Of a stretch of DNA of 64,000 nucleotides, positions 1-64,000 are shown in pieces. Numbering within the stretch: the stretch's first letter is position 1; each line of letters starts with the position of its first letter. The translations under genes were made by a program, and so were the position numbers. The stretch lies in the NCBI RefSeq assembly GCF_003383095.1, contig NZ_PSYW01000005.1, positions 1-64,000 on the forward strand, read 5' to 3'. Source of the DNA: Haloferax sp. Atlit-12N. Lineage in GTDB: Archaea > Halobacteriota > Halobacteria > Halobacteriales > Haloferacaceae. The notes under the pieces are model-generated. The model made no database searches, was not told the origin of the DNA, and saw nothing but the letters and a program-made list of their open reading frames with translations.

Positions 1-302
1 CGACCCCCGGGAAGGTGTGTCATCCCGGTGAGCGCCTGACGACCTTGGGTCGGGGCGTTCGGTGGAAGCGTTCGGGGGGAGTGCCCCCGTGCGCTTCTTC
101 GCATTAATCCGAATGCCGGGGATACATTTAACCCCGTTGATTTAGTGGCTCTGTGAGAAAAATAGACACGAGGCGTGCCATAACTTCACGCGCGGTCAGT
201 TGTGACATCAATTCGGTCGAGGGAGAAATCAATGTATTAGTTTCGCGTGCGTGCGAGGTGTCGATAGAATCGACCCGTTGAAGTCGGTTTATAACGGGTC
301 GC
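1..302. other. upstream region without a recognisable gene
   Basis: No open frame here looks like a real gene on either strand; short frames are broken by stops. The far left may hold the last few codons of a gene that lies mostly outside the window, but nothing identifies it. A TATA-like stretch (CATTTAACC) lies near 122-130 without a convincing downstream start. Confidence 0.4.
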
Positions 303-309
303 TTTATAA
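303..309 (+). promoter_or_regulatory. TATA box of the TBP gene
   Basis: TTTATAA centred 32 nt before the chosen ATG at 338. This spacing predicts transcription starting a few bases before the start codon, as is usual in haloarchaea. It is the TATA box of a gene that itself encodes a TATA-binding protein, so autoregulation is possible (inference). Confidence 0.7.
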
Positions 310-337
310 GGCCGGAGGTACGATTCACGTGCGAGCA

Positions 338-898
338 ATGAGTGGGCCGGCAGACTCCATCGAGATTCAGAACGTAGTCGCATCGACCGGGATCGGTCAG
401 GAGCTCGACCTCGAAGCCCTCGCCGACGACCTCCCCGGTGCAGATTTCAACCCGGACAACTTCCCGGGTCTCGTCTATCGCACCCAGGACCCGAAAGCCG
501 CTGCGCTCATCTTCCGCTCGGGGAAGATCGTGTGCACGGGCGCAAAGAGTATCGACGACGTGCACGACGCACTGGGAATCATCTTCGACAAGCTTCGCGA
601 GTTGAAGATTCCCGTCGACGACGAGCCAGAGATAACCGTCCAGAACATCGTCTCCAGCGCGGACCTCGGACACAACCTGAACCTGAACGCGCTGGCTATC
701 GGTCTCGGCCTCGAAGACGTCGAGTACGAGCCCGAACAGTTCCCCGGCCTCGTCTATCGGATGGACGAGCCGAAGGTCGTCATCCTGCTTTTCGGTTCCG
801 GGAAAATCGTCATTACCGGCGGAAAGCGGACCGACGACGCGGAGACCGCAGTCGAAGAGATCGTCGAGCGGATCGACGCACTCGGACTGCTCGGATAG
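338..898 (+). CDS. tbp: TATA-box-binding protein (TBP)
   Basis: General archaeal transcription factor: a saddle-shaped protein that binds the TATA box and recruits TFB and RNA polymerase. The 186-residue product shows the two imperfect TBP repeats. The first contains NFPGLVYRTQDPKAAALIF and SGKIVCTGAKS; the second contains QFPGLVYRMDEPKVVILLF and SGKIVITGGK. Both carry the conserved FPGL(V)YR and SGK(I)V(x)TG DNA-contact motifs, and the length is normal. The frame stays open upstream to 251, but ATG 338 is preferred because MSGPADSIEIQN matches typical haloarchaeal TBP N-termini and lies correctly behind the TATA box. Haloarchaea often carry several TBPs; the gene next to oriC2 in H. volcanii is called tbpE (from memory). 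Confidence 0.95.
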   Translation: MSGPADSIEIQNVVASTGIGQELDLEALADDLPGADFNPDNFPGLVYRTQDPKAAALIFRSGKIVCTGAKSIDDVHDALGIIFDKLRELKIPVDDEPEITVQNIVSSADLGHNLNLNALAIGLGLEDVEYEPEQFPGLVYRMDEPKVVILLFGSGKIVITGGKRTDDAETAVEEIVERIDALGLLG

Positions 899-982
899 AC
901 GCTCCCGAACTCTCGATTTTTCGCCGCGTACGGACCTGAACACCCGCAAGTGTAAAATACGAAACAGTCCAACGGATGGGAC

Positions 983-1765
983 ATGAGTGCGCGGGAGGAC
1001 GTTGCGTTCCTCGTCGGGTCGCAAAGCAGGGAAGCTATTCTCCGAGCGCTGGCAGTCGAGCCGCGTCGACCGACTGACCTCGCAGACATCTGTGACTGTG
1101 CGAGGGAGACGGCACAGCGGACACTCGCAGGGTTCTGTGACCGCGGGTGGGTCAAAAAGACCGAGGGAGTCTATCATCTCACCGCGGGTGGCGTGATGGT
1201 CCACGACCAGTACGTGGAGTTCATCAGTACGGTCGAGTGCGCCGATCGGATGAGCGAGTTCCTAGCGAACGCCGCGGAAATCTGTGAGGGCGCACCGCCC
1301 GGCGTCCTCAGCCAGATGAACATCACCACCGCTGCCGACAACGACCCTCACGCACCGCTCAACAGATACCTGACCATCGTCGGAAACGAGCCGGTCGACC
1401 GCTTCCGCGGCGTCACGCCCATCGTGAGTCGGGTGTTCAACGAGTCGGCCAAAGACGTATTGGGCCCGGACACGCGGATGGAACTCGTCGTCGACCGCGA
1501 CGTCCTCGAACGATCGATGGACGCCTACCCCGAGTCGTTCGAGCGCGCGCAGGACCTGGACCAGTTCGAACTCCGAGTCACCGACGAGGACCTCGACTTC
1601 GGCCTCTTACTGGTCGATGGCCACGGGGTCGTCTCCGCCTACGACAAACACGGTAACTTGACGGCCCTCGTCGACGGTGACGCCCCGGAGGTCGTCTCGT
1701 GGGTCGAGAGCCTGTACGAATCCGTCTGTTCGACATCGATCCCGCTCGAACAACTCGAATCGTGA
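983..1765 (+). CDS. HTH transcriptional regulator, FilR1-type C-terminal domain
   Basis: Predicted DNA-binding regulator of 260 residues. The N-terminal ~75 residues form a winged helix (REAILRALAVEPRRPTDLAD, then RETAQRTLAGFCDRGWVKKT). The rest matches the overall layout of the methanogenesis-regulator FilR1 middle domain family common in haloarchaea, ending in LLLVDGHGVVSAYDKHGNLTAL. A TATA-like box (TGTAAAATA, 951-959) lies 28 nt before the ATG, indicating a leaderless message. The gene lies 84 bp after tbp and converges on the orc gene. A paralogue with the same layout lies at 35740-36528. The ligand and target genes are unknown; the inverted repeats just downstream (1786-1823) are candidate binding sites. 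Confidence 0.8.
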   Translation: MSAREDVAFLVGSQSREAILRALAVEPRRPTDLADICDCARETAQRTLAGFCDRGWVKKTEGVYHLTAGGVMVHDQYVEFISTVECADRMSEFLANAAEICEGAPPGVLSQMNITTAADNDPHAPLNRYLTIVGNEPVDRFRGVTPIVSRVFNESAKDVLGPDTRMELVVDRDVLERSMDAYPESFERAQDLDQFELRVTDEDLDFGLLLVDGHGVVSAYDKHGNLTALVDGDAPEVVSWVESLYESVCSTSIPLEQLES

Positions 1766-1785
1766 CTCGCCCTCGGCAACCGATA

Positions 1786-1823
1786 GTGTGATCGGCCCAA
1801 TCACACGTGATAATTCCAATCAC
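1786..1823. promoter_or_regulatory. tandem inverted repeats GTGAT-N7-ATCAC
   Basis: Two adjacent inverted repeats lie between convergent genes. The first is GTGTGAT-N7-ATCACAC (1786-1806, 7-bp perfect arms); the second is GTGAT-N7-ATCAC (1807-1823), with the same 7-bp spacer. An AT-rich TATA-like stretch (AAAATATAAG) follows at 1836-1845. The equal spacing suggests a dimeric DNA-binding protein; a role in termination is the alternative. Confidence 0.5.
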
Positions 1824-1940
1824 ACACCATTGCAATAAAATATAAGACCTCGCTCGACAGAGATGTACTTGCAGCGGTGCAGCGTCCCCCACTAGACGAT
1901 TCGGCCCTTACGTGCTTTCGGTCGGCACCCTGATTCCCCG

Positions 1941-3146
1941 TCAGGTGTCGGCGTTCTCGATGAGGACGTCTTTCACTACGTCCGGATCTTCGAGCAGTTG
2001 GTGCTTGGTGTAGCTTCCTTCCGCACTTCCACCGCTGTGTTTCGACTGTTCGATGATATCGAGAAAGGCGTGTTCTTTCAGCAGGTCGCGGACCCGCCGA
2101 AGTGAGAGGCTATCGGAACCCTGCTGCCGACAGATGTTCTCGTAAACCTCGTAGACACGACTCGTTCGGAAACCGTCCTGCTGTTGGTTGGAAAGCGAGA
2201 GGATAGCAAGCGCTTGTAACACGTAGCGAGAGTGGGGCGTCGACCCGCGAATCAACTCGCGGAAGCGGTCGGTCTCGGCGCGCTGTCGCGCCTGCGTGAC
2301 GAAGTTCTCTCTGACCGTGCTCGCGCCCATAGACTGGGCGATCTCACCCGCGTACCGCAGGATGTCGATAGCTTTCCGCGCGTCCCCGTGCTCGCGGGCG
2401 GCGAGCGCCGCGGCCCGTGGAATCGTCGACGGGTCCAACACGCCGTCGCGGAACGCGTCGCTGCGTGCGTCCATGATGTCGCGAAGTTGGTTCGCATCGT
2501 ATGGCGGGAAGACGAACTCACGCTCGCAGAGGCTGGATTTCACCCGTTCGTCCATCCGGTCTTTGTACTGAATCTTGTTGCTGATTCCGATAACGCCGAG
2601 CTTACAGCCGGCGATCTTGCCGGCCTCCCCCGCCCGCGAGAGCTGCATGAGGATGTCGTCGTCGCTCAGTTTGTCGATTTCGTCGAGGATGATGAGGACG
2701 ACGTCGTACAGCGAATCGAGGATGCGCCACAGTCGTTTGTAGTACGTCGACGTCGAGAGCCCCTTGTCGGGGACTTTGATTCCGGTAATCGCGGTGTCGT
2801 TGACGCTGTCGGCGATAGTCTGGACGGCCTGCGTCTCGGTCGTGTCCTGCGCGCAATCAACGTAGGCGAACGTCGCTTTCACTCCCTCTTCTTCGGCCGT
2901 CTCGACGAGTCGCTGGGAGACGTACTTCGCACAGAGCGATTTCCCCGTTCCCGTCTTCCCGTAGATAAGGACGTTGCTCGGGCTCTGTCCGAAGATGGCG
3001 GGGTTCACCGCGGTCGCGAGATCCGAGATCTCGTCGTCACGACCGACGATGCGACCCTCCCCGGGAAGGTGGTTTATCTCCAACAACTCCTTGTTGGCGA
3101 AGATGGGGTCCTCCCGGGTGAAGAGGTCGTCGCTGGCGTTAGGCAT
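1941..3146 (-). CDS. orc5: Orc1/Cdc6 family replication initiator
   Basis: AAA+ initiator protein that binds origin recognition boxes and loads the MCM helicase. The 401 residues contain Walker A GKTGTGKS (residues 63-70), Walker B with the Asp-Glu pair in VVLIILDEIDKLSDDD (about 150-165), a sensor-like stretch GVIGISNKI, the arginine-containing AAA+ lid, and a C-terminal winged helix ending near HAFLDI. Length fits the family. The gene starts 10 bp from the first box and reads away from the origin, the usual arrangement. The symbol follows the oriC2-linked orc5 of H. volcanii, recalled by gene order rather than by alignment. TTG/GTG alternatives were not needed because ATG 3146 gives the expected N-terminus. 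Confidence 0.93.
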   Translation of the reverse strand: MPNASDDLFTREDPIFANKELLEINHLPGEGRIVGRDDEISDLATAVNPAIFGQSPSNVLIYGKTGTGKSLCAKYVSQRLVETAEEEGVKATFAYVDCAQDTTETQAVQTIADSVNDTAITGIKVPDKGLSTSTYYKRLWRILDSLYDVVLIILDEIDKLSDDDILMQLSRAGEAGKIAGCKLGVIGISNKIQYKDRMDERVKSSLCEREFVFPPYDANQLRDIMDARSDAFRDGVLDPSTIPRAAALAAREHGDARKAIDILRYAGEIAQSMGASTVRENFVTQARQRAETDRFRELIRGSTPHSRYVLQALAILSLSNQQQDGFRTSRVYEVYENICRQQGSDSLSLRRVRDLLKEHAFLDIIEQSKHSGGSAEGSYTKHQLLEDPDVVKDVLIENADT

Positions 3147-3155
3147 GTTCGCAAC

Positions 3156-3286
3156 ACACCACGTTTCCGGTGAAAGGACTTACCATTCGACCCAGCACAC
3201 ACACACCACGTTTCCGGTGAACGACCACGAACCTCGGTTTCCAGTCCACACGAAACGGAGGTATTGATTCACCGGAAACACGGTGT
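3156..3286. repeat. origin recognition boxes, orc-proximal group (3 copies)
   Basis: Copies at 3156-3174 (minus), 3203-3221 (minus) and 3268-3286 (plus). The first two are exact; the third reads CACGG instead of CGTGG in its right half. The inner pair is convergent, and the first overlaps the expected promoter of orc, so Orc may repress its own gene (inference). Confidence 0.9.
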
Positions 3287-3572
3287 GAGGGAGTCTATCT
3301 AACCCAGCGAGGATCGAGGAATCACGGATTGTCTCTCGTCCAGTAACGAAGACGAAAACGAAGATAAAAACGGAGACAAAACCTGAGAGTCCGGTACTTC
3401 CGGTGCTGACCACGCTGAATGTACTCGTTGTCATCGTAACGGAGTTCAATCAACGTCGTCCGCGGTAACCGGCGACACGACCGAGAGCGCAGGTTCTCTG
3501 AGACTCGCAAGCATCGAAAGAGACGACCAAAACACCGAAGGCACGCGCTTTGAGACGTATTGTTCGGGTCGA

Positions 3573-3660
3573 CTAATACTCGAGTTTCGAGTATAGTTTT
3601 GTTTGCGAGTGTATCAATGGTCGTTAACACAAATAAACTATTTAACTGTTGTTATACGTA
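3573..3660. other. AT-rich duplex unwinding element with hairpin
   Basis: The lowest-GC part of the origin. It contains a perfect inverted repeat, ATACTCGA-GTT-TCGAGTAT (3576-3594), which extends to ACT/AGT if one A bulges, followed by the run TTAACACAAATAAACTATTTAACTG-type sequence. It separates the two box groups, where melting is expected in archaeal origins. Confidence 0.7.
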
Positions 3661-3726
3661 GGCTCCCGTTCCACTGACTCGGAGAAAGCGACCAGTTGAC
3701 CGTCAGTAGTTGACACAGGCCAGTTG

Positions 3727-4448
3727 CTCACCGGAAACGAGGTGTCTCACACCGGCCCAGAGGGTTGTGTCGATATTGGTAGTAGCGCGCCTCCATCGGC
3801 TTATTTCACCGGAAACGTGGTGTGTTGGTAATAAATGGACCGATTCAGACCAGGCCGAAAACTACGGAGAAAGGACGGGCGTCAACGGCCGCTGTTCGGC
3901 GCGCCTCCCTTAGAGAGACACTCGGGGCAGTTCATCGGAAACGTGGTGTGCGCGTGACTCTGTTCCCGTGGCTCGCCAGCGGGCCGACACCGATTCCGAC
4001 GTGATTACTGCCTCCTCCCATCGTGTCGAATTTCACCGGAAACGTGGTGTCTGTCAGCGCTGCTACGTTCTCCGCTCGGTCGGTTGGCAGCGGCTGAATC
4101 GGGAATTCGCTGACTTCGAAACGAGACCACCGACGCGACGTTCAGTCGACGCGGCGTTCAGCCGACGCGACCTTCTGCCGTCGGTCTCGACCGGCGGTCC
4201 CCGCCGCTCGCGGTTCGAGGTAGCCTCGCCGTCGAGGTCGGATTTCACTCCCGCATATTTCGACCAATTCACCGGAAACGTGGTGTCTCTGACCGTTTCA
4301 CGCGGAGTTGCGATTCACCGGAAGCGAGGTGTGGTACTTCCCGCGGGGACGGGTCGGTAACTGATCGGTGCCGACCGACTGCCGGCACCGACTTTTGTCG
4401 ATATCTACGACTCGACTTTCGCTCTCTCGTTCACCGGAAACGTGGTGT
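3727..4448 (+). repeat. origin recognition boxes, distal group (7 copies)
   Basis: All seven point the same way: 3727-3745 (CTCACC start, GAGG), 3805-3823, 3931-3949 (TTCATC start), 4032-4050, 4268-4286, 4314-4332 (GAAGCGAGG variant) and 4430-4448. Four are exact copies of the consensus. Spacing is irregular, from 27 to 217 bp between neighbours. Confidence 0.9.
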
Positions 4449-4561
4449 GCATGCGACTCACGTGCACCCCGGCTCGCCCACGCTCGGAACGTTCTCCCGC
4501 GACGGACAGTGTCGTTAGCGTGGCGTCAATGCAATTACCCAGGGGAACGAACCGATACTGT

Positions 4562-5044
4562 ATGCGTGCGCTCAGTCGCGTGTGGGTGCGCCTCAGCGAA
4601 GCCGTGTCGGGCCGCGGGGACGACCGAGAGTGGTCTCTCGAATGCTCCCGTTCGACGGAGACCCGGTGGTCTCGTTCGGGAGAGCGAGTCGACTGCTTCC
4701 GGTTCGACGACGGTTACGTGACCACCGTCCACTACGAAGACCGCGAGGTCACGTGGCAGTTGACCCCGGGACAGGTCCCGCTCGCGAGCGCGCTCGCGAT
4801 GGCGAAACTGTACCTCGAACACGAACTGACTCCACAGACCGACCCCGAGGGACGTCCGTTCGTCGGCCTCACCGAACGCGGTCCGGTTCAGGTGTTCGAG
4901 GAGATTCCACCCGAACCGGTCGACTACGTCTACCTCGACGGCGTCCGGACGCTCGAGGAGTTCCCGGAGTTCCTCACTGTCAGCGACGACTTCAGATCCG
5001 TGTTCGACCGGATGGCTCCGGCGCAGTCGAGTACGTCCCGATAG
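4562..5044 (+). CDS. uncharacterised haloarchaeal protein next to the origin
   Basis: I do not recognise a family. From ATG 4562 the product has 160 residues; it is acidic and apparently soluble, with no membrane segment or signal peptide. Its core (DCFRFDDGYVTTVHYEDREVTWQL, continuing to EIPPEPVDYVYLDGVRTLEEFPEF) looks like a compact alpha/beta fold. The frame extends upstream to 4442, but that part runs into the last origin box and has non-coding composition, so ATG 4562 is preferred and ATG 4529 is possible. The gene lies between the origin and the XPB-like helicase, in the same direction as the helicase. The acidic composition is typical of the host, so it is not obviously foreign. Confidence 0.65.
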   Translation: MRALSRVWVRLSEAVSGRGDDREWSLECSRSTETRWSRSGERVDCFRFDDGYVTTVHYEDREVTWQLTPGQVPLASALAMAKLYLEHELTPQTDPEGRPFVGLTERGPVQVFEEIPPEPVDYVYLDGVRTLEEFPEFLTVSDDFRSVFDRMAPAQSSTSR

Positions 5045-5134
5045 CCCTGATAGACGAAACCGCCTCGTTTTCGATAGTTCGAGTCGCTCTCGGTGTCGCA
5101 AGCCGTTTCCCCGTCGCGGCCGTACCAGCCTTCG

Positions 5135-7177
5135 ATGACTGCCGAGGACGAGGACCCGAGTCCTCCCGACGGAGACGCCGAGACCGACGAGGCCGACGCC
5201 TCCGCAGACGTGCTCGACCGACTGGCAGACGCGACCGACGCGTCGCCAACCGCCACCGAGGGGGCGAGCGAAAGCGACGACGGCGTCTCGCTCGCGTCGT
5301 TCTACGAAGCGCTCGAATCCGAGGGCCGACCCGTCGTGACCGCCCAACAGGTCGCACGACGTCTCGGCGTCTCGCAGGCGGACGCGATGGACGGACTCGA
5401 CGCTCTCGCCGACGCCGGTCGGGTCCAGCGGGTGAACGTCGAGACTGACCCGACCGTCTGGTATCCCACAGAATGGGGTGAACTCGCCTCGCGCGAGCGG
5501 GTCGTCCTCTTCCCGAAGCGCCGCGAAATCGTCGTCGACAACCCGACTCAGTACACGCGGGCGAGGCTCTCGCAGTTCGCCCACCTCGCCGACACCACCG
5601 GCGACCGCGAGGGCCGAGGCCGCGGCTACCTCTACCGAATCCGGCAGGAAGACGTGTGGCAGGCCCCCTTCGACGAGGTCGAATCGCTCCTCTCGATGCT
5701 TCGGTCGGTCCTCCCCGAGCGGTCGCCGCACCTCGAAGCGTGGGTCGAAGACCAATGGAAGCGCGCCCACCAGTTCCGTCTCTACTCTCACGAGGAGGGA
5801 TACACCGTCCTCGAAGCCGCGACGGAGAGCCTCATGGGCAACGTCGCACTCCAGAAACTCGACGACGACCACGTCTACGCGCCCATCTCGGACACGGAGG
5901 CGTGGGTCAGAGACGAGGAAATCGCGGCGATAAAGCGCATCCTCTACGACGCAGGCTATCCCGTCGAGGACGACCGCGACCTCGAGGAGGGCGAGGAACT
6001 CGACGTCACGCTCGGCGTCGACCTCCGCGACTACCAGCGAGACTGGGTCGACCGCTTCGTCGACCAGCGCGCCGGCGTCCTCGTCGGCCCGCCTGGCGCG
6101 GGGAAGACCATCGCCGGTATCGGCGCGCTCGCCGCGGTCGGCGGCGAGACGCTCGTTCTCGTCCCGAGTCGCGAACTCGCCCGCCAGTGGCGTGAGGAAC
6201 TCCTCTCGACGACCGACCTCGACGCCGACCAAATCGGCGAGTACCACGGCGGCGCGAAGGAGATTCGTCCCGTCACTATCGCGACCTACCAGACCGCCGG
6301 GATGGACCGCCACCGCTCGCTTTTCGACTCGCGTCGCTGGGGGCTCATCATCTACGACGAGGCCCACCACATCCCGAGTCGCGTCTTCCAGCGGAGCGCC
6401 GACCTCCAGTCCAAACACCGCCTCGGCCTGTCGGCGACGCCCATCCGCGAGGACGACAAGGAAGCCGAGATTTTCACGCTCATCGGCCCGCCTATCGGCA
6501 CCGACTGGGGGAAGCTCTTCGACGCCGGCTACGTCCAAGAGCCGGAAGTCGAGATTCGCTATGTGGGCTGGGGTGACGACATGGACAGAAACGAGTGGGC
6601 CTCCAGCGACGGCCGCGAGCGGCACATGCTCGCCGCGATGAACCCCGGAAAGATCTTCGAGATTCGTCGGCTCCGCGCCCGTCACGCCGACTCGAAGACG
6701 CTCGTTTTCGTCGACTACCTCGACCAGGGAGAGGCGATTTCCGAGGCGCTCGACGTCCCCTTCGTCAGCGGCGAGACCCGCCACCACCGCCGCGAGGCGT
6801 ACTTCGAGGCGTTCCGTGACGGCGACCTCGACACGCTCGTCATCTCCCGCATCGGCGACGAAGGAATCGACCTTCCGAACGCCGGACTCGCAATCGTCGC
6901 CTCCGGCCTCGGCGGCTCTCGTCGGCAGGGCTCTCAGCGCGCCGGCCGAACCATGCGCCCGACGGGGAGCGCGCTCGTCTACGTGCTCGCCACTCGCGGG
7001 ACCAGCGAGGAGGACTTTGCCCAGCGCCAGATGCAACACCTCGCCGGGAAGGGAATTCGCGTCCGCGAGACGAGTTCTGACGACCTCGACACCGAGGCGA
7101 GTGACGGTGACCCGGATTCAGATGGCGAGGAGTCAGCGTCTGCGGAGGGTTCCGAGTCGGCGACGACCGACGAGTAA
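5135..7177 (+). CDS. XPB/Rad25-like superfamily 2 DNA helicase
   Basis: ATP-dependent DNA translocase/helicase of about 680 residues. An acidic N-terminal tail is followed by a winged-helix-like segment (VTAQQVARRLGVSQADAMDGLDALADAGRV, about 65-95). The helicase core follows: Walker A VGPPGAGKTIAG (about 317), DEAH box IIYDEAHHIPS (about 407), motif III LGLSATPIRED (about 434), and motif VI GSQRAGRTMRP (about 602) in the second RecA domain. XPB homologues act in nucleotide excision repair and promoter or origin opening; archaeal versions are often paired with the nuclease Bax1, which I do not see nearby. ATG 5135 is chosen over the upstream in-frame start at 5093 because it begins the acidic sequence typical of the family. 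The exact job here is inferred only from family. Confidence 0.88.
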   Translation: MTAEDEDPSPPDGDAETDEADASADVLDRLADATDASPTATEGASESDDGVSLASFYEALESEGRPVVTAQQVARRLGVSQADAMDGLDALADAGRVQRVNVETDPTVWYPTEWGELASRERVVLFPKRREIVVDNPTQYTRARLSQFAHLADTTGDREGRGRGYLYRIRQEDVWQAPFDEVESLLSMLRSVLPERSPHLEAWVEDQWKRAHQFRLYSHEEGYTVLEAATESLMGNVALQKLDDDHVYAPISDTEAWVRDEEIAAIKRILYDAGYPVEDDRDLEEGEELDVTLGVDLRDYQRDWVDRFVDQRAGVLVGPPGAGKTIAGIGALAAVGGETLVLVPSRELARQWREELLSTTDLDADQIGEYHGGAKEIRPVTIATYQTAGMDRHRSLFDSRRWGLIIYDEAHHIPSRVFQRSADLQSKHRLGLSATPIREDDKEAEIFTLIGPPIGTDWGKLFDAGYVQEPEVEIRYVGWGDDMDRNEWASSDGRERHMLAAMNPGKIFEIRRLRARHADSKTLVFVDYLDQGEAISEALDVPFVSGETRHHRREAYFEAFRDGDLDTLVISRIGDEGIDLPNAGLAIVASGLGGSRRQGSQRAGRTMRPTGSALVYVLATRGTSEEDFAQRQMQHLAGKGIRVRETSSDDLDTEASDGDPDSDGEESASAEGSESATTDE

Positions 7178-7250
7178 TCGGCCGTCGTCGGGCGCTTGGT
7201 CGCCCGGAATGAGAATTCTTAAGTCTACCCGTAGATTGAGATTCTCTTGA

Positions 7251-7324
7251 CCGCTCTTAGCTCAGCCTGGCAGAGCAGCCGACTGTAGATCGGCTTGTCC
7301 CCCGTTCAAATCGGGGAGAGCGGA
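7251..7324 (+). tRNA. tRNA-Tyr (GTA)
   Basis: A 74-nt cloverleaf: 7-bp acceptor stem CCGCTCT/AGAGCGG with discriminator A, anticodon stem GCCGA/TCGGC with loop CTGTAGA (anticodon GTA), and T-loop GTTCAAATC. No intron and no encoded CCA. A TATA-like TTCTTAAG lies about 30 nt upstream. Confidence 0.95.
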
Positions 7325-7327
7325 CTG
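7304..7327 (+). repeat. direct repeat copy 1 (tRNA-Tyr 3' end)
   Basis: The T-arm and acceptor 3' strand of tRNA-Tyr plus three bases (24 nt). A near-identical copy (one G to A change) lies at 7422-7445. This is the pattern left by integration of an element into a tRNA gene. Confidence 0.7.
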
Positions 7328-7330
7328 AAC

Positions 7331-7430
7331 TTCAACACCCGCGAGCGCAGCGAGCGGTGTTGAATGTGAAGGACTCCTCGACCCGATTTGAGCAGCGAGC
7401 AACGCGAAGCGTTGCGAGTGAGTTCAAATC
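7331..7430 (+). other. hairpin-rich spacer between tRNA-Tyr 3' repeats
   Basis: Two stem-loops lie between the repeat copies. One has 9-bp arms, TTCAACACC (7331-7339) with GGTGTTGAA (7356-7364). The second is nested: outer GATTTGA/TCAAATC (7385-7391, 7424-7430) and inner GCAACGC-GAA-GCGTTGC (7399-7415). They could stop or process the tRNA transcript. Confidence 0.5.
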
Positions 7431-7445
7431 AGGGAGAGCGGACTG
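7422..7445 (+). repeat. direct repeat copy 2 (partial tRNA-Tyr 3' end)
   Basis: Matches 23 of 24 bases of the tRNA-Tyr 3' end at 7304-7327. It lacks the rest of a tRNA, so it is not a second tRNA gene but most likely an attachment-site scar. Confidence 0.65.
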
Positions 7446-7497
7446 TCTTCTCTCGTACTGGTCAGTTCACTCCCTTAGTCTCACCCCACAACACCCT

Positions 7498-7863
7498 CTA
7501 CTCCCGCCCGCCCCACACAGCCTTCTCGACCAGTTCGACCGTCATCGACTCGTCGACGTGAATCTGACACGAGAGCCGTGGGTAGCCGAACCGCGCCGCG
7601 AGGTCGTCGTGCCAGTTGTCGGGCGTCGGCTCTCCCGACCGAATTCGGACGCCGCACGTCGCACAGAGGCCGCGCCCGCTGCAGTTCACTCGCTTCGTGA
7701 GCCGCGCGTACGGCGAAATACCCGCGTCGAGTAATGCGTCGCGGAGCACGGTCCCGCGTTCGACGCTGAGGTCGGTGACGCGCTTGCCGTCGATGTCGCG
7801 GACGCGGACCGTGACGGTCGAGTCAGTCGGGCCACCCTCGGGTCGAGAGTCGCGGTCGGTCAT
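7498..7863 (-). CDS. 2Fe-2S ferredoxin
   Basis: Small soluble electron carrier of 121 residues. It has the plant-type [2Fe-2S] ligand pattern: Cys in VNCSGRGLCATCGV (three of the four ligands, about residues 65-74) and a fourth Cys in PRLSCQIHV (about 99). The N-terminal half (TVTVRVRDIDGKRVTDLSVERGTVLRDALLDAGI) is the usual ubiquitin-like beta-grasp start. The spacing is closer to the adrenodoxin/bacterial group than to the large halophilic ferredoxin with its acidic insertion. It is convergent with the tRNA-Tyr region and divergent from the small gene at 8002. Its redox partner is unknown. Confidence 0.85.
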   Translation of the reverse strand: MTDRDSRPEGGPTDSTVTVRVRDIDGKRVTDLSVERGTVLRDALLDAGISPYARLTKRVNCSGRGLCATCGVRIRSGEPTPDNWHDDLAARFGYPRLSCQIHVDESMTVELVEKAVWGGRE

Positions 7864-7968
7864 TCGTCGGTCGTTAGGCCTGCCCCGACATGGGTGTACC
7901 CCTGCTGGTCACCCTTCCGGTCGTGGCTCTCTCGTCGTCTATGTAGAGTCCATACCCGAAGATATCAG

Positions 7969-7976
7969 TATTATAA
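7969..7976 (+). promoter_or_regulatory. TATA box for the gene at 8002
   Basis: TATTATAA, centred 29 nt before GTG 8002. This spacing decides for the GTG start (leaderless) over the in-frame ATG at 8011. Confidence 0.6.
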
Positions 7977-8001
7977 CGGCTTATGACGGCCGGATTCGTA
8001 G

Positions 8002-8289
8002 GTGAGCGTGATGGTGACCCTCGCGTCCGCGCCGGTGTTGGTGAACGTCCGCGTCGAGATGAACGACCACGAGACGATGACGGTCGAACTGCACGAGACG
8101 AACGAAACGCGCCACCTCGTGGCCTACGAGTCAGAGCGCATCCGCGACACGCTCGCGTCCCTCCCCGAGGGCGCTCGCGTCCCCGTCGAGATGGTTCGCG
8201 CCGGCTCGCGCTCGAACGTCTGGAAGGCCGTCGCACTCCACGGCCGGCAGTCCGCTCCGGCGGACCAGTCCGCTCGGACGGCGAACTGA
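8002..8289 (+). CDS. small uncharacterised haloarchaeal protein (NDHxxMTV family)
   Basis: A 95-residue soluble protein with no assigned function. The conserved core begins VRVEMNDHETMTVELHETNETRHLVAYES and continues with a helix (RIRDTLASLPEGARVPVEM). It is clearly related by eye to the minus-strand protein at 55905-56156, which shares EMNDH-x-x-MTV, the ET-x-E turn, the Arg/Leu-rich helix, and the final aromatic SNVWKAVAL / NSWVALGR. Both copies are single genes with their own TATA boxes. I would call it a haloarchaeal orphan family; the fold may be a small alpha/beta sandwich. Function is unknown. Confidence 0.75.
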   Translation: MSVMVTLASAPVLVNVRVEMNDHETMTVELHETNETRHLVAYESERIRDTLASLPEGARVPVEMVRAGSRSNVWKAVALHGRQSAPADQSARTAN

Positions 8290-8383
8290 GCCGTCCCGTT
8301 TCCGCTCCCCTTTCACTCGTCTCTCTCCCATCTTTCTCGCACGTCTCTCCACCATCTGCTTACCCGTCTCTCTGTCGTCTGCT

Positions 8384-8425
8384 CGTTCGTTCCCCCTCGT
8401 CCGTTCGTTCCCCCTCGTCCGTTCC
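8384..8425. repeat. tandem repeat in a pyrimidine-rich tract
   Basis: Two perfect 18-bp units (8384-8401 and 8402-8419, CGTTCGTTCCCCCTCGTC) followed by a six-base partial third. They lie in a C/T-rich strand running from about 8290 to 8440, between two plus-strand genes. Confidence 0.7.
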
Positions 8426-8506
8426 ATCCCTACTGCCGGTTCGTCCACCGGTTCCGCCGGAGACAAACCGTCGGTGCTATATTTCTCGCCCGTGTCGCGC
8501 ACCGCA

Positions 8507-8890
8507 ATGAGCTTCGTCGCCGAGGTGGAAGTCCGGTTCCGTGACCACGACTCGTTCGGACACGTCAACAACGCCGTCTACGCGACCTACTGCGAGCAGG
8601 CCCGCGTCCGCTTCTTCGAGGAGGTGATGGACACCCCGCTTTCCGACCCGCACATCGTCGTCGCGCACCTCGAACTCGACTACCGCGCGCCCATCGAGGG
8701 CGTCGGCACCGTCGAGGTGGAAGTCGAGGCCGGCGAGCCCGGCGGAAAGAGCTTCCCCATCTACTACACACTCTCCTACGAGGGTGAGGTCGTCGCCACC
8801 GGCGAGACGGTCCAAGTCGCCATGGACGGCGAGGGCCGCCCGACCCGCGTCCCCGACCAGTGGCGCGAGGCAATCGCGAATCAGCCGTAG
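8507..8890 (+). CDS. hotdog-fold acyl-CoA thioesterase (YbgC/4HBT type)
   Basis: Predicted to hydrolyse an acyl-CoA thioester in the cytoplasm. The 127-residue length fits a single hotdog domain. The N-terminal motif VRFRDHDSFGHVNNAVYATYCEQARV is the 4-hydroxybenzoyl-CoA thioesterase signature (catalytic Asp in RDHD, then GHVNNA). The rest shows the long hotdog strands (VHLELDYRAPIEGVGTVEVEVEA-like pattern). ATG 8507 is chosen because the family motif starts right after it and a TATA-like TATATTT lies at 8478-8484, about 26 nt upstream. Substrate is unknown. The gene stands alone between the orphan at 8002 and the que cluster. Confidence 0.85.
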   Translation: MSFVAEVEVRFRDHDSFGHVNNAVYATYCEQARVRFFEEVMDTPLSDPHIVVAHLELDYRAPIEGVGTVEVEVEAGEPGGKSFPIYYTLSYEGEVVATGETVQVAMDGEGRPTRVPDQWREAIANQP

Positions 8891-9006
8891 CTCGGTCCAC
8901 TCATCTCGGCTTCGGGCGGTCAGCTACTGTCGGGATGATTCCTTTTTCGGGGCGGTCGGCGGTTCGTGAGTCGCTGAATTCGTCCCACAGTGGCGAGACA
9001 GGAGAA

Positions 9007-9013
9007 TTAAATA
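9007..9013 (+). promoter_or_regulatory. promoter of the queDEC cluster
   Basis: TTAAATA, centred about 25 nt before ATG 9035 of queD, in an otherwise GC-rich region. It predicts a leaderless queD message running into queE and probably queC. Confidence 0.65.
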
Positions 9014-9034
9014 CTCTCGTGATAATCTTCGGAT

Positions 9035-9511
9035 ATGCCTCGGGGAACACTAGAACACCCACAGTCGGCGGAAGCCGACGACGAAACCCCGCTGTCCCGA
9101 GCAGGCAAGCGCGTCCTCCACATCGGTCGCGACCGGCCCATCCGCATCAGCGCCGGCCACCGCCTCCTCCACCACGACGGCAAGTGTAACCGCCCGCACG
9201 GGCACAACTACGAGATTTCGGTCCGCGTCGTCGGCGACCTCACAGACGAGGGCTGGGTCGTTGACAAGGGCGTCGTGACCGACGTCATCGACGAGTGGGA
9301 CCACCGCTTCCTCGTCGAGTCGGGCGACCCGCTAGTCGAGGCGTTCGACCGCTCCGGCGACGCCGACGGCACGGTCGTCCTCGACGCGCCGCCGACGGCC
9401 GAGGTGATGGCCGTCGTGCTCGAGGAGAAACTGCTCGCGGCGCTCCCCGACACCGTCTCCGAGGTCTCGGTCTCGGTCAGCGAAACGTCGGAACTCTGCG
9501 CCGGATTCTGA
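9035..9511 (+). CDS. queD: 6-carboxytetrahydropterin synthase (QueD)
   Basis: Converts dihydroneopterin triphosphate to 6-carboxy-tetrahydropterin, the first committed step to preQ0. In archaea preQ0 is used for archaeosine at tRNA position 15. The product has 158 residues; after a 35-residue haloarchaeal extension the PTPS fold begins. Zinc ligands are visible in SAGHRLLHHDG and RPHGHNYEISV, and the catalytic Cys lies in GKCNRPHGH. The closing SVSETSELCAGF is the family's C-terminal pterin-binding Glu motif. Its stop codon overlaps the queE start by one base (TGATG), so the two genes are translationally coupled. Confidence 0.93.
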   Translation: MPRGTLEHPQSAEADDETPLSRAGKRVLHIGRDRPIRISAGHRLLHHDGKCNRPHGHNYEISVRVVGDLTDEGWVVDKGVVTDVIDEWDHRFLVESGDPLVEAFDRSGDADGTVVLDAPPTAEVMAVVLEEKLLAALPDTVSEVSVSVSETSELCAGF

Positions 9512-10284
9512 TGCCCGTTTCCGACACCGTCGCCCGCGACGACACCGACGCCGAGGGCGAGCGCCTCCCGATAAACGAACTGTTCGCGTCGCTCCAGGGC
9601 GAGGGAAAACTCGCCGGCGTCCCGAGCACGTTCGTCCGCACCAGCGGCTGTAACCTTCGCTGTTGGTTCTGCGACTCCTTTCACACCTCGTGGGAGCCGA
9701 CTCACGCGTGGATGAGCCTCGACGAAATCGTCGCCGAGGTCGAGTCGCGGTCTCCCGAGCACGTGGTCGTCACCGGCGGCGAACCCCTCGTCCACGACGA
9801 GACCGACGCGCTCCTGTCGGCGCTCGCCGACGACTACCACCTGACCGTCGAGACGAACGGGACGCTCGAAACCGACGCGCCGGTCGACCTCGCGAGCATC
9901 AGCCCGAAACTCGCGTCGTCGACGCCGACGCCCGACAACGCCCCGGCCGACGTGGACCCCGGCGTCTGGACCGAGCGACACGAGACCGCCCGCGTCGACC
10001 TCGACGCGCTCGCCTCGTTGGTCGAGCACGCGGCGGACTTCCAACTGAAGTTCGTCGTCACCGGCCGCGACGACCTCGACGAAATCGAGTCGCTCGTCGC
10101 CGACGTGCGCGGCGTCACAGACCGCGAAATCCGCGACAGCGACGTGTTGCTCATGCCCGAGGGACAGACCCGCGAGCAACTTGCTCGGACCCGGACCGAG
10201 GTCGCCGACCTCGCCGCGGCGTTCGGCTACCGCTACACGCCGCGACTCCACGTCGACCTCTGGAACGACGCGCCCGAGACGTGA
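9511..10284 (+). CDS. queE: 7-carboxy-7-deazaguanine synthase (QueE)
   Basis: Radical SAM enzyme that turns 6-carboxytetrahydropterin into 7-carboxy-7-deazaguanine. The 257 residues contain the 4Fe-4S/SAM motif CNLRCWFC (CX3CX2C, about 50-57), the substrate-side motif LFASLQGEGKLAGVPSTFVR near the N-terminus, and GGEPLVHDE (the SAM-binding GGE). The C-terminus holds the usual TPRLHVDLWNDAPET. The ATG overlaps the last base of the queD stop. An in-frame extension to 9295 lies inside queD and is rejected. The 69-bp gap to queC lets the three genes form one operon. Confidence 0.93.
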   Translation: MPVSDTVARDDTDAEGERLPINELFASLQGEGKLAGVPSTFVRTSGCNLRCWFCDSFHTSWEPTHAWMSLDEIVAEVESRSPEHVVVTGGEPLVHDETDALLSALADDYHLTVETNGTLETDAPVDLASISPKLASSTPTPDNAPADVDPGVWTERHETARVDLDALASLVEHAADFQLKFVVTGRDDLDEIESLVADVRGVTDREIRDSDVLLMPEGQTREQLARTRTEVADLAAAFGYRYTPRLHVDLWNDAPET

Positions 10285-10353
10285 CCCGACGCGACCCGCT
10301 TCGCACCGCCAAGCATCCGCTTCGAACTACCCCACCCCATTCCACTAACACGC

Positions 10354-11079
10354 ATGACTGACGAACCCGATTCGACCGACGAGAAGCGCGCCGTCGTCCT
10401 CCTCTCCGGCGGCATGGACAGCGCGACAACCGCCTACGAGGCCAGGGAACGCGGCTACGAAATCTACGCGCTCCACACCTCTTACGGCCAGAAGACCGAG
10501 TCGAAAGAGTACGACTGCGCCCGCGCGCTCGCCGACGAACTCGACGCTCGCGACTTCCTTCACATCGAGACGAGCCACCTGAAGCAGATCGGCGCGTCGT
10601 CGCTCACCGACGACTCGATGGCCGTCGCCGACGCCGACATGGATGCCGACGAGATTCCGACCTCGTACGTCCCCTTCCGCAACGCCAACCTCCTGTCGAT
10701 GGCCGTCTCGTACGCCGAGGCGAACGACTGCGACGCCGTCTTCGTCGGCGCGCACTCCGAGGACTACTCGGGCTACCCCGACTGCCGCCCCGAGTTCTTC
10801 GACGCCTTCGAGGCCATGGTCGATGTCGGCACGAAACCCGACACGACCATCTCGCTGGAAGTGCCGTTCGTCCACGACTCGAAGACCGATATCGCCCGCC
10901 GCGGCCTCGAACTCGGCGTCCCCTTCGAACACACGTGGTCCTGCTACCGCGCCGAGGAACCGGCCTGCGGCACCTGCGACTCCTGTGCGTTCCGCCTGCA
11001 GGCGTTCCAGAACCTCGACGAGCGCGACCCGATTCCGTACGCCGAGCGACCGGACTACGTGGACGCTGACGCGGCGTAA
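10354..11079 (+). CDS. queC: 7-cyano-7-deazaguanine synthase (QueC)
   Basis: ATP-dependent PP-loop enzyme that converts 7-carboxy-7-deazaguanine and ammonia to preQ0. The 241 residues begin with an acidic tail, then the PP-loop VLLSGGMDSATTAYEA (about 15-30). Near the C-terminus lies the zinc site CYRAEEPACGTCDSCAFR (four Cys). The GAHSEDYSGYPDCRPEFFDAFE stretch is also diagnostic. Last gene of queD-queE-queC. The later steps (tRNA-guanine transglycosylase and archaeosine synthase) are not in the window. Confidence 0.93.
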   Translation: MTDEPDSTDEKRAVVLLSGGMDSATTAYEARERGYEIYALHTSYGQKTESKEYDCARALADELDARDFLHIETSHLKQIGASSLTDDSMAVADADMDADEIPTSYVPFRNANLLSMAVSYAEANDCDAVFVGAHSEDYSGYPDCRPEFFDAFEAMVDVGTKPDTTISLEVPFVHDSKTDIARRGLELGVPFEHTWSCYRAEEPACGTCDSCAFRLQAFQNLDERDPIPYAERPDYVDADAA

Positions 11080-11198
11080 CGTCGTCCCACACGCTGACCG
11101 CCCCGCGCCCCGAGCGCCGACGAGACGGGGTGAGTTCGCCCGCGTCCCGACCTGTCTCCTCGCACTCCTTTTTCACCGACCTGCGCGAACCCCGGGTC

Positions 11199-11951
11199 AT
11201 GAGCGACGAGAAACGCCGAACCGCCGCCCAGTTCGGGAACGCCGCCGAGTCGTACTTCGACAGCGAGGTCCACCGCCTCGGCGAAGACCGCGAGACGCTC
11301 GCGTCGTGGTGTCGCGGCGCGACCCGCGCGCTCGACGTGGCGACCGGGGCCGGCCACACCGCGGGCGCGATAGCCGAGGCCGGCGTCTCCTCGGTCGTCG
11401 CGGCCGACGCCGCCCCGGAGATGGTCGCCACCGCGGTCCGCGAGTACCCCGTCACGGGCGTCGTCGCCGACGCGGAGCGTCTCCCGTTCGCAGACGACTC
11501 CTTCGACGCGGCCGCCTGCCGCATCGCCGCGCACCACTTCCCCGCCCCCGAGGGGTTCGTCGCCGAGGTCGCGCGCGTTCTCGAACCCGGCGGCGTCTTC
11601 GCCTTCGAGGACAACGTCGCGCCCGAGGACGCTTCCCTCGCCGAGTTCCTCAACGGCGTCGAGGTCCTCCGCGACCCGACCCACGTCGAACTCCACCCGG
11701 TTTCGCGGTGGCGCGAGTGGTTCGAGGCCGCGGGTCTGTCGGTCGAGACGGTCGAGACCGCCGCGATACGCCTCGAATTCGACCCGTGGACCGAGCGGAC
11801 GAACGTCTCGCCCGAGGACCGAACTGAACTCGAACGTCGCTTCCGCGAGGCGCCGGAGGAGGCGAAATCCCTGTTCGACGTGGTGTTCGACGGCGACTCC
11901 GTCGTCTCCTTTGACAACCCGAAGGCGCTGATTCGAGCGCGGAAGGAGTAG
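11199..11951 (+). CDS. class I SAM-dependent methyltransferase (UbiE-like)
   Basis: Predicted soluble methyltransferase of 250 residues. SAM-binding motif I is ALDVATGAGHTAGAIAEAG (about 45-63), followed by the acidic loop VVAADAAPEM and motif AERLPFADDSFDAAACRIAAHHF, the standard UbiE/Methyltransf_11 pattern. ATG 11199 is used because the in-frame upstream codons from 11130 are not conserved-looking. The substrate is not known; UbiE-type enzymes methylate quinones, but many relatives do not. It follows queC by 120 bp in the same direction, without a clear shared promoter. No evidence ties it to deazapurine synthesis. Confidence 0.8.
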   Translation: MSDEKRRTAAQFGNAAESYFDSEVHRLGEDRETLASWCRGATRALDVATGAGHTAGAIAEAGVSSVVAADAAPEMVATAVREYPVTGVVADAERLPFADDSFDAAACRIAAHHFPAPEGFVAEVARVLEPGGVFAFEDNVAPEDASLAEFLNGVEVLRDPTHVELHPVSRWREWFEAAGLSVETVETAAIRLEFDPWTERTNVSPEDRTELERRFREAPEEAKSLFDVVFDGDSVVSFDNPKALIRARKE

Positions 11952-12030
11952 GTCAGGAGGCTCGTCGCTTCGGTCCTCGGGTCCCGCCGAGACCCACAAA
12001 CGGTAAGCGAGCCCCCCGCGACGTGGGGGT

Positions 12031-12912
12031 GTGTCAACGCCCGACTCCGACGCCCCCATCTCGCCGCTTGCGGGCCTCGGCATCGCCGTCCTCGCGGTTA
12101 GCACGAGCGCTATCCTCGTGCGCTGGAGCGCCGCGCCGAGCCTCGTGAAGGCCTTTTACAGAGTCCTGTTCACCGTGGCTCTCCTCGCGCCGGTCGCGCT
12201 CGTCCGCCACCGCGACGCGCTGGCGACCATCTCGGGGCGGGACCTCCTCGCGGCCGGTGGGGCGGGCGTCGCGCTCGCGGCCCACTTCGCGTCGTGGTTC
12301 GAGAGCCTCAACCACACGACGGTCGCCGCGAGCGTCACGCTCGTACAGTCCCAACCGCTGTTCGTCGCCGTCGGCGCGTGGGCCGTCCTCGACGAGCGCG
12401 TGAGTCGCCGCACCGCAATCGGCATCGGCGTCGCACTCGCGGGCATGGTGCTCATGTCCGTCTCCGACTTCCTCACCGCCAGCGGCGCGCCGCGGCCGCT
12501 TCTCGGAAACGGGCTCGCGGTCATCGGTGCCGTGACGGCGGCCGCCTACGTCCTCACGGGCCGGAGCGTCCGTAGCAGGGTCTCGCTCGTCCCCTACGTG
12601 GTCGTCGTCTACTCGGTCTGCGCCGCCGCGCTCCTCGTCGTCGCGGTCGGCCGCGGCGACCCGCTCACGGGCTATCCGCCCCGCGAGTGGCTCCTGTTTC
12701 TCGGGATGGCGGTCGGCCCGGGCATCTTCGGTCACACCGTCATCAACTGGGCGCTCGCCCATCTCGAATCGAGCGTCGTCTCCGTCTCCCTCCTCGGCGA
12801 ACCGGTCGGCAGCACGATTCTCGCTCTCTTTCTCCTCGGTGAGATCCCCACGCTCCCGACGGTCCTCGGCGGGGCCGTCGTCCTCGGCGGCATCTACGTC
12901 AGCGCGTCCTGA
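12031..12912 (+). CDS. EamA/DMT-family transporter
   Basis: Membrane protein of 293 residues with about ten hydrophobic helices arranged as two EamA repeats (about 10-140 and 150-290). The first repeat has LVRWSAAPSLVKAFYRVLF, the second repeat ends IFGHTVINWALAHLESSVVSVSLLGEPVGSTILALFLLGE, the family's closing motif. Drug/metabolite transporters of this group export small metabolites; the substrate cannot be told from sequence. The start is GTG 12031, which matches the short hydrophilic N-terminus MSTPDSDAP. It stands between the methyltransferase and a sensor kinase, in the same direction, and is probably transcribed alone. Confidence 0.85.
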   Translation: MSTPDSDAPISPLAGLGIAVLAVSTSAILVRWSAAPSLVKAFYRVLFTVALLAPVALVRHRDALATISGRDLLAAGGAGVALAAHFASWFESLNHTTVAASVTLVQSQPLFVAVGAWAVLDERVSRRTAIGIGVALAGMVLMSVSDFLTASGAPRPLLGNGLAVIGAVTAAAYVLTGRSVRSRVSLVPYVVVVYSVCAAALLVVAVGRGDPLTGYPPREWLLFLGMAVGPGIFGHTVINWALAHLESSVVSVSLLGEPVGSTILALFLLGEIPTLPTVLGGAVVLGGIYVSAS

Positions 12913-12992
12913 CTCGCTGCGCTCGGGACGGACGGCTCTGCCTTCGAATGGCCGACCACCGACGCGGCTGTTCGTCTCCCGGCTCCGAGTCT

Positions 12993-13010
12993 GTTATCGG
13001 CGCTGATAAC
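12993..13010. promoter_or_regulatory. inverted repeat upstream of the sensor kinase
   Basis: GTTATC-N6-GATAAC, with a GCGC centre, ends 41 bp before ATG 13052 and just before the TATA-like CATTACG (about 13024-13030). The position just upstream of the promoter suggests an activator or repressor site. Confidence 0.45.
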
Positions 13011-13051
13011 CGCGTCACAACGCTCATTACGGTGAGCGGTCGCTACTCCGT

Positions 13052-15073
13052 ATGGACGACGGGTCGGGGGCCGACGTACGTGTCCTCCACGTCGATGACG
13101 AACCCAGTCTGACGGACCTCGTGTCGATTTACCTCGAACGCGAGGCCGGCGACGTCGACCTGTCGGTCTCGACGTCGAACTCGGGGGCCGACGCCCTCGA
13201 ACGACTCCGACAGGAACAGGTCGATTGCGTCGTGTCGGACTACGACATGCCCGATATCGACGGACTGGAGTTCCTCCGAGCGGTCCGTTCCGAACACCCC
13301 GACCTCCCCTTCATTCTCTTTACTGGCAAAGGCTCCGAGGAGGTCGCCCGCGACGCCTTCCGCGTCGGCGCGACCGACTACATGCAGAAAGACACCGGCA
13401 CGGACCAGTACACGGTCCTCGCCAACCGGGTCGTCAACGCCGTCTCGCAGTACCGCGCGAAGGCGGCCTCCGAGCGCTACGGAACCGCCATCGAGGTGCT
13501 CGACAGCGGTGTCTACTCGCTCGACTCCTCGGGGTGCTTCACCTCCGCCGACGGCGTCTTCTGCGAACTCACCGGCTACGACCGCGAGGCCATCATCGGC
13601 CGGGAGTTCGCCGACCTCGCCGCGGAGGCCAACGACGAGATTCGCGCCGCCTTCGAGCGGGTCGTCGCCCCTGACGCCCCCGACACGGAGCGCTTCGAGA
13701 CGGTCCTTTCGCCCGGTCCGGCGTACCCGCACGACGACGACCTCCTGTGCGAGGGTCACCTCGCACTCCGCCCAACCGAAGACGACGAACCCGCCGTCAT
13801 CGGGACGTTGCAGGACGTGACGGAGCGTCGCCGTCGCCGGAACCGCCTGCGCTACGAGACGCGCCTGAAAGACGCCGTCTTGGACACGTCCACGTCGTTG
13901 ATGAGCGCCGAGACCGACGAAATCGGCACGAAAATCGAATGGACGCTCCAGTCCGTCGGCGAGGTGGCCGACCTCGACCGCTGTTCGGTCTACCTCTACG
14001 ACGACGAGACGAACGTCGCCGCCCGGATGCACGACTGGCGCGGCGGCGACCCGCGCGAGCACCCCGCGCGGGTCGCCCTCGAAGACGCCCGCTGGCTGGT
14101 CGAACGACTCCACCGCTTCGAGAACGTCCGCCTCCACCGCGTCTCGGACCTCCCGCCCGAGGCGTCGGACACGAAGCACGTGCTCACCAACGCCGAGACC
14201 GGCGGCTTCGTCGCCGTGCCGATGGTCTCGAAGTGGACGCTCGTCGGCTTCGTCGTCTTCGACGTGGTCGAGACGAGTCGGTCGTGGACCGACACCGAAG
14301 TCGACCTCCTGCGGTCGGTCGCCAACAACGTCACCCACACGCTGGCGCGCCAGCGACGCGAGCGCGAACTCCAGCGCCAGAACGACCGCCTCGAAGAGTT
14401 CGCGTCGGTCGTCTCCCACGACCTGCGGAACCCCCTCAACGTCGCCAAGGGGTTCGTCGAACTCGCCCGCGAGGAAGAGGACGTGACCTACCTCGACCGC
14501 GCACTCGACGGTGTCACCCGGATGGACACGCTCCTCAACGACGTGCTTAAACTGGCTAGACAGGGCCGCAAAGTCGGCGAGACGCATTCGGTCGCCATCG
14601 AGAACGTCGCCGAGCGGGCGTGGAAGGCGGTCGACACCGGCGACGACGCGGTTCTCGTCGTCGAGGACGGCCTCGGTTCCACGCAGGCCGACCAAGGCCG
14701 GCTCCAGCAGGCGTTCGAGAACTTGTTTCGAAATGCGGTGGAACACGGCGGCCCCTGCCCCGACGACGAGGACGGCGACGCCGCAGACGAACTGACCGTC
14801 CGCGTCGGCCCCACCGAGACCGGCTTCTACGTCGCCGACGACGGCCCCGGCATCCCGGCTGACGAGCGCGACACCGTCTTCGAACACGGCCACACCACGT
14901 CCGAGTCCGGCACGGGCTTCGGGCTCTCTATCGTCGAGAGCATCGTCGAGGCGCACGGGTGGGACATCGAGGCGACCGCGCCCGAATCCGACCTCGGCGG
15001 CGCGCGCTTCGAGTTCGACATCGGCGGCGTCCGCTCCGAGGTCGAACCACGCTTCTCGCTCAGCGACGACTGA
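13052..15073 (+). CDS. hybrid response-regulator / PAS / GAF histidine kinase
   Basis: Cytoplasmic signal-transduction protein of 673 residues. A receiver domain comes first (phospho-acceptor D63 in VVSDYDMPDIDG, conserved K in DYMQKDTGT). A PAS domain follows (about 140-270), then a GAF domain (about 290-430), HisKA with H456 in VVSHDLRNPLNVAKGF, and HATPase_c with N, G1 and G2 boxes (ENLFRNAVEHG, VADDGPGIPADE, GTGFGLSIVESIVEAHGW). No membrane helix is visible, so the signal is intracellular or arrives through the receiver domain. This receiver-first layout is common in haloarchaea. No separate output regulator lies next to it. The signal is unknown. Confidence 0.9.
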   Translation: MDDGSGADVRVLHVDDEPSLTDLVSIYLEREAGDVDLSVSTSNSGADALERLRQEQVDCVVSDYDMPDIDGLEFLRAVRSEHPDLPFILFTGKGSEEVARDAFRVGATDYMQKDTGTDQYTVLANRVVNAVSQYRAKAASERYGTAIEVLDSGVYSLDSSGCFTSADGVFCELTGYDREAIIGREFADLAAEANDEIRAAFERVVAPDAPDTERFETVLSPGPAYPHDDDLLCEGHLALRPTEDDEPAVIGTLQDVTERRRRRNRLRYETRLKDAVLDTSTSLMSAETDEIGTKIEWTLQSVGEVADLDRCSVYLYDDETNVAARMHDWRGGDPREHPARVALEDARWLVERLHRFENVRLHRVSDLPPEASDTKHVLTNAETGGFVAVPMVSKWTLVGFVVFDVVETSRSWTDTEVDLLRSVANNVTHTLARQRRERELQRQNDRLEEFASVVSHDLRNPLNVAKGFVELAREEEDVTYLDRALDGVTRMDTLLNDVLKLARQGRKVGETHSVAIENVAERAWKAVDTGDDAVLVVEDGLGSTQADQGRLQQAFENLFRNAVEHGGPCPDDEDGDAADELTVRVGPTETGFYVADDGPGIPADERDTVFEHGHTTSESGTGFGLSIVESIVEAHGWDIEATAPESDLGGARFEFDIGGVRSEVEPRFSLSDD

Positions 15074-15117
15074 GCCGTCGGCGCGCTGACTCGACTGCTG
15101 TTCCTACTGTTTACTGT

Positions 15118-15603
15118 TCACTGTTCTTCCAACAGCCGCTTCGTCTCGGCGTGGCGCCCCCGGAACATCCCCTCGAAACCGACGCCGCCGAAGACGCCCG
15201 CGAGGTCGCCGAGGGGGCCGAACGGGAGTTCGTACTCCACACGGTCTTCGAGTATCGTCTCGTCGCCGTCGGCGACGAAGCGGTGGGTGTGGACCCACCG
15301 CGAGAAGGGGCCGCCGACCATGTCGTCGCGGAACCACGCCGTTCCCTCGCCCGACTCGCGGTCGAGGATGCGCGAGGTCCACCGCTGGCGCGGGCCGACG
15401 CCGAACGGTCGCATCGACATCTCGATTTCCGTCCCGGCGACGAGTTCGTCGGGCGTTTCTTCGCCGTCGGGGCCGCGGACCGACTCGATTTCGAGGTGCA
15501 TCCACGCCGGAGTGAGCGCCTCCAGTCCCGACACGTCCGAGTGGAACTCCCAGACGCGTTCGAGCGGGGCGGCGACGCGGGTTCGACGCTGGTAGACCGG
15601 CAT
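15118..15603 (-). CDS. SRPBCC (START-like) family protein
   Basis: A 161-residue protein with the polyketide-cyclase/coenzyme-Q-binding type START fold. The N-terminal strand-helix VYQRRTRVAAPLERVWEFHSDVSGLEALTP is diagnostic, and the ligand-cavity closing helix (FRGRHAETKRLLEEQ) ends the protein. Such proteins bind hydrophobic ligands; the ligand here cannot be named. The start ATG 15603 gives a normal-length domain. It is convergent with the sensor kinase (44-bp gap), so a shared termination region is likely. Catalysis is not established for this subgroup. Confidence 0.8.
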   Translation of the reverse strand: MPVYQRRTRVAAPLERVWEFHSDVSGLEALTPAWMHLEIESVRGPDGEETPDELVAGTEIEMSMRPFGVGPRQRWTSRILDRESGEGTAWFRDDMVGGPFSRWVHTHRFVADGDETILEDRVEYELPFGPLGDLAGVFGGVGFEGMFRGRHAETKRLLEEQ

Positions 15604-15710
15604 ACCTGACCGTTAGGCCGGAGACGGAAAAGCGGTGCTGGCGGAATGGGTCGAAAGAAGTCGTCGAATCGCCACCTGCGGCGGCGCGGCCGGCAGTCAG
15701 CCCTCGCGCC

Positions 15711-18700
15711 TCAGAGCGTGAAGCGCGAGACGGTCGTGCCGGCTTTCGTCAGGTCCTCGTGGGTCGCCGCGGCGACGGTCACCTGGTTCTCACCGTACTC
15801 GATGGCGACTTCGACCTCGAACGCCTCGTCGTCGGGCTCGACGAGTCGGGTCTCGCCGGGCGTCTTGACCGCGACGACGGCGGCGTCGGTCTGCCCCGAG
15901 ACGATGAGCTTGTCACCCTTGAATCGCGTGCTCACACGGAGCGACGGCCCGTTCGGGCGGTCGGACTCGACGTACCGCTCGCGGAGGAACGCGGGCGTCT
16001 CGACGGGTTCGCCGGCGTCGACGCCGTGGGCGAGGCGGACGAACTGGGCCATCGACCACGCCAGCGGTGTCGCGCTGCCGGTGCCCTCGCCGAACTCCCA
16101 GTTGAAGTCGGTCGCGTGTTCGCGGTCCCAGACCTGCTCTGCGAGCATGCGGCCGGAGTTGGCGAAGGCGGCCATCGTCCGCAGCAGGTTGTCCGGCGCG
16201 AGGTCGCCCTCCTCGGTCCCGGCGAGCAGTTCGTACTCGCCGCGCTCGCCGGTGAAAATCGGCCAGAGCCGACCTTTCCCTTTGGCGTCGACGGACCACG
16301 GCGCGCCCTCTTCGTCGCGCTCGCGCTCGCCGTAGCCGTCGCCGTTGTACCGGTAGAACGCCGGTCCGTGGGGCGTGTCGACGCGGATGGTCTCGTCGAC
16401 TTCCTTCACGGAGTTCCGGATTATCTCGTCGTCGGCGGGCTTGATGCCGAGGCGGGTGAGTTCGAGGAAGCCGGCGTCGATGATTTCGCGCTCGTCGAGC
16501 GTCGGCCCGTTGTTCGCCAGCGTCCGCAGGTGTCCGGCGTCGGGTTCGCCGTCGCGGGTGATGCGGACGTAGTACGGCGTGTGCGTGTTGCGGTCGGTTC
16601 CGGTCCGGGTCGCGGTCCAGTCGTCGACGCGCTCGGTCCAGTCGTCGGCCAGCGCCAGCCAGACGAGCGCGTCTTCGGTGTGGCCCTCGTCGAGCGCGAT
16701 GGACGCCGCACAGCCGAGGCCGGCGATTTCGGCCGCGATGGACGACGGCGAGTACCCGGCTTCCTCCTCCCAGCGCTCCTGTGCGGTCGGCGGCCCGTTC
16801 CGCGCGACGTAGTCCGCGGAGTACTTGACGTTCTCGTAGTCGTAGGCCACGTCGTCGAAGGCGACGCCGCGCTCGTAGAGCATGTACGCCATCACCTGCG
16901 GGAACGAGATGTTGTCCATCTGCTCGCCGCCCCAGCGGGTCCGCCCGTTGAGGTAGGTGTTCTGCGGGATGAAGCCGCGGTCGTCCTGCTGGTAGGTGTA
17001 GATGTACTCCAGCGCGTCGATGGCCGTTTCGACGTCGCCGACGGCCTCGAAGACGGTGAAGACCTGATAGAGGTCACGCGACCAGACGAAGTTGTAGCCG
17101 TACCCCTTCGCCTCCTCGGCGGGGACGGCCTCGCCCCACGGCACCGACGGCGAGGCGAGCCCCGCGCCGAGGTAGGTCTTGTCCTCGACCGCCCGCAGGC
17201 TCATGAGCGCGGTCTTGTACTGCGCGGCGAGTTCGTCGTCGGCGGCGACCGAGCCGGGGAGTTCCTTGTCGGCGAGGAAGTCCGCCCACGAGTCGGTGTA
17301 GGCCGCCCGCGCCGTCTCGTAGCCGCGGGTGAGCGCGCCGGCCGCCTCACCCAGCGCGGCGGCGGTGTCGGCGTGTTCGGCGAAGCCGAGCGCCAGCGTC
17401 TCGGCGAGTTCGTCGCCCGTGCCGATGCGTCCGACGAGCACGACGTTCTCGTCGTCGATGCGCTCTTGGGCGCTCGGGAGTTCGCCCTTCGAGAAGAAGT
17501 CCGCGAGGTACCGCGAGCCGGCGACGCCGACGGTGGCCCACTCGAAGCGGCCGGCGGCGGTGAGCGCGATGGCGACGCTGTACTCCCTGCCGTTCTGGTC
17601 GATGAGGAGCGGTTCGTGGCCGTCGCCGGCGTCGAACGCGCCCGCGTCGCGGGCGACGAGGTGGTAGCTCCCGAGTTGGCCGAGGCGGATGCCGCGGTCT
17701 TTCGTCCCGGTGTTCGCCAGCGCCGTGTCGGCGATGGTGTACAGTTCGTACTCGTCGCCGTCGATGGACTCGAACTGCACGTCCGCGAGCATCGCGTCGT
17801 GTTCGGGGTCGATGATGTACTCGACGGTGAGTTCCCACTCGTGGCCGCGGCCGTCGCCCGTCTCGGTGACGACGTGGCGGAAGACGAGCGCGTCGTCGTC
17901 GACGATTTCGGCCCGGCGTTCGACCGTGTCGGCGTGGTCGTCCCGCCGGGTCTCGTTGTGAGTGCGCGCCGTGTACTCGTCGTCGGGGTCGGCGTCGACG
18001 ACGAGGAAGTCGAGCGTCCGGAGGTTCATCAGGTCGACCCGCGGGAAGCGGACCTCGGTCAGCGCGCCCTCGGTCAGGGTGAACCAGAGGCGAGAGGGGT
18101 CTTCGGCGTAGTGGTCGGCGACGGTTCCGATGCCGTACTTCTCGCCGGTCGTCCACCGCGGCCGGTTCTCCGGGCCGGTCGGCGCGGGCTTCGGCGCGGG
18201 GAGCGCGTCGATGTCGGCGAGGATGGCCGTCGTCTCCATCCGGATGGCGTGGGGCCAGCCGAGCGGCGTCGCGCTGTCGAAGCGCCCGTCGTCGAACACC
18301 TGCTCGGCGAGGTAGCCCGCCTCGGTCGTGAGGGGGCCGTCGGGTTGGAGCAGTTCGTAGAGGTTCGTCGCGCGCTCGACGAATCGGCGGCCGTCCTTGC
18401 CGATTCGGTCACAGAGGACGCCGAACTTCGCGGCGGCGTTCGCGCCCCACGCGGTCGAGACGGACCAGACCTTCTCGCCGTCCTGTCCGTCGGCGCGCCA
18501 GTAGTCGTCCTCGAACCGGACCAGCCCGGCGACGTCGCCGCGGGGGTTCCGGTAGAGCCCCTTCAGCGTCGCGGCCATGTGCTTGACGAGCCGGTTGCCG
18601 GTCTTCGAATCGATCTCCTCGATGTCGGCGTAGGCGTCGACGGCGTCGACGAGGGCGAACGTGGCCGAGTCGAGGCGGTCGTCGAGGTCGCCGTTTCCGT

Positions 18701-20246
18701 CGATTCGGAGGGCGTAGACCTCGCGTTCTTCGGACCACAGTTCGTCGAGTCCCTCGTACACCGCGGTCGCCTGCTCGGCGGCGTGGTCCCGGAGGTCGTC
18801 GTTCACGGGTGCGGTGGCGACCGTGGCGTACGCTTGGAGGAACGTCGCAGCCGTGTGCGTGAATCGACCGCTCATGTTCTCCCACGCGTTCTGACAGGGC
18901 TTCGGAAGCCCGTCGGATTCGAGACTGCTGTCGAGCCCCGAGACGCCGGCGGCGATGGTCGAGCGGATGCGACCGACGAGTTCGTCGTCGAGGTCGTCGC
19001 GGCGTTCGGCGAGGAGCGACGCGAGCGCGGCGACGACGCTCGCCGTCTGGTCGGCCTGATACTCCTCGTCGCCGGAGCCTTCGACGCGGCCGTGGGCCCA
19101 GCCGGGGGCGACGGTCCCGTCGACGGCCCAGACGCGGTGTGGCCACGTGCCGTCTTCGAGTTGGGTTTTGCAGTAGAACTCGGCGCTCGTCGCGAGGCGG
19201 TCGCCGAGGCCGAGGCCGAAAGCGCCGTCGGCGTGCGCGAGCGCCTGGGTGACCTCGGCGTCGTCGCGGAACCAGGTGTAGCCGTAGCCGCCGGAGTGGG
19301 CGTAGAACGGGTCGAACTCGGGGCCGGCGATGCGCGCGCCGCTCGGCGCGGTCAGAAGCGACAGCGCCCGGAGGTCGGCGCGGACGATTCGCTCACGCGG
19401 CGTCCCGTCGGGGACGAACACCTCGGCCTGCTCGCGGGCGGCCTCTCGGAGCGCGTCGGCGGTCGCGTGCTGGACCGAACAGTGTCGGAGGTCGGCGAGG
19501 GCGTCGGTCCGAGCCATCTCGTTGTGGTCCGAAAGCTGGGTGACGAGGGTCGTCCTCGCGGCGCGGCCCTCCTGTTCGAGCGGGGCGCTGACGACCACGT
19601 CGCCCGAGAGGTGGGTGTCCTCGTAGCGTTCGAGGACGGCGTCCCGCGGGAAGTCGAAGGTGTCCTCGGAGAGAATCTCGTCGAACCGCTCGGGAATCTG
19701 GCCGCGAACGTCGCTGAGTCCGGTCGACGCGGTGACGTAGTCGTGTTCGTTCCGGTGGAACACTTCGACCGCTTGGGTGTCGTTCGGGCCGCCGGCCTCG
19801 TGGATGAGCCGACCGACCCGCGTCTCTCGGCCCTCGGGGGCGAAGGTGAGAAAGGCGGTCAGGTGGGCGTCGGTGGGAATCGCGCCGCGAAGCTCGACGT
19901 GCGTCACGTGGGCGCGACCGAGCGTCAGGTCGTACTGGTGGACGGTGTACTCCCCGGCGTCGTACTCGGTCTCGACGAGGCTCGTCTCCCGGTAGTAGTG
20001 CTGTCGCACGGACTCCAACTCGTCGAACCAGTGTGTCTCACCGTCCGCCTCGATGCCGAACCGAGAGCGGTCGATACCGTAGAGGCCCGAAAGTGAAGCG
20101 GAGTAATCCCGGAGAGACCCATCGAGGCCGACGTAGACGAGTCGGTCCCCGTGACCGGAGAACGCCCCGTCCGAGGTCCGACACTCCTCTGGGAAGCGTC
20201 CGCCCCGGTCGCGTTTGTATTCGTTTAAGGCGGTCCGAAGTCGCAT
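15711..20246 (-). CDS. tandem GH15 glucoamylase/glucodextranase-like protein
   Basis: A 1511-residue protein with two GH15-type modules, probably releasing glucose from alpha-glucans in the cytoplasm (no signal peptide or Tat motif). Module 1 (about 1-680) has YGYTWFRDDAEV (about 325), an acidic catalytic segment GSGDEEYQADQTAS (about 394) and TPLGWPHAIRMETT (about 667). Module 2 has the glucodextranase N-domain (about 690-960), then FVWSRDLYQVF (about 1056), WGGEQMDNISFPQ (about 1107), and GEGTGSATPLAWSMAQF (about 1392), with a C-terminal Ig-like beta domain. Both modules keep the W-x-R-D substrate motif. It is divergent from the GH13 gene (174 bp between starts), suggesting joint control. 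No frameshift is seen at the joint, so it is one polypeptide. Confidence 0.88.
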   Translation of the reverse strand: MRLRTALNEYKRDRGGRFPEECRTSDGAFSGHGDRLVYVGLDGSLRDYSASLSGLYGIDRSRFGIEADGETHWFDELESVRQHYYRETSLVETEYDAGEYTVHQYDLTLGRAHVTHVELRGAIPTDAHLTAFLTFAPEGRETRVGRLIHEAGGPNDTQAVEVFHRNEHDYVTASTGLSDVRGQIPERFDEILSEDTFDFPRDAVLERYEDTHLSGDVVVSAPLEQEGRAARTTLVTQLSDHNEMARTDALADLRHCSVQHATADALREAAREQAEVFVPDGTPRERIVRADLRALSLLTAPSGARIAGPEFDPFYAHSGGYGYTWFRDDAEVTQALAHADGAFGLGLGDRLATSAEFYCKTQLEDGTWPHRVWAVDGTVAPGWAHGRVEGSGDEEYQADQTASVVAALASLLAERRDDLDDELVGRIRSTIAAGVSGLDSSLESDGLPKPCQNAWENMSGRFTHTAATFLQAYATVATAPVNDDLRDHAAEQATAVYEGLDELWSEEREVYALRIDGNGDLDDRLDSATFALVDAVDAYADIEEIDSKTGNRLVKHMAATLKGLYRNPRGDVAGLVRFEDDYWRADGQDGEKVWSVSTAWGANAAAKFGVLCDRIGKDGRRFVERATNLYELLQPDGPLTTEAGYLAEQVFDDGRFDSATPLGWPHAIRMETTAILADIDALPAPKPAPTGPENRPRWTTGEKYGIGTVADHYAEDPSRLWFTLTEGALTEVRFPRVDLMNLRTLDFLVVDADPDDEYTARTHNETRRDDHADTVERRAEIVDDDALVFRHVVTETGDGRGHEWELTVEYIIDPEHDAMLADVQFESIDGDEYELYTIADTALANTGTKDRGIRLGQLGSYHLVARDAGAFDAGDGHEPLLIDQNGREYSVAIALTAAGRFEWATVGVAGSRYLADFFSKGELPSAQERIDDENVVLVGRIGTGDELAETLALGFAEHADTAAALGEAAGALTRGYETARAAYTDSWADFLADKELPGSVAADDELAAQYKTALMSLRAVEDKTYLGAGLASPSVPWGEAVPAEEAKGYGYNFVWSRDLYQVFTVFEAVGDVETAIDALEYIYTYQQDDRGFIPQNTYLNGRTRWGGEQMDNISFPQVMAYMLYERGVAFDDVAYDYENVKYSADYVARNGPPTAQERWEEEAGYSPSSIAAEIAGLGCAASIALDEGHTEDALVWLALADDWTERVDDWTATRTGTDRNTHTPYYVRITRDGEPDAGHLRTLANNGPTLDEREIIDAGFLELTRLGIKPADDEIIRNSVKEVDETIRVDTPHGPAFYRYNGDGYGERERDEEGAPWSVDAKGKGRLWPIFTGERGEYELLAGTEEGDLAPDNLLRTMAAFANSGRMLAEQVWDREHATDFNWEFGEGTGSATPLAWSMAQFVRLAHGVDAGEPVETPAFLRERYVESDRPNGPSLRVSTRFKGDKLIVSGQTDAAVVAVKTPGETRLVEPDDEAFEVEVAIEYGENQVTVAAATHEDLTKAGTTVSRFTL

Positions 20247-20420
20247 AGAGGTAGACGAGGGTCTCGAACCATAAGTATTGGCCGCCCATCTCCCATCATT
20301 TATGCCTGCAAACCGACGAATTCGGGAGACGCCGAGGGGACTCGGTAGAACCCGTCTCTCACCGGAACGCTGGTTCCATCAGGGGTAAACTCAAAGTCAC
20401 CCGGCACGTTCTTTGTGAGT

Positions 20421-22454
20421 ATGCAACACCCAGGACCGCCGCAGTTCATGGCTGTCGGCGAGTCAGTACAACTCGCGCCTCGTGACCCCGACCCCGACGC
20501 CGACTACTCGTGGCGGGTTCGGAGTGCGCCGGTCGCCAGCAGCCTCGAACTCGACGCCGACACCGCAGTCGTACAGTTCACGCCCGACGCGGCCGGTCGC
20601 TACGTCGTCGAACTCGACGCGCCCAACGCGACGCACACGCTCACCGTCCGGGTCTTTCCCGGTTCCTACCTGCCCGCCGGCTCCGTCAGGAGCGGCGCGA
20701 GCGGGATGAGCGGGATGAGCGGCTACAGCGGACAGAGCGGCTCCGCGCGCCCGACGGGGTTCAGCGGCGGCGCGTCCGGCTCCGGAAGCGGTGCCGGCGA
20801 CGCCCAGCGGGGACAGGGAGGCCGTCCTCGAATCAGGCTCGACGCGACCGTCGAAGACGGTGTGGTCGTCGTCCGCGCTGACCCGCAACCGAACCCCGAC
20901 AGCGACACCGTCCGCGACGACCTCGTGGTCGAGTTCGTCGTCGACGACCGCGACGAGGTCGACGACGCGGCCGTCGAGACCGACGGCTGGGAGCTCCGCG
21001 TCCCGCTTTCGGCGGTCGGCGACCGACTCCGCGTCCACGCGGTCGCCCTCGACGAGACGTACAGCGTGCCCGACACCGTGACCGTCGAGCGCGAGGCCGT
21101 CGCCGACGGCGGGTTCGCCGAGGCGGAGACAGAAGCGGTCCAGACCGACGTAACGGGCCACGCCGACGGCTCCGGCGCGCGGAACGCGTCCATCTCCCGC
21201 CCCAACGACCCGCCGAAGTGGGCACAGGAGGTGACGCTCTACGAGATTTACGTCCGCGGCTACGCCTCGGACGACGAGGACGCCGACAACACCTTCGAGG
21301 CGCTCGAAAAGCGTCTCGACTACCTCGAATCGCTCGGCGTCGACTGTCTGTGGCTCACGCCCGTCCTCCAGAACGACCACGCGCCCCACGGCTACAACAT
21401 CGTGGACTTCTACGACATCGCGGAGGACCTCGGCACCCGCGAGGACTACGAGCAGTTCGTCGAGGCCGCCCACGACCACGGCATGAAGGTGCTTTTCGAC
21501 CTCGTGCTCAACCACTCCGCCCGCGCCCACCCGTTCTTCGAAGACGCCTACAAGAACCCCGACTCGGAGTACTACGACTGGTACGAGTGGCAGGAGAGCG
21601 GCGAACCGGGCACCTACTTCGACTGGGAGTACATCGCCAACTTCGACCACCGGAACCTCGAAGTCCGCCGGTACCTGCTCGACGCGGTTGACATGTGGGC
21701 CGAGGTGGTCGACGGCTTTCGCTGCGACATGGCGTGGGCCGTCCCCGACACGTTCTGGCAGGAGATTCGCGACCGCGTGAAGGCGAAAGACCCCGAGTTC
21801 CTGCTTCTGGACGAGACTATCCCGTACATCGCCGACTTCCACGAGGGCATGTTCGACATGCACTTCGACACGACGCTGTACTTCACGCTCCGGCAGGTCG
21901 GCCGCGGCGACGAGCCCGCCGAACGAATCCTCGACGCCATCGAACAGCGCACGCAGGTCGGCTTCCCCGACCACGCGGCGTTCATGCTTTACCTCGAAAA
22001 CCACGACGAGACGCGCTACATCGTCGAGTGCGGCGAGGACGAGGCGCTGGCCGCCGCGGGCGCGCTGTTTACGCTCCCCGGCGTGCCGATGGTCTACGGC
22101 GGACAGGAAATCGGCCAGCGCGGCCGGCGCGACGCCCTCGCGTGGGACCACGCCCGCGACGACATCCGCGAGCACTACGAGCGCCTCATCGAGGTCCGCG
22201 ACGAGACGCCCGCGCTCCGGTACGACGGGACGTTCCGCCGCATCGACTACGAAGCCGACTCCGACAGCGCGGTCGCGTTCGTCCGCGACCACGACGACGG
22301 CTCATACCTCTGTGCGCTCAACTTCGCCCCCGGCGCGACCACGGTCGACGTCGGCGACCTCGCGGTCGACGCGACCGACATCGTCTCCGGTGACTCCGTC
22401 GCCGCCGAGGGCGGCATCCGCGTCGACGACGTGGTCGTCTGCCCGCTCGCGTAA
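20421..22454 (+). CDS. GH13 alpha-amylase-type enzyme with Gly/Ser linker
   Basis: Hydrolase of alpha-glucans, 677 residues. No signal peptide is present, so it is probably cytoplasmic. An N-terminal immunoglobulin/PKD-like beta domain (about 1-90) is followed by a flexible tract of repeated G-x-S triplets (about 95-130), a second beta domain (about 135-230), and the TIM barrel. Catalytic residues: nucleophile Asp in GFRCDMAWAVP (about 433), acid/base Glu in LLLDETIPY (about 460), and Asp in LENHDETRY (about 527), with LVLNHSA as motif I. GTG 20415 is an alternative start. It faces the GH15 gene; with malQ at 62122 it completes a glucan-degrading set. Confidence 0.88.
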   Translation: MQHPGPPQFMAVGESVQLAPRDPDPDADYSWRVRSAPVASSLELDADTAVVQFTPDAAGRYVVELDAPNATHTLTVRVFPGSYLPAGSVRSGASGMSGMSGYSGQSGSARPTGFSGGASGSGSGAGDAQRGQGGRPRIRLDATVEDGVVVVRADPQPNPDSDTVRDDLVVEFVVDDRDEVDDAAVETDGWELRVPLSAVGDRLRVHAVALDETYSVPDTVTVEREAVADGGFAEAETEAVQTDVTGHADGSGARNASISRPNDPPKWAQEVTLYEIYVRGYASDDEDADNTFEALEKRLDYLESLGVDCLWLTPVLQNDHAPHGYNIVDFYDIAEDLGTREDYEQFVEAAHDHGMKVLFDLVLNHSARAHPFFEDAYKNPDSEYYDWYEWQESGEPGTYFDWEYIANFDHRNLEVRRYLLDAVDMWAEVVDGFRCDMAWAVPDTFWQEIRDRVKAKDPEFLLLDETIPYIADFHEGMFDMHFDTTLYFTLRQVGRGDEPAERILDAIEQRTQVGFPDHAAFMLYLENHDETRYIVECGEDEALAAAGALFTLPGVPMVYGGQEIGQRGRRDALAWDHARDDIREHYERLIEVRDETPALRYDGTFRRIDYEADSDSAVAFVRDHDDGSYLCALNFAPGATTVDVGDLAVDATDIVSGDSVAAEGGIRVDDVVVCPLA

Positions 22455-22548
22455 CGCCCCGCACGTCCCGTTTCCACGCTCGCGTCGTCTCCGATTTCGC
22501 TTCCACCTCCGATTTCGTCGTCGTTCGACCCGACCAGCCCGATTCACC

Positions 22549-22718
22549 ATGAACACGAACTCCCCCTCCCGACCCTGCACGCCGACCGTACCGGCGGCTG
22601 GGAACCGACGTTAGTCGCTCCCGGCGTCGAGGAACTCGACGACTCAACCGCCTCGACCGACCCGCTCGCGGCCGCACTCACCAACGGGGCGGCCGTCATC
22701 TGGCGACGCGACCTGTAA
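22549..22718 (+). pseudogene. possible frameshifted small ORF
   Basis: From ATG 22549 the frame ends after 21 codons, but a one-base shift soon after the start opens a better frame that runs to the stop at 22716-22718. It reads like a real protein (GGWEPTLVAPGVEELDD, later NGAAVIWRRDL). This could be a broken small gene or chance. It fills part of the 530-bp gap after the amylase gene; no family is recognised. Confidence 0.25.
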
Positions 22719-22769
22719 CGGTCGCCGAGAACTCACCACCAGATTCATATTCTCGGGGTGTTTTTGGAC

Positions 22770-22984
22770 ATATGTCCACGGTACAACTCGGTATATTATC
22801 GAATAATATTGGTAATATTGTTTCTATTTGGCCCAGTTCTCTAAACATTCGATAAGTGTTTATGGGGCATTGTGGGCAGAGCTTTTCAATTAGAACTCTG
22901 TGCTATCCGCTACATGATGTCCAAACCGATGCAAGAAAACGGCAGAATTGTACATGATTGTGCTACTGTGGCGGGGGTAGGCGT
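22770..22984 (+). promoter_or_regulatory. AT-rich control region before the MFS porter
   Basis: An unusually AT-rich stretch with the repeated palindrome AATATT-GGT-AATATT (22805-22819) and TTTATGG near 22858. The ATG at 22985 is preceded by a G-run (22972-22976) usable as a Shine-Dalgarno site, so this gene may have a leader, unlike most neighbours. Confidence 0.45.
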
Positions 22985-24298
22985 ATGGGTCTCGTAAAGA
23001 TGACCAAGTGGCGGACGCTGCTTCTCGCCACTATCGGGTTCAACTTCTCGTTCCTCATCTGGTTCTCGTTCGCGCCCTTCACGGGGCCGATGGCAGAGGA
23101 GTTCGGACTCTCGCTCGCCGAAATCGGTATCTTGGCGAGCGCGGCCATCTGGCTCGCGCCGTTCGGCCGCATCCTTACCGGCTGGCTCTCAGACAAGTTC
23201 GGTGCGCCGGTGGTGTTCGCCCTCGTCCTCGGCTACGTCGGGGTGTTCTCGATGGCGAGCGCCTTCGCCGAGAGCTACACCGTGTTCTTCATCGAACGCC
23301 TCATCGTCGCCACGGCGGGCATCACGTTCGTCATCGGTATCCAGCACGTCTCCGAGTGGTTCGAAGAGGAGAACCTCGGCATGGCCGAGGGAATCTACGC
23401 CGGCGTCGGGAACGCCGGTGCCGCCGGCGGCGCGCTCATCCTGCCCCGCGTGTTCGGGCCAGACTGGAGCGGCCCCCTCTTCCAGAGCAACTGGCGGGCG
23501 GCGTTCTTCTACACCGGCATCGTCTCGATTCTGCTCGCAATCGCCTACTACTTCCTCGGCGAGGCCGCTGCGACCGACGAGCGCCGGCAGGCGACCGCCG
23601 ACAACGCGACGCTCAAGCAGTGGGTCCACACCGCGACCCGGTACGGGACCGTCGCGCTCGCGCTCGCTTACATCATGAGCTTCGGTCTCGAACTCTCGAT
23701 GAACGGCTGGCTCGCCACCTACTACCGCGAGGCGTTCAACACGGACAACCTCGTGCTCGCGAGCACGTTCGCGGCCACGTTCTCCATCGCGGCTGGCTTG
23801 CTCCGGCCCATTGGCGGCTACGTCAGCGACGTGCTGGCGCGCAAGGAGATGGACATTCTGCCCGTGTTCAAGGGTCGCTACCGCGAGCAGTGGACGTTCG
23901 TGTCGCTCTCGTTCATCGTCGTCGCCATGCTCGCCATGACGCTCGCCGGTCTCTCGGGGGCCGTCCTCATCGCGGTGGCCGCCGGCTTCATGGTCGGCAT
24001 GGCCTGCGCGTTCGCGGAAGGCGCTATCTTCGCGCAGGTGCCGGCGATGTTCCCCAACAGCTCCGGGGCCGTCGCGGGCGTCGTCGGCGGCGTCGGTACC
24101 ATCGGCGGCATCGCCTACCCGCTCGTCTACTCGTCGGTGCTCCTGCCGAACCTGCACGTCGGCTACGCGCTCGTCGCGGCGACGATGGTTCCCATCGTCC
24201 TCCTGAACGCGTGGGTCTACCGCCCGCACATCGCGAAGCGCGCGACTATCGACGGCTTCCTCGGCTCGTCGGGCACGACCGGCCCGGCGGACGACTGA
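22985..24298 (+). CDS. MFS transporter, NarK nitrate/nitrite porter-like
   Basis: Integral membrane protein of 437 residues with about 12 helices. Helix 5 carries [18 protein letters not shown], resembling the glycine-rich nitrate signature of NarK/NasA porters. The loop [15 protein letters not shown] is the MFS motif A. It may therefore move nitrate or nitrite, but no nitrate-reduction gene is near, so another anion is possible. ATG 22985 is used; the 9 codons upstream in frame are Cys/Gly/Arg-rich and unlikely. The AT-rich, palindromic upstream region sets this gene apart from its neighbours. It ends in a convergent pair with the glycosyltransferase at 24365. Confidence 0.7.
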
Positions 24299-24320
24299 GC
24301 CGCCGACCCCAACCCCGACG

Positions 24321-24362
24321 TTTCATTTTTTCCGACCGACTGCCCGAGAGCCGCAGGCTCTC
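24321..24362. terminator. bidirectional terminator between convergent genes
   Basis: A T-run (TTTCATTTTTT, 24321-24331) follows the plus-strand porter gene, as expected for archaeal termination. Next to it is a perfect hairpin GAGAGCC-GCA-GGCTCTC (24346-24362), just before the stop of the minus-strand gene. Confidence 0.55.
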
Positions 24363-24364
24363 GC

Positions 24365-26710
24365 TCAGGCGACGCGCGCGTCGGTCTCGACCGAGACGCC
24401 GTCGAGGTAGTCGCCGTCGGGACCGACCCATGCGCCTTCGGTCCCGCAGTCGGTGGTCAGCCGGCAGACGCGGGTCTCCGGCGGCCAGACGACCCGGACC
24501 TCGCCGCCCGAGCGCTCGACAGTCACGGTCTGCCGATAGGTGACCGTCTCGCCGAAGTCGCCGACGTAGGTCACCGCGAGGTCGACCTCGCTCGCGCCCG
24601 GCGGAATCGACAGCCGTTCTGGACCGGCGGCCAGCGGGCGGTTCGTCACGGCCACGCCGGCCGGCGTCAGCGACCACTCGACGGTCAGGTTCTCGGCCAT
24701 CGCCGCGTCGTAGCGGGCGTAGCCCTCGTCGGTCTCGACGCGGACCGACACTGTGTTCGTCCCCTCGGGCGCGCCGAGCGTCGTCGTCGCCTCGACCCGC
24801 TCGCCAGCGAGCACGTCGAGTCGGGTCAGTTCTGGTTCGACGGCGTCCACCGCTCCGGTCCACGTCCCCTGATAGGTGAACCGGTACGGGGTCCGATTCG
24901 TCGCGTCGAGGACCGTGAAGTCCTGTTCGGCTCCGTCGTCGATGGCGTACACCACCGGGCCGTCGAAGCCGGGGTCGTTGCGGAGCACTTGGAAGGGATG
25001 GGCCGACCAGTCGCCGTAGGGGTCGGGGTGGAAGACGAGCGCCTTCGTCTCGTTGCCCGCCGCGGTCGAGTCGCCACCGAGGCCGATTCCGCCGTCACCG
25101 CCCCCGAGACCGCCGGTATCGATGCCCGGCACGGACGGGGTCAGCGGCGGCTGTTCGAAGCCGGCGTCGAGGAGCGGTTCGTAGGTCGCCGCGAGGTTCT
25201 CGGTTCGGAGTCGGTTCTCGTCGTAGGGTTCCTCGACGGCCTCGACCGTCACGCCGCCGGCGATAAGCGCCGAGACGAGGAGCACCGAGAAGACGACGCC
25301 GCGGGCCTCCGAGGCCGAAAAGCGGCGGTGGGCCAGCCGGCGGAGGAGGCGAGCGCCGGCGACGATTCCGGCCGCGCCGAACACCGCGAGCGGGACGAGC
25401 GCGTCGAAGTGGTAGAATGGGCCGAGGAGGTCGATGAGGCCGTTTCGGAGGCCGTTGTGCGTCCCCCAGAAGGCGGCGTTGCCGACGAACACCGAGGCGA
25501 ACACGCCCGCGACGACGCAGGCGAGGGCGTCGTCGGAGAGTTCGGCGAAAGCGCGGTCGCGGCCGCCGAGGCCGTGATGGCGGCGTCTCGCGCTCCCACG
25601 GAGGCTTCGACCGGTCTTGTGACCCCACCAGCGGCGGGCGGTGACGCCGAGGCCGAACACCGCGGCGACGGTGCCGAGCCAGCCCATCGGCCCCCAGCGC
25701 GTCGCGAGCAAGTCGAGCGCCTCGACTGCGGTCTCAATCCCTAGTTCGGGCGTGTAGAAGACCTCGTAGCCGAGGATGGCCCGCTCGCCGAAGCCGATAC
25801 CGTCCCGTGGGGCGAAGGCGATGTAGGGGAACGTGAGCGGGTCGCCCGTCACGACGGCGTTGTAAGCGAGCGTCAGGCCGACGAACGCGAGGCCGGGGAG
25901 CGCGATGGCGACGTACCGGCGGAAGACGACCCAGCCGGTCCCCGCACGGCGGGCGGTCGCGAGCGCCCACAGCGAGTGGGCGATGAAGGGCAGGGCGAAC
26001 AGCACGGCGGTGTAGGGGCGGGCGAAGAACGCCGCGCCGACGAGCGCACCGGCGACGACGGCGTAGCCCGAGGAGTCACGGCGGGCGGCCCGGACGTAGC
26101 AGACGGCGAAGCCGAGGTTGAGCATCGTCGTCGGCGCGTACGCGAGGAACGTCGACGAAGTGAGCAGAAACAACGGCGAGAGCCCGAGCAGGCCCGCCGC
26201 GACGACGCCGGTCGTCCGGTCGAACGCGTCGGCCGCGAGCGTGTAGACCAGCGCGGCGGACACCGCGGCGATAGCTCCTAACACGAGGTTCGGAAGCCCG
26301 ACGGCGAGGCCGACCGCGAACAGCGCCGGTACGGCCGGCGAGTACTTCGAGTAGAGCTGGACGCCGCCGGGGGCGCTCGGCGTCTCCTGTACCACGAAGA
26401 ACCACGGTCTGACGGCCTCCGTCAGTTGGCCGGGATAGAGGAACAGCTTGCCTTCGAGGAGCATCGCGGCCTGCATGAGATAGACGCCCTCGTCGTCGTT
26501 GACGGTGTGATACGGAAAGAGGTCGACCGCGAACCACGTCACGACGAGGCCGATGAGCAGCGAGACGCCGAGCGCGGCGAGTCGTCGACGCGTTCGAGTC
26601 CGGTTGATGTCGACGGTGAAGTCGAAATCAAACGCGAGCCTGCGGACTGCGGTTCGCACGCGGTCGCCAAGCGGGAGAGAGCCGTCCGTCTTCGAGTCTC
26701 GCCGACCCAT
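24365..26710 (-). CDS. GT-C type membrane glycosyltransferase-like protein
   Basis: A 781-residue membrane protein with about 11-12 helices in the first two thirds and an extracytoplasmic beta-rich C-terminal part (about 540-781). After helix 1 the sequence PYHTVNDDEGVYLMQAAMLLEG matches the acidic first loop of PMT/ArnT-type (GT39/GT83) lipid-linked sugar transferases. It would transfer sugars from a lipid carrier at the outer membrane face (inference). ATG 26710 lies only two bases after the ABC ATPase stop, so it is co-transcribed with the iron-type importer; a longer frame upstream overlaps the ATPase and is rejected. Its link with metal import is unexplained, but the RGP homologue upstream is also sugar-related. 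Confidence 0.72.
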   Translation of the reverse strand: MGRRDSKTDGSLPLGDRVRTAVRRLAFDFDFTVDINRTRTRRRLAALGVSLLIGLVVTWFAVDLFPYHTVNDDEGVYLMQAAMLLEGKLFLYPGQLTEAVRPWFFVVQETPSAPGGVQLYSKYSPAVPALFAVGLAVGLPNLVLGAIAAVSAALVYTLAADAFDRTTGVVAAGLLGLSPLFLLTSSTFLAYAPTTMLNLGFAVCYVRAARRDSSGYAVVAGALVGAAFFARPYTAVLFALPFIAHSLWALATARRAGTGWVVFRRYVAIALPGLAFVGLTLAYNAVVTGDPLTFPYIAFAPRDGIGFGERAILGYEVFYTPELGIETAVEALDLLATRWGPMGWLGTVAAVFGLGVTARRWWGHKTGRSLRGSARRRHHGLGGRDRAFAELSDDALACVVAGVFASVFVGNAAFWGTHNGLRNGLIDLLGPFYHFDALVPLAVFGAAGIVAGARLLRRLAHRRFSASEARGVVFSVLLVSALIAGGVTVEAVEEPYDENRLRTENLAATYEPLLDAGFEQPPLTPSVPGIDTGGLGGGDGGIGLGGDSTAAGNETKALVFHPDPYGDWSAHPFQVLRNDPGFDGPVVYAIDDGAEQDFTVLDATNRTPYRFTYQGTWTGAVDAVEPELTRLDVLAGERVEATTTLGAPEGTNTVSVRVETDEGYARYDAAMAENLTVEWSLTPAGVAVTNRPLAAGPERLSIPPGASEVDLAVTYVGDFGETVTYRQTVTVERSGGEVRVVWPPETRVCRLTTDCGTEGAWVGPDGDYLDGVSVETDARVA

Positions 26711-26712
26711 CC

Positions 26713-27885
26713 TCAGTCCGAGTAGGGGCCGGTTTCGGGGCGCTGTTCGCGCGGGAACCACGCGAGTTCGTGGCCGGCGTCGAGCGTCACCTCGACGCAG
26801 CCGTCGGTCGGGACGGTCTCGTCGTGGTTGTGCATACACAGCAGACTATCGCCGCCGTGGAGTTCGACCTCGTAGAGGATGGTCGGACCGAGATAGCGCT
26901 TCCCGACGACTTTGCCGTGACCCTCGCCGCCGTCGCCGCAGGGGTGCGCCGACACGTCGTCGGGGCGGACGAGAATGTCGATGTCCGTGTCGTCGTACTC
27001 GGGCGCGAGGCCGTGAATCTGGTCGCGGCCGACCGTCCCGAGTTCGGTCTCGACCACCTCGCCCGCGATGCGTCCCGGCAGGAACCCGGCGTAGCCGAGG
27101 AAGCCAGCGACGAAGCGGGACTCGGGGTGCTGGAACACCTGTTCGGGCTCGCCAATCTGTTCGAGGTCGCCGTCGTTCATCACGGCCACGCGGTCGGAGA
27201 TGGACATCGCTTCTTCCTGGTCGTGGGTGACGGAGACGGCCGTCACGCCGGCCTCTTTGAGGATGCGGCGGACCTCTTCGCGCATCTGGACGCGGAGGTC
27301 CACGTCGAGGTTCGAGAAGGGCTCGTCGAGGAGCAGGATGGCCGGTTCGGGCGCGAGCGACCGGGCGAGGGCGACCCGCTGTTGCTGGCCGCCGGAGAGT
27401 TCGTCGGGGTAGCTCTCGCCTTGGGTCTCCAGCCCGACGAGATCGAGGAGGTCGCGAACGCGCTCGTCGCGCTCGGCTTCGTCGAGGTCCTTCAGGCCGA
27501 AGGCGATGTTCTCGGCCGCGGTGAGGTGCGGGAACAGCGCGAACTCCTGGAAGACGACGCCGACGCCGCGCTCTTCGGGCGCGCGGAAGGTGTCCCCGCC
27601 GGAGACGACGTTCCCGTTCAGTCGGACCTCGCCGCCGTCGGGGCGGTCGAGTCCGGCGATGAGCCGGAGCGTCGTCGTCTTCCCACAGCCCGAGGGGCCG
27701 AGGAGCGTGAGGATTTCGCCTTCCTCGACGCTGAGCGAGAGGTCGGCGATGACCGACTCGGTGCCGTAGGACTTCGAGACGCCGTCGAGTTCGAGGACGC
27801 CGCCGACGTCCTCGTCGTCGGCGTCGGAGCCGGTGGATTCCGTGCGGTTCGAGCGGTCGGTGGTCGAGAGTGTGCTATTTGACAT
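26713..27885 (-). CDS. ABC transporter ATPase, ferric-iron (FbpC) type
   Basis: Energises import of Fe3+ or a similar cargo with the permease at 27875 and the binding protein at 29483. The 390 residues show Walker A LLGPSGCGKTTT (about 63-74), Q-loop in GVVFQEFALFP, signature LSGGQQQRVALARSLA, Walker B AILLLDEPFSN, and the His switch VSVTHDQEEAMS. A C-terminal TOBE-like beta domain (about 270-390) is also present. It starts with a Ser/Thr/Asp-rich tail. Its start overlaps the permease end by 11 bp. Substrate class is inferred from permease architecture (two fused TM domains) and the operator upstream. Confidence 0.87.
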   Translation of the reverse strand: MSNSTLSTTDRSNRTESTGSDADDEDVGGVLELDGVSKSYGTESVIADLSLSVEEGEILTLLGPSGCGKTTTLRLIAGLDRPDGGEVRLNGNVVSGGDTFRAPEERGVGVVFQEFALFPHLTAAENIAFGLKDLDEAERDERVRDLLDLVGLETQGESYPDELSGGQQQRVALARSLAPEPAILLLDEPFSNLDVDLRVQMREEVRRILKEAGVTAVSVTHDQEEAMSISDRVAVMNDGDLEQIGEPEQVFQHPESRFVAGFLGYAGFLPGRIAGEVVETELGTVGRDQIHGLAPEYDDTDIDILVRPDDVSAHPCGDGGEGHGKVVGKRYLGPTILYEVELHGGDSLLCMHNHDETVPTDGCVEVTLDAGHELAWFPREQRPETGPYSD

Positions 27886-29470
27886 CGTATCCCTCTTGGG
27901 TGATGATGACGAGCATCGAGAGCCCGGAGACGAAAAGCAGGATGAACGCGGGCACGACGGCTTGGCCGAAGTAGCCCTGCTCGTAGGCCGTCCAGATGTG
28001 CGTCACGAGCGTGCTGAACCCCGAGGGGCGCAGCAGGAGCGTCGCGGGCAGTTCCTTCATCGTGGTCAGGAAGACGAGCGCCGCGCCGCCGAACAGGCCG
28101 GGCGCGACGAGCGGGAGCGTCACGTGACGGAACGCCCCCGACGGGGTCTCGCCGAGCGTCCGCGCCGCCTCCGGGAGCGCGGGGTCGACCCGGAGGAACG
28201 ACGCCCGGAGCGACCCGATTGCCTGCGGGAGAAAGCGGATGATGTAGGCGAATACGAGGAGGTAGAGCGTCTGGTAGATGGGCGTCGCGTAGGAGCTTCC
28301 GAAGTAGACGAGTGCCAGTCCGAGGACGACGCCCGGCACCGCGTAGCCGACGTAGGTCGCACGCTCGAAGACGGAACTCAGCCGCGAGGGGTGCCGTGCT
28401 GCGAGGTAGGCGACGGGCAGGCCGGCGAGCGTCGCCGCGCCCGCCGTCGCGGCCGCGACGAGAACCGAGTTGAGCGCGTACTCGGGCTGGAACGCGAGCG
28501 ACTGACTCGTCGCGGCGACGCCCTGTGCAAGCCACGTAAAGAGGATGCCGAGCGGGACGAGAAGGGCGACGGTGGCGACGAGCGCCGCGAAGCCGAGCGC
28601 CGGGTACTTCCACTTCCCGAGCGGCATCGGACTCCCCGAGCGCCCGCCGGTCGTCGTGCGCTCGTCGCCGCGAATCTTCGATTCGAGGGTCAAGATGAGG
28701 AGCGTCACGGCGATGAGTTGGAGCGACAGGAGCGTCGCGGTGTCGCGGCCGAACGTCCCGAACTCCACGTAGATGACGCGGGTGAACGCGTCGAACTTCA
28801 TGATGGCCGGCGTGCCGAAGTCCGAGAGGACGTACAGCGCCGTCAGGAGCGAACCGGCGGCGACCGCGGGGCGTATCTGCGGGACCGTTACCCGCTTGAA
28901 CGACTCCCAGCGGGTGTGGTTCAGGGTCCGCGCGGCGTCGATGAGCGTGGTGTCCATCGACTTCAGCGCGGCCCGGGTGGTGATGAACACGTACGGGTAC
29001 GTGTAGAGCGTCAGCACCAAAACGGCACCGGGTAACCCGTAAATTTCCGGGAGCGACTCGACCCCGAGCGGGGCCAACAGCCGCTGGAACGCCCCCCGCG
29101 GGCCGAACGCCGAGACGAAGGCGAACGCGCCGATGTAGCTCGGAATAACGAGTGGGAGCGAGACGACGACGGTCCAAAAACGCCTGAACGGCAGGTCTGT
29201 CCGGACGGTCAGATACGCCAGCGGGACGCCGAGTCCGATGCACGCGGCGGTGACGAGCGTGACGAGAACGGCGCTGTTCAGAAACACCTCGACGGTCGTC
29301 GGTCGGGTGACGAGCGCTAATGCCTCGGCGAATCCGACTTCGAGCGCGGTCTTGGCGAGCCACAGCAGCGGAACGACGACGGCGGCGGCGACGGCCCCGC
29401 TCGCGACGGTCAGGCCGAGCGGTTGCTCGTCGTCCCCCCCACCGGTCCCCGTCTGCTGTTCGGTCGCCAT
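27875..29470 (-). CDS. ABC transporter permease, ferric-iron (FbpB) type
   Basis: Membrane permease of 531 residues with about 12 helices, built as two fused BPD_transp_1 domains. Each has an EAA-like loop: LIDAARTLNHTRWESFKRVTVPQIRP (about 190) and LPEAARTLGETPSGAFRHVTLPLVAP (about 450). Fusion of both halves in one chain is typical of Fe3+ and thiamine importers. The binding protein ends 12 bp upstream and the ATPase overlaps by 11 bp, so the three are one operon. Thiamine or another cation remains an alternative cargo, though a DtxR-like operator in front of the operon favours iron. Confidence 0.87.
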   Translation of the reverse strand: MATEQQTGTGGGDDEQPLGLTVASGAVAAAVVVPLLWLAKTALEVGFAEALALVTRPTTVEVFLNSAVLVTLVTAACIGLGVPLAYLTVRTDLPFRRFWTVVVSLPLVIPSYIGAFAFVSAFGPRGAFQRLLAPLGVESLPEIYGLPGAVLVLTLYTYPYVFITTRAALKSMDTTLIDAARTLNHTRWESFKRVTVPQIRPAVAAGSLLTALYVLSDFGTPAIMKFDAFTRVIYVEFGTFGRDTATLLSLQLIAVTLLILTLESKIRGDERTTTGGRSGSPMPLGKWKYPALGFAALVATVALLVPLGILFTWLAQGVAATSQSLAFQPEYALNSVLVAAATAGAATLAGLPVAYLAARHPSRLSSVFERATYVGYAVPGVVLGLALVYFGSSYATPIYQTLYLLVFAYIIRFLPQAIGSLRASFLRVDPALPEAARTLGETPSGAFRHVTLPLVAPGLFGGAALVFLTTMKELPATLLLRPSGFSTLVTHIWTAYEQGYFGQAVVPAFILLFVSGLSMLVIITQEGYDVK

Positions 29471-29482
29471 GTGTGAGCTACC

Positions 29483-30646
29483 TCAGAGAACGCCCACCTC
29501 ACGCAAGAGTTCCACGGTTCCTTCGAGGTCCGAGAGCTGCGTCAGGTCGAGGCCCTCCGGCGGGCTGAGTTCGTCGATGCCCGGAAGCTCGCCGATGGGG
29601 TCGACGCCCGAGACGAGCGGGTACTCGAAGGTCGTCCGCGCGAAGTAGTCCTGCGCTTCGGCCGACAGCAGGTGGCGAACGAAGTTGCTCGCCAGTTCGG
29701 AGTCCTCGGCGGTGTCGAGGACGAGCGCGCCCGCGACGTTGAAAATCGAGCCGGCGTCGCCCGCGGTGAACGCGGTCGAAAGCGGCGCGTTCGACCGCCC
29801 GGCGAGGATGCGCTGGATGTAGTAGTGGTTGGCGAAGCCAGCGCCGATTTCGCCGTCGGCGACGGCCTGCGAGACGAGGAACTCGTCGTTGTACTCCGTG
29901 ACGCCGAGGTCCTGCATCCCCTGCAGCCATTCTCTGGTCGCCTCTTCGCCCTCGAGGACGCGCATCGCCGTGATGAACGCCTGGAACGAGGAGTACGTGG
30001 GTGCCCAGCCGATGTTGTCGCGGAACGCCTCCGTGTCCGGGAAGGCCATGATGTCGTCGGGAATCCCCGACTCGTCGAACTGGTCGGTGTTGAACGGGAC
30101 GGTCCGGGCGCGGCCGGAGGTTCCGGTCCACTGCCCGTCGGGGTCGTGGAACTCGTCGCGGACGAGGTCGAGCACCTCGCTCGGGAGGTCCTGCGTGCGA
30201 CCCGCGTCCTTCAGCGCACCGAGCGACCCGGCGTTGACCGAGAAGAACACGTCGGCGGGACTGTTCTGTCCCTCGGTCTGAATCTGGTTGACCAGTTCGG
30301 TCGCCGAGTTGTACCGCGGACGGATGGTGAAGTCGTCGTAGTACTCCTCGAAGAAGGAGATGAGTTCGCCGACGAGCGCCTTGCCGCGGCCCGAGTAGAG
30401 CGTGAGTTCACCCGAGAGGTCGGGCATCTCCGAGACGGACACGCCGCCGGTTATATCGCGGTCGCCGAACGGGGAGCGCCCGGAACCGATCTGTCCGACG
30501 CCCTCGCTGCTGTCCGATTCGGTCGTTGTTTCCGTTTCCTCGTCGCCGCCGGTACAGCCGGCGAGCGCGCCGACCCCGAGGGCCGCCGTCGTCGCGATGA
30601 ACCGGCGACGACTGTGGCCGCGAAGCTCTCGGTCGCGTTCTTGCAT
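29483..30646 (-). CDS. iron-type solute-binding Tat lipoprotein
   Basis: Extracellular substrate-binding protein of 387 residues. The N-terminus has a twin-arginine motif followed by a lipobox (HSRRRFIATTAALGVGALAGC), so it is exported folded and lipid-anchored. A low-complexity Glu/Thr linker precedes the binding fold. ELTLYSGRGKALVGELISFFEEYY is the start of FbpA/AfuA-type ferric-binding proteins. First gene of the importer operon (then permease, ATPase, GT-C protein). A TATA box (30672-30678 on the other strand) lies 29 nt from the ATG, with a palindromic operator between them, so it is probably repressed when iron is plentiful (inference). Confidence 0.87.
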   Translation of the reverse strand: MQERDRELRGHSRRRFIATTAALGVGALAGCTGGDEETETTTESDSSEGVGQIGSGRSPFGDRDITGGVSVSEMPDLSGELTLYSGRGKALVGELISFFEEYYDDFTIRPRYNSATELVNQIQTEGQNSPADVFFSVNAGSLGALKDAGRTQDLPSEVLDLVRDEFHDPDGQWTGTSGRARTVPFNTDQFDESGIPDDIMAFPDTEAFRDNIGWAPTYSSFQAFITAMRVLEGEEATREWLQGMQDLGVTEYNDEFLVSQAVADGEIGAGFANHYYIQRILAGRSNAPLSTAFTAGDAGSIFNVAGALVLDTAEDSELASNFVRHLLSAEAQDYFARTTFEYPLVSGVDPIGELPGIDELSPPEGLDLTQLSDLEGTVELLREVGVL

Positions 30647-30651
30647 ACATG

Positions 30652-30671
30652 GATTTAGGTCTCCCTAAATC
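30652..30671. promoter_or_regulatory. DtxR/IdeR-like operator of the importer operon
   Basis: Perfect 20-bp inverted repeat GATTTAGG-TCTC-CCTAAATC. It lies between the TATA box and the start codon at 30646, so a bound protein would block transcription. The TTAGG/CCTAA halves resemble DtxR/IdeR/Idr metal-regulator sites. A related copy lies before the RGP gene (31956-31975). Confidence 0.7.
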
Positions 30672-30678
30672 ATTTATA
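30672..30678 (-). promoter_or_regulatory. TATA box of the importer operon
   Basis: TATAAAT on the minus strand, centred 29 nt from the ATG at 30646 and directly abutting the operator. Predicts a nearly leaderless transcript. Confidence 0.7.
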
Positions 30679-30787
30679 CCTACCGATTCGTCGGGCGAAG
30701 CGCCCGAACCGCGGGACAAAGAGACGATTGCCGGTCCGCCGGCGCGCGTCGGTCGGCCGACCGATTGGTCACCCGTCGGGCAATCAG

Positions 30788-31945
30788 TCAGTCGTCGGCG
30801 GGCGCGGCGGCCCGCGGCGCTGCGAGGGCGTCGAGGCAGTCCAGCCAGTCGCGCATGTGCTCGCCGACGTAGTTGAAGAAGTCGCCGTTGCGGTAGTCGG
30901 ACCAGTCGCCGTCCGCGAGGGCGTCGGCCATCGCCTCGAAGACGCCGGCGTAGCTGTCGGCGTCGTCGCCGACCGCGTCCACGACCTCCCAGAGGTGCTC
31001 GTTGAGTTCGAGCCCCGGAACCTCGTTGTTGAGGTCGTCGAACGTCGGGCGGGCGGCCTTGTTGTGCTCGCAGAGCGGGTAGCCGGTGAGCACGTCCTTG
31101 TTGAGCACGTCGGCGGCGCGCTTGAGGAACACGCCCGACCAGATGTCGTCGAAGCGGCCGACCTCCCACTCGTTGTCGTCCATCGGTAGCTGGTAGAACG
31201 CCGGGATGACCTCGCGCTCGAACGCGAGGTTCATCGAGCAGACGGTGAGGTACTGGCCCGGTTCGGCCACGAAGTCGCCGTCGAAGTCGCCGAAGTCGGT
31301 CCGGGTCTGGGCCTGCCCTTCGAGGTCGCCGTCCATCAGGATGCGGACCGCGTCGAGGTCGGGGACGTTCGTCCACAGCCCCTGCGAGGCGACCACGTCA
31401 CGGAGTTCGCGCGACCCGGTCTCGACCGTCTCGTCCATCGCCGAGTAGGGGTAGCCGCGGGGGTACAGCCCGTGTTCGTCGGCGTTCTGGTAGAGGACGT
31501 TCACCCAGCGCTCGTCGCTCGACACCGACTCCACCTCGTCGGTGCGGTCGAGGTTCGCCATGTGACGGCCGAAGAAGTCCCATTCGTCGTGGGGGAGCGT
31601 GTCGTCGTCGATGAAGACGCCGTAGTCGAACTCGGGGTGCGCCCACATGTACAGCAGGCCAAAACTCGTCTGGGCGTGACTCGCCGCCGGGACGAGGTGC
31701 GCGTACTCCGAGATGTCGTGTTCGTCGTACCACTCTTCGCGGGCGGCCCCGTCGAAGACCGCGCCCGAGACGCCCTCGTCGTCCAGCATCGACTCCATTC
31801 CCTCGGTGTCGCAGAAGTCCTCCGTGACGAGGAGGACGAAGAGTCGTTCGAGGTCGAAACCGTGTTCGCGCGCGTTGTCGAAGTACGACCGCATGCACTC
31901 GTACTCCCGGATGGTCGGGACGACCACGCAGATGTCCGCGTTCAT
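30788..31945 (-). CDS. reversibly glycosylated polypeptide (RGP) homologue
   Basis: A 385-residue cytosolic glycosyltransferase-like protein of the plant RGP / alpha-1,4-glucan-protein synthase (UDP-forming) family, which includes UDP-arabinopyranose mutases. It opens CVVVPTIREYECMRSYFDNA and carries a DDD motif in VFIDDDTLPHDEW (about 127-138), the likely nucleotide-sugar/metal site. ATG 31945 is used because the family sequence starts there and a TATA-like element lies 28 nt away; the 37 codons upstream in frame overlap that promoter. The role in a haloarchaeon (self-glycosylation, sugar mutase, or cell-surface glycan) is unknown. It precedes the importer operon on the same strand and has a similar operator. 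Confidence 0.82.
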   Translation of the reverse strand: MNADICVVVPTIREYECMRSYFDNAREHGFDLERLFVLLVTEDFCDTEGMESMLDDEGVSGAVFDGAAREEWYDEHDISEYAHLVPAASHAQTSFGLLYMWAHPEFDYGVFIDDDTLPHDEWDFFGRHMANLDRTDEVESVSSDERWVNVLYQNADEHGLYPRGYPYSAMDETVETGSRELRDVVASQGLWTNVPDLDAVRILMDGDLEGQAQTRTDFGDFDGDFVAEPGQYLTVCSMNLAFEREVIPAFYQLPMDDNEWEVGRFDDIWSGVFLKRAADVLNKDVLTGYPLCEHNKAARPTFDDLNNEVPGLELNEHLWEVVDAVGDDADSYAGVFEAMADALADGDWSDYRNGDFFNYVGEHMRDWLDCLDALAAPRAAAPADD

Positions 31946-31955
31946 TGCTCCTATG

Positions 31956-31975
31956 AATTTAGGCTTCCCAAAAAT
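31956..31975. promoter_or_regulatory. second DtxR/IdeR-like operator, before the RGP gene
   Basis: AATTTAGG-CTTC-CCAAAAAT, an imperfect copy of the 30652-30671 palindrome with the same 8-4-8 layout. It overlaps the minus-strand TATA-like box (about 31970-31976) and ends 11 bp before the start codon. Confidence 0.55.
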
Positions 31976-32071
31976 AGCTGTTGGTTCGGAATAGCAGGCC
32001 TGAAATGGTGATTTAGTGATAATTTTTCGTCGAGTCGACGAGGGCGGGCGATTCACACCCGACCGCTCACG

Positions 32072-34423
32072 TCAGGCCCGCGTTCCCGTCAGCGACTCCA
32101 ACAGCAGGACTGCCGTGTCCTTCGCCAGCGGGTCGTTCGCGTTGCCACACTGTGGCGACTGCACGCAGGAAGGACAGCTGTCCTCGCAGTCGCAGTCCGA
32201 AATCAGGTCGGCGGTCTGCCGCATCAGCCCCTCCACGATGTCGTAGCCGGCGCGCGTGATGCCGACTCCGCCGGGGTGGCCGTCGTAGATGAAGATGGTC
32301 GATTGGTCGGTGTGAGCGTGGTACGGCGTCGAGAGCCCGCCGATGTCGCCGCGGTCACAGAGCAGTCGGAGCGGAAACAGCGAAATCATCCCGTGTTCCG
32401 CGGCGTGGATGCCGCCGTTGAAGCCGTAGTCGCGGCCCTCCGGGCGGTCGCTTGATAGCTCGCGCATCTCCGATTCCACGTCGCCGGGCACGGTGAAGTA
32501 CAGCGCCTTCGTCCGCAGACTCGTCTCCGGCAGGTCGAGCAGTTGCTGGCCGATGGTCGTCCCGCGCTTCGGGTCGCGGCGCTCGAAGCCCGTTATCTGC
32601 TTTCGCATCGTCACCTCCGCGAACCGGACCTCCACGTCGGACCGCGCCGACAGCGGTTTCGACAGGATGTCCCGCTCGACCGTGATGTGCTTGTCGTGGA
32701 GGACGCGGGTGTAGTAGTCCGCCCACGTCGGCTGGAGTCGGGCCACGTCGCGGTCTAAATCCAACTCGGCGACCTCGTACGTCTGGCCCTGATGGTGGTA
32801 GACTGCGCCGGGGTGGGCATCCCGAAGCGCGTCGTCGAACGCCAGCGTGGCGATAGTCTCGTTGTTCCGCGTGTCCATCAGTTGCACCTCGCGGTCGGTG
32901 ATGGTCCGGAGGCTCATCGCGTGCTGCGGGCTCTCTCCCCCGTCGTGGGTCCACCGGAGGCCGTCGTCCGTCTCCCGGCGCGCCAGTGTCCCGTCGGCTT
33001 CGAGGTCGGAGACGACACCGGGGAACGACCCGCCGAAGTGCGACTCGTCTCCGGTCGAGAGCCAGTTTTCCGCGGCCGCGCAGGCGACGTGCGAGGGGAG
33101 CAAGTGGTCGTTTTCGGGGTCGGAGACGGCCCGTTCGGGGTCCCCGTCGAAGAACTCCGCGGGGTGGTTCATCAGGTACTGGTCGAGTTGGTCCTCGCCG
33201 CCGACGAGGACGACGAGCGCGGGCCTGTCGCCGCGGCCTGCCCGCCCGGCCTGTTGCCACGCGGACATCCGCGTGCCGGGGTAGCCGTCGATGAGCACCA
33301 CGTCGAGGCCGCCCACGTCGACGCCGAGTTCGAGCGCGTTGGTGCTCCAGACGCCCGCGATGTCGCCGTCGTGGAGGCCGGCTTCTATCTCCCGCCGCCG
33401 GTCGTGAGTCAGGGAGGCCTGATACGCCGCGATTTCCCCCGCGAGCGCCTGTTCGCCGCGGCTTCTGAGGTCGCTCGCGCTCTCGGAGGCGTACCGCTCG
33501 GCGGCCTGTCGAGCGCGGGTGAACGCCAGTGTCTGGTGACCGCGCGCGACGAGGTCGACAAAGAGGTTCTTCGTCTCGACGTGGCCCGAGCGCCGCCGCC
33601 CCGAGCCGCCGGCGTCGGGATTGTCGTACTCCGGCGGGTTCCAGAGGAGCCAGTTGGTCTCGCCCGCCCCGCTCGTGTCCTCGTCGACGAGCGCGAAGGT
33701 GTCCTCCCGCTCGCCCGTGATGCGAGCGGCGTGCTCGACGGGGTTGCCGATGGTGGCCGAACAGCAGACGAACTGCGGGTCGGAGCCGAACCGCTCGCAG
33801 ACGCGCTTGAGCCGACGGAGGAGCAGCGCGACATGGCTCCCGAACACCCCGCGATAGCCGTGGACCTCGTCGATGACGACCGTCTCCAGCGAGGAGAAGA
33901 ACCACTCCCACAGCCGGTGAGCGTGCGGGAGCAGCGCGTAGTGAACCATGTCGGGATTCGAAAGGAGGACCGTCGGCATCCGCTTTCTGACCTCGCGTTT
34001 CTCCGACTTCGACAGCCGGCCGGTGTACTGGTCGACCGAGACGCGACTGCCGAAGCCGAGGCCGTGCGCGAGGTCCGACAGCGTGTCGAGTTGGTCGGCG
34101 ACGAGCGCGTTCTGCGGGCCGAGATAGAGCGTCCGGCCGCCGTGGTCCATCGCCCGCTCGAACGCCGGCACGGTGTACGCGAGGCTCTTTCCGCTCGCGG
34201 TCCGCGTCGCCAAGACGACGTTGTTCCCGTCGCGGACCGCCTCGACCGCCTCGGCCTGATGCCGGTAGAGCCGGTCGATGCCGCGGTCTTCGAGGGCCGA
34301 CGCCAGTCGCGGTTCGAGGTCCATCTCGGCGAAGGCGGGCTCGCGCGCTTCGAACCGGCGGTGGGACCGAATCTGCCCCTCGTAGTACGGTCTGGTCCGG
34401 AGCCACTCGATGAGGTCGTCCAC
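32072..34423 (-). CDS. Hrq1/MrfA-like DEAD/H helicase with DUF1998 domain
   Basis: Superfamily 2 DNA helicase of 783 residues. Walker A LATRTASGKSLAYTVP (about 72-87), DEVH box VVIDEVHGYRG (about 180), motif III CCSATIGNP, and motif VI VLIDGYPGTRMSAWQQAGRAGRG are clear. The C-terminal DUF1998-type region has a four-Cys cluster CDCEDSCPSCVQSPQCG (about 757-773), as in bacterial MrfA (mitomycin repair) and eukaryotic Hrq1. A repair role for crosslinks or bulky lesions is inferred from these families. Start is GTG 34423. It reads toward the RGP gene with a 126-bp gap and is probably transcribed on its own. Confidence 0.87.
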   Translation of the reverse strand: MDDLIEWLRTRPYYEGQIRSHRRFEAREPAFAEMDLEPRLASALEDRGIDRLYRHQAEAVEAVRDGNNVVLATRTASGKSLAYTVPAFERAMDHGGRTLYLGPQNALVADQLDTLSDLAHGLGFGSRVSVDQYTGRLSKSEKREVRKRMPTVLLSNPDMVHYALLPHAHRLWEWFFSSLETVVIDEVHGYRGVFGSHVALLLRRLKRVCERFGSDPQFVCCSATIGNPVEHAARITGEREDTFALVDEDTSGAGETNWLLWNPPEYDNPDAGGSGRRRSGHVETKNLFVDLVARGHQTLAFTRARQAAERYASESASDLRSRGEQALAGEIAAYQASLTHDRRREIEAGLHDGDIAGVWSTNALELGVDVGGLDVVLIDGYPGTRMSAWQQAGRAGRGDRPALVVLVGGEDQLDQYLMNHPAEFFDGDPERAVSDPENDHLLPSHVACAAAENWLSTGDESHFGGSFPGVVSDLEADGTLARRETDDGLRWTHDGGESPQHAMSLRTITDREVQLMDTRNNETIATLAFDDALRDAHPGAVYHHQGQTYEVAELDLDRDVARLQPTWADYYTRVLHDKHITVERDILSKPLSARSDVEVRFAEVTMRKQITGFERRDPKRGTTIGQQLLDLPETSLRTKALYFTVPGDVESEMRELSSDRPEGRDYGFNGGIHAAEHGMISLFPLRLLCDRGDIGGLSTPYHAHTDQSTIFIYDGHPGGVGITRAGYDIVEGLMRQTADLISDCDCEDSCPSCVQSPQCGNANDPLAKDTAVLLLESLTGTRA

Positions 34424-34529
34424 ACGCCTACTGCGGACGTGGCCGCCCTAACGCTGTCGCAGGTCTGTCGTGGTAGCACGAGTCACAGTAGCCACGCCGT
34501 TTTTGTTCTTCGCGTCCCGACGGAAGCCT

Positions 34530-34961
34530 ATGAACGAATCCGCGGATGCCGTCCTCATCTACGACGGCGAGTGCGCCTACTGCTCGGTCGCCGCGTCGGC
34601 GCTGAAGCGCCTCGACGACGTGGAAGCGATTTCGTGGTACGACGACGCGGCGCAGGCGTTCCTCGACGCCCAGTTCGCGGACGTGCCGTTCGCCATGGTC
34701 CTCGTCGACCGACGGGAGAGCCGCGTCTACGCCGGCCGCGCCGCCGCGAAGGAACTCACCGACCGGGCCGGGATGCCCGGCCTCCTCGGCAGTCTCGTCC
34801 GGGACAACTACGACAGAATCGCGAAAGTCGTCGGCACCGCCAGCGGCCGCGGCCGCGACCCCGACGACGTCCACAGCGTCTACGACCTCGACGCCGACGC
34901 AGCCGGTCTGTTTTCGGACCTCCTCGACAACGCCGAATCGAGACCCGCCGAACTTTCGTAG
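34530..34961 (+). CDS. DCC-family thiol-disulfide oxidoreductase (DUF393)
   Basis: A 143-residue soluble protein. The motif LIYDGECAYCSVAASALKRLD is the DxxCxxC signature of the DCC family (thioredoxin-like, Cys pair at about 16-19). The internal VLVDRRESRVYAGRAAAKEL is also typical. Biochemical activity of the family is poorly defined. ATG 34530 is chosen because the 20 codons upstream are basic and unlike the family. It is divergent from the helicase, and the DUF123 gene starts 22 bp after it, so the two may be co-transcribed. Confidence 0.8.
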   Translation: MNESADAVLIYDGECAYCSVAASALKRLDDVEAISWYDDAAQAFLDAQFADVPFAMVLVDRRESRVYAGRAAAKELTDRAGMPGLLGSLVRDNYDRIAKVVGTASGRGRDPDDVHSVYDLDADAAGLFSDLLDNAESRPAELS

Positions 34962-34983
34962 TCGGGGCGACGTTCGTCACTCG

Positions 34984-35505
34984 ATGAGCGATCCGAGGAA
35001 CCCGACCGACGAGAATCCGACAGTCCACTCGCTCGACCCCGCGGTCCTCGGCACCGACGACGACCCGCTGGCCCTCGGTTCTCGGTCGCCCGTCGGAACG
35101 TACGCGCTGGTCTTCGACGCGCCCGCGGCGACCATCGACGTCGGTGCGTTGGGTGAGCACCGCGTTTCCGCCGGTGCCTACGTCTACGTCGGGAGCGCGT
35201 TCGGAACGGGTGGACTGCGACGCGTCCTCCGCCACCGGCGCGTCGCGGCCGGCGACCACGACGCTCGCCATTGGCACGTCGACTACCTCGGCGGCCATCC
35301 GGCCGTCGAACTCGCGCGCGTCGCCTGCGTTACCGACCGCGACGTGGAGTGCGCGGTCGCGGCCGAACTGGCGTCGTCGCTCGGCGCGACCGCCGTCGAT
35401 GGCTTCGGCTCGTCGGACTGTTCGTGCGACGCGCACCTCGCGCGCGGTGACTCGGTCGAGACGGCCACACCGCTCGTCGAAGCAGCATTTCGAAGCAAAA
35501 TGTGA
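34984..35505 (+). CDS. DUF123 / GIY-YIG (Uri superfamily) protein
   Basis: A 173-residue protein with the DUF123 layout: GTYALVF, then AYVYVGSAFGTGGLRRVLRHRR (GIY-YIG-like core with conserved Arg), HWHVDYL, and FGSSDCSCDAHL at the C-terminal end. This is an archaeal GIY-YIG relative sometimes fused to endonuclease III. The nuclease residues seem partly retained (Tyr, Arg, His, Glu), so activity on DNA is possible but unproven. It follows the DCC gene by 22 bp. A G/C-rich hairpin begins two bases after its stop codon and probably ends the transcript. Confidence 0.82.
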   Translation: MSDPRNPTDENPTVHSLDPAVLGTDDDPLALGSRSPVGTYALVFDAPAATIDVGALGEHRVSAGAYVYVGSAFGTGGLRRVLRHRRVAAGDHDARHWHVDYLGGHPAVELARVACVTDRDVECAVAAELASSLGATAVDGFGSSDCSCDAHLARGDSVETATPLVEAAFRSKM

Positions 35506-35506
35506 A

Positions 35507-35581
35507 GGGGGATGTCTCCCCCCTCTGACGCCCGAACCGGACCGGGCACCCCGGTTCGGACGAAAAGCCGGTTGTCAGAGG
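35507..35581 (+). ncRNA. structured element: terminator hairpin plus double stem
   Basis: Starts two bases after the DUF123 stop. First hairpin: GGGGGA/TCCCCC with loop TGTC (35507-35522). Then an outer stem CCTCTGAC/GTCAGAGG (35522-35529 with 35574-35581) encloses a 9-bp inner stem CCGAACCGG/CCGGTTCGG (35532-35540 with 35551-35559). Nested perfect stems suggest a stable RNA or a strong terminator; no known RNA family is recognised. Confidence 0.45.
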
Positions 35582-35639
35582 CACCCCGGCACACTCTCAT
35601 ACTGCTGCTACACGCTTTAGTTCACCCATCGCATCACTC

Positions 35640-35687
35640 AGTCACACTGTGACTTGATGTATATAAATACGCCGTTTATTTATATAC
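35640..35687. promoter_or_regulatory. two perfect palindromes before an HTH regulator
   Basis: AGTCACA-C-TGTGACT (35640-35654) and GTATATAAATA-N7-TATTTATATAC (35659-35687, 11-bp arms). The TATA box in use, TTAAGTAG (about 35710-35717), lies just downstream, so these sit where an activator or autoregulator would bind. The second palindrome contains TATA-like sequence on both strands. Confidence 0.6.
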
Positions 35688-35739
35688 TTGTGCCCGATTC
35701 TCCTGTTCTTTAAGTAGTACGACGCTCATGTAGTTCGAC

Positions 35740-36528
35740 ATGGTTCGGTCCGAGGTTGACGAGGTGTTCGACGTGCTCGCGTCGCGGGCCGACGTGCTCG
35801 AGGCCGTCGTTCGCCAGCCTCGGACCACCGCGGAACTCGTGAGCGGGCTCCCGGTGTCGCGCTCGACCGTCGACCGCGGCCTCCGCGAGTTAGAGCGCGC
35901 GGGCTTCGTCGAGACGAGCGACCGCGTCAACCGCCCGACGCTCGCCGGGCGAATAGCGCTCGACACGTACTCGAACTTCGTCGAGTGTCTGGAGGACATC
36001 GACGCGGCCGCCGCGGTGCTCGACTCGCTCGACTCGGACGCGCCGCTCGCGCCGGTCTTCCTCGACGGTTGTGAGGTCGTCGCCGCCGATGACGGCCTCG
36101 GCCCCGCGCTCTCGAAGCTCACGTCCTTCGTCGAGGGCTCGACGTCGATACGCGGCTTCGTCCGCGGGGCACTTCCCTCGCAGGTCGACGCCTACTACCG
36201 GGCAGTCGTCGAAGACGGCACTCCGGTCGACCTCGTCGCCACCGACGACGTGATCCAACGGCTCGTCACCGCCTACCGGCCGCAGCTCGCCGAGGCGTGG
36301 TCGGTCAACTCGTTTTCGCTCCGGTCGGTCGAATCGCTACCCTACAGTCTCGTCGTCTCCGACCGCCCGGACGGTCCCGTCGCGTTTCTGGTCGCGTACT
36401 CCGAAAGCGGTCTCGCGGGTATCGTCTACAACGAGTCACTGTCAGCGGTGTCGTGGGCCAGAGAGCGCATCGAGGACTGTCAGGCGGACGCCTCGCCGCT
36501 CCCCCGACCGCCGGTCGACGGGAGCTGA
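35740..36528 (+). CDS. HTH transcriptional regulator, FilR1-type (second copy)
   Basis: Predicted regulator of 262 residues, paralogous in layout to 983-1765. The N-terminal winged helix (FDVLASRADVLEAVVRQPRTTAELVSGLPVSRSTVDRGLRELERAGFVET) is followed by a FilR1-like middle/C-terminal ligand domain ending in FLVAYSESGLAGIVYNESLSAVSWARERIE. ATG 35740 is 28 nt from a TATA-like box (leaderless). Two perfect palindromes upstream (35640-35687) suggest it controls itself. Target genes are unknown; the aminotransferase 70 bp downstream in the same direction could be one. Confidence 0.8.
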   Translation: MVRSEVDEVFDVLASRADVLEAVVRQPRTTAELVSGLPVSRSTVDRGLRELERAGFVETSDRVNRPTLAGRIALDTYSNFVECLEDIDAAAAVLDSLDSDAPLAPVFLDGCEVVAADDGLGPALSKLTSFVEGSTSIRGFVRGALPSQVDAYYRAVVEDGTPVDLVATDDVIQRLVTAYRPQLAEAWSVNSFSLRSVESLPYSLVVSDRPDGPVAFLVAYSESGLAGIVYNESLSAVSWARERIEDCQADASPLPRPPVDGS

Positions 36529-36598
36529 CGACCCCGCGCCCGCGGCCGATGTCCGCGCGACCCCAACGACTTACGGGAGCGACCGCGAAGGAGTCCCA

Positions 36599-37723
36599 AT
36601 GACGACGACGTTTCCCGGAATCCCCTATCTAGAGTGGATTGTCGACCGGGCGGCAGAGGCCACCCACGACCTCGCGACGAGTGACCTCGGCTCGTCCCGG
36701 CGCGGCGACGACCTCGTCCCGCCAGTTCTCGCGGAGCGCTCGGACCCCGAAGACGTGACGCTCGCCGGGCAGCTCGCAGCGCGCTACGGCGTCTCCGAGT
36801 CGTCGGTCCTCGTCACCGCGGGCGCAACGAACGCGAACTTCCTCGCCGCCTGCGCCCTGCTCGACCTCGCGACCGACGACGAAGACGGCGACGACCCTGA
36901 CGCCCCGTGCCCGCAGGTACTCGTCGAAAAGCCCGGCTATCAGCCGCTCGTGGCCACGTCGGAGGCGCTCGGCGCGCGCGTCGACCGCTTCGTCCGCCCG
37001 CCGGAGTACGACTACGAACTCGAACCGCACCGCCTCGACGGGGCCTCGACCGACGCCTTCGCCTACGCCATCGTCACCAACCGACACAACCCGTCGGGCA
37101 AACTCACGCCGCGCGCCGAACTCGCCGAGGTCGCAGCGGCCGCGGCCGACGCCGGCGGCTACCTCCTCGTCGACGAGGTGTACGCGCCCTTCGTCGACCC
37201 CGCGGCCGACGGCCCCTTCGGCGGTATCACCGCCTCCGGGCTCGACAACACCGTCGTCACTGGGTCGCTGACGAAGTTCTACGGTCTCGGCGGCCTCCGT
37301 GTCGGCTGGATTATCGGCCCCGAAGAAGTCGTCGAGCGCGCCCGCTCGGCGTCGATGTACCTGCCCGCAGTCGCTGAGCCGAGCACCAAACTCGCCCGGC
37401 GCGCGCTCCACCACGGCGACGAGATAGAGGCCGCCGCCCGCGAGCACCTCTCGGCGAACCACGACCTCCTCGCCACGTTCGTCGCCGAACGCGACGAACT
37501 CGACGGCCGTATCCACGCCGGCGGAACGTTCGCCTTCCTCGACCACGCTTCGGCCGACGGCGACGCGGTCGCGGACGCCGCGTGGGACCGCGGCGTCCTC
37601 GTCGTCCCCGGTCGCTTCTTCGACTCGCCGGAGTCGTTCCGCATCTCCCTCGGCGGCGACCCCGAGGCGATGGAAGCCGGACTCGCCGCCTTCGGCGACG
37701 CGCTCGACGACCTCGCCGAATAA
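36599..37723 (+). CDS. class I/II PLP-dependent aminotransferase
   Basis: A 374-residue cytosolic enzyme of the fold-type I family. The PLP Lys lies in VVTGSLTKFYGLGGLRVGW (about 230), the family pattern SxTKxxGxxGLRxGW. The cofactor Asp-x-x-Tyr is in LLVDEVYAPF, the Asn in AIVTNRHNPSGKLTP. Substrate could be an aromatic or aspartate-like amino acid; family resemblance (HisC/AspC type) does not settle it. The start ATG follows the previous gene by 70 bp, with no strong TATA box of its own, so it may be read from the upstream regulator's promoter. Convergent with the CBS-ParB gene. Confidence 0.83.
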   Translation: MTTTFPGIPYLEWIVDRAAEATHDLATSDLGSSRRGDDLVPPVLAERSDPEDVTLAGQLAARYGVSESSVLVTAGATNANFLAACALLDLATDDEDGDDPDAPCPQVLVEKPGYQPLVATSEALGARVDRFVRPPEYDYELEPHRLDGASTDAFAYAIVTNRHNPSGKLTPRAELAEVAAAAADAGGYLLVDEVYAPFVDPAADGPFGGITASGLDNTVVTGSLTKFYGLGGLRVGWIIGPEEVVERARSASMYLPAVAEPSTKLARRALHHGDEIEAAAREHLSANHDLLATFVAERDELDGRIHAGGTFAFLDHASADGDAVADAAWDRGVLVVPGRFFDSPESFRISLGGDPEAMEAGLAAFGDALDDLAE

Positions 37724-37768
37724 CACGGCCCGCCGCTCCGACTCGCACCTTCCGGCGTCGCTTCCGCC

Positions 37769-38566
37769 CTACTGCTCGGTCTTCTCGATGAGCGGGTGCT
37801 GGAGGTAGTCGTTGACCTCCACGTCTGCGAGCGATTGGAGGCCACCGAGTCGGGCCATCCTGCGCAGGCCCAACTTGCCGACTTCCTCCGGCGAGACTGT
37901 GAGGACGTGCGCGAGCATCCGGTCGATGTCGAGCCGTTCCGCGGCCATCGCCCGGTGGTGGCCGTCGACGAGGAGCGTCTCGGGACCGTGAGAGACGACG
38001 ATGAGCGGCTCCGCGAGGCCGTTCTGGAGTTCGTACTTCCGGCCTTCGAGCTCGTCGCCGTACACCTCCCGTTGGGTCGGAATCAGCGAGTCGACCGCGA
38101 CTTCGCGCTCGGCGACGCTGATTGACGCGTCGTGGGTCCGTTCGAGCATCTCGCGGGTGCTCTGGACCTTCGAGGGCGTCGTCCGCTCGATTTGGCTCCG
38201 GACCGCGTCGCCGTTCGAAAAGAGGCCGAGCAGCACCCGGTCGTCGTCGACGACGGGGAGGAACTGGTGGCCGGTGCGGAAGATGACGCGCGCGGCGTTC
38301 TTCACCGTCATCTCCGGGCGGACGACCACGAGGTCGCGGCTCATCACCGACTCGACCCGCACGTCGCCGTTGACCTCCAAGAGGTCTATCGCGCCGACGA
38401 ACCCGAGGAGGTGGTCCTCGTCGTCGACGACCGGGAGGCCGCCGTACTGCGGCCCCGCCTTGAGTCGGTCGACCACGTCGGTGACCCACGCGTCGGGGCC
38501 GACGGTCTCCACGTCGGTCGTCATGTACGCGTCGACACGCACGTCGTCGAGTTCCATCGGTGTCAT
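37769..38566 (-). CDS. CBS-pair protein fused to a ParB/Sulfiredoxin-like domain
   Basis: A 265-residue soluble protein. Two CBS motifs cover about residues 10-125 (VDAYMTTDVETVGPDAWVTD, then VESVMSRDLVVVRPEMTVKN), a typical nucleotide-sensing pair. The C-terminal half has a ParB-nuclease-like signature (VAVDSLIPTQREVYGDEL, followed by LIVVSHGPETLLVDGHHRAMAAERL; GHHR motif). It therefore may sense ATP, AMP or SAM and act through the ParB-like part. ATG 38566 is chosen; upstream in-frame sequence is Arg-rich non-coding. It follows the lactate dehydrogenase gene by 158 bp on the same strand. Real function is unknown. Confidence 0.83.
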   Translation of the reverse strand: MTPMELDDVRVDAYMTTDVETVGPDAWVTDVVDRLKAGPQYGGLPVVDDEDHLLGFVGAIDLLEVNGDVRVESVMSRDLVVVRPEMTVKNAARVIFRTGHQFLPVVDDDRVLLGLFSNGDAVRSQIERTTPSKVQSTREMLERTHDASISVAEREVAVDSLIPTQREVYGDELEGRKYELQNGLAEPLIVVSHGPETLLVDGHHRAMAAERLDIDRMLAHVLTVSPEEVGKLGLRRMARLGGLQSLADVEVNDYLQHPLIEKTEQ

Positions 38567-38724
38567 TGGTGGTTCACTCGCATCTCGGTCGTCCCGCGGT
38601 TGGCCGCGGAGCGCCCTAAACGTATCTGCGACGAAAAACGAGGCGAGACGGCGGCCGGCGGCGCGCTCGAGTTGGGCCCGCGATACCGCGCCGTCGGAGC
38701 GCCGCCGCGCCGCCGTGGCGTCGC

Positions 38725-41700
38725 TTACGCGTCGATCGCGCGGGCGAACACTTCGACAGGGTGCGGCGGGTCGTCGGTCGCGCCGTCCATGTCTTCGAGT
38801 TGCGTCCGACAGGACGCGCCGGGGGCGACGACCACGTCGCCGGGGCTCTCGGCCACTTGGCCTTCGAGGATGTTCCCGATTGCCTTCGACATGGAGTAGT
38901 GTTCGGCCTCGTAGCCGAACGACCCGGACATCCCGCAACACGTCGAGTCCAGCGGGTCCACCTCGAAGCCGGCGCGGCGGAGGACGCCCACCGCGTGGTG
39001 GTCCTTCTTCGTGGACTTCTGGTGGCAGTGGCCGTGGTACGTCAGGGACTCGTCCTGCGGGAGGAACGACAGCGACTCGTCCAGCCGGAACGAATCGACG
39101 TACTCCATGACGCCGTAGGCGTTGGCCGCGACGGTTTCCACGTCGTCGCCGGAGAGCAGGTCGAGGTAGTCAGACTGGAACATCACCGCGTCCGAGGGCT
39201 CACAGAGGACGATGTCCCAGCCCTCCTCGACGTAGGGCGCGAGCACCTCGACGTTCTGCTCGGCGTCGTCGCGGGCCTTGTCGAGAAAGCCCTTCGAGTG
39301 CGGCGGCCGGCCGGAGCCGGCGACGCCCTCGGGAATTCGGACGTGGACGTTCGCGGCCTCCAGCGCCTTCACGGCGGCCTTCCCGACTTCGGGATGGTTG
39401 TAGTTCGTGTACGTGTCGGGGAACAACAGCACCTTACGGTCGGCCTGCGCCTCCGGGATGTCGGCCGACCCTCGACTTTCGAACCACTCCACGAAACTCG
39501 TCGAGTGGAATTTCGGGAGCGAGCGCTCCTTTGCGATGCCGACGGTCTTCTCCATGACCGTCCGCGCGCCCGGCACCTTGGTCGCCGCGTTGGCGAGGGG
39601 GGCGAACGCCGACCCGAGTTTGGACAGCGAATCGATGTTGGCAAACAGCTTGTCGCGGAGGCTGGAGCCGTTGCGCTGGTGGTACTCGTGGACGACTTCG
39701 GCTTTCATCTTCGCCATGTCGACCTCGCTCGGGCAGTCCTTCGAACAGCCCTTACAGCCGACACAGAGGTCCAGCACCTCGTCGACGAACTCGTCGGTGA
39801 ACATCTCGTCTTCCGGGAGCCCGCCGCTCATGGCCTGTCGGAGCATGTTGGCGCGGCCGCGAGTCGCCTGAATCTCCTCTTCGGCGGCGCGGAACGTCGG
39901 GCACATCACGCCGCCGACCGTGGACTGCTGGCCGCGACAGCCGGCACAGCCGTGGCAGAGTTCGACCATGCCCTCGAACCCGTTGTCGTTGTCCCAGTTC
40001 AGCGCCGGTTCGAAGCCGGCGTCGAACTCGTAGTCGGGCGAGAATCGGAGGTTCTCGGTCATGTCGTAGTCGCCGCAGATGTTCCCCGGATTCAGGAGCC
40101 AGTCGGGGTCGAACGCGGTCTTGAGGTCGCGGAAGACGTTCCAGAGGTGGTCGCCGTACAGTTTGCGGTTCCACTGGGTCCGCGCGCGGCCGTCGCCGTG
40201 TTCGCCGGAGACGGAGCCGCCGTACTTGACGACCAAGTCCGTCACCTCGTCGGCGATGGCCTCGAACGTCTCGACGCCCTCGGCCGTTTTCGTGTTGACC
40301 AGCGGACGGATGTGTAGGACGCCCGGCCCCGCGTGGGCGTAGTACGAGGCGAAGGTGTCGTGTTCGTCGAGGATGTCCTGGAAGTCCGAGACGTACGCCG
40401 GGAGGTTCTCGGCCGGGATGGCGGTGTCCTCGATGTACGCGATGTGCTTTTCGTCGGTCGTCCGACCGAGGAGAATCGGGAGTCCCGACTTGCGCATCTT
40501 CCAGAACTTCGCGCGGGTGTCGGCGTCGTGGGCCTCCATGAAGTCGGTCGCGCGGCGCTCCGTTTCGGTCACCGAGGCCGAGCCCTCGTCGGGGTCGAAC
40601 TCGGTCCCGTCGGGGTCGATGACGCGGTCTTCGATGAGGTTCGCCACCTTCTGTTTGCCGTCCTCGTCGGAGTCGGCGTAGAACTCCACGAGGAGCGTCG
40701 AGTCCGTGCCTTCGGGGAGCATCCCGACCACGTCGGCGAACTCGGCGGTGTCGCGCGCGAGGTCGAGCAGCACGTCGTCCATGACCTCGACGGCCGCGGG
40801 TTCGTGTTCGAGGATGGGCGCGACGTCGTGCATCGCGTCGATGACGTCGTCGTAGGTGAGAAGCGCCACCGACGCGGTGTTCGGAATCTCCTCCAGCGAG
40901 ACGGTCGCCTTCGTCACGATGCCGAGGGTGCCCTCGCTCCCGGCGATGAGCCGACCGAGGTTGACGCGGCCGGCCTCCCAGTCCTCGTCGATGCCGGTAT
41001 CGTCCGGCGTGCGGCGCTCGCCGCGCATCTCGTCGACGAGCATGTCGAGGTTGTAGCCCGAGACGTTGCGCTTCAGGTCGGGGAAGCGCTCGGAGACCTC
41101 GTCGGCCTCCTCGTCGAGTATCCGCGCGACTTCCGCGTAGATTCGGGCTTCGAGGTCGCCGTCGGGGTCGCCGGACTCGCGGAGTTCGTCGACGCTCACC
41201 TCGCCGAACGTCGTCACCGTGCCGTCCGCGAGAACGAGTTCCAACTCCTCGATGTAGTAGTCGGTCTTGCCGTACTTCAGCGAGTGCGAGCCGGTGGAGT
41301 TGTTGCCGATTGCGCCGCCCAGCGCGGAGCGGTCACCCCACGCCGGGTCGGGCGCGAACTTCAGGCCGTGGGGGGCGAGTTCCTCGTTGAGTTCACCGAG
41401 ACGGACGCCCGCTTCGGCCGTGACCGTCCGCGCCTCGGGGTCGATTTCCTCGACGCCGCCCATGTGGCGGACGAGGTCGAGGACGACGGCCTCGTTGACG
41501 GTCTGGCCGGCGAGGCTCGTGCCGCCGCCGCGGGGGAGGACGGGAATCTCGCGGTCGGCGCAGTACTCCATCACCGCCGCCACGTCGGCGGTCGAAGTCG
41601 GCATGACGACGCCGATGGGGACTTGCTCGTACGCCGACGCGTCGGTCGCGTACAGCGTTCTCGTGTAGGTGTCGAATCGCACGTCGCCCTCGACGAGGGA

Positions 41701-41805
41701 CTCGAGGTCTTCGACCAGCCCCGGCCGCTCGACGTCGTCGCTGACGTAGTCGTAATCGCCAGCGAGCGCGGGGTCGGTGGCCGGTTCGTGCGTGTTGGAT
41801 GCCAT
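38725..41805 (-). CDS. dld: FAD/Fe-S D-lactate (2-hydroxy-acid) dehydrogenase
   Basis: A 1026-residue fusion. The FAD_binding_4 domain comes first (FAD loop PVLPRGGGTSLAGQTVN, about 90-106), then a FAD-oxidase C domain (about 270-550). Two 4Fe-4S motifs follow: CHGCAGC...CP (about 615) and CVGCKGCSKDCPSEVD (about 680). Last are two CCG-type domains. The first lacks its cysteines (GSGRPPHS, about 830); the second keeps CCGMSGSFGY (about 958) and CHQ. Such GlcD-GlcF fusions oxidise D-lactate or related hydroxy acids and feed electrons to the membrane. It is next to the lactate permease on the same strand and near the LutBC genes. Dehydrogenation of glycolate is an alternative. Confidence 0.86.
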   Translation of the reverse strand: MASNTHEPATDPALAGDYDYVSDDVERPGLVEDLESLVEGDVRFDTYTRTLYATDASAYEQVPIGVVMPTSTADVAAVMEYCADREIPVLPRGGGTSLAGQTVNEAVVLDLVRHMGGVEEIDPEARTVTAEAGVRLGELNEELAPHGLKFAPDPAWGDRSALGGAIGNNSTGSHSLKYGKTDYYIEELELVLADGTVTTFGEVSVDELRESGDPDGDLEARIYAEVARILDEEADEVSERFPDLKRNVSGYNLDMLVDEMRGERRTPDDTGIDEDWEAGRVNLGRLIAGSEGTLGIVTKATVSLEEIPNTASVALLTYDDVIDAMHDVAPILEHEPAAVEVMDDVLLDLARDTAEFADVVGMLPEGTDSTLLVEFYADSDEDGKQKVANLIEDRVIDPDGTEFDPDEGSASVTETERRATDFMEAHDADTRAKFWKMRKSGLPILLGRTTDEKHIAYIEDTAIPAENLPAYVSDFQDILDEHDTFASYYAHAGPGVLHIRPLVNTKTAEGVETFEAIADEVTDLVVKYGGSVSGEHGDGRARTQWNRKLYGDHLWNVFRDLKTAFDPDWLLNPGNICGDYDMTENLRFSPDYEFDAGFEPALNWDNDNGFEGMVELCHGCAGCRGQQSTVGGVMCPTFRAAEEEIQATRGRANMLRQAMSGGLPEDEMFTDEFVDEVLDLCVGCKGCSKDCPSEVDMAKMKAEVVHEYHQRNGSSLRDKLFANIDSLSKLGSAFAPLANAATKVPGARTVMEKTVGIAKERSLPKFHSTSFVEWFESRGSADIPEAQADRKVLLFPDTYTNYNHPEVGKAAVKALEAANVHVRIPEGVAGSGRPPHSKGFLDKARDDAEQNVEVLAPYVEEGWDIVLCEPSDAVMFQSDYLDLLSGDDVETVAANAYGVMEYVDSFRLDESLSFLPQDESLTYHGHCHQKSTKKDHHAVGVLRRAGFEVDPLDSTCCGMSGSFGYEAEHYSMSKAIGNILEGQVAESPGDVVVAPGASCRTQLEDMDGATDDPPHPVEVFARAIDA

Positions 41806-41910
41806 TGATTAGCTCTGTCGTATGTCGGTTTGCGTGAACGGATAAAGACACCCGGTGACGGGCGTCGCTCCGGGTCGCGCGCGGTTGGTTTGTGAGTCGA
41901 TTCGCGACCC

Positions 41911-41980
41911 GAACCGAGTCGGGTCGGTCCGAGTCAGTTTGGGTCAGTCTGAGTCAGTCTGAGCCACTCCGGGCCGGGAC
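41911..41980. repeat. phased decamer repeats between lldP and dld
   Basis: Seven consecutive 10-bp blocks related to GAGTCAGTCT: gaaccgagtc, gggtcggtcc, gagtcagttt, gggtcagtct, gagtcagtct, gagccactcc, gggccgggac. Blocks 3-5 are closest. A 10-bp period places each on the same face of DNA. They lie about 105-175 bp before the dld start and after lldP's stop. Confidence 0.6.
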
Positions 41981-42030
41981 GACGCAACTCGGGACGAGTC
42001 AGGTCGCTCCGAGTCGGGAGCGCCGACCGG

Positions 42031-43743
42031 TTAGAACACGCCCGGGAACAGGACGTAGCTGAACAGGAGCGTGAGGACGCCGGTCGCGGTCCCGTAGTAC
42101 AGAAGCGGGATAAGTTCGAGGCGGATGACGCGGCCCTCCTCGCCGACGAGGCCGACGACCGCGAGCGCGGCGACGACGTTGTGGACGGCGATGAGGTTGC
42201 CGATGGCCCCGCCGACCGCCTGCGCGCCCAGCATGACGGTCTTCGACGTGCCGATCTGGTCGGCGACGCCGTACTGGAAGGTGCCGAACAGGATGTCGGA
42301 GACGGTGTTCGACCCCGCGAGGAACGCGCCGAACGCGCCCACGAAGGCGGCGAAGAACGGGTAGGCACCGCCCGCGATGCCGGCCATCCCCTCCGAGAGG
42401 ACGATGAGCATGCTGTCAGTGCCCGTCGCGTTACCCGACTGGAGCATTATCTGGACGGTTGCGACGGCGAACAGCAGCGCGATGACCGCCGGCATGACTT
42501 TCTCGGCGGTCTCCGCCCACGTGGCTTTGACCTGTTTCGCATCCATGTCGTGGAGGCCGATGGTGACGAGGTGGACCACGAGGAACACCGCGCCGGGCAG
42601 GTAGAGCAACTGGAAGTCGCCCGTCAGCCCCGTACCCCAGATGTCGGCGTACTCGAAGACGAGGTTCGACGTGAGGAAACGCGTCAGCGGGTCGAACACG
42701 CGGGTGACGACGAGCAGGGCCGCGACGAGGACGTACGGCGTCCACGCCTTCCAGAGCGACATCTGCTGGGCGACGCCCCCGTCAGCGGCGACCGCGCCGC
42801 CGCGTTTGCTCGTCTCGCCGGGCTGGATGTCGCCGACCCAGTGGTCGGGCCACTCGGTCTGCGGCGCGAAGTCCCACTCCTCGTCGGGGTGGAAGAAGCC
42901 GGCCTTGAGCGCGGAGACGGTGAGCAGCAGTCCGACCATCGCGCCGACCAGACCGGGGAACACCGGTCCGAGGAAGTAGGCCGTCAGGAAGTACGGCACG
43001 GAAAAGGACGCCCACGCGAACAGCGTGAGGGGAAGCACTTCGAGCGCCGGCTTGATGGAGCGCTCCTCGCCGAAGAAGCGCGTCATCATGGCGACGCCGA
43101 TGAAGGGGAGCACGACGCCGACGGCGACGTGGTTCATCGCCGCGAAGACGGCGATTTCGGACACCCACTGTTCGACGCCCATGCCCTGCGCGTCGAGCGC
43201 GTTCGTGATGACCGGCACGTCGTCGAAGATGTCTATCATCCCGATGATGAGCGGCGTGCCGACCGCGCCGAAGGTGATGGCCATGAGGTTCCCCGTCAGC
43301 GCGACCACGACGGCCGCGAGCGGCGGGAAGCCGAGGCCGACGAGGAGCGGGCCAACGATTGCCGCGGGCGTGCCGAAGCCGGCGGCCGCCTCGATGAACG
43401 AGCCCATGAGGAACACGAGCAGGACGACCTGCACGCGGCGGTCCTCGCTGATGGAGGCGAAGCCGTTGTTGATGGCGTCGAACGCGCCCGTCTGCTTGAG
43501 CGTGTACAGGAGCAGGATAGCCCCGAAGACGATGTACAGGATATTCGAAGCGGTGATGAAGCCGTTGATGGTGGACGCGATAATCCACTGCGGCGTCATG
43601 CCCCAGCCGAGGACGCCGGCCCCGATTGCGACGAGCCACGCGACGGGCATCGCCCGCGTCGCGGGCCAGTACCGCCCGACCATCAGATAGGCGATGGTGA
43701 TGAGCGGGAGCAGCGCGATGAGCGCGTCGGTCGCGCTAACCAT
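42031..43743 (-). CDS. lldP: L-lactate permease (LctP family)
   Basis: Membrane transporter of 570 residues with about 14 hydrophobic segments. The LctP signature [29 protein letters not shown] is intact, and the C-terminal half has [22 protein letters not shown]. Imports lactate (or glycolate) with a cation. ATG 43743 is preferred over the longer frame from 43758. The only TATA-like element upstream (ATATATAT at 43835-43842) implies an untypical leader of about 65 nt with a G-rich Shine-Dalgarno-like GGGGGTG 7-13 nt before the ATG. It is divergent from the HTH regulator at 44116 and co-directional with dld. Confidence 0.88.
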
Positions 43744-43795
43744 GCTGCACACCCCCACAGTTCGTTCCAGCCTGTGCCGTTCCAGATTCGTGCCT

Positions 43796-43842
43796 GATGC
43801 GGTGCATCGTGGAATCCGCTACACAACTTTTGTGATATATAT
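43796..43842 (-). promoter_or_regulatory. promoter region of lldP
   Basis: A TATA-like ATATATAT (43835-43842) and a small inverted repeat GATGC-GGT-GCATC (43796-43808). The repeat lies where transcription would start. The resulting leader of about 65 nt is long for this organism. Confidence 0.45.
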
Positions 43843-44026
43843 CTATCGTTCGTCGCTATTCCTGACAGATCTATTGGGGCCGGCTTACCCGGAGTACACA
43901 ATCCAGTACACTCGTAGATGCCGTGCCAAATACGGAGTTAAACGCCGATTTCTTATTCTTCACGGTCTATCCTGTCTGTTTGCGCTCGGAGCCGAATTCG
44001 GGAACTCGACTCTCGAATCGACCTAT

Positions 44027-44102
44027 TCACACGTGTTTCTCGGCCGCAACACACGACTGAATTGGAGGTACACTCGTGTGCAAAGGCTTATGCAGTCGTG
44101 TG
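44027..44102. promoter_or_regulatory. CACACG/CGTGTG sites around the HTH promoter
   Basis: A perfect 10-bp inverted repeat CACACGACTG (44050-44059) / CAGTCGTGTG (44093-44102) flanks the TATA-like CTTATG (44087-44092). A CACTCGTGTG half-site lies at 44071-44080 and CACACGTG at about 44027-44034. The right arm directly abuts the TATA-like element, pointing to autoregulation by the protein at 44116. Confidence 0.55.
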
Positions 44103-44115
44103 AAAAGGACGTATC

Positions 44116-44757
44116 ATGGAAGATGAGTCTCGCGCGCGCTCTCGAAATGAGCACGGACAGTACGTGGGACGCATCTCGCTGGACGCCGTCTTGGACGTGT
44201 TCGAGGAGCGCGACGACGCCGCTCGGCCCCTCACCGCCACCGACGTGATGGAGGCGCTCGACTGCTCGCGGCGCACCGCGCACAACAAGCTGAACGAACT
44301 CGAAGAACGCGGCGACCTCGCCACCCGGAAAGTCGGCGCTCGGAGCCGGGTGTTCTGGATTCCGATGCCCGCCCGCGGGGACTCGACTGCGGGGCGAGCC
44401 GCGGGTTCGGCAGACTCGCCAGCAGCCTCCGAAACCGAGGTCCCGAACGAGGCCGACGACCCGGATGACCTCGACCACCCGCCGGCCGTCTCGTCGGCCA
44501 TCGAGCGCGCCGACCTGCCGGGAAGCGGCCCGATGCTCGACGCCCGCCGCGAGGCGCTGTCGGCGGCGTACCAGTACCTGACCGACCATCCGGAGGCGAA
44601 GAAGGCGGACTTCCTACGGGACGTGTACTACGACTACCCCGCCGGATTCGAGTCCGCTGAAGGCTGGTGGAACGCGATTCAGCCGGCGCTCAAGCAACTG
44701 CCCGGGGTCGACCCGCCGGAAGAGCGCGGTCATATCTGGCACTTCCTCGGCGGGTAG
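44116..44757 (+). CDS. HTH-domain regulator beside the lactate genes
   Basis: A 213-residue protein with an N-terminal winged helix (ISLDAVLDVFEERDDAARPLTATDVMEALDCSRRTAHNKLNELEERGDL, about 18-66). An acidic Ala/Pro-rich linker follows. A conserved C-terminal domain (about 135-213, YQYLTDHPEAKKADFLRDVYYDYPAGFESAEGWWNAI) resembles one seen with other haloarchaeal HTH proteins. It is placed between the divergent lactate permease and the Nramp-like and lut genes, so it is a candidate lactate regulator (inference from position). CACACG sites surround its promoter. ATG 44116 is about 26 nt from a TATA-like box. Confidence 0.75.
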   Translation: MEDESRARSRNEHGQYVGRISLDAVLDVFEERDDAARPLTATDVMEALDCSRRTAHNKLNELEERGDLATRKVGARSRVFWIPMPARGDSTAGRAAGSADSPAASETEVPNEADDPDDLDHPPAVSSAIERADLPGSGPMLDARREALSAAYQYLTDHPEAKKADFLRDVYYDYPAGFESAEGWWNAIQPALKQLPGVDPPEERGHIWHFLGG

Positions 44758-44790
44758 TCCGGTTTTCGAACGTGGCTCTCACCCTACGAA

Positions 44791-44797
44791 TTTATAC
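44791..44797 (+). promoter_or_regulatory. TATA box upstream of the mini-ORF and Nramp-like gene
   Basis: TTTATAC. It predicts transcription starting near 44820, only about 10 nt before the mini-ORF at 44830 and about 60 nt before the transporter start. Confidence 0.6.
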
Positions 44798-44829
44798 ACT
44801 ATCGGGCCACAATTCCGGCAAACGCATCG

Positions 44830-44883
44830 ATGTCAAGCGATTCGTCGTCTGAGAGTTCCGTCTCGGAGTGTGGCCGCTCGTGA
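44830..44883 (+). CDS. 17-codon mini-ORF coupled to the transporter start
   Basis: Encodes MSSDSSSESSVSECGRS. Its TGA stop (44881-44883) overlaps the GTG (44880-44882) that opens the transporter, a GTGA junction typical of translational coupling. The ATG is the first start after the predicted transcription start. It may be a leader peptide, or a one-base frameshift may have split off an acidic Ser-rich N-terminus of the transporter. Confidence 0.4.
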   Translation: MSSDSSSESSVSECGRS

Positions 44884-46715
44884 GCGACGGTCGCCCCGGT
44901 TCAGACCCGGATGCGTCCGCGCGCTCGGACGCGCTCGACGACTCGGACGACTCCAACGCGGAACCCTCGGAGTCCGCGCCCTCGACAGAACCCAGCGTCG
45001 CCGGCGGCGACGACGTCTACGCCTCCGAAGTCGAGGGAAAACAGTACCGCGGCACCTGGTATCTCCCGCTTCGCTACGAGGAGTTGGAGGAGTCGGACGA
45101 CTCGGACGACTACCCCGATTCGGGCGACGGTGGGTCGTTCCGCCTCGCCGACCTCCCGCGGGTCCCTCGCGTCGGCCACGTCGTCGGTCCCTCGGCCATC
45201 ATGCTCGGGGCGTCGCTCGGGAGCGGCGAGACGCTCTTTTGGCCCGTGTTGACCGCGCAGTACGGTTGGGGGGTCTTCTGGGCGTTCGTCGTCGGCGTCT
45301 TCACGCAGTTCCTCATCAACACGGAGCTTCAGCGCTGGACGCTCGCCACCGGCGAGAGCATCTTCCGCGCGTTCGCACGCGTGGGTTCGTACTGGCCGTG
45401 GGCGTTCCTCGTCGGTGGGCTCATCAGCCTCGGCTGGCCGGGGTGGGCCGCCGGCGCGGCGCAGGTCGCCACGACGGCGCTCGGACTGGACGGGTCTGTC
45501 GCGCTCTTCGGCGCGTCGCTCGCGACGTGGAAACTCGTTGCCGCCGCCCTCATGGGCGTCATCTGGCTCTCGTATCAGGTGTCGTCGGTCATGTACAACG
45601 CCGTCGAGGTGTTCCAAATCGGCCTCCTGTTCGTCGCCATCGGCGCGGCCCTACTGCTCGTCGCCGTGACCGGTTCGTGGGTCGAGTTCGCCGACCTCCC
45701 GGCGGCCGCGGGGTCGGTCGGAACGCTCCCCGAGGGGCTCGACATCGCGGTCTTCCTCGGCGGCCTCGCCTTCGCCGGCGCGGGGGGCTATCTGAACCTC
45801 TCGCAGAGCCTCTGGATGCGCGAGAAGGGCTACGGCATGGGCAACTATCAGGGGCGTGTGAAGAATCCGCTTCGCGGCGACGACCCCGAACCCATCGAGC
45901 GCGACGGGTTCGCGTTCCGCCCGACGCTGACGAACCTCCGCCGCTGGCGCGGCTGGTGGCGCGTCGTCCAACTCGAACACCTCCTGACGTTCGTGTTCGG
46001 TTTGCTCCTCGTCGCCCCCGCGCTGATGAGCGTGGCCATCCGCTACGCGTCCGGGTCCACCGCCAACGCCATCCAGATGTGGCTCGGCGACGTCGTCCCG
46101 CTGCTCGGCCCGGTTGGCTCCTTTCTCGTCTTCGCCGTTCTCTTCGTCGCGCTCTTTACCACCGAGTACGCCATCGTCGAGTCGTTCGTCCGCAACAGCG
46201 CCGACGCCCTCTACGAGTCCTACGGCCGGGAGGCCGGCTGGGACCTCCCGAAGCTGTTCTGGCGGCTCCTCACCGCCTTCTGCGTCTGGGGCGTCGTCAT
46301 CATCTTGCTTTTTTCGTCGCCGTTCGAGGGCCAAGAGCCGTTTTTCTTCCTCGTCGTCGGGGCCGCGATGTCCGGCGTGATGATGTGGCCCTACACCGCG
46401 CTCGTGCTCGTGATGAACACGACTCGGCTCCCCGAACACGTCCAACCCGGCTGGGCTCGGGTCGTCGGCATGTGGTGGGCGACGGGCTTCTACGGCTACT
46501 TCAGCGTCCTCCTCGTCGGGACGTGGCTGACCGAACTCGGTCTCACGACGTTCCGGACAGTCCCGACGGTCCTCGGGAGCGGCACTGGGGGCTACCTCCT
46601 CTGGGCGGGCTACTTCGTCGTGCAAACGTACGCGGTGACCAAGTCCGCCGCCGGCAAGCGCGACGCGGCCGGAACTGTCGCCGACGCCGACGAGGCGACC
46701 GGTCGGTTCTCCTGA
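44880..46715 (+). CDS. Nramp-fold transporter with non-canonical metal site
   Basis: Membrane protein of 611 residues: an acidic N-terminal tail of about 85 residues, then about 11-12 helices of the Nramp/LeuT-like fold. Helix 1 reads VGPSAIMLGASLGSGETLFWP, where true Nramp metal transporters have DPGN; helix 6 has AGAGGYLNLSQSLWMREKG in place of the usual MPH region. It may carry a metal other than Mn/Fe, or another solute. GTG 44880 overlaps the mini-ORF stop; GTG 44868 is an in-frame alternative. Position between a candidate lactate regulator and lutC suggests co-regulation with lactate use (inference). Confidence 0.78.
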   Translation: MSDGRPGSDPDASARSDALDDSDDSNAEPSESAPSTEPSVAGGDDVYASEVEGKQYRGTWYLPLRYEELEESDDSDDYPDSGDGGSFRLADLPRVPRVGHVVGPSAIMLGASLGSGETLFWPVLTAQYGWGVFWAFVVGVFTQFLINTELQRWTLATGESIFRAFARVGSYWPWAFLVGGLISLGWPGWAAGAAQVATTALGLDGSVALFGASLATWKLVAAALMGVIWLSYQVSSVMYNAVEVFQIGLLFVAIGAALLLVAVTGSWVEFADLPAAAGSVGTLPEGLDIAVFLGGLAFAGAGGYLNLSQSLWMREKGYGMGNYQGRVKNPLRGDDPEPIERDGFAFRPTLTNLRRWRGWWRVVQLEHLLTFVFGLLLVAPALMSVAIRYASGSTANAIQMWLGDVVPLLGPVGSFLVFAVLFVALFTTEYAIVESFVRNSADALYESYGREAGWDLPKLFWRLLTAFCVWGVVIILLFSSPFEGQEPFFFLVVGAAMSGVMMWPYTALVLVMNTTRLPEHVQPGWARVVGMWWATGFYGYFSVLLVGTWLTELGLTTFRTVPTVLGSGTGGYLLWAGYFVVQTYAVTKSAAGKRDAAGTVADADEATGRFS

Positions 46716-46793
46716 CTCCTATCCTTCATAATTAACCGACAGCGTGGTGCTCGAACCCGAAGAACGATTATGTAGAACGCGCTAGCTCAACGT

Positions 46794-47297
46794 ATGTCAA
46801 CCGGCACGGTTGCGACGTTCGAGGACTCTCTCGAACGACTCGAAGTAGGCTGGACACACGCGTCTTCCGATGGGCTGGCGGACGTGCTCGAAGGACTCTG
46901 TTCGGACCCGACTATCGGCGTGGAACTTCCGTACGACGGCGTCGACCTCCCCGACTGGGTGAACACGGACCCGACCCCCACGGACCTCCGCGAGGCGAAC
47001 GTCGGTGTCACGGCGGCTGGACTGGGCATCGCGGACTACGGGAGCGTCGTCGTGCAGGGCACGCCCGACGGCATCGAACCGGTGAGTCTGTTCGGCGACC
47101 TCCACGTCGCCGTTCTCCGACGGTCGGACATCGTCCCCGGCATGCCGGAGGCGTTCGACTGGCTGGGCGAGGAGTTCCGCACGGGGCACTCCTCGGCCAT
47201 CATCGCCACCGGTCCCAGCGCCACCGCCGACATGGGCGCGCTGGTGAAAGGTGCGCACGGCCCGAAGGAAGTCCACGTGGTGATTCTCGATGAGTAA
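46794..47297 (+). CDS. lutC: LUD-domain lactate utilisation protein (LutC type)
   Basis: A 167-residue soluble protein with the LUD fold. The diagnostic stretches are VGVTAAGLGIADYGSVVV and the C-terminal SAIIATGPSATADMGALVKGAHGPKEVHVVILDE (GPSRTADIE-like motif, here GPSATADMG). LutC/LldG partners LutA and LutB in L-lactate oxidation to pyruvate. A TATA-like GATTATGT lies 25 nt before the ATG. The gene overlaps the LutB fusion by 8 bp, so both are made from one message. Confidence 0.87.
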   Translation: MSTGTVATFEDSLERLEVGWTHASSDGLADVLEGLCSDPTIGVELPYDGVDLPDWVNTDPTPTDLREANVGVTAAGLGIADYGSVVVQGTPDGIEPVSLFGDLHVAVLRRSDIVPGMPEAFDWLGEEFRTGHSSAIIATGPSATADMGALVKGAHGPKEVHVVILDE

Positions 47298-49491
47298 GGC
47301 GCGCGAGGCCAAGGCGGCGAAGATTCGACAACTGATGGAGACCGAGGGCGACGCCGTCGGCACGAGCACCCGCGGATTCAACGAGGGGCGCTACCAGTCG
47401 GTCCAGACGCTCGACGACTACGAGGGGCTGAAGTCGGAGGCGCGAGCCATCAAGGAAGACGCCATCGAGCGCCTCCCCGAACTCATCGACCAGTTGCGCG
47501 AGACGGTCGAATCCAACGGCGGCACGCTCTACATCGCCGACGACGCGGCCGACGCGAACCAGTACATCCGCGAGGTCTGCGAGGACAAGGAAGCAGAGCG
47601 CGTCGTCAAGTCGAAGTCGATGACCTCCGAGGAGATAGAGGTCAACGAGGACCTCGAAGCCGCCGACATCGACGTGGTCGAGACCGACCTCGGCGAGTGG
47701 GTCCTGCAGGTCGCAGACGAGTCGCCGTCGCACATCGTCGCACCCGCCATCCACAAGTCGCGGGAGGCCATCGCTGACCTGTTCAACGAGACGTTCGACC
47801 CCGACGAGCCCCTCGAAACCGCGGAGGAACTCACGATGTTCGCCCGCGAACAGCTCGGCGAACTCATCGAGGGCGCGGACGTGGGGATGACCGGCGCGAA
47901 CTTCATCACCGCCGACACCGGGACGATGGCGCTCGTCACCTCCGAGGGCAACGCCCGGAAGACGGCCGTCGTGCCCGACACGCACGTCGCGGTCGCCGGC
48001 GTCGAGAAGATCATTCCGACCGTCGAGGACCTCCGACCCTTCGTCGAACTCATCGGCAAGTCGGGGACGGGACAGGACATCACCTCCTACATCTCGCTTC
48101 TGACCCCGCCGGTCGAGTCGCCGACCGTCGATTTCGACGCCCCCGACACGCCGCTTTCGGCGACCGAGACGGACCGCGACTTCCACCTCGTCCTCATCGA
48201 CAACGGGCGGTTCGACATGCGCGAGGACGACCAACTGCGTGAGACGCTCTACTGCATCCGGTGTTCGGCGTGTTCCAACGTCTGCGCCAACTTCCAGCAC
48301 GTCGGTGGCCACGCCTTCGGCGGCGAGACCTACTCCGGCGGCATCGGAACCGGCTGGGAGGCCGGCGTCGAGGGCCTCGACAGCGCCGCGGAGTTCAACG
48401 ACCTCTGTACCGGCTGTAGCCGGTGTACCACCGCCTGCCCGGTCGAAATCGACATCCCGTGGATAAACACGGTCGTCCGCGACCGAGTCAACCGCGGCGA
48501 GGTGTCCGAACTCGACTGGCTCGTCGAGGGACTCACCCCCGACGAGGAACCCGGCGGCGTCAGCCTCCAGAAGCGCTTCTTCGGCAACTTCGAGACGGCC
48601 GCGAAGGTCGGGAGCTTCTTCGCGCCCGTCTCCAACTGGGCCGCCGGTCTCGGCGTCTCCCGCGACCTCATGGAGCGGTTCCTCGGTATCGACGCCCGCC
48701 GCGAACTCCCCGCCTTCCAGCGCGAGACGCTGAAAGACTGGTTCGAGAGCCGCACCTCGCGGGTCGACGACCCGGTGCGGACCGCCGTGCTCTACCCCGA
48801 CGTGTACACGAACCACGTGCAGGTCGAACGCGGGAAGGCCGCGGTCCGAACCCTCGAAGCCCTCGGCGTCGACGTAATCGTCCCCGACGTTCGCTCGTCG
48901 GGCCGCGCCCCGCTCTCGCAGGGCATGATTGCGACCGCGGAGGACCACGCTCACGACGTGTACGCCGGCCTCGCGGAGCACATCGACGACGGCCGCGACA
49001 TCGTCGTCATCGAGCCGTCTGACCTCGCGATGTTCCGAACCGAGTACGAGAAGTTCCTGCCCGAGAAGTCCTTCGAGCGCATCTCCGAGGCCAGCTACGA
49101 GGTCATGGAGTACGTCTTCGGCCTGCTCGAACACGGTGCGGACGCCGACGCGCTCTCGACGAGCGAGGGCGAGGGCGTCGCCTACCACAGCCACTGCCAA
49201 CAGCGCACCCTCGGCCTCGAAGGCCACACCGAGGCGGTCCTGTCGGACCTCGGCTACGACGTCGCCACCTCCGACGTGGAGTGCTGCGGCATGGCCGGCT
49301 CGTTCGGCTACAAGTCGGAGTATTACGAACTCAGCGTCGACGTCGGCTCCGAGCTACAGGGGCAGTTCCAGACCGACGAGAACAGGGACCGCACCGTCGT
49401 CGCCAGCGGGACCTCCTGTCTGGAACAGCTCGATTCGCTGCTCAGCCGGCCGACGCAACATCCGATTCAACTGGTCGCGCCGCGGCGGTAA
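47290..49491 (+). CDS. lutB: fused LutB-LutA L-lactate dehydrogenase subunit
   Basis: A 733-residue iron-sulphur protein. The N-terminal LUD domain (about 70-310) contains GADVGMTGANFITADTGTMALVTSEGNAR. Two 4Fe-4S motifs follow, CIRCSACSNVC (about 321) and CTGCSRCTTACPVEIDIPW (about 373). A LutA/GlcF-like half ends the chain: its first CCG site has become SSGRAPLSQG (about 536) and the second keeps HCQQ and CCGMAGSFGY (about 663). It oxidises lactate with LutC, probably at the membrane, and feeds quinone. Fusion of LutA-like and LutB parts in one chain is seen in haloarchaea. It ends 171 bp before cdpB1. Confidence 0.87.
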   Translation: MSKAREAKAAKIRQLMETEGDAVGTSTRGFNEGRYQSVQTLDDYEGLKSEARAIKEDAIERLPELIDQLRETVESNGGTLYIADDAADANQYIREVCEDKEAERVVKSKSMTSEEIEVNEDLEAADIDVVETDLGEWVLQVADESPSHIVAPAIHKSREAIADLFNETFDPDEPLETAEELTMFAREQLGELIEGADVGMTGANFITADTGTMALVTSEGNARKTAVVPDTHVAVAGVEKIIPTVEDLRPFVELIGKSGTGQDITSYISLLTPPVESPTVDFDAPDTPLSATETDRDFHLVLIDNGRFDMREDDQLRETLYCIRCSACSNVCANFQHVGGHAFGGETYSGGIGTGWEAGVEGLDSAAEFNDLCTGCSRCTTACPVEIDIPWINTVVRDRVNRGEVSELDWLVEGLTPDEEPGGVSLQKRFFGNFETAAKVGSFFAPVSNWAAGLGVSRDLMERFLGIDARRELPAFQRETLKDWFESRTSRVDDPVRTAVLYPDVYTNHVQVERGKAAVRTLEALGVDVIVPDVRSSGRAPLSQGMIATAEDHAHDVYAGLAEHIDDGRDIVVIEPSDLAMFRTEYEKFLPEKSFERISEASYEVMEYVFGLLEHGADADALSTSEGEGVAYHSHCQQRTLGLEGHTEAVLSDLGYDVATSDVECCGMAGSFGYKSEYYELSVDVGSELQGQFQTDENRDRTVVASGTSCLEQLDSLLSRPTQHPIQLVAPRR

Positions 49492-49662
49492 CGCCCTCGA
49501 GAACGAGCCGTCGCGGCCGACGGCTCGAACGCTTTCTTTCAACGGAACATCACGACACCCTCCGGCGATTTCCCGCCGGCGTCGGACGCCCGTCTGCCGC
49601 GTGTCTGCGGCCCGAGTCGCGGGCTACGAACAATTAAGACCCGGCATCCCATGTTGGCGGAT

Positions 49663-49956
49663 ATGGACGGGACGCCCGAAGAGATTACGACGCTCGTAGG
49701 CCGGGAGGTCTACTCGAACAACGGTGTGTTCGTCGGCGAAGTCGAAGACGTCCGCCTCGACCTGGACCACGAGACGGTCACCGGTCTCGCGTTGACGGCG
49801 CTGAACGACGAACTGTTCCGCAATCAAATCGAACCCGGGAAGGGCGTTCTCATCCCGTATCGGTGGGTCCGCGCCGTCGGTGACGTCATTCTCATCAACG
49901 ACGTCATCGAGCGCCTGAAGAATCCCGAAGAAGACGAAGAGTCGCTCGTCGTCTGA
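49663..49956 (+). CDS. cdpB1: PRC-barrel protein, CdpB-type cell-division factor
   Basis: A 97-residue single PRC-barrel: ITTLVGREVYSNNGVFVGEVEDVRLDLDHETVTGLALTAL, then GKGVLIPYRWVRAVGDVILIND, with an acidic tail. In H. volcanii the gene in this position (HVO_1691, from memory) is CdpB1, which links FtsZ-based division proteins CdpA and SepF. This identity rests on size, domain and neighbourhood, not alignment. TTAAGA near 49634 and a start at MDGTPEE (49663) fit a leaderless message; ATG 49651 is an in-frame alternative. It is convergent with the DHH protein, four bases apart. Confidence 0.78.
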   Translation: MDGTPEEITTLVGREVYSNNGVFVGEVEDVRLDLDHETVTGLALTALNDELFRNQIEPGKGVLIPYRWVRAVGDVILINDVIERLKNPEEDEESLVV

Positions 49957-49960
49957 CGTT

Positions 49961-51391
49961 TTAGCTTCCGTTTCCGCTCTCGCCGCCCTCAACGCCCATC
50001 GCACGGAAGAGCTTGCGCTTTACCGCTTCTTCGGTGAGTTGGAGGAGCGTGTCGCGGTTGTCATCGTTGGATTCGATGCCCGTGAAGATTCCGAGCGGAA
50101 TCTCGACGGACCCCTGCGTGGAGTGGCCGCCGGCCTCGCCGATGCCCGTGAAGGCGTCGCTCAGAATCTTCCCGATGTTCATGCGGATGTCCTTCGACCG
50201 CGCCGCGAGGTAGATGGTGTCGTCGGCGATGCCGAAGACGGCCGTCGTGGTGATTCCCTCCAGATTGAGGAGGTGCTGGGCCGCCTGCGTCAGCGCGTCG
50301 CGGTCGCGGATGAACCCCGCGTTCGAGACGAGGTGCGAGCCCTGCACGTCGCGGTTCTGGATGGCCTCGGCGAGCACGTCCAGCGTCTCCGGCGACATCG
50401 ATGGCGACTCGACCTTTTCGAGCGTGTCGTGGTCGGCGAAGGGGTAGAGATACGCCGCGGCCGTCAGGTCCGCGGGCGTCGTGTCGCGCTTGAAGTCGAG
50501 CGTCTCGGCGCGGATGCCGTAGAGAAGCGCCGTTGCCACCGCCTGTGATGGGCTGAGGTCGAACTCTTGGATGTACTTCGTGAGAATCGTCGAGGTCGAA
50601 GAGACGTTCGGCCGCACGTCGGTAAAGCGGGCATCGATACCCTCGTCGGGCTCGAAGTGGTCGATGAACACCGTGATGTCGGCGTCGCCGAGGTCGGGCA
50701 TTCCCGACTTCATGTGGTCGACGAGCGCGACCGCGCCGTACTCTTCGAGCGGTTTCGAGTCGCTCCGCGGGGTGAGCTCGATGCCGAGGATGTTCACGAA
50801 CGCCCGGTTCTCCTGGTGGCCCATGTCGCCCGAGTAGAGGATGTCGGCTTCGACGTCGTACTCGCGGGCGATGGCTTGGAGGGCGACCGCCGACGCGAGC
50901 GAGTCGGGGTCGGGGTTGTCGTGGGTGAGGATGGCCATCCCGTGGTCAGTGTCGCGCAGGAGGTCGGCCAGTTGGCGGGCCTTGTATTCGAGTTCGCCGG
51001 ACTCGACGCTCCGAAGCGCGGAGTCGGCGATGACCTCGGAGGGGTTGATGACCACGTCGGCCCCCAGTTTCGTCAGTTCGTCCTCGGAGACGGGGTCCGA
51101 GGCGCGGACGACGATGAACTGATCTTCGCCGCGGTCGCGGATGGTCGAGACGGCGGCCTTGTTGGCCTCGACGTCCGACGAGAGGATGAGAATCACGTCG
51201 CGGCCGGTGACGGCGTCGGCGAGTTCCGGGTCGGTGATGTCCGTCGTCTGCGCGTTCAAGTCCTGGTCGCGCAGGGCTTCGACGCGGCTTTCGTCCTTGT
51301 CGAGGATGAGGACGTCTTTTCCCTCGTCTGTCAGTTCCTCGGCGACCGCGTGCCCGACGCTCCCGCAGCCGAGTATCGCGTACGTAGACAT
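49961..51391 (-). CDS. TrkA-N / DHH phosphoesterase-family protein
   Basis: A 476-residue soluble protein. The N-terminal RCK/TrkA-N Rossmann domain has YAILGCGSVGHAVAEEL (GxGxxG, about 3-19) and VLILDKDESRVEAL. A DHH/RecJ-type phosphoesterase follows: LTHDNPDPDSLASA, VDHMKSGMP, and VFIDHFEPDE (Asp/His metal ligands), ending with the DHHA1-like GGHSTQGSVEIP. Such archaeal fusions may hydrolyse cyclic dinucleotides or nanoRNA under nucleotide control; this one is untested. ATG 51391 is chosen since the Rossmann fold starts directly after it. It is divergent from tRNA-Lys. Confidence 0.87.
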   Translation of the reverse strand: MSTYAILGCGSVGHAVAEELTDEGKDVLILDKDESRVEALRDQDLNAQTTDITDPELADAVTGRDVILILSSDVEANKAAVSTIRDRGEDQFIVVRASDPVSEDELTKLGADVVINPSEVIADSALRSVESGELEYKARQLADLLRDTDHGMAILTHDNPDPDSLASAVALQAIAREYDVEADILYSGDMGHQENRAFVNILGIELTPRSDSKPLEEYGAVALVDHMKSGMPDLGDADITVFIDHFEPDEGIDARFTDVRPNVSSTSTILTKYIQEFDLSPSQAVATALLYGIRAETLDFKRDTTPADLTAAAYLYPFADHDTLEKVESPSMSPETLDVLAEAIQNRDVQGSHLVSNAGFIRDRDALTQAAQHLLNLEGITTTAVFGIADDTIYLAARSKDIRMNIGKILSDAFTGIGEAGGHSTQGSVEIPLGIFTGIESNDDNRDTLLQLTEEAVKRKLFRAMGVEGGESGNGS

Positions 51392-51550
51392 CGAGGAAAT
51401 GCTGACCCCTGCACTCATCGTTGCCCGCTACTCCGGTCGGCCGCCACTTAACACCCACCGTTTGTTCGTTGTTTCGTGCGTGTGCGTCCCTGCCGTCGTC
51501 GTACAGAAAGGAAAGTCATTTTACCTACCGGCAGTTACGAGAGATTGCAA

Positions 51551-51624
51551 GGGCCGGTAGCTCAGTTAGGCAGAGCGTCTGACTCTTAATCAGACGGTCG
51601 CGTGTTCAAATCGCGTCCGGCCCA
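51551..51624 (+). tRNA. tRNA-Lys (CTT)
   Basis: Acceptor GGGCCGG/CCGGCCC with discriminator A, anticodon stem TCTGA/TCAGA and loop CTCTTAA (anticodon CTT), T-loop GTTCAAATC. 74 nt, no intron, no encoded CCA. Its 3' end from 51603 is the left attachment site of an integrated element; the tRNA stays intact. Confidence 0.95.
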
Positions 51625-51632
51625 CTTCCTTC
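51603..51632 (+). repeat. attL (30-bp direct repeat)
   Basis: The last 22 bases of tRNA-Lys plus CTTCCTTC. It is identical to 55532-55561. After this point left and right flanks differ. Confidence 0.88.
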
Positions 51633-51882
51633 CCGATGGAATCACAGTCTCCAGAGAGCGGCTGATGCATCCAAATCTACGCAGTATAGCCATTAGAACC
51701 TTCTGGAACACCCGAAATTCCGGTGTTAGTTCAACACGAGACTAACGCGACTCAACGCAGTCTTGCGATTAGCCAATAGTCGAAGTAGTTCGACGGTATC
51801 AGCACATAGACTCGCGCACATTCGGCTGTGGACTATCTGAGAGTGTAACCACGGTTCAGGTGTGACGAACTACACCGACGTG

Positions 51883-51939
51883 GCTCTGTTGAAATATATG
51901 GTCGCTGATAGTTTTTTGAGGCCGTGCTGAATACAGAGC
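51883..51939. mobile_element. possible insertion-sequence remnant
   Basis: Fifty-seven bases bounded by inverted 7-mers GCTCTGT (51883-51889) and ACAGAGC (51933-51939). The left end GGCTCTGTTGAAAT resembles ends I associate with haloarchaeal insertion sequences. No transposase is left, and no target duplication is evident. Confidence 0.3.
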
Positions 51940-52014
51940 GCATATCTTTCAGACTCGCCCAGCGCACAATGTGTTCGGCAGAAAACATATCATTGGGGTT
52001 ATCCACTATACTCT

Positions 52015-52425
52015 ATGACGGTCTCCAGCCAACAATATGCAACACAGAAAATCAACTTAATTTCCCGACGAACCATGATTTCTCTAATTTCGGGAATAGT
52101 GCCGCTATTGTCTGGGTGCGTGCAAACAACGACAGGCCACCTCAACGGCATGGAAGTGACCACTCGTCCTCCAGACGCGACAGTTGTCACAGCATCTGAT
52201 GACCGGATTGCGGACGTGGAGGCGATACAATCCGTAGTACGGCGGGCGACTGAGCGAGACGGAGAGATTGCGACCGTTGAAATAAGCGGGAGAGAAGCGG
52301 ACAGGGCAATCGACCAACTCGAAAAACTCCCGTATTACGACAGTAAATCTTCGAACTACCGTTCTGGCTGGTACATCGAGTATCAAAATCAAGTGGTAGT
52401 CGTTGAATATGCAGTGCAAGACTAA
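52015..52425 (+). CDS. putative Tat lipoprotein of the element
   Basis: A 136-residue exported protein. ISRRTMISLISGIVPLLSGC gives a twin-arginine signal with hydrophobic core and lipobox Cys (about residue 35). The mature part (ATVVTASDDRIADVEAIQSVVRRATERDG, later AIDQLEKLPYYDSKS and VVVVEYAVQD) looks like a small alpha/beta domain. ATG 52015 is 28 nt after an AT-rich AACATATCA element and keeps the twin Arg. Function unknown; it could mark or modify the cell surface of the host. The composition is less GC-rich than chromosomal genes nearby, in line with foreign origin. Confidence 0.62.
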   Translation: MTVSSQQYATQKINLISRRTMISLISGIVPLLSGCVQTTTGHLNGMEVTTRPPDATVVTASDDRIADVEAIQSVVRRATERDGEIATVEISGREADRAIDQLEKLPYYDSKSSNYRSGWYIEYQNQVVVVEYAVQD

Positions 52426-52730
52426 CCCTCTGTCTGTGTCACGCCGCTCTTGTCATTTTATGAGGAATTAAACAGAGTCAACGACGCAAGTTTGAGATGG
52501 AATGAGAATTTAGAAACCTCATCTGGTATCGCAACTCCGGGGGTATGACCACCCAAGGCTATGCTCTATCTTTTGTATTCGTTCTCAGAAATCTCAACGC
52601 TGTCTATCGAATATCGGAATCTATTTGTCGCTAAACAACGTCTCTAATAGTGAGGACTTCTTCCGCGAACCTTAACCAGATAGCCTCGGCTACGGTTCAC
52701 TGCATCGAGGAGGCGGAACATCTGATTACT

Positions 52731-53438
52731 ATGTCGGCTACAACTACTACTACTACTACTACTGGTGAGACTGGAGTACAGCCAACGACTGCTACGCCTT
52801 CCTCTTTCGTTGACTGGCGAGCGTTGAACGAAGAAGGGCCATCTGAAGAAGACGAGCAGAAGGCACGAAAGAGAACGCTTGAAATTGGGAACCGAACCGA
52901 AATCAAGTGGAGAGAGGCAAAGAAAGGCGAGCGGACGTTCTATAAACGGCTTGATGACCACAACCGCGACTGCTACTGGAAATACCGAGACGAAATCGAT
53001 GTGTCGAAAGACTATGACAACCAGTTCAAGCGTGAATCTCTCCTCGCGTTGGCTGGTCAACTATGTCTGAACTCCGTTCAACGACGAATGGCACTTAACC
53101 GGTTTTTTCGCCTGAACCTGTGGAAGTTCGGTATGCGTTCGGATGTGGTCGCGTTCTGCATCTGTGGGTTGATACTGAAGAAAGAAGCGAAGCGTTACGG
53201 AGACAAATCGCCATACCATCCCGCACGTAATCCCGAAAACAACTCTTCTCCCTTTGCACGGGTAGAGTCTCAACTCATCGAGTCGGACGGTCGAACAACG
53301 AAGAATTACATCCAGAAAGTGTGGGGCAAACTCGAACAGGGGAATCCCCCGACCCGAAGTAAAGATGAGTGGAAGCCATTTGTCCGCTCACACTCGGATA
53401 TTCAGAATCACCCTTCTCACAGTCCTGATTGGGCTTGA
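52731..53438 (+). CDS. uncharacterised protein of the element
   Basis: No family is recognised. From ATG 52731 it has 235 residues; an upstream in-frame GTG at 52650 with an AT-rich CTATTTG 28 nt before it is also possible. The N-terminus has eight Thr in a row encoded mostly by (ACT)7. A basic central region (KARKRTLEIGNRTEIKWREAKKGERTFYKRLDDHNRDCYWKYRDE) is followed by a helical block (RESLLALAGQLCLNSVQRRMALNRFFRLN, about 130-160) and a short hydrophobic helix. The positive charge, unusual for this host, suggests nucleic-acid binding, for example a replication or control protein (inference). Confidence 0.6.
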   Translation: MSATTTTTTTTGETGVQPTTATPSSFVDWRALNEEGPSEEDEQKARKRTLEIGNRTEIKWREAKKGERTFYKRLDDHNRDCYWKYRDEIDVSKDYDNQFKRESLLALAGQLCLNSVQRRMALNRFFRLNLWKFGMRSDVVAFCICGLILKKEAKRYGDKSPYHPARNPENNSSPFARVESQLIESDGRTTKNYIQKVWGKLEQGNPPTRSKDEWKPFVRSHSDIQNHPSHSPDWA

Positions 53439-53553
53439 TTTAACATTCGAGAAGTACCACACACCACCCCCTATATAAACGGATGCACAGTAGTATTAGT
53501 GAGGCGGTTACGGGAATAAGATAACTTCCTCTGTATTTTCTCTTGTATTCTAC

Positions 53554-53775
53554 TGCATTGAGGTGTTTCTAACACAGAAATGTATATTCAAGAAATTCTC
53601 AACGATGTAACGGGAGTGGTTGAATGCATCGAGGGTCGGTTCCCGGCGAGTGTACGAGCCGACCGACAACGTGAAGATTTCTAAGCATTGAGGCGTTGTC
53701 TCGATGAGTCTATTCGGTCTAACTGCCTCGATGAATTTGACTACGCAGAGAACACAGTTCAACGCCGCTCAATGC
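53554..53775. repeat. cluster of GCATYGAGG repeats
   Basis: Copies at 53554-53563, 53625-53634, 53684-53693 (plus), 53725-53734 (minus) and 53768-53775 (minus, partial). More copies lie at 52701-52710, about 54336-54344, and 54364-54373 (minus). Together eight copies in both directions inside a 1.7-kb part of the element. They may be iterons or recombinase arm sites. Confidence 0.55.
53580..53684 (+). CDS. possible 34-codon ORF in the repeat region
   Basis: ATG 53580 opens a short frame starting MYIQEILNDVTGVVECIEG. A strong TATA-like CTATATAAA (about 53471-53479) lies about 105 nt upstream, so any message would have a leader. It overlaps a GCATCGAGG repeat, whose codons read Cys-Ile-Glu. 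The surrounding 490 bp between 53439 and 53928 hold no other frame I would support. Confidence 0.2.
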   Translation: MYIQEILNDVTGVVECIEGRFPASVRADRQREDF

Positions 53776-53928
53776 CTCGAACAGTTTGGAGCGGTACGAA
53801 TGTTGATACTGTGATTGACCTCCCATGCTGTCAGTTTCCCGGCCTCTAATGTTGGCGAATTTGACGGCTTCAGGCGAGTAGTGAACACACTCTCACTGTG
53901 ATTTTCACAGTAGAGTGGGAGTTCCCAC

Positions 53929-54150
53929 TCATCTGGTGAATTTGTACGAATTTCGCTCGATGTAGTCGCCTAACAGCAAGTTGAACCGGCGGAATAAGAT
54001 GAAGATGTTGATGATTGAGACCACTATCAGTATGAAAGGCCAAAGGTCGAACGATACTCTCAACTGCAACATCAGGGAGAACACAAGACCAACGATAGTC
54101 ACTGCGCCACTCTCCCCAATGTACCAAACAGCATGACGGAGATAACCCAT
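53929..54150 (-). CDS. small two-helix membrane protein of the element
   Basis: A 73-residue protein with two hydrophobic segments (about 17-33 and 38-55: VTIVGLVFSLMLQLRVSF and PFILIVVSIINIFILF) and a basic cytoplasmic-looking end (RRFNLLLGDYIERNSYKF). Small membrane proteins are common in haloviruses and plasmids (holin-like, immunity or structural roles), but no family is recognised. It reads toward the middle of the element from between the repeats and the integrase. The 275 bp to the integrase stop hold only repeats. Confidence 0.45.
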   Translation of the reverse strand: MGYLRHAVWYIGESGAVTIVGLVFSLMLQLRVSFDLWPFILIVVSIINIFILFRRFNLLLGDYIERNSYKFTR

Positions 54151-54425
54151 AACAATAACACTCTCCTGACAATATTATGTCTAACGAATAACAAGATGTA
54201 TATCTCTCGTCAGACTCTTCTGGTAAATTTCGAGTCTAACCGGTGAAACCCTGACTCAACACAGAAAATTTCGCAGACGGAGTTACCAAATACGCGCTCA
54301 CCCACGCCGGTCAATGTTCTAACTATGTGTTCCGATGCATCGAGTCGGTTGTCTCTTCCCCACGCCTCGATGCGCTGACCCACACAATTCAGAAGAGAAG
54401 AAGAATCGCTGAGTGGAAACCTTCC

Positions 54426-55451
54426 TTAGATATTGTCGAAGTAGCCCCGTCGCGTTTCCATCTCTTGCTTCTTCGTCCGTTTGTCGTAGTGCTTCTTCAG
54501 CACGTCAGCACTCACGTCCATGCGTTCAGATACGGCGTCAATGGGTATGTCCATTCGTCGGGCGTGGGTAATCGCTCCCTTGCGAAGCGAGTGGGAGGCG
54601 TGAGAGGATGGACACTTCGATGCGGCGTGATAGGAGTTTGCGGCGTCACAAGTCTCGGGGTCGCGGTCGTGTGGACACCCAAGCCCGTATTTGCACGGTC
54701 GGGTTGCTCGGTAGCACGCACTTCGGATTGCACCCTTCGAGATTCGACCTTGACGAGTCGTTAGGAGTGGTTCACGTCCGTATTCGTCTTCCTTCGGGAT
54801 TCGATGATGTTCGACATAGTCTTGTACTATCTCGTTTACCTTCGGTTTGAGCGAAACCACTCGCTCTCCTTCCTTCCCGTTCTTCAACGGCGTATCTTCG
54901 TCTGGTCGATGCTGGACTTCGAGAGCGCGGTCGTCAGGGTGGAAGTCGCCTACATCGAGAGAACGGAGTGCGCCGTTCCGCATCCCCGTGTGCCAGAGCA
55001 GTTCAAAGATGACGTGGCCTCTGTGAGAGTAGTTGTACTTCCGATTGTACCGGAGGATTGTCTCGGCAGTTTCGGCGTCAACGAAGTCGTCATTCACGTC
55101 TTCTTTGTTCTTCATCGTCGGTGGGTCGATGTATTCCGACATTCCCTGTTGGACGGCGTCAATGGACTCGCAGAACTTGATGAACACCTTGAGGGTACTC
55201 AGTTGCGTCGCCATTGTGACCTTCTTGCAGTCGCCTTTCTCACGACGCCATTTCTTGTACTTGTGGAAGTGCCGACCGCTGACGTGATTCAGGTTGTCTA
55301 TGCCTTCTCCGTCGCACCATTCAACGAACGGCGAAAGGCGGTACTTGTGTGCTTGATACGTCGCGTCGGCAATCTCACCGCGTCGGTTTTCGAGATACCA
55401 TTCTTTCGCTTCTCCCGGCTCGATGGGTTTGAGTTCCTGTTGTTGTCGCAT
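54426..55451 (-). CDS. tyrosine recombinase (integrase) of the element
   Basis: A 341-residue site-specific recombinase. A SAM-like N-terminal domain (about 15-110) is followed by the catalytic domain: R158 in WHTGMRNGALRSLD, H287 and R290 in SHASHSLRKGAI, and the nucleophile Y322 in LKKHYDKR. Between them lies a Cys/His cluster (C253, C259, H261, C268, C280), a putative zinc site also found in relatives from haloarchaea. The gene starts 80 bp inside attR and reads into the element. The uninterrupted frame fits a non-partitioned integrase whose gene is not split by integration. Confidence 0.9.
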   Translation of the reverse strand: MRQQQELKPIEPGEAKEWYLENRRGEIADATYQAHKYRLSPFVEWCDGEGIDNLNHVSGRHFHKYKKWRREKGDCKKVTMATQLSTLKVFIKFCESIDAVQQGMSEYIDPPTMKNKEDVNDDFVDAETAETILRYNRKYNYSHRGHVIFELLWHTGMRNGALRSLDVGDFHPDDRALEVQHRPDEDTPLKNGKEGERVVSLKPKVNEIVQDYVEHHRIPKEDEYGREPLLTTRQGRISKGAIRSACYRATRPCKYGLGCPHDRDPETCDAANSYHAASKCPSSHASHSLRKGAITHARRMDIPIDAVSERMDVSADVLKKHYDKRTKKQEMETRRGYFDNI

Positions 55452-55531
55452 GATTGGGCCTCATGCTCAGCACTCCCGGCGAGCCTCTGTTCCATCGAGC
55501 GCCTATGCGAAGCATATCCGGCGCGAGAGGT

Positions 55532-55561
55532 TGTTCAAATCGCGTCCGGCCCACTTCCTTC
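55532..55561 (+). repeat. attR (30-bp direct repeat)
   Basis: Identical copy of attL, without the rest of the tRNA upstream. Marks the right end of the element. Confidence 0.88.
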
Positions 55562-55671
55562 ATCGCAGACTTACTCCGGTAGTCGAGACTCCGTCTCGGC
55601 CGTTCGTGTCGGATTGCCGACCCGCTCGTCACCGCCGGGTGTTTTATACCCTGCTCCGAACGCTACCGAGT

Positions 55672-55902
55672 ATGAACCAGAGCGACAGGACCGAACTGGT
55701 CCTCGTCTTCATCACGCTTCTCGTCGCCGTCGTCTTCGGACTGGCCATGGGCGTCGGGGAGCACTTCGACCCCGACCGGTTCGTCGCCGTTCTCACCCCG
55801 GATTTCGGCGTGCTGTTCGGGGCCGACGTCGTCGCTGGCGCGGTGCTCGTGGCGCTCTTCGGCAGCCTCGCGGTCGGCGCGAAACTCCTGTTCGACTCCT
55901 GA
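55672..55902 (+). CDS. small two-helix membrane protein
   Basis: A 76-residue protein with two hydrophobic helices (about 8-28 TELVLVFITLLVAVVFGLAMG and 48-70) separated by an acidic loop (GEHFDPDRF). TTTATAC at 55643-55649 lies 26 nt before ATG 55672, so it is leaderless and a real gene is likely. It sits just right of attR, with normal chromosomal composition. No family is recognised; it overlaps nothing and ends two bases before the convergent gene at 55905. Confidence 0.65.
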   Translation: MNQSDRTELVLVFITLLVAVVFGLAMGVGEHFDPDRFVAVLTPDFGVLFGADVVAGAVLVALFGSLAVGAKLLFDS

Positions 55903-55904
55903 TT

Positions 55905-56156
55905 TCACCGACCGAGTGCGACCCACGAGTTCCCGCGGCCGGGCGACGCCGCGAGTCGAAGGGGGAACTCCGACCCGCTCGTCGCCGAGGCGAGTCGCTC
56001 CCGCAGGTCAGAAGTCGCACACGCCACCACGGTGCGCAACTCTCCGGTCTCGACCACGCGGACGGTCATCGCCCCGTGGTCGTTCATCTCTCGCTCTACT
56101 CTGATGAGGCGTGTCTCAACACCCCTCGCCGCCATCTCTCCACCCACCAGTTCCAT
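55905..56156 (-). CDS. small uncharacterised haloarchaeal protein (NDHxxMTV family)
   Basis: An 83-residue soluble protein related to the one at 8002. It shares EMNDHGAMTVRVVETGE, an Arg/Leu-rich helix (DLRERLASATSGSEF), and an aromatic C-terminal strand. ATG 56156 lies about 30 nt from a minus-strand TATA-like CTTTATC; a GTG further upstream (56168) is also in frame. The two copies lie about 48 kb apart and differ in strand. No function is known; a regulatory or structural role is only a guess. Confidence 0.72.
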   Translation of the reverse strand: MELVGGEMAARGVETRLIRVEREMNDHGAMTVRVVETGELRTVVACATSDLRERLASATSGSEFPLRLAASPGRGNSWVALGR

Positions 56157-56274
56157 AGTAGATGTCACTCATCGTGAAGGATAAAGGTAACCGCCGCTAT
56201 CGGACGGGGCTTTAGGTCGCTTCGGCGACGGCCGGTTCCGGAACTTCTTTTCGCCGGTTGGCCGCACACAGCCC

Positions 56275-57582
56275 ATGGACCGCACCCGTCTCAGATTCTG
56301 GACGCTGTATCTCACTCGGTTCGCCGGCGGTTTCGGGTTCATCACGCTCGTCACGCTCCTCCCGAAGTACATTAACGAACTCGACCCGGGTGCGGTCGTC
56401 GTCCCCGAACTCGCGCTCGGTGGACTCGCGCTCGGTGGCTTCTCCCTCTCTCGCGGGTTCGTCATCGGGATGTTCACCACCGGCTTCACGCTCGCTCAGA
56501 CCGTCGCCGTCGTGCCCTTGTCGTGGGCCGGCGACCGCTACGACAAACGTCTCGTGCTCGCGGGGACGGTGGGCCTCGGTGCAGTCGTCTACGCCGCGTT
56601 CCCGCTCGTCGACTCCAGTCTCTCGTTTATTCTCGTGCGGGCCGCGCAGGGCGTCGCCGTCACCGGCGCGGGGCTGATGTCGCTCGCGCTCGTCGGCGAA
56701 CTCGCCCGCGAGGGGACGCGCGCGAACCATATCGGAAAGGCGAACGCCGCCCGCTTCGCGGCCTCAATCCTCGGGAGCATCAGCGCCGGTATCCTCTACG
56801 ACCTGTTCGGCTTCACGCCCATCTTCATCGTCATCACGATTCTCCTCACTATCGCCGTCGTCGCCATCTGGGTGTTTCTCCCCCCGGACGAGACCCGCGT
56901 CCACGGTTTTCCGTTCACGGACCTCGCGCTCAACGAGCGCATTCTGACGATGGCGACGTTCCGCGTCCAGTACGCCGTCGCCGTCACCCTCGTCCGGACG
57001 TGGGTTCCCATCTACGCCGGCGTGTCGGCGGCCTCCGGTGGCCTCGAATACGGCGGCATCGCCGTCGCCGCGACCGTCGTCGCCGAGAAGTTCACCAACA
57101 TGCTCTGTCAACCCTACACCGGCCGAATCTCCGACGCGTACGGCCGGGCGCGGTTCGTCTTTGTCGGCGGCGGCCTCTACGGTCTCATCGCGCTCGCCGT
57201 TCCCTTCTCGCCCGCGGTCGGCGAGGCGCTCGCGCTCCCCGCGGCGTTTCCCTTCCTCGGTCCGCTTTCGCCCGCCTTCCTCCCGCTCGTCGGTCTCGCT
57301 GGTCTGCTCGGCGTCGCCGACAGCCTCCGCGAACCGGCCAGCATGGCGCTGTTCGCCGACGAGGGCTCCGGCGGCGCGGGCGTCGCCAGTAGCTTCGGCA
57401 TCCGCGAACTCCTCTGGCGGCCCGGCAGCGTCGTCGCGCCCCTTCTCGGCGGCTACCTCATGGCCGAAGTCGGCATGGAGTGGGTGTTCTTCGTCGGCGG
57501 TGCGTCGGCCATCACCGGCGTCCTCGCCTTCCTCGCGGCCCTGACGTGGTCCCACGGAACCGACGCGCTCACGACGTGGTAG
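56275..57582 (+). CDS. MFS transporter
   Basis: Membrane protein of 435 residues with about 12 helices. The loop VVPLSWAGDRYDKRLVLAG after helix 2 is MFS motif A, and the middle loop (PPDETRVHGFPF) separates two six-helix halves. It resembles drug- or sugar-efflux members, without a clear substrate. The ATG is used as is. It is divergent from the gene at 55905 and followed by the oxidase-fold protein at 57626 (43-bp gap), which has its own TATA-like CTTAATC, so the two are not clearly one operon. Confidence 0.82.
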   Translation: MDRTRLRFWTLYLTRFAGGFGFITLVTLLPKYINELDPGAVVVPELALGGLALGGFSLSRGFVIGMFTTGFTLAQTVAVVPLSWAGDRYDKRLVLAGTVGLGAVVYAAFPLVDSSLSFILVRAAQGVAVTGAGLMSLALVGELAREGTRANHIGKANAARFAASILGSISAGILYDLFGFTPIFIVITILLTIAVVAIWVFLPPDETRVHGFPFTDLALNERILTMATFRVQYAVAVTLVRTWVPIYAGVSAASGGLEYGGIAVAATVVAEKFTNMLCQPYTGRISDAYGRARFVFVGGGLYGLIALAVPFSPAVGEALALPAAFPFLGPLSPAFLPLVGLAGLLGVADSLREPASMALFADEGSGGAGVASSFGIRELLWRPGSVVAPLLGGYLMAEVGMEWVFFVGGASAITGVLAFLAALTWSHGTDALTTW

Positions 57583-57625
57583 GGCAGGACTTCGCGCTTA
57601 ATCTCTCGCGGCCACTCTTTCTCTC

Positions 57626-58123
57626 ATGCCTGACGACGCGCCGCCCGCGACGACTCGCGACCGCCCGGAGACCGAAGCGAGTTACGGCATTCCCGAGTCG
57701 GACGACGGACTTCTGGAGTGGCGCGTCGTCGAAACCGCGTTCGCCGACGACGAGGTGTTCTGGGTCACGACGACCCGGCCCGACGGCCGACCGCACGCCC
57801 GCCCGGTCTGGGGCGTCTGGGTCGACGGCGCGTTCTACTGCGGCGGCGGCGAGCGGACCAGATGGGTCAGGAACCTCGCGCTCGACCCTCGTCTCGTGGT
57901 CCACACCGAAAGCGGGACCGACGTGGTCATCCTCGAAGGCGTCGCCGAGCGACTGGACGAGAAAACCGCCGACGAGGCCACCCTCGCCCGCATTGACGAC
58001 GCCTACGAGGCGAAGTACGGGATTCGTCACGGGACGCCGGTGTTTCGGATTCGACCCGAGCGCGTGCTGGCGTGGTCCGGCTTTCCCGCCGACGCGACGC
58101 GGTGGCGGTTCAACTCGGCCTGA
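57626..58123 (+). CDS. pyridoxamine 5'-phosphate oxidase-fold protein
   Basis: A 165-residue protein of the PNPOx-like / F420-binding split-barrel family. VFWVTTTRPDGRPHARPVWGVWVDGAFYCGGG is the core with the flavin/F420 edge. Haloarchaea use F420, so this may be an F420-dependent oxidoreductase, or an FMN protein. A TATA-like TTAATC lies about 27 nt before ATG 57626. It may act on small molecules in detoxification; substrate unknown. Upstream it follows the MFS gene. Confidence 0.8.
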   Translation: MPDDAPPATTRDRPETEASYGIPESDDGLLEWRVVETAFADDEVFWVTTTRPDGRPHARPVWGVWVDGAFYCGGGERTRWVRNLALDPRLVVHTESGTDVVILEGVAERLDEKTADEATLARIDDAYEAKYGIRHGTPVFRIRPERVLAWSGFPADATRWRFNSA

Positions 58124-58169
58124 GCGTCGCCCCGTCTCTGTTTCGCCCCTCCCTGCTACTCACTCGACT

Positions 58170-58364
58170 GTCTTCCGTTTCCAATCGCACGACTCGGTCC
58201 TCGCGGAACGGCATTTCGTATCGCAGTATCTGATTTACGACGACGAGTGGCTGGTTCTGCTCTCCGAACCGGTGGCCACAAATTATTGGCCTTCGGCGGC
58301 CGAACGACGCTTCATGTCGCTTCGGAGCACCGTCGCTGACAACCTCGGCTACGCTCCCATCTGA
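58170..58364 (+). pseudogene. coding-like remnant without a start
   Basis: An open stretch with protein-like sequence (QYLIYDDEWLVLLSEPVATN, then WPSAAERRFMSLRSTVADN) ending in TGA at 58364. It has no ATG/GTG start before the well-formed part. It lies in a 407-bp gap after the oxidase-fold gene. It may be the end of a broken gene or a small protein using a rare start; no family recognised. Confidence 0.25.
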
Positions 58365-58530
58365 GACCCGTGCCTCGCGCTTCTCGCGTTCGCGCCGGCG
58401 GGATACGCGTTCAGACTCTCTGCCGGTCTCGCGGTCGCCGGCACGTCAGTAGCCGCCCCGCGGCTCCGACCGTTCTCACGCTCTGACACGCGGGCCTAGG
58501 GTCATTATCCTGTCACTCGTATCACACGGC

Positions 58531-59970
58531 ATGGACCACCTCGAAACCCCGGCGGTACACCGGTTGCTCACCTCGCCCGCCGGCCGATTGTTGACCTCGC
58601 GCCCGTTCGAGGCGTTCAAGACTCGCTCGCTTCCCCGCGAGTTCGGTGTCGTCCGCGCTCGCGCCGCGGCCGACGTCGCGCTCTCGGAGGGCCCGGAAGC
58701 GTTCCTCCGCGAGGTCGGCGCACCACCCGCGCCGCACCTCCACGACCGAATCGAGCGCGCCCTCGCGCAGTACGCCCGCCTCCGCGGCGCGTACGACGAG
58801 ACGATGGAGCGCTGGGACAGCGTCTTCTGGGGGGACAACGAGTCCACCCCCGACGAGCGCGTCGCCGTCGAGCGCGAGCGCCGAGAAGTGTCGGAACGGC
58901 GGGCTAAACCCACCGATATCTTCGGGTTCCTCTCGAAGGAACACCTCGTGCCGCCGGTGAAGTTCGAGATTCCTTCGCCCGAGGACGCGCGGACTCGCTG
59001 GCACCACGAACTCGCCGAACCGGAGCGGCTGTACGGCTTCGCCGAGTCGAGCGCGGCCGAGGAGTTCCCCCGGGTCGAGCGCTCCGCGACCGTCCGTGGT
59101 CCGGGAACCGTCGAGTACCTGCTTCGCTTCCGGTCGCCCTCGCCGCACCTCAGCGACCGGGCGACTGCGCGGGTGTACGAACCCGTCGACGCCGCCGACG
59201 ACCTGCCGACGCTCGTCTTCCACTCCGGGTGGGGGATGTTCGACGACCAACTCACCTACTGGCCCGAAGAGGAGTACGTCGCCCGCGCGCTCGCCCCCGA
59301 GGGCTACCGGGTCATCCTCCCCGACGCACCGTGGCACGGCCGCCGCGAGCTACTCGGTCGGTACAGCGGCGAACCCTACATCGCCCGCGCGCCCGTCGGC
59401 CTGTTCACGCTCTACTCGGCGGCCGCGCTGGAGACCGCCGTCCTCATCGACTGGGCGCGGACAGAGGGCGCGCCGGTCGTCGGCGTCGGCGGCGTCAGCC
59501 TCGGCGGCACCGTCGCGCTCCACGTCGGCGGTCGGTGCGGCGACTGGCCGGAGTCCATGCGCCCCGACCTGCTGTTCCCCGCGGGGATGCCCGGCGCTGT
59601 CGACCAGACGCTCCTCGCTGGCGGCCTCACGAAACTGCTCGATATCGACGACGCGCTCGACGCGGCCGGTTGGACCGGCGAGGCGCTCCACGAGTTCGCA
59701 CCGCTGTTGAACCCGCCGAAAGACCCGTGTCTCGCGCCCGAACGCGTCTTCCCGTTCGTCGGGACTCGTGACGAGATGGCTCCCGCGTCCACGGCCCGCG
59801 CGCTCCTCGACGAGTGGGGCGTTCCGCGGCCGAACCGCCGCGAGTGGGACTGCGGACATTTCGGCGTGCTCGCGAACCTCATCAGAGACGAGTCGTTCCG
59901 GACGACGGTCCGGCGAGAGTTGGACGCGGCGGCGCGGAACCGCCGGAACAGAGAATCAGTTACTGCCTGA
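58531..59970 (+). CDS. alpha/beta hydrolase (ABHD18-like)
   Basis: A 479-residue soluble enzyme. The nucleophile Ser sits in VGGVSLGGTVALHVGG (about 325), the GxSxG elbow. The oxyanion region is LVFHSGWGMFD; the catalytic Asp and His are likely in FVGTRDEMAP and WDCGHFGV. The layout fits the ABHD18-type hydrolases; the N-terminal 170 residues (helical, RAAADVALSEGPEAF) are an added domain. It probably cleaves an ester or thioester; substrate unknown. CATTATCC at about 58502-58509 is the likely TATA box (25 nt). It ends 13 bp before the convergent thrS gene. Confidence 0.82.
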   Translation: MDHLETPAVHRLLTSPAGRLLTSRPFEAFKTRSLPREFGVVRARAAADVALSEGPEAFLREVGAPPAPHLHDRIERALAQYARLRGAYDETMERWDSVFWGDNESTPDERVAVERERREVSERRAKPTDIFGFLSKEHLVPPVKFEIPSPEDARTRWHHELAEPERLYGFAESSAAEEFPRVERSATVRGPGTVEYLLRFRSPSPHLSDRATARVYEPVDAADDLPTLVFHSGWGMFDDQLTYWPEEEYVARALAPEGYRVILPDAPWHGRRELLGRYSGEPYIARAPVGLFTLYSAAALETAVLIDWARTEGAPVVGVGGVSLGGTVALHVGGRCGDWPESMRPDLLFPAGMPGAVDQTLLAGGLTKLLDIDDALDAAGWTGEALHEFAPLLNPPKDPCLAPERVFPFVGTRDEMAPASTARALLDEWGVPRPNRREWDCGHFGVLANLIRDESFRTTVRRELDAAARNRRNRESVTA

Positions 59971-59982
59971 CTGCTGGGGCCC

Positions 59983-61914
59983 TCACTCCTCGTCGGCGAG
60001 GAAGTCGGGCTCGGGGCGCTTTTCGTCGTATTCGCTCTGGAGGTGGTCGCGGAACGCCTCGACGCTCACGTCCTTGGCCTCGCGCTCCTTGCGGTCGCGG
60101 ACGGAGATGGTTCCGTCTTCTTCCTCGTCGCCGCCGACGATGACCATGTACGGGACGCGGTCGGTCTGGGCCTCGCGAATCTTCCGGCCGAGCGTCCACG
60201 AGCGGTCCTCGATGTCGACGCGGAAGTCGCCGAGTTCGTACTGGAGCTTCTTCGCGTAGCCCATCTGGTCGTCCGAGATGGGCAGGATGCGGACCTGCTC
60301 GGGCGCGAGCCAGAACGGGAACTTACCGTTGAAGTGCTCGATGAGGACCATGAAGAAGCGCTCGTAGCTGCCGTAGAGCGCGCGGTGAATCATCACCGGC
60401 TGGTGGTCCTCGTTGTCCTCGCCCGTGTAGGTGAGGTCGAAGCGGTCGGGCATGTTGAAGTCGAGTTGGACCGTCGGGCCGTCCCACTTGCGACCGAGGG
60501 CGTCCTTGAACGCGAAGTCGATTTTCGGCCCGTAGAACGCGCCGTCGCCGGCCTCGATGCCGTAGTCGATGCCGCTGTCGTCGAGCACCGCGCGGAGTTG
60601 CGTCTCCGCCTGCTCCCAGATTTCGTCGCTGCCGACGGATTTCTCGGGGCGCGTGGCGAGCGCGACTTCGGCGTCCAGTCCGAACGTGTCGAACACCGAC
60701 AGGATGTTGTCGATGATGAGGTTGATTTCGTCCTCAATCTGGTCGGGGCGGACGAACAGGTGGCCGTCGTCGATGGTAAAGGACCAGACGCGCGAGAGGC
60801 CCGACAGCTCGCCGCGCTGCTCTTTCCGGTAGACCTTCCCGTCCTCGAAGTAGCGCACCGGCAGGTCGCGGTAGGACCACGACTGCTGGTCGAAGATGGT
60901 CGCGTGACCGGGGCAGTTCATCGGCTTCAGGCCGTACTCCTCGTCGTTCACGTCGAGGAGGAACATGTCGTCCACGTAGTTCTCGTAGTGGCCCGACTTC
61001 TTCCACAGTTCCGTCCGGAACAGGTGGGGCGTCTCGACGGGGTCGTAACCCGCGTCGAGGTTGAGCTGTTTCGCGTAGTCCGCGAGTTCGTCGAGGATGC
61101 GCTTGCCGTTGGGCTGGTACAGCGGCAGGCCCGGTCCCGTCGTCTCGTCGATGGCGAACAGGTTCAGCTCCTGTCCGAGCTTCCGGTGGTCGCGCTCTTT
61201 GGCCTCCTCGCGCATGTCGAGGAACTCTTCGAGGTCGGACTCGGACTCGAACGCCGTCCCGTACACCCGCGTCAGCGTGTCGTTCTCCTCGTCGCCGCGC
61301 CAGTAGGCCGCGGAGATGTTCAGGAGCTTGACCGCGCCGATTTCGCCCGTCGATTCGACGTGCGGCCCCTTACAGAGGTCCTCGAACTCGCCCTGCTGGT
61401 AGAACGAAAGCTCGTCGTCGCCGGCGGCCTCCTCTTCGAGGATGTCGCGCTTGTAGGGGTTGTCGGCGTACTTTTCGAGGGCCTCCTCGCGGTCGACGAG
61501 GACGCGCTCGATGTCGAGGTCCTCCTCGATGATGTCGCGCATCTCGTCTTCGATGGCTTCGAGGTCCTCCTGTTCGAGGTCGACGCTCGTCACGTCGTAG
61601 TAGAAGCCGTCGTCCGTCCACGGGCCGATGGTCAGCTTGGCCTCGGGGTGGAGCCGCTGGAGGGCCTGCGCGAAGACGTGGGCCGCCGAGTGGCGGAGCA
61701 CGTCCAGATACTCGTCGGACTGGTCGGTGACGATGACGAGGTCCGCGCCGTCGTGGAGCGGCGTCTCCTTGTCCACGAGTTCGCCATCGACGACGCCGGC
61801 GACGGTGTCCTTGCCGAGGCCGGGGCCGATTGCGAACGCGGCGTCTCGCACCGTCGCACCCTCCTCGACGGAGAGTTCCGTCCCGTCGGGGAGGATGACA
61901 GCGATATCACTCAT
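59983..61914 (-). CDS. thrS: threonyl-tRNA synthetase
   Basis: Charges tRNA-Thr with threonine. The 643 residues begin with a TGS domain ([22 protein letters not shown]), followed by the editing domain with the [11 protein letters not shown] motif (about 75), the catalytic class II core ([10 protein letters not shown] with zinc Cys at about 335; motif 2 [16 protein letters not shown]; motif 3 [11 protein letters not shown]), and the anticodon domain. It has the bacterial-type editing domain rather than the archaeal D-Tyr deacylase-like one, a known feature of haloarchaea. ATG 61914 is about 25 nt from a TATA-like CTTATTC; the frame extends far upstream but not with synthetase sequence. Confidence 0.96.
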
Positions 61915-62121
61915 ACGCGCACGGAACGGACGGGGGAGAATAAGTGTTGTTGAGACGAGCGCGAGTGACGCCCGCTCGCGGCCGGTTTCGTGCGATTTGC
62001 TAGCACAACTGTGACGGCGTCGGCGGGGTGAGCCGGACTCTGTCCCCGCGCTCGCGGTCTCTTCGTCTGCCCGCTGTTTCGACCCAAAGTACCAATTGGG
62101 TCGCACGCGGACCCTGTGGGT

Positions 62122-63612
62122 ATGCGACTTTCTCGACAGAGCGGGGTGTTCATGCACGTCACCTCGGTCCCGGGGCCTCACGGCATCGGCGACCTCGGCG
62201 ACGGCGCGCGCGCCTTCGTGGACTTCCTCGCCGACGCCGAACAGTCGATGTGGCAGTTCTGCCCCCTCGGGCCGACGGAGCCGGCCATGGCGAACTCGCC
62301 GTACCAATCGACCTCCTCGTTCGCCGGTAATCCGCTTCTCATCGACCTCACCGACCTCGTCGCTCGCGGCTGGCTCACCGACGACGACCTTGAACCCGTC
62401 CCCGACTTCGACCCCCACGCGGTCGACTACGAGCGCGTCGGCGAGTACAAGCGCTCGCGGCTTCGCACCGCCTTCGACCGCTTCGAGGCCGAGGCCACCG
62501 AGGACGACCGCGCCGCCTTCGACGCCTTCCGCGAGCGCGAGGCCGGCTGGCTCGACGACTACGCGCTGTTCGCCGCCCTGAAAGACGAGTTCCAGCGGGC
62601 GTGGATAGACTGGCCGACCGAGTTGAAGACCCGCGACCCCGACGCGCTCGCCGACGCCCGCGAGGCGCGCGCCGACGAGATTCGCTACCGCGAGTTCGTC
62701 CAGTTCTGCTTCGACGAACAGTGGCGCGCCCTCGCCGACTACGCCGACGAGAAGGGCGTCACCCTCGTCGGCGACCTCCCCATCTACGTCGCGCTCGACA
62801 GCGCCGACGTGTGGGCCGCCCCCGAGGCGTTCGACCTCACCGAGTCGAACGAACCCGCCGTCGTCGCCGGCGTCCCGCCGAACCCGAACGACTCCGGCCA
62901 GCGCTGGGGCAACCCGCTGTACGACTGGGAGACGCTCCGCGAGGACGGCTACGGCTGGTGGCTCGACCGCCTCCGTCGCCTGTTCGACCTCGTGGACGTG
63001 ACCCGCATCGACCACTTCAAAGGCTTCGACGAGTTCTGGGCCATCGACGCCGACTCCGACGACCCCGGCGACGGCGAGTGGCGCGACGCGCCCGGCCACG
63101 ACTTCTTCGAGACGGTCGAGCGCGAACTGGGCGACCTCCCCTTCATCGTCGAGGACCTCGGCTTCCTCGACGCCTCGCTCGTCGACCTCCGCGACCGGTT
63201 CGCCTTCCCCGGCATGCGCGTCCCGCAGTACGCCGACTGGTGCAGCGAGGGCGACATGTACCAGCCGATGCACTACCCGGAGAACTCCGTCGCCTACACC
63301 TCGACCCACGACACCGACACGTTCGTCGGCTACTACCGCGACCTCGACGACCGCACCCGCGACTGCCTCCACTACAACATCGGCGCGGACGGCTCGGAGA
63401 TTCACTGGTCTATCATCGACGCCGTCTGGAACTCCGCGTCCGTCCTCGCGTTCACGACGACCCAAGACCTCCTCGGCCTCGGCTCCGACGCCCGCTTCAA
63501 CACCCCCGGCACGCAGACCGGTAACTGGGAGTGGCGCGTCACCCGCGAGGGCCTCGACGACGGCGTCGCCGACCGCCTCGCGAACCTCACGGACCTCCAC
63601 ATCCGCAACTGA
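62122..63612 (+). CDS. malQ: 4-alpha-glucanotransferase (amylomaltase, GH77)
   Basis: Transfers maltooligosaccharide units between alpha-1,4-glucans, releasing glucose. It acts on the products of amylase. The 496 residues match the family length. [19 protein letters not shown] is the N-terminal mark. The nucleophile Asp is in [15 protein letters not shown] (about 298), the acid/base Glu in [11 protein letters not shown] (about 347), and the third Asp in [12 protein letters not shown] (about 396). ATG 62122 is used over GTG 62116. With the GH13 and GH15 enzymes at 15.7-22.5 kb it forms the chain of glucan breakdown. No promoter box stands out. Confidence 0.93.
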
Positions 63613-63675
63613 GGCCGCCGACCCTCGCCTCGGTTCGACTACACCTTTTTCAGTCGCCCACCCGACGGCAACGGT

Positions 63676-64000
63676 ATGTCTCGCCGCCTCGGCCTCGGCG
63701 CGTTCGCCGCCGGGCTTCTCGCCGCGGTCCTCTCGGCGCTCGTCCGCGCGACGACCCCCCTCTCGGAGTTCGCCGTCCCCAACGCCGACCTGCTCCTCTC
63801 GAAGGGGCTGTCTGCCGCCGCGGTCGCGCTCGTCGCCTACGGCGTCTATCGGTTTCTCGCCGCGTTCTTCGTCGGGCGCATCGCCGACCGCCGCCGGGCC
63901 CACGACGTTCGGAACGTCCTCCGACTCACCCTCGGCGGCGTCGCGCTGGTCGGCGTCCTCGGGGCGTTCACGGACCAGTGGCTCGGCGTGTTGGTCTCCT
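63676..64000 (+). CDS. probable MscS-type mechanosensitive channel (N-terminal part)
   Basis: Only the first 108 codons lie in the window. They show three hydrophobic segments (about 7-24, 47-66 and 85-103) separated by a basic Arg-rich loop ([18 protein letters not shown]). This layout and the Arg-rich loop before the third helix fit the start of haloarchaeal MscS channels, but the pore helix is missing. It could also be another small membrane protein. A TATA-like CCTTTTTC lies about 25-32 nt upstream. Confidence 0.45.

Follow-up and report, generated by a model that had tools for sequence, protein, structure and literature searches.

A dispersed ~25-bp site is common to Haloferacalesvirus tailed viruses and tRNA-integrated elements of haloarchaea

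Analysis of a 64-kb stretch of Haloferax DNA (the window, meaning this whole stretch) revealed a ~25-bp site that is common to Haloferacalesvirus tailed viruses and to tRNA-integrated elements of haloarchaea whose integrases and replication genes are unlike. Our preferred reading, to which we assign a probability of roughly 0.44, is that the sites would form the recognition sequence of a regulator linked to Haloferacalesvirus, placed on a satellite-like or virus-responsive element. The first-pass annotation had noticed repeats in the window's element; the signal is real but was interpreted too locally.

The repeats lie in a stretch that was correctly proposed to be an integrative element, as it displays perfect 30-bp att repeats, a tRNA-Lys gene and an integrase. 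GC content is 50% inside the element vs mostly 60-72% in the 300-bp windows flanking it. The element contains an integrase, a 235-aa protein and two small ORFs; of the features of satellites, integrase and att sites are present and virion genes were not found.

51551..51625, + strand: tRNA-Lys(CTT), the integration site, its 3' end forming attL (ARAGORN; Rfam RF00005 at 51551-51624)
51603..51632: attL core, 30 bp, perfect repeat of 55532-55561, within and just past the tRNA-Lys 3' end
51603..55531: integrative element, 3,929 bp, 50% GC
52015..52425, + strand: 136-aa ORF with a lipoprotein-like N-terminus by eye, no Pfam match
52731..53438, + strand: 235-aa protein of viral family phrog_12649 (profile match), TFIIB/cyclin-like core predicted
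53929..54150, - strand: 73-aa ORF, membrane protein by eye
54426..55451, - strand: tyrosine integrase (PF00589)
55532..55561: attR core, 30 bp, perfect repeat of the attL core

Exact GCATYGAGG occurs eight times in the whole window, five times inside the element (52702+, 53555+, 53626+, 53685+, 54365-) and elsewhere at 20048, 36467 and 60552. Eight repeats had been reported for the element itself; this number stands as five exact copies plus three near copies outside the integrase gene, not as eight exact ones. The one-mismatch copies are 54337+ (GCATCGAGT), 53726-, 53767- and, within the integrase gene, 54615-. Similarly, the four full copies described within 180 bp (53555-53734) are three exact copies and a fourth that matches at 8 of 9 positions. 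Both orientations are present, as had been stated, and the copies are irregularly spaced on mixed strands over 1.7 kb. Order-1 to order-3 Markov versions of the element contained on average 0.05-0.10 exact copies and reached five or more in 0/1000 sequences per order, so that the repeat count exceeds chance in the shuffling comparison that had been put forward as a refuting test. With the integrase gene and att cores removed (2,793 bp), the Markov maximum was two exact copies (2000 sequences per order). An order-3 Markov ranking made without the motif placed CATCGAG first among the 7-mers of the element (12 vs 1.2 expected), and these 12 copies exceed the top 7-mer in all 900 look-elsewhere controls (maximum 10). 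Among 8-mers, an ACT microsatellite ranked first and CATCGAGG fifth with four copies. The element repeats are a real, non-random signal.

The repeats are degenerate copies of one asymmetric ~25-bp sequence with the core CATYGAG. The flanks beyond the core are also conserved across the sites of small elements, giving the consensus GTGRTTCAMYGCATYGAGKSGGKKG (from hand-picked sites). A site matrix built from small elements, the first version trained on hand-picked sites, was applied with a threshold of 17 bits.

52692..52717, + strand: motif site, GCATCGAGG at 52702-52710, just ahead of ORF 52731
53265..53290, + strand: motif site within ORF 52731, TCATCGAGT
53545..53570, + strand: motif site, GCATTGAGG at 53555-53563
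53616..53641, + strand: motif site, GCATCGAGG at 53626-53634
53675..53700, + strand: motif site, GCATTGAGG at 53685-53693
53719..53744, - strand: motif site, TCATCGAGG at 53726-53734
53767..53775, - strand: weak half-site GCATTGAGC, below the matrix threshold
54327..54352, + strand: motif site with GCATCGAGT at 54337-54345, forming the left-hand arm of an inverted pair
54358..54383, - strand: motif site with GCATCGAGG at 54365-54373, forming the right-hand arm of that pair

ORF 52731 starts 20 nt downstream of one site, and the 490-bp convergent gap 3' of this ORF (46% GC) holds six CATYGAG cores, four of which are matrix sites. The arms of the inverted pair (54337+/54365-) have 21 bp between their cores, the right arm lying ~50 bp past the integrase stop. 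Of 29 core pairs that face each other at up to 40 bp, with one mismatch tolerated, 11 have 20-22 bp between cores, an excess with a binomial P of ~3e-6 if gaps are even. An RNA structure was judged unlikely, the facing half-sites having one consensus and Rfam finding only the tRNA. The first start codon follows the 8-mer at 20 nt in the window's element, 43 in G153, 40 in G278 and 18 in G279; this leader position is not general, since in G067 and G034 the site closest to the first gene is ~370 bp ahead of it.

The element's integrase is 80-81% identical to the integrases of eight other genomes, and a tRNA-Lys gene was found at seven of these eight loci, the fetched stretch of G237 (L069) containing no tRNA. 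Repeats at tRNA-Lys bound seven elements with such integrases and also G070, which encodes a distant homolog of the 235-aa protein. The 235-aa gene is replaced by a primase-like gene in G067, G034 and G153 (PHROG primase, E 1.6e-8 for G067) and by a helicase-like gene, recognised by eye from its P-loop, in G278, G279 and G042; for that of G279, the only Pfam and PHROG matches were weak and of HTH type. Compared with the Markov mean, CATYGAGK is enriched in the window's element (9 vs 0.68), G067 (9 vs 0.92), G279 (11 vs 1.13), G153 (6 vs 0.92), G278 (6 vs 1.27), G034 (11 vs 0.99) and G042 (12 vs 1.26), and is not enriched in G180 (2 vs 0.68) and G070 (1 vs 0.56), both of the tRNA-Lys type (two of nine elements, the window's counted). 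In total, 13 of the 15 integrative elements examined, most of them retrieved through an integrase or motif match, displayed a motif excess. Stretches likewise picked for motif or integrase matches contained 12 (L156, G137), 7 (L157, G286), 11 (L161, G343), 4 (L170, G363) and 7 (L069, G237) sites of at least 17 bits, and three stretches of G291 contained 5, 8 and 8; as background, other haloarchaeal DNA contained 4 such sites in 442 kb. Among 7-mers, CATCGAG also ranks first in L156, L161 and L069, and CATTGAG does so in G042; in G279 CATCGAG ranks fourth and CATCGAGG is the top 8-mer.

Integrases, replication genes and cargo vary among these motif-bearing islands; the cargo includes type I RM in L156, to which L161 and L069 have homologs, and methylase-type RM in L029, L157 and G291. 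An all-against-all BLAST of ORFs of at least 60 aa revealed no single gene common to all motif-bearing replicons. G291 carries a Haloferacalesvirus-type provirus with terminase, portal and sheath PHROGs and a portal 95% identical to that of HRTV-24; it is the only genome in which such a provirus was found, so that any helper dependence of the elements is hypothetical. A search with the class-wide pattern WTCAMYGCATYGAGK matched 97 of 391 genomes at least once, many of the matches probably being codon-driven. Arrays were present at seven of the 18 loci fetched after this search (L156-L161 and L170, three of them being one G291 region) and absent from ten (L162-L168, L171-L173); L169 was not clear-cut. 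A scan of genome contigs returned 19 stretches, three of which are haloarchaeal (one in Natribaculum breve, two in Halorubrum salsamenti); the 16 single matches on bacterial records were taken as chance. The IMG/VR contig L224, with a 42% integrase, showed no motif in the 9 of 15 kb read.

In viral genomes, the matrix detected 30 sites of at least 17 bits in HF2, 33 in HRTV-8 and 30 in Serpecor1, all three Haloferacalesvirus tailed viruses, and none in HRTV-4, BJ1 and the first 50 kb each of HRTV-7 and PhiCh1. An order-3 Markov ranking without the motif again identified CATCGAG as the top 7-mer (HF2, 160 observed vs 31 expected; HRTV-8, 155 vs 31; Serpecor1, 154 vs 29) and CATCGAGG as the top 8-mer of all three (78-93 copies vs 8-9 expected, 9- to 10-fold), both ranking above TAAAGACT, which belongs to the alpha motif of the HF2 repeats already known. 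Bare CATCGAG is mildly over expectation in HRTV-7 (75 vs 32, ~2-fold) and in host-chromosome samples (39 vs 25 and 42 vs 23, i.e. 1.5- to 1.8-fold), and CATCGAGG is 1.8- and 3.5-fold over expectation in two host-chromosome samples, with a maximum of 3.8-fold in short stretches from other genomes. The strict 19-bp consensus matched seven IMG/VR stretches, of which six are 74-77-kb contigs, each with an HF2-type phrog_12649 gene, and one is a 6.8-kb contig (L188) that has no relatives among the element proteins and was taken as a chance match.

The sites are scattered across the whole 74-78-kb viral genomes, coding DNA included, and CATCGAGG is found on both strands with random-like spacing (gap CV 0.81-0.88). 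In HRTV-8, 23 genic matches of at least 15 bits are in gene sense and 14 in the opposite sense, and 9 are not wholly inside a CDS. Coding copies favour frames reading Ile-Glu or Leu-Asp, which would fit a chance or codon-usage artefact (ATC GAG = Ile-Glu); the odds of this are nevertheless close to nil, as it is contradicted by the Markov shuffles, by synonymous-codon shuffles and by intergenic controls. The coding DNA of Serpecor1 (all 126 CDSs) contains 22 matrix sites vs 1.1 in synonymous-codon shuffles (maximum 4, n=200) and 78 copies of CATCGAGG vs 13.4 (maximum 26, n=200), and seven of its 30 matrix sites lie wholly inside the 7.1 kb of intergenic DNA vs 0.007 by Markov (maximum 1, n=300). 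Incomplete Serpecor1 CDS lists (96 and fewer) gave the same picture, two of the ten sites called intergenic there lying in short CDSs. The earlier remark that the repeats often read Cys-Ile-Glu in short frames is not supported: two short ORFs (34 and 36 codons) do lie 3' of sites, but ATC GAG simply encodes Ile-Glu as well, and the excess persists intergenically and beyond synonymous-codon shuffles.

Sites ahead of HF2 genes were found at ribonucleotide reductase (47726), HrrHF2_655 (76412), HrrHF2_630 (74918), HrrHF2_215 (17072) and RtcB (37428); three of these five (ribonucleotide reductase, HrrHF2_655 and HrrHF2_215) have an annotated IR promoter upstream and the start codon downstream, according to the IR data in PMC8707807. 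The site is not itself the HF2 promoter IR, since the IR sequences differ: the published account gives the IR words TCTTTAAGTC, CGTCTNNTAGAG and CCCTTTAC, nine IRs having been cloned (PMC8707807). Nine of 11 HF-group loci, several being close relatives of one another, have a site ahead of the phrog_12649 gene, as against none of three HRTV-7-type loci. HF2 and the elements also have in common a methylase-type RM gene (71% identity in L029, 65% in L157), and HF2-like integrases occur in elements with 39-40% identity.

The 52731 protein matches the phrog_12649 profile with E 3.6e-15 over residues 49-185. Its homologs HrrHF2_215 and HRTV8_86 are viral, HrrHF2_215 belonging to the same family with E 8.5e-86, and further homologs are present in 27 of 391 haloarchaeal genomes, the window's own counted. 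Its AF2 model has a mean pLDDT of 70 and of ~90 in the core (residues ~89-207). This core is nearest to TFIIB-type cyclin repeats, with a best VIA Z of 9.1 to Brf2 and TFIIB as top Foldseek match (E 0.63, probability 0.90), a likeness that perhaps reflects merely a common helical arrangement; a PDB profile search with alignment A1 gave no match at E 1. A protein of TFIIB type would fit naturally as a DNA-binding regulator, and we regard the phrog_12649 protein (52731-53438; HrrHF2_215), whose fold is predicted to be one TFIIB-like cyclin repeat, as the closest candidate for the binder. Phrog_12649 is absent from nine of 13 motif-bearing elements, profile searches in the primase and helicase elements and in L157 being negative, and homologs without an array occur in HRTV-7, G070 and L028.

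These observations suggest that the element is wired to HF2-type viruses, perhaps living off them. A sequence-specific DNA-binding protein of the viruses' regulatory circuit would recognise the ~25-bp site in leaders and inside genes, whichever way it faces, and at times in inverted pairs ~21 bp apart. The bound sites may act as dispersed operators or roadblocks in a stoperator-like manner, and the genes of the small element would thereby obey the virus regulator, making the element satellite-like or virus-responsive. The regulator reading gains support because CATCGAG ranks top without use of the motif in the three viruses and the window's element, because the site ahead of the phrog_12649 gene is kept at most HF-group loci, and because the RM gene, HF2-like integrases and phrog_12649 are common to viruses and elements. 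It is weakened by the lack of a protein common to all motif-bearing replicons and by the patchy match between phrog_12649 and the arrays in both directions. Moreover, 78-93 cores per genome are many for a repressor, both orientations occur, unlike in mycobacteriophage stoperators, G180 and G070 lack the motif, and the bare word is mildly over-represented in HRTV-7 and the host.

The first-pass annotation had proposed iterons of a replication origin or arm sites of the integrase, and of its suggestions protein-binding sites in general still appear the likeliest nature of the repeats. Arm-type sites are highly improbable: the motif accompanies seven of eight elements with 80-81% identical integrases, and two bare CATCGAG cores (55419- and 55493+, both below the matrix threshold) lie near attR, but the att cores lie 1,059 bp and 1,148 bp away from the nearest sites of at least 17 bits, the motif also occurs with unlike integrases (38% in L029, another subfamily in L156/L157), and 20 loci with 47-52% identical integrases showed no array in the 1.5 kb flanks covered. 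A small-element replication origin, at which the 52731 protein (a primase or helicase in relatives) would bind the repeats as iterons and autoregulate its gene, is better placed and still a poor bet. The sites just before and after ORF 52731 and the primase- or helicase-like genes of relatives in that place would fit, whereas the irregular spacing, the mixed strands and the same sites in elements with three unlike replication genes and all over the viral genomes do not. In the small element, the sites may nonetheless serve an origin in addition to another function.

If the sites were bound by a conserved host protein that viruses and elements both exploit, for instance a host regulator or, in an ORB-like manner, an Orc1/Cdc6 paralog, this would explain why no element-borne gene is common; the site also loosely resembles the host ORB TTCACCGGAAACGTGGTGTG (window 3150-4450). 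We regard this reading as a serious rival, though an improbable one: a matrix array was found at none of eight host Orc1/Cdc6 loci, though L095 has 12 bare CATYGAGK in 9.5 kb, four of the five near matches in the 4-Mb host genome fall in the element, and the four other haloviruses gave no matrix site in the parts scanned. Somewhat less doubtful and likewise a serious rival, if still unlikely, is a Chi-like, uptake-like or self-marking word by which a nuclease, recombination, packaging or shut-off machine tells viral from other DNA and small elements pass as viral. The 78-93 copies of CATCGAGG per viral genome, on both strands, in coding and intergenic DNA and with random-like spacing, and the high density in small elements agree with this, but the intergenic copy that keeps its position ahead of the phrog_12649 gene and the conserved extended flanks are more operator-like, and we know of no archaeal machine of this kind. 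The fuller scenario, in which HF2-type viruses would mark their DNA with the dispersed word, a viral or virus-triggered machine would spare, transcribe or package self DNA, and satellites and defence islands would copy the word densely to pass as viral, seems to us a long shot, only slightly ahead of the origin. If self-marking were true, the word would be a self-recognition code common to helper and satellites.

If the regulator reading is right, the commonest extra word in HF2-type genomes would point to the regulator and make the lysis/lysogeny question testable. Our literature search, by title or abstract start, returned no paper treating the CATCGAG word in Haloferacalesvirus and none naming a haloarchaeal virus satellite in its title. 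A shared cis code would offer a way to find such satellites and would tie RM islands to the virus regulatory circuit. The choice of HF2-type haloviruses between lysis and lysogeny is said in PMC8707807 to remain unexplored.

Among known systems, the sites resemble the stoperators of cluster A mycobacteriophages (e.g. L5) in being asymmetric and spread in tens of copies across the genome of a tailed virus, within and between genes. Stoperators are bound by the immunity repressor, stop transcription and are oriented with it. The sites described here differ in occurring in both orientations, in their greater length, in the inverted pairs of small elements, in the archaeal host and in their presence on non-viral integrative elements. 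Chi and DNA uptake sequences are likewise over-represented 8-mers dispersed in coding and non-coding DNA, whereas CATCGAGG reaches its 9- to 10-fold excess in three viruses and far lower values in the host samples. Plasmid-origin iterons are tandem, regular direct repeats in one locus, unlike the irregular two-strand array, and arm-type sites of tyrosine integrases normally lie at most a few hundred bp from the att core, compared with more than 1 kb here. Haloarchaeal ORBs are similar in their asymmetry, TTCAC block, G-rich end and both orientations; no orc1/cdc6 gene lies near the element sites, however, and the host repeats have a different core and tail. The HF2 intergenic repeats are repeated regulatory DNA in the same viruses and some sites adjoin IR promoters, but the IR words given in PMC8707807 are unrelated to CATCGAG. 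With phage satellites (P4, PICI and PICMI), the element shares its small size, tRNA integration, an integrase, a primase-like gene in relatives and no virion genes found, together with cis sequences in common with a tailed virus as candidate helper; satellites are induced, amplified or packaged by their helper, and the word here is dispersed instead of forming a single cos/pac site or late promoter.

The element of the window carries two short ORFs, each with a motif copy directly before it.
53580-53684: short ORF, 34 codons
53704-53814: short ORF, 36 codons

Motif sites were also found in front of type I restriction-modification (RM) operons in two further haloarchaeal genomes, where the operons are located in a tRNA-Glu (L156) and a tRNA-Gly element (L161), respectively.
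L156 10147-10376: three motif sites ahead of the type I RM operon
L161 12001-12174: three motif sites ahead of the type I RM operon
The arrangement looks as if these RM genes were controlled by the motif's putative regulator. The tRNA-Lys element of G180 (L075) is without the motif; its integrase reading is interrupted by one in-frame TGA, and the element is possibly decaying.

Comparison of three haloviruses revealed an identical motif copy, GTGTTTTACCGCATCGAGGCTTGTAC, in HF2 (436), HRTV-8 (74018) and Serpecor1 (73721), close to one genome end and outside annotated CDSs. HF2 also has a large gene in common with some of the islands.
HF2 41372-45238: large Eco57I/N6-methylase gene
Its homologs in the integrative elements L029 and L157 showed 71% and 65% identity, respectively, and a further homolog is present in the G291 provirus region (L160). 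These homologs point to virus-island exchange.

The window also contains an origin-like region of its own.
1947-4450, gene on minus strand: orc1/cdc6 gene and adjoining origin-like array
Beside this gene, the pattern TTCA[CT].G.AA has nine matches in both orientations within ~1.3 kb, most of them TTCACCGGAAACGTGGTGT. At the host loci L090, L091, L092, L093 and L094, each orc1/cdc6 paralog has its own repeat family nearby; the core varies and the end is mostly GTGGTGT-like. These five paralogs with their repeats provide a set for studying Orc specificity.
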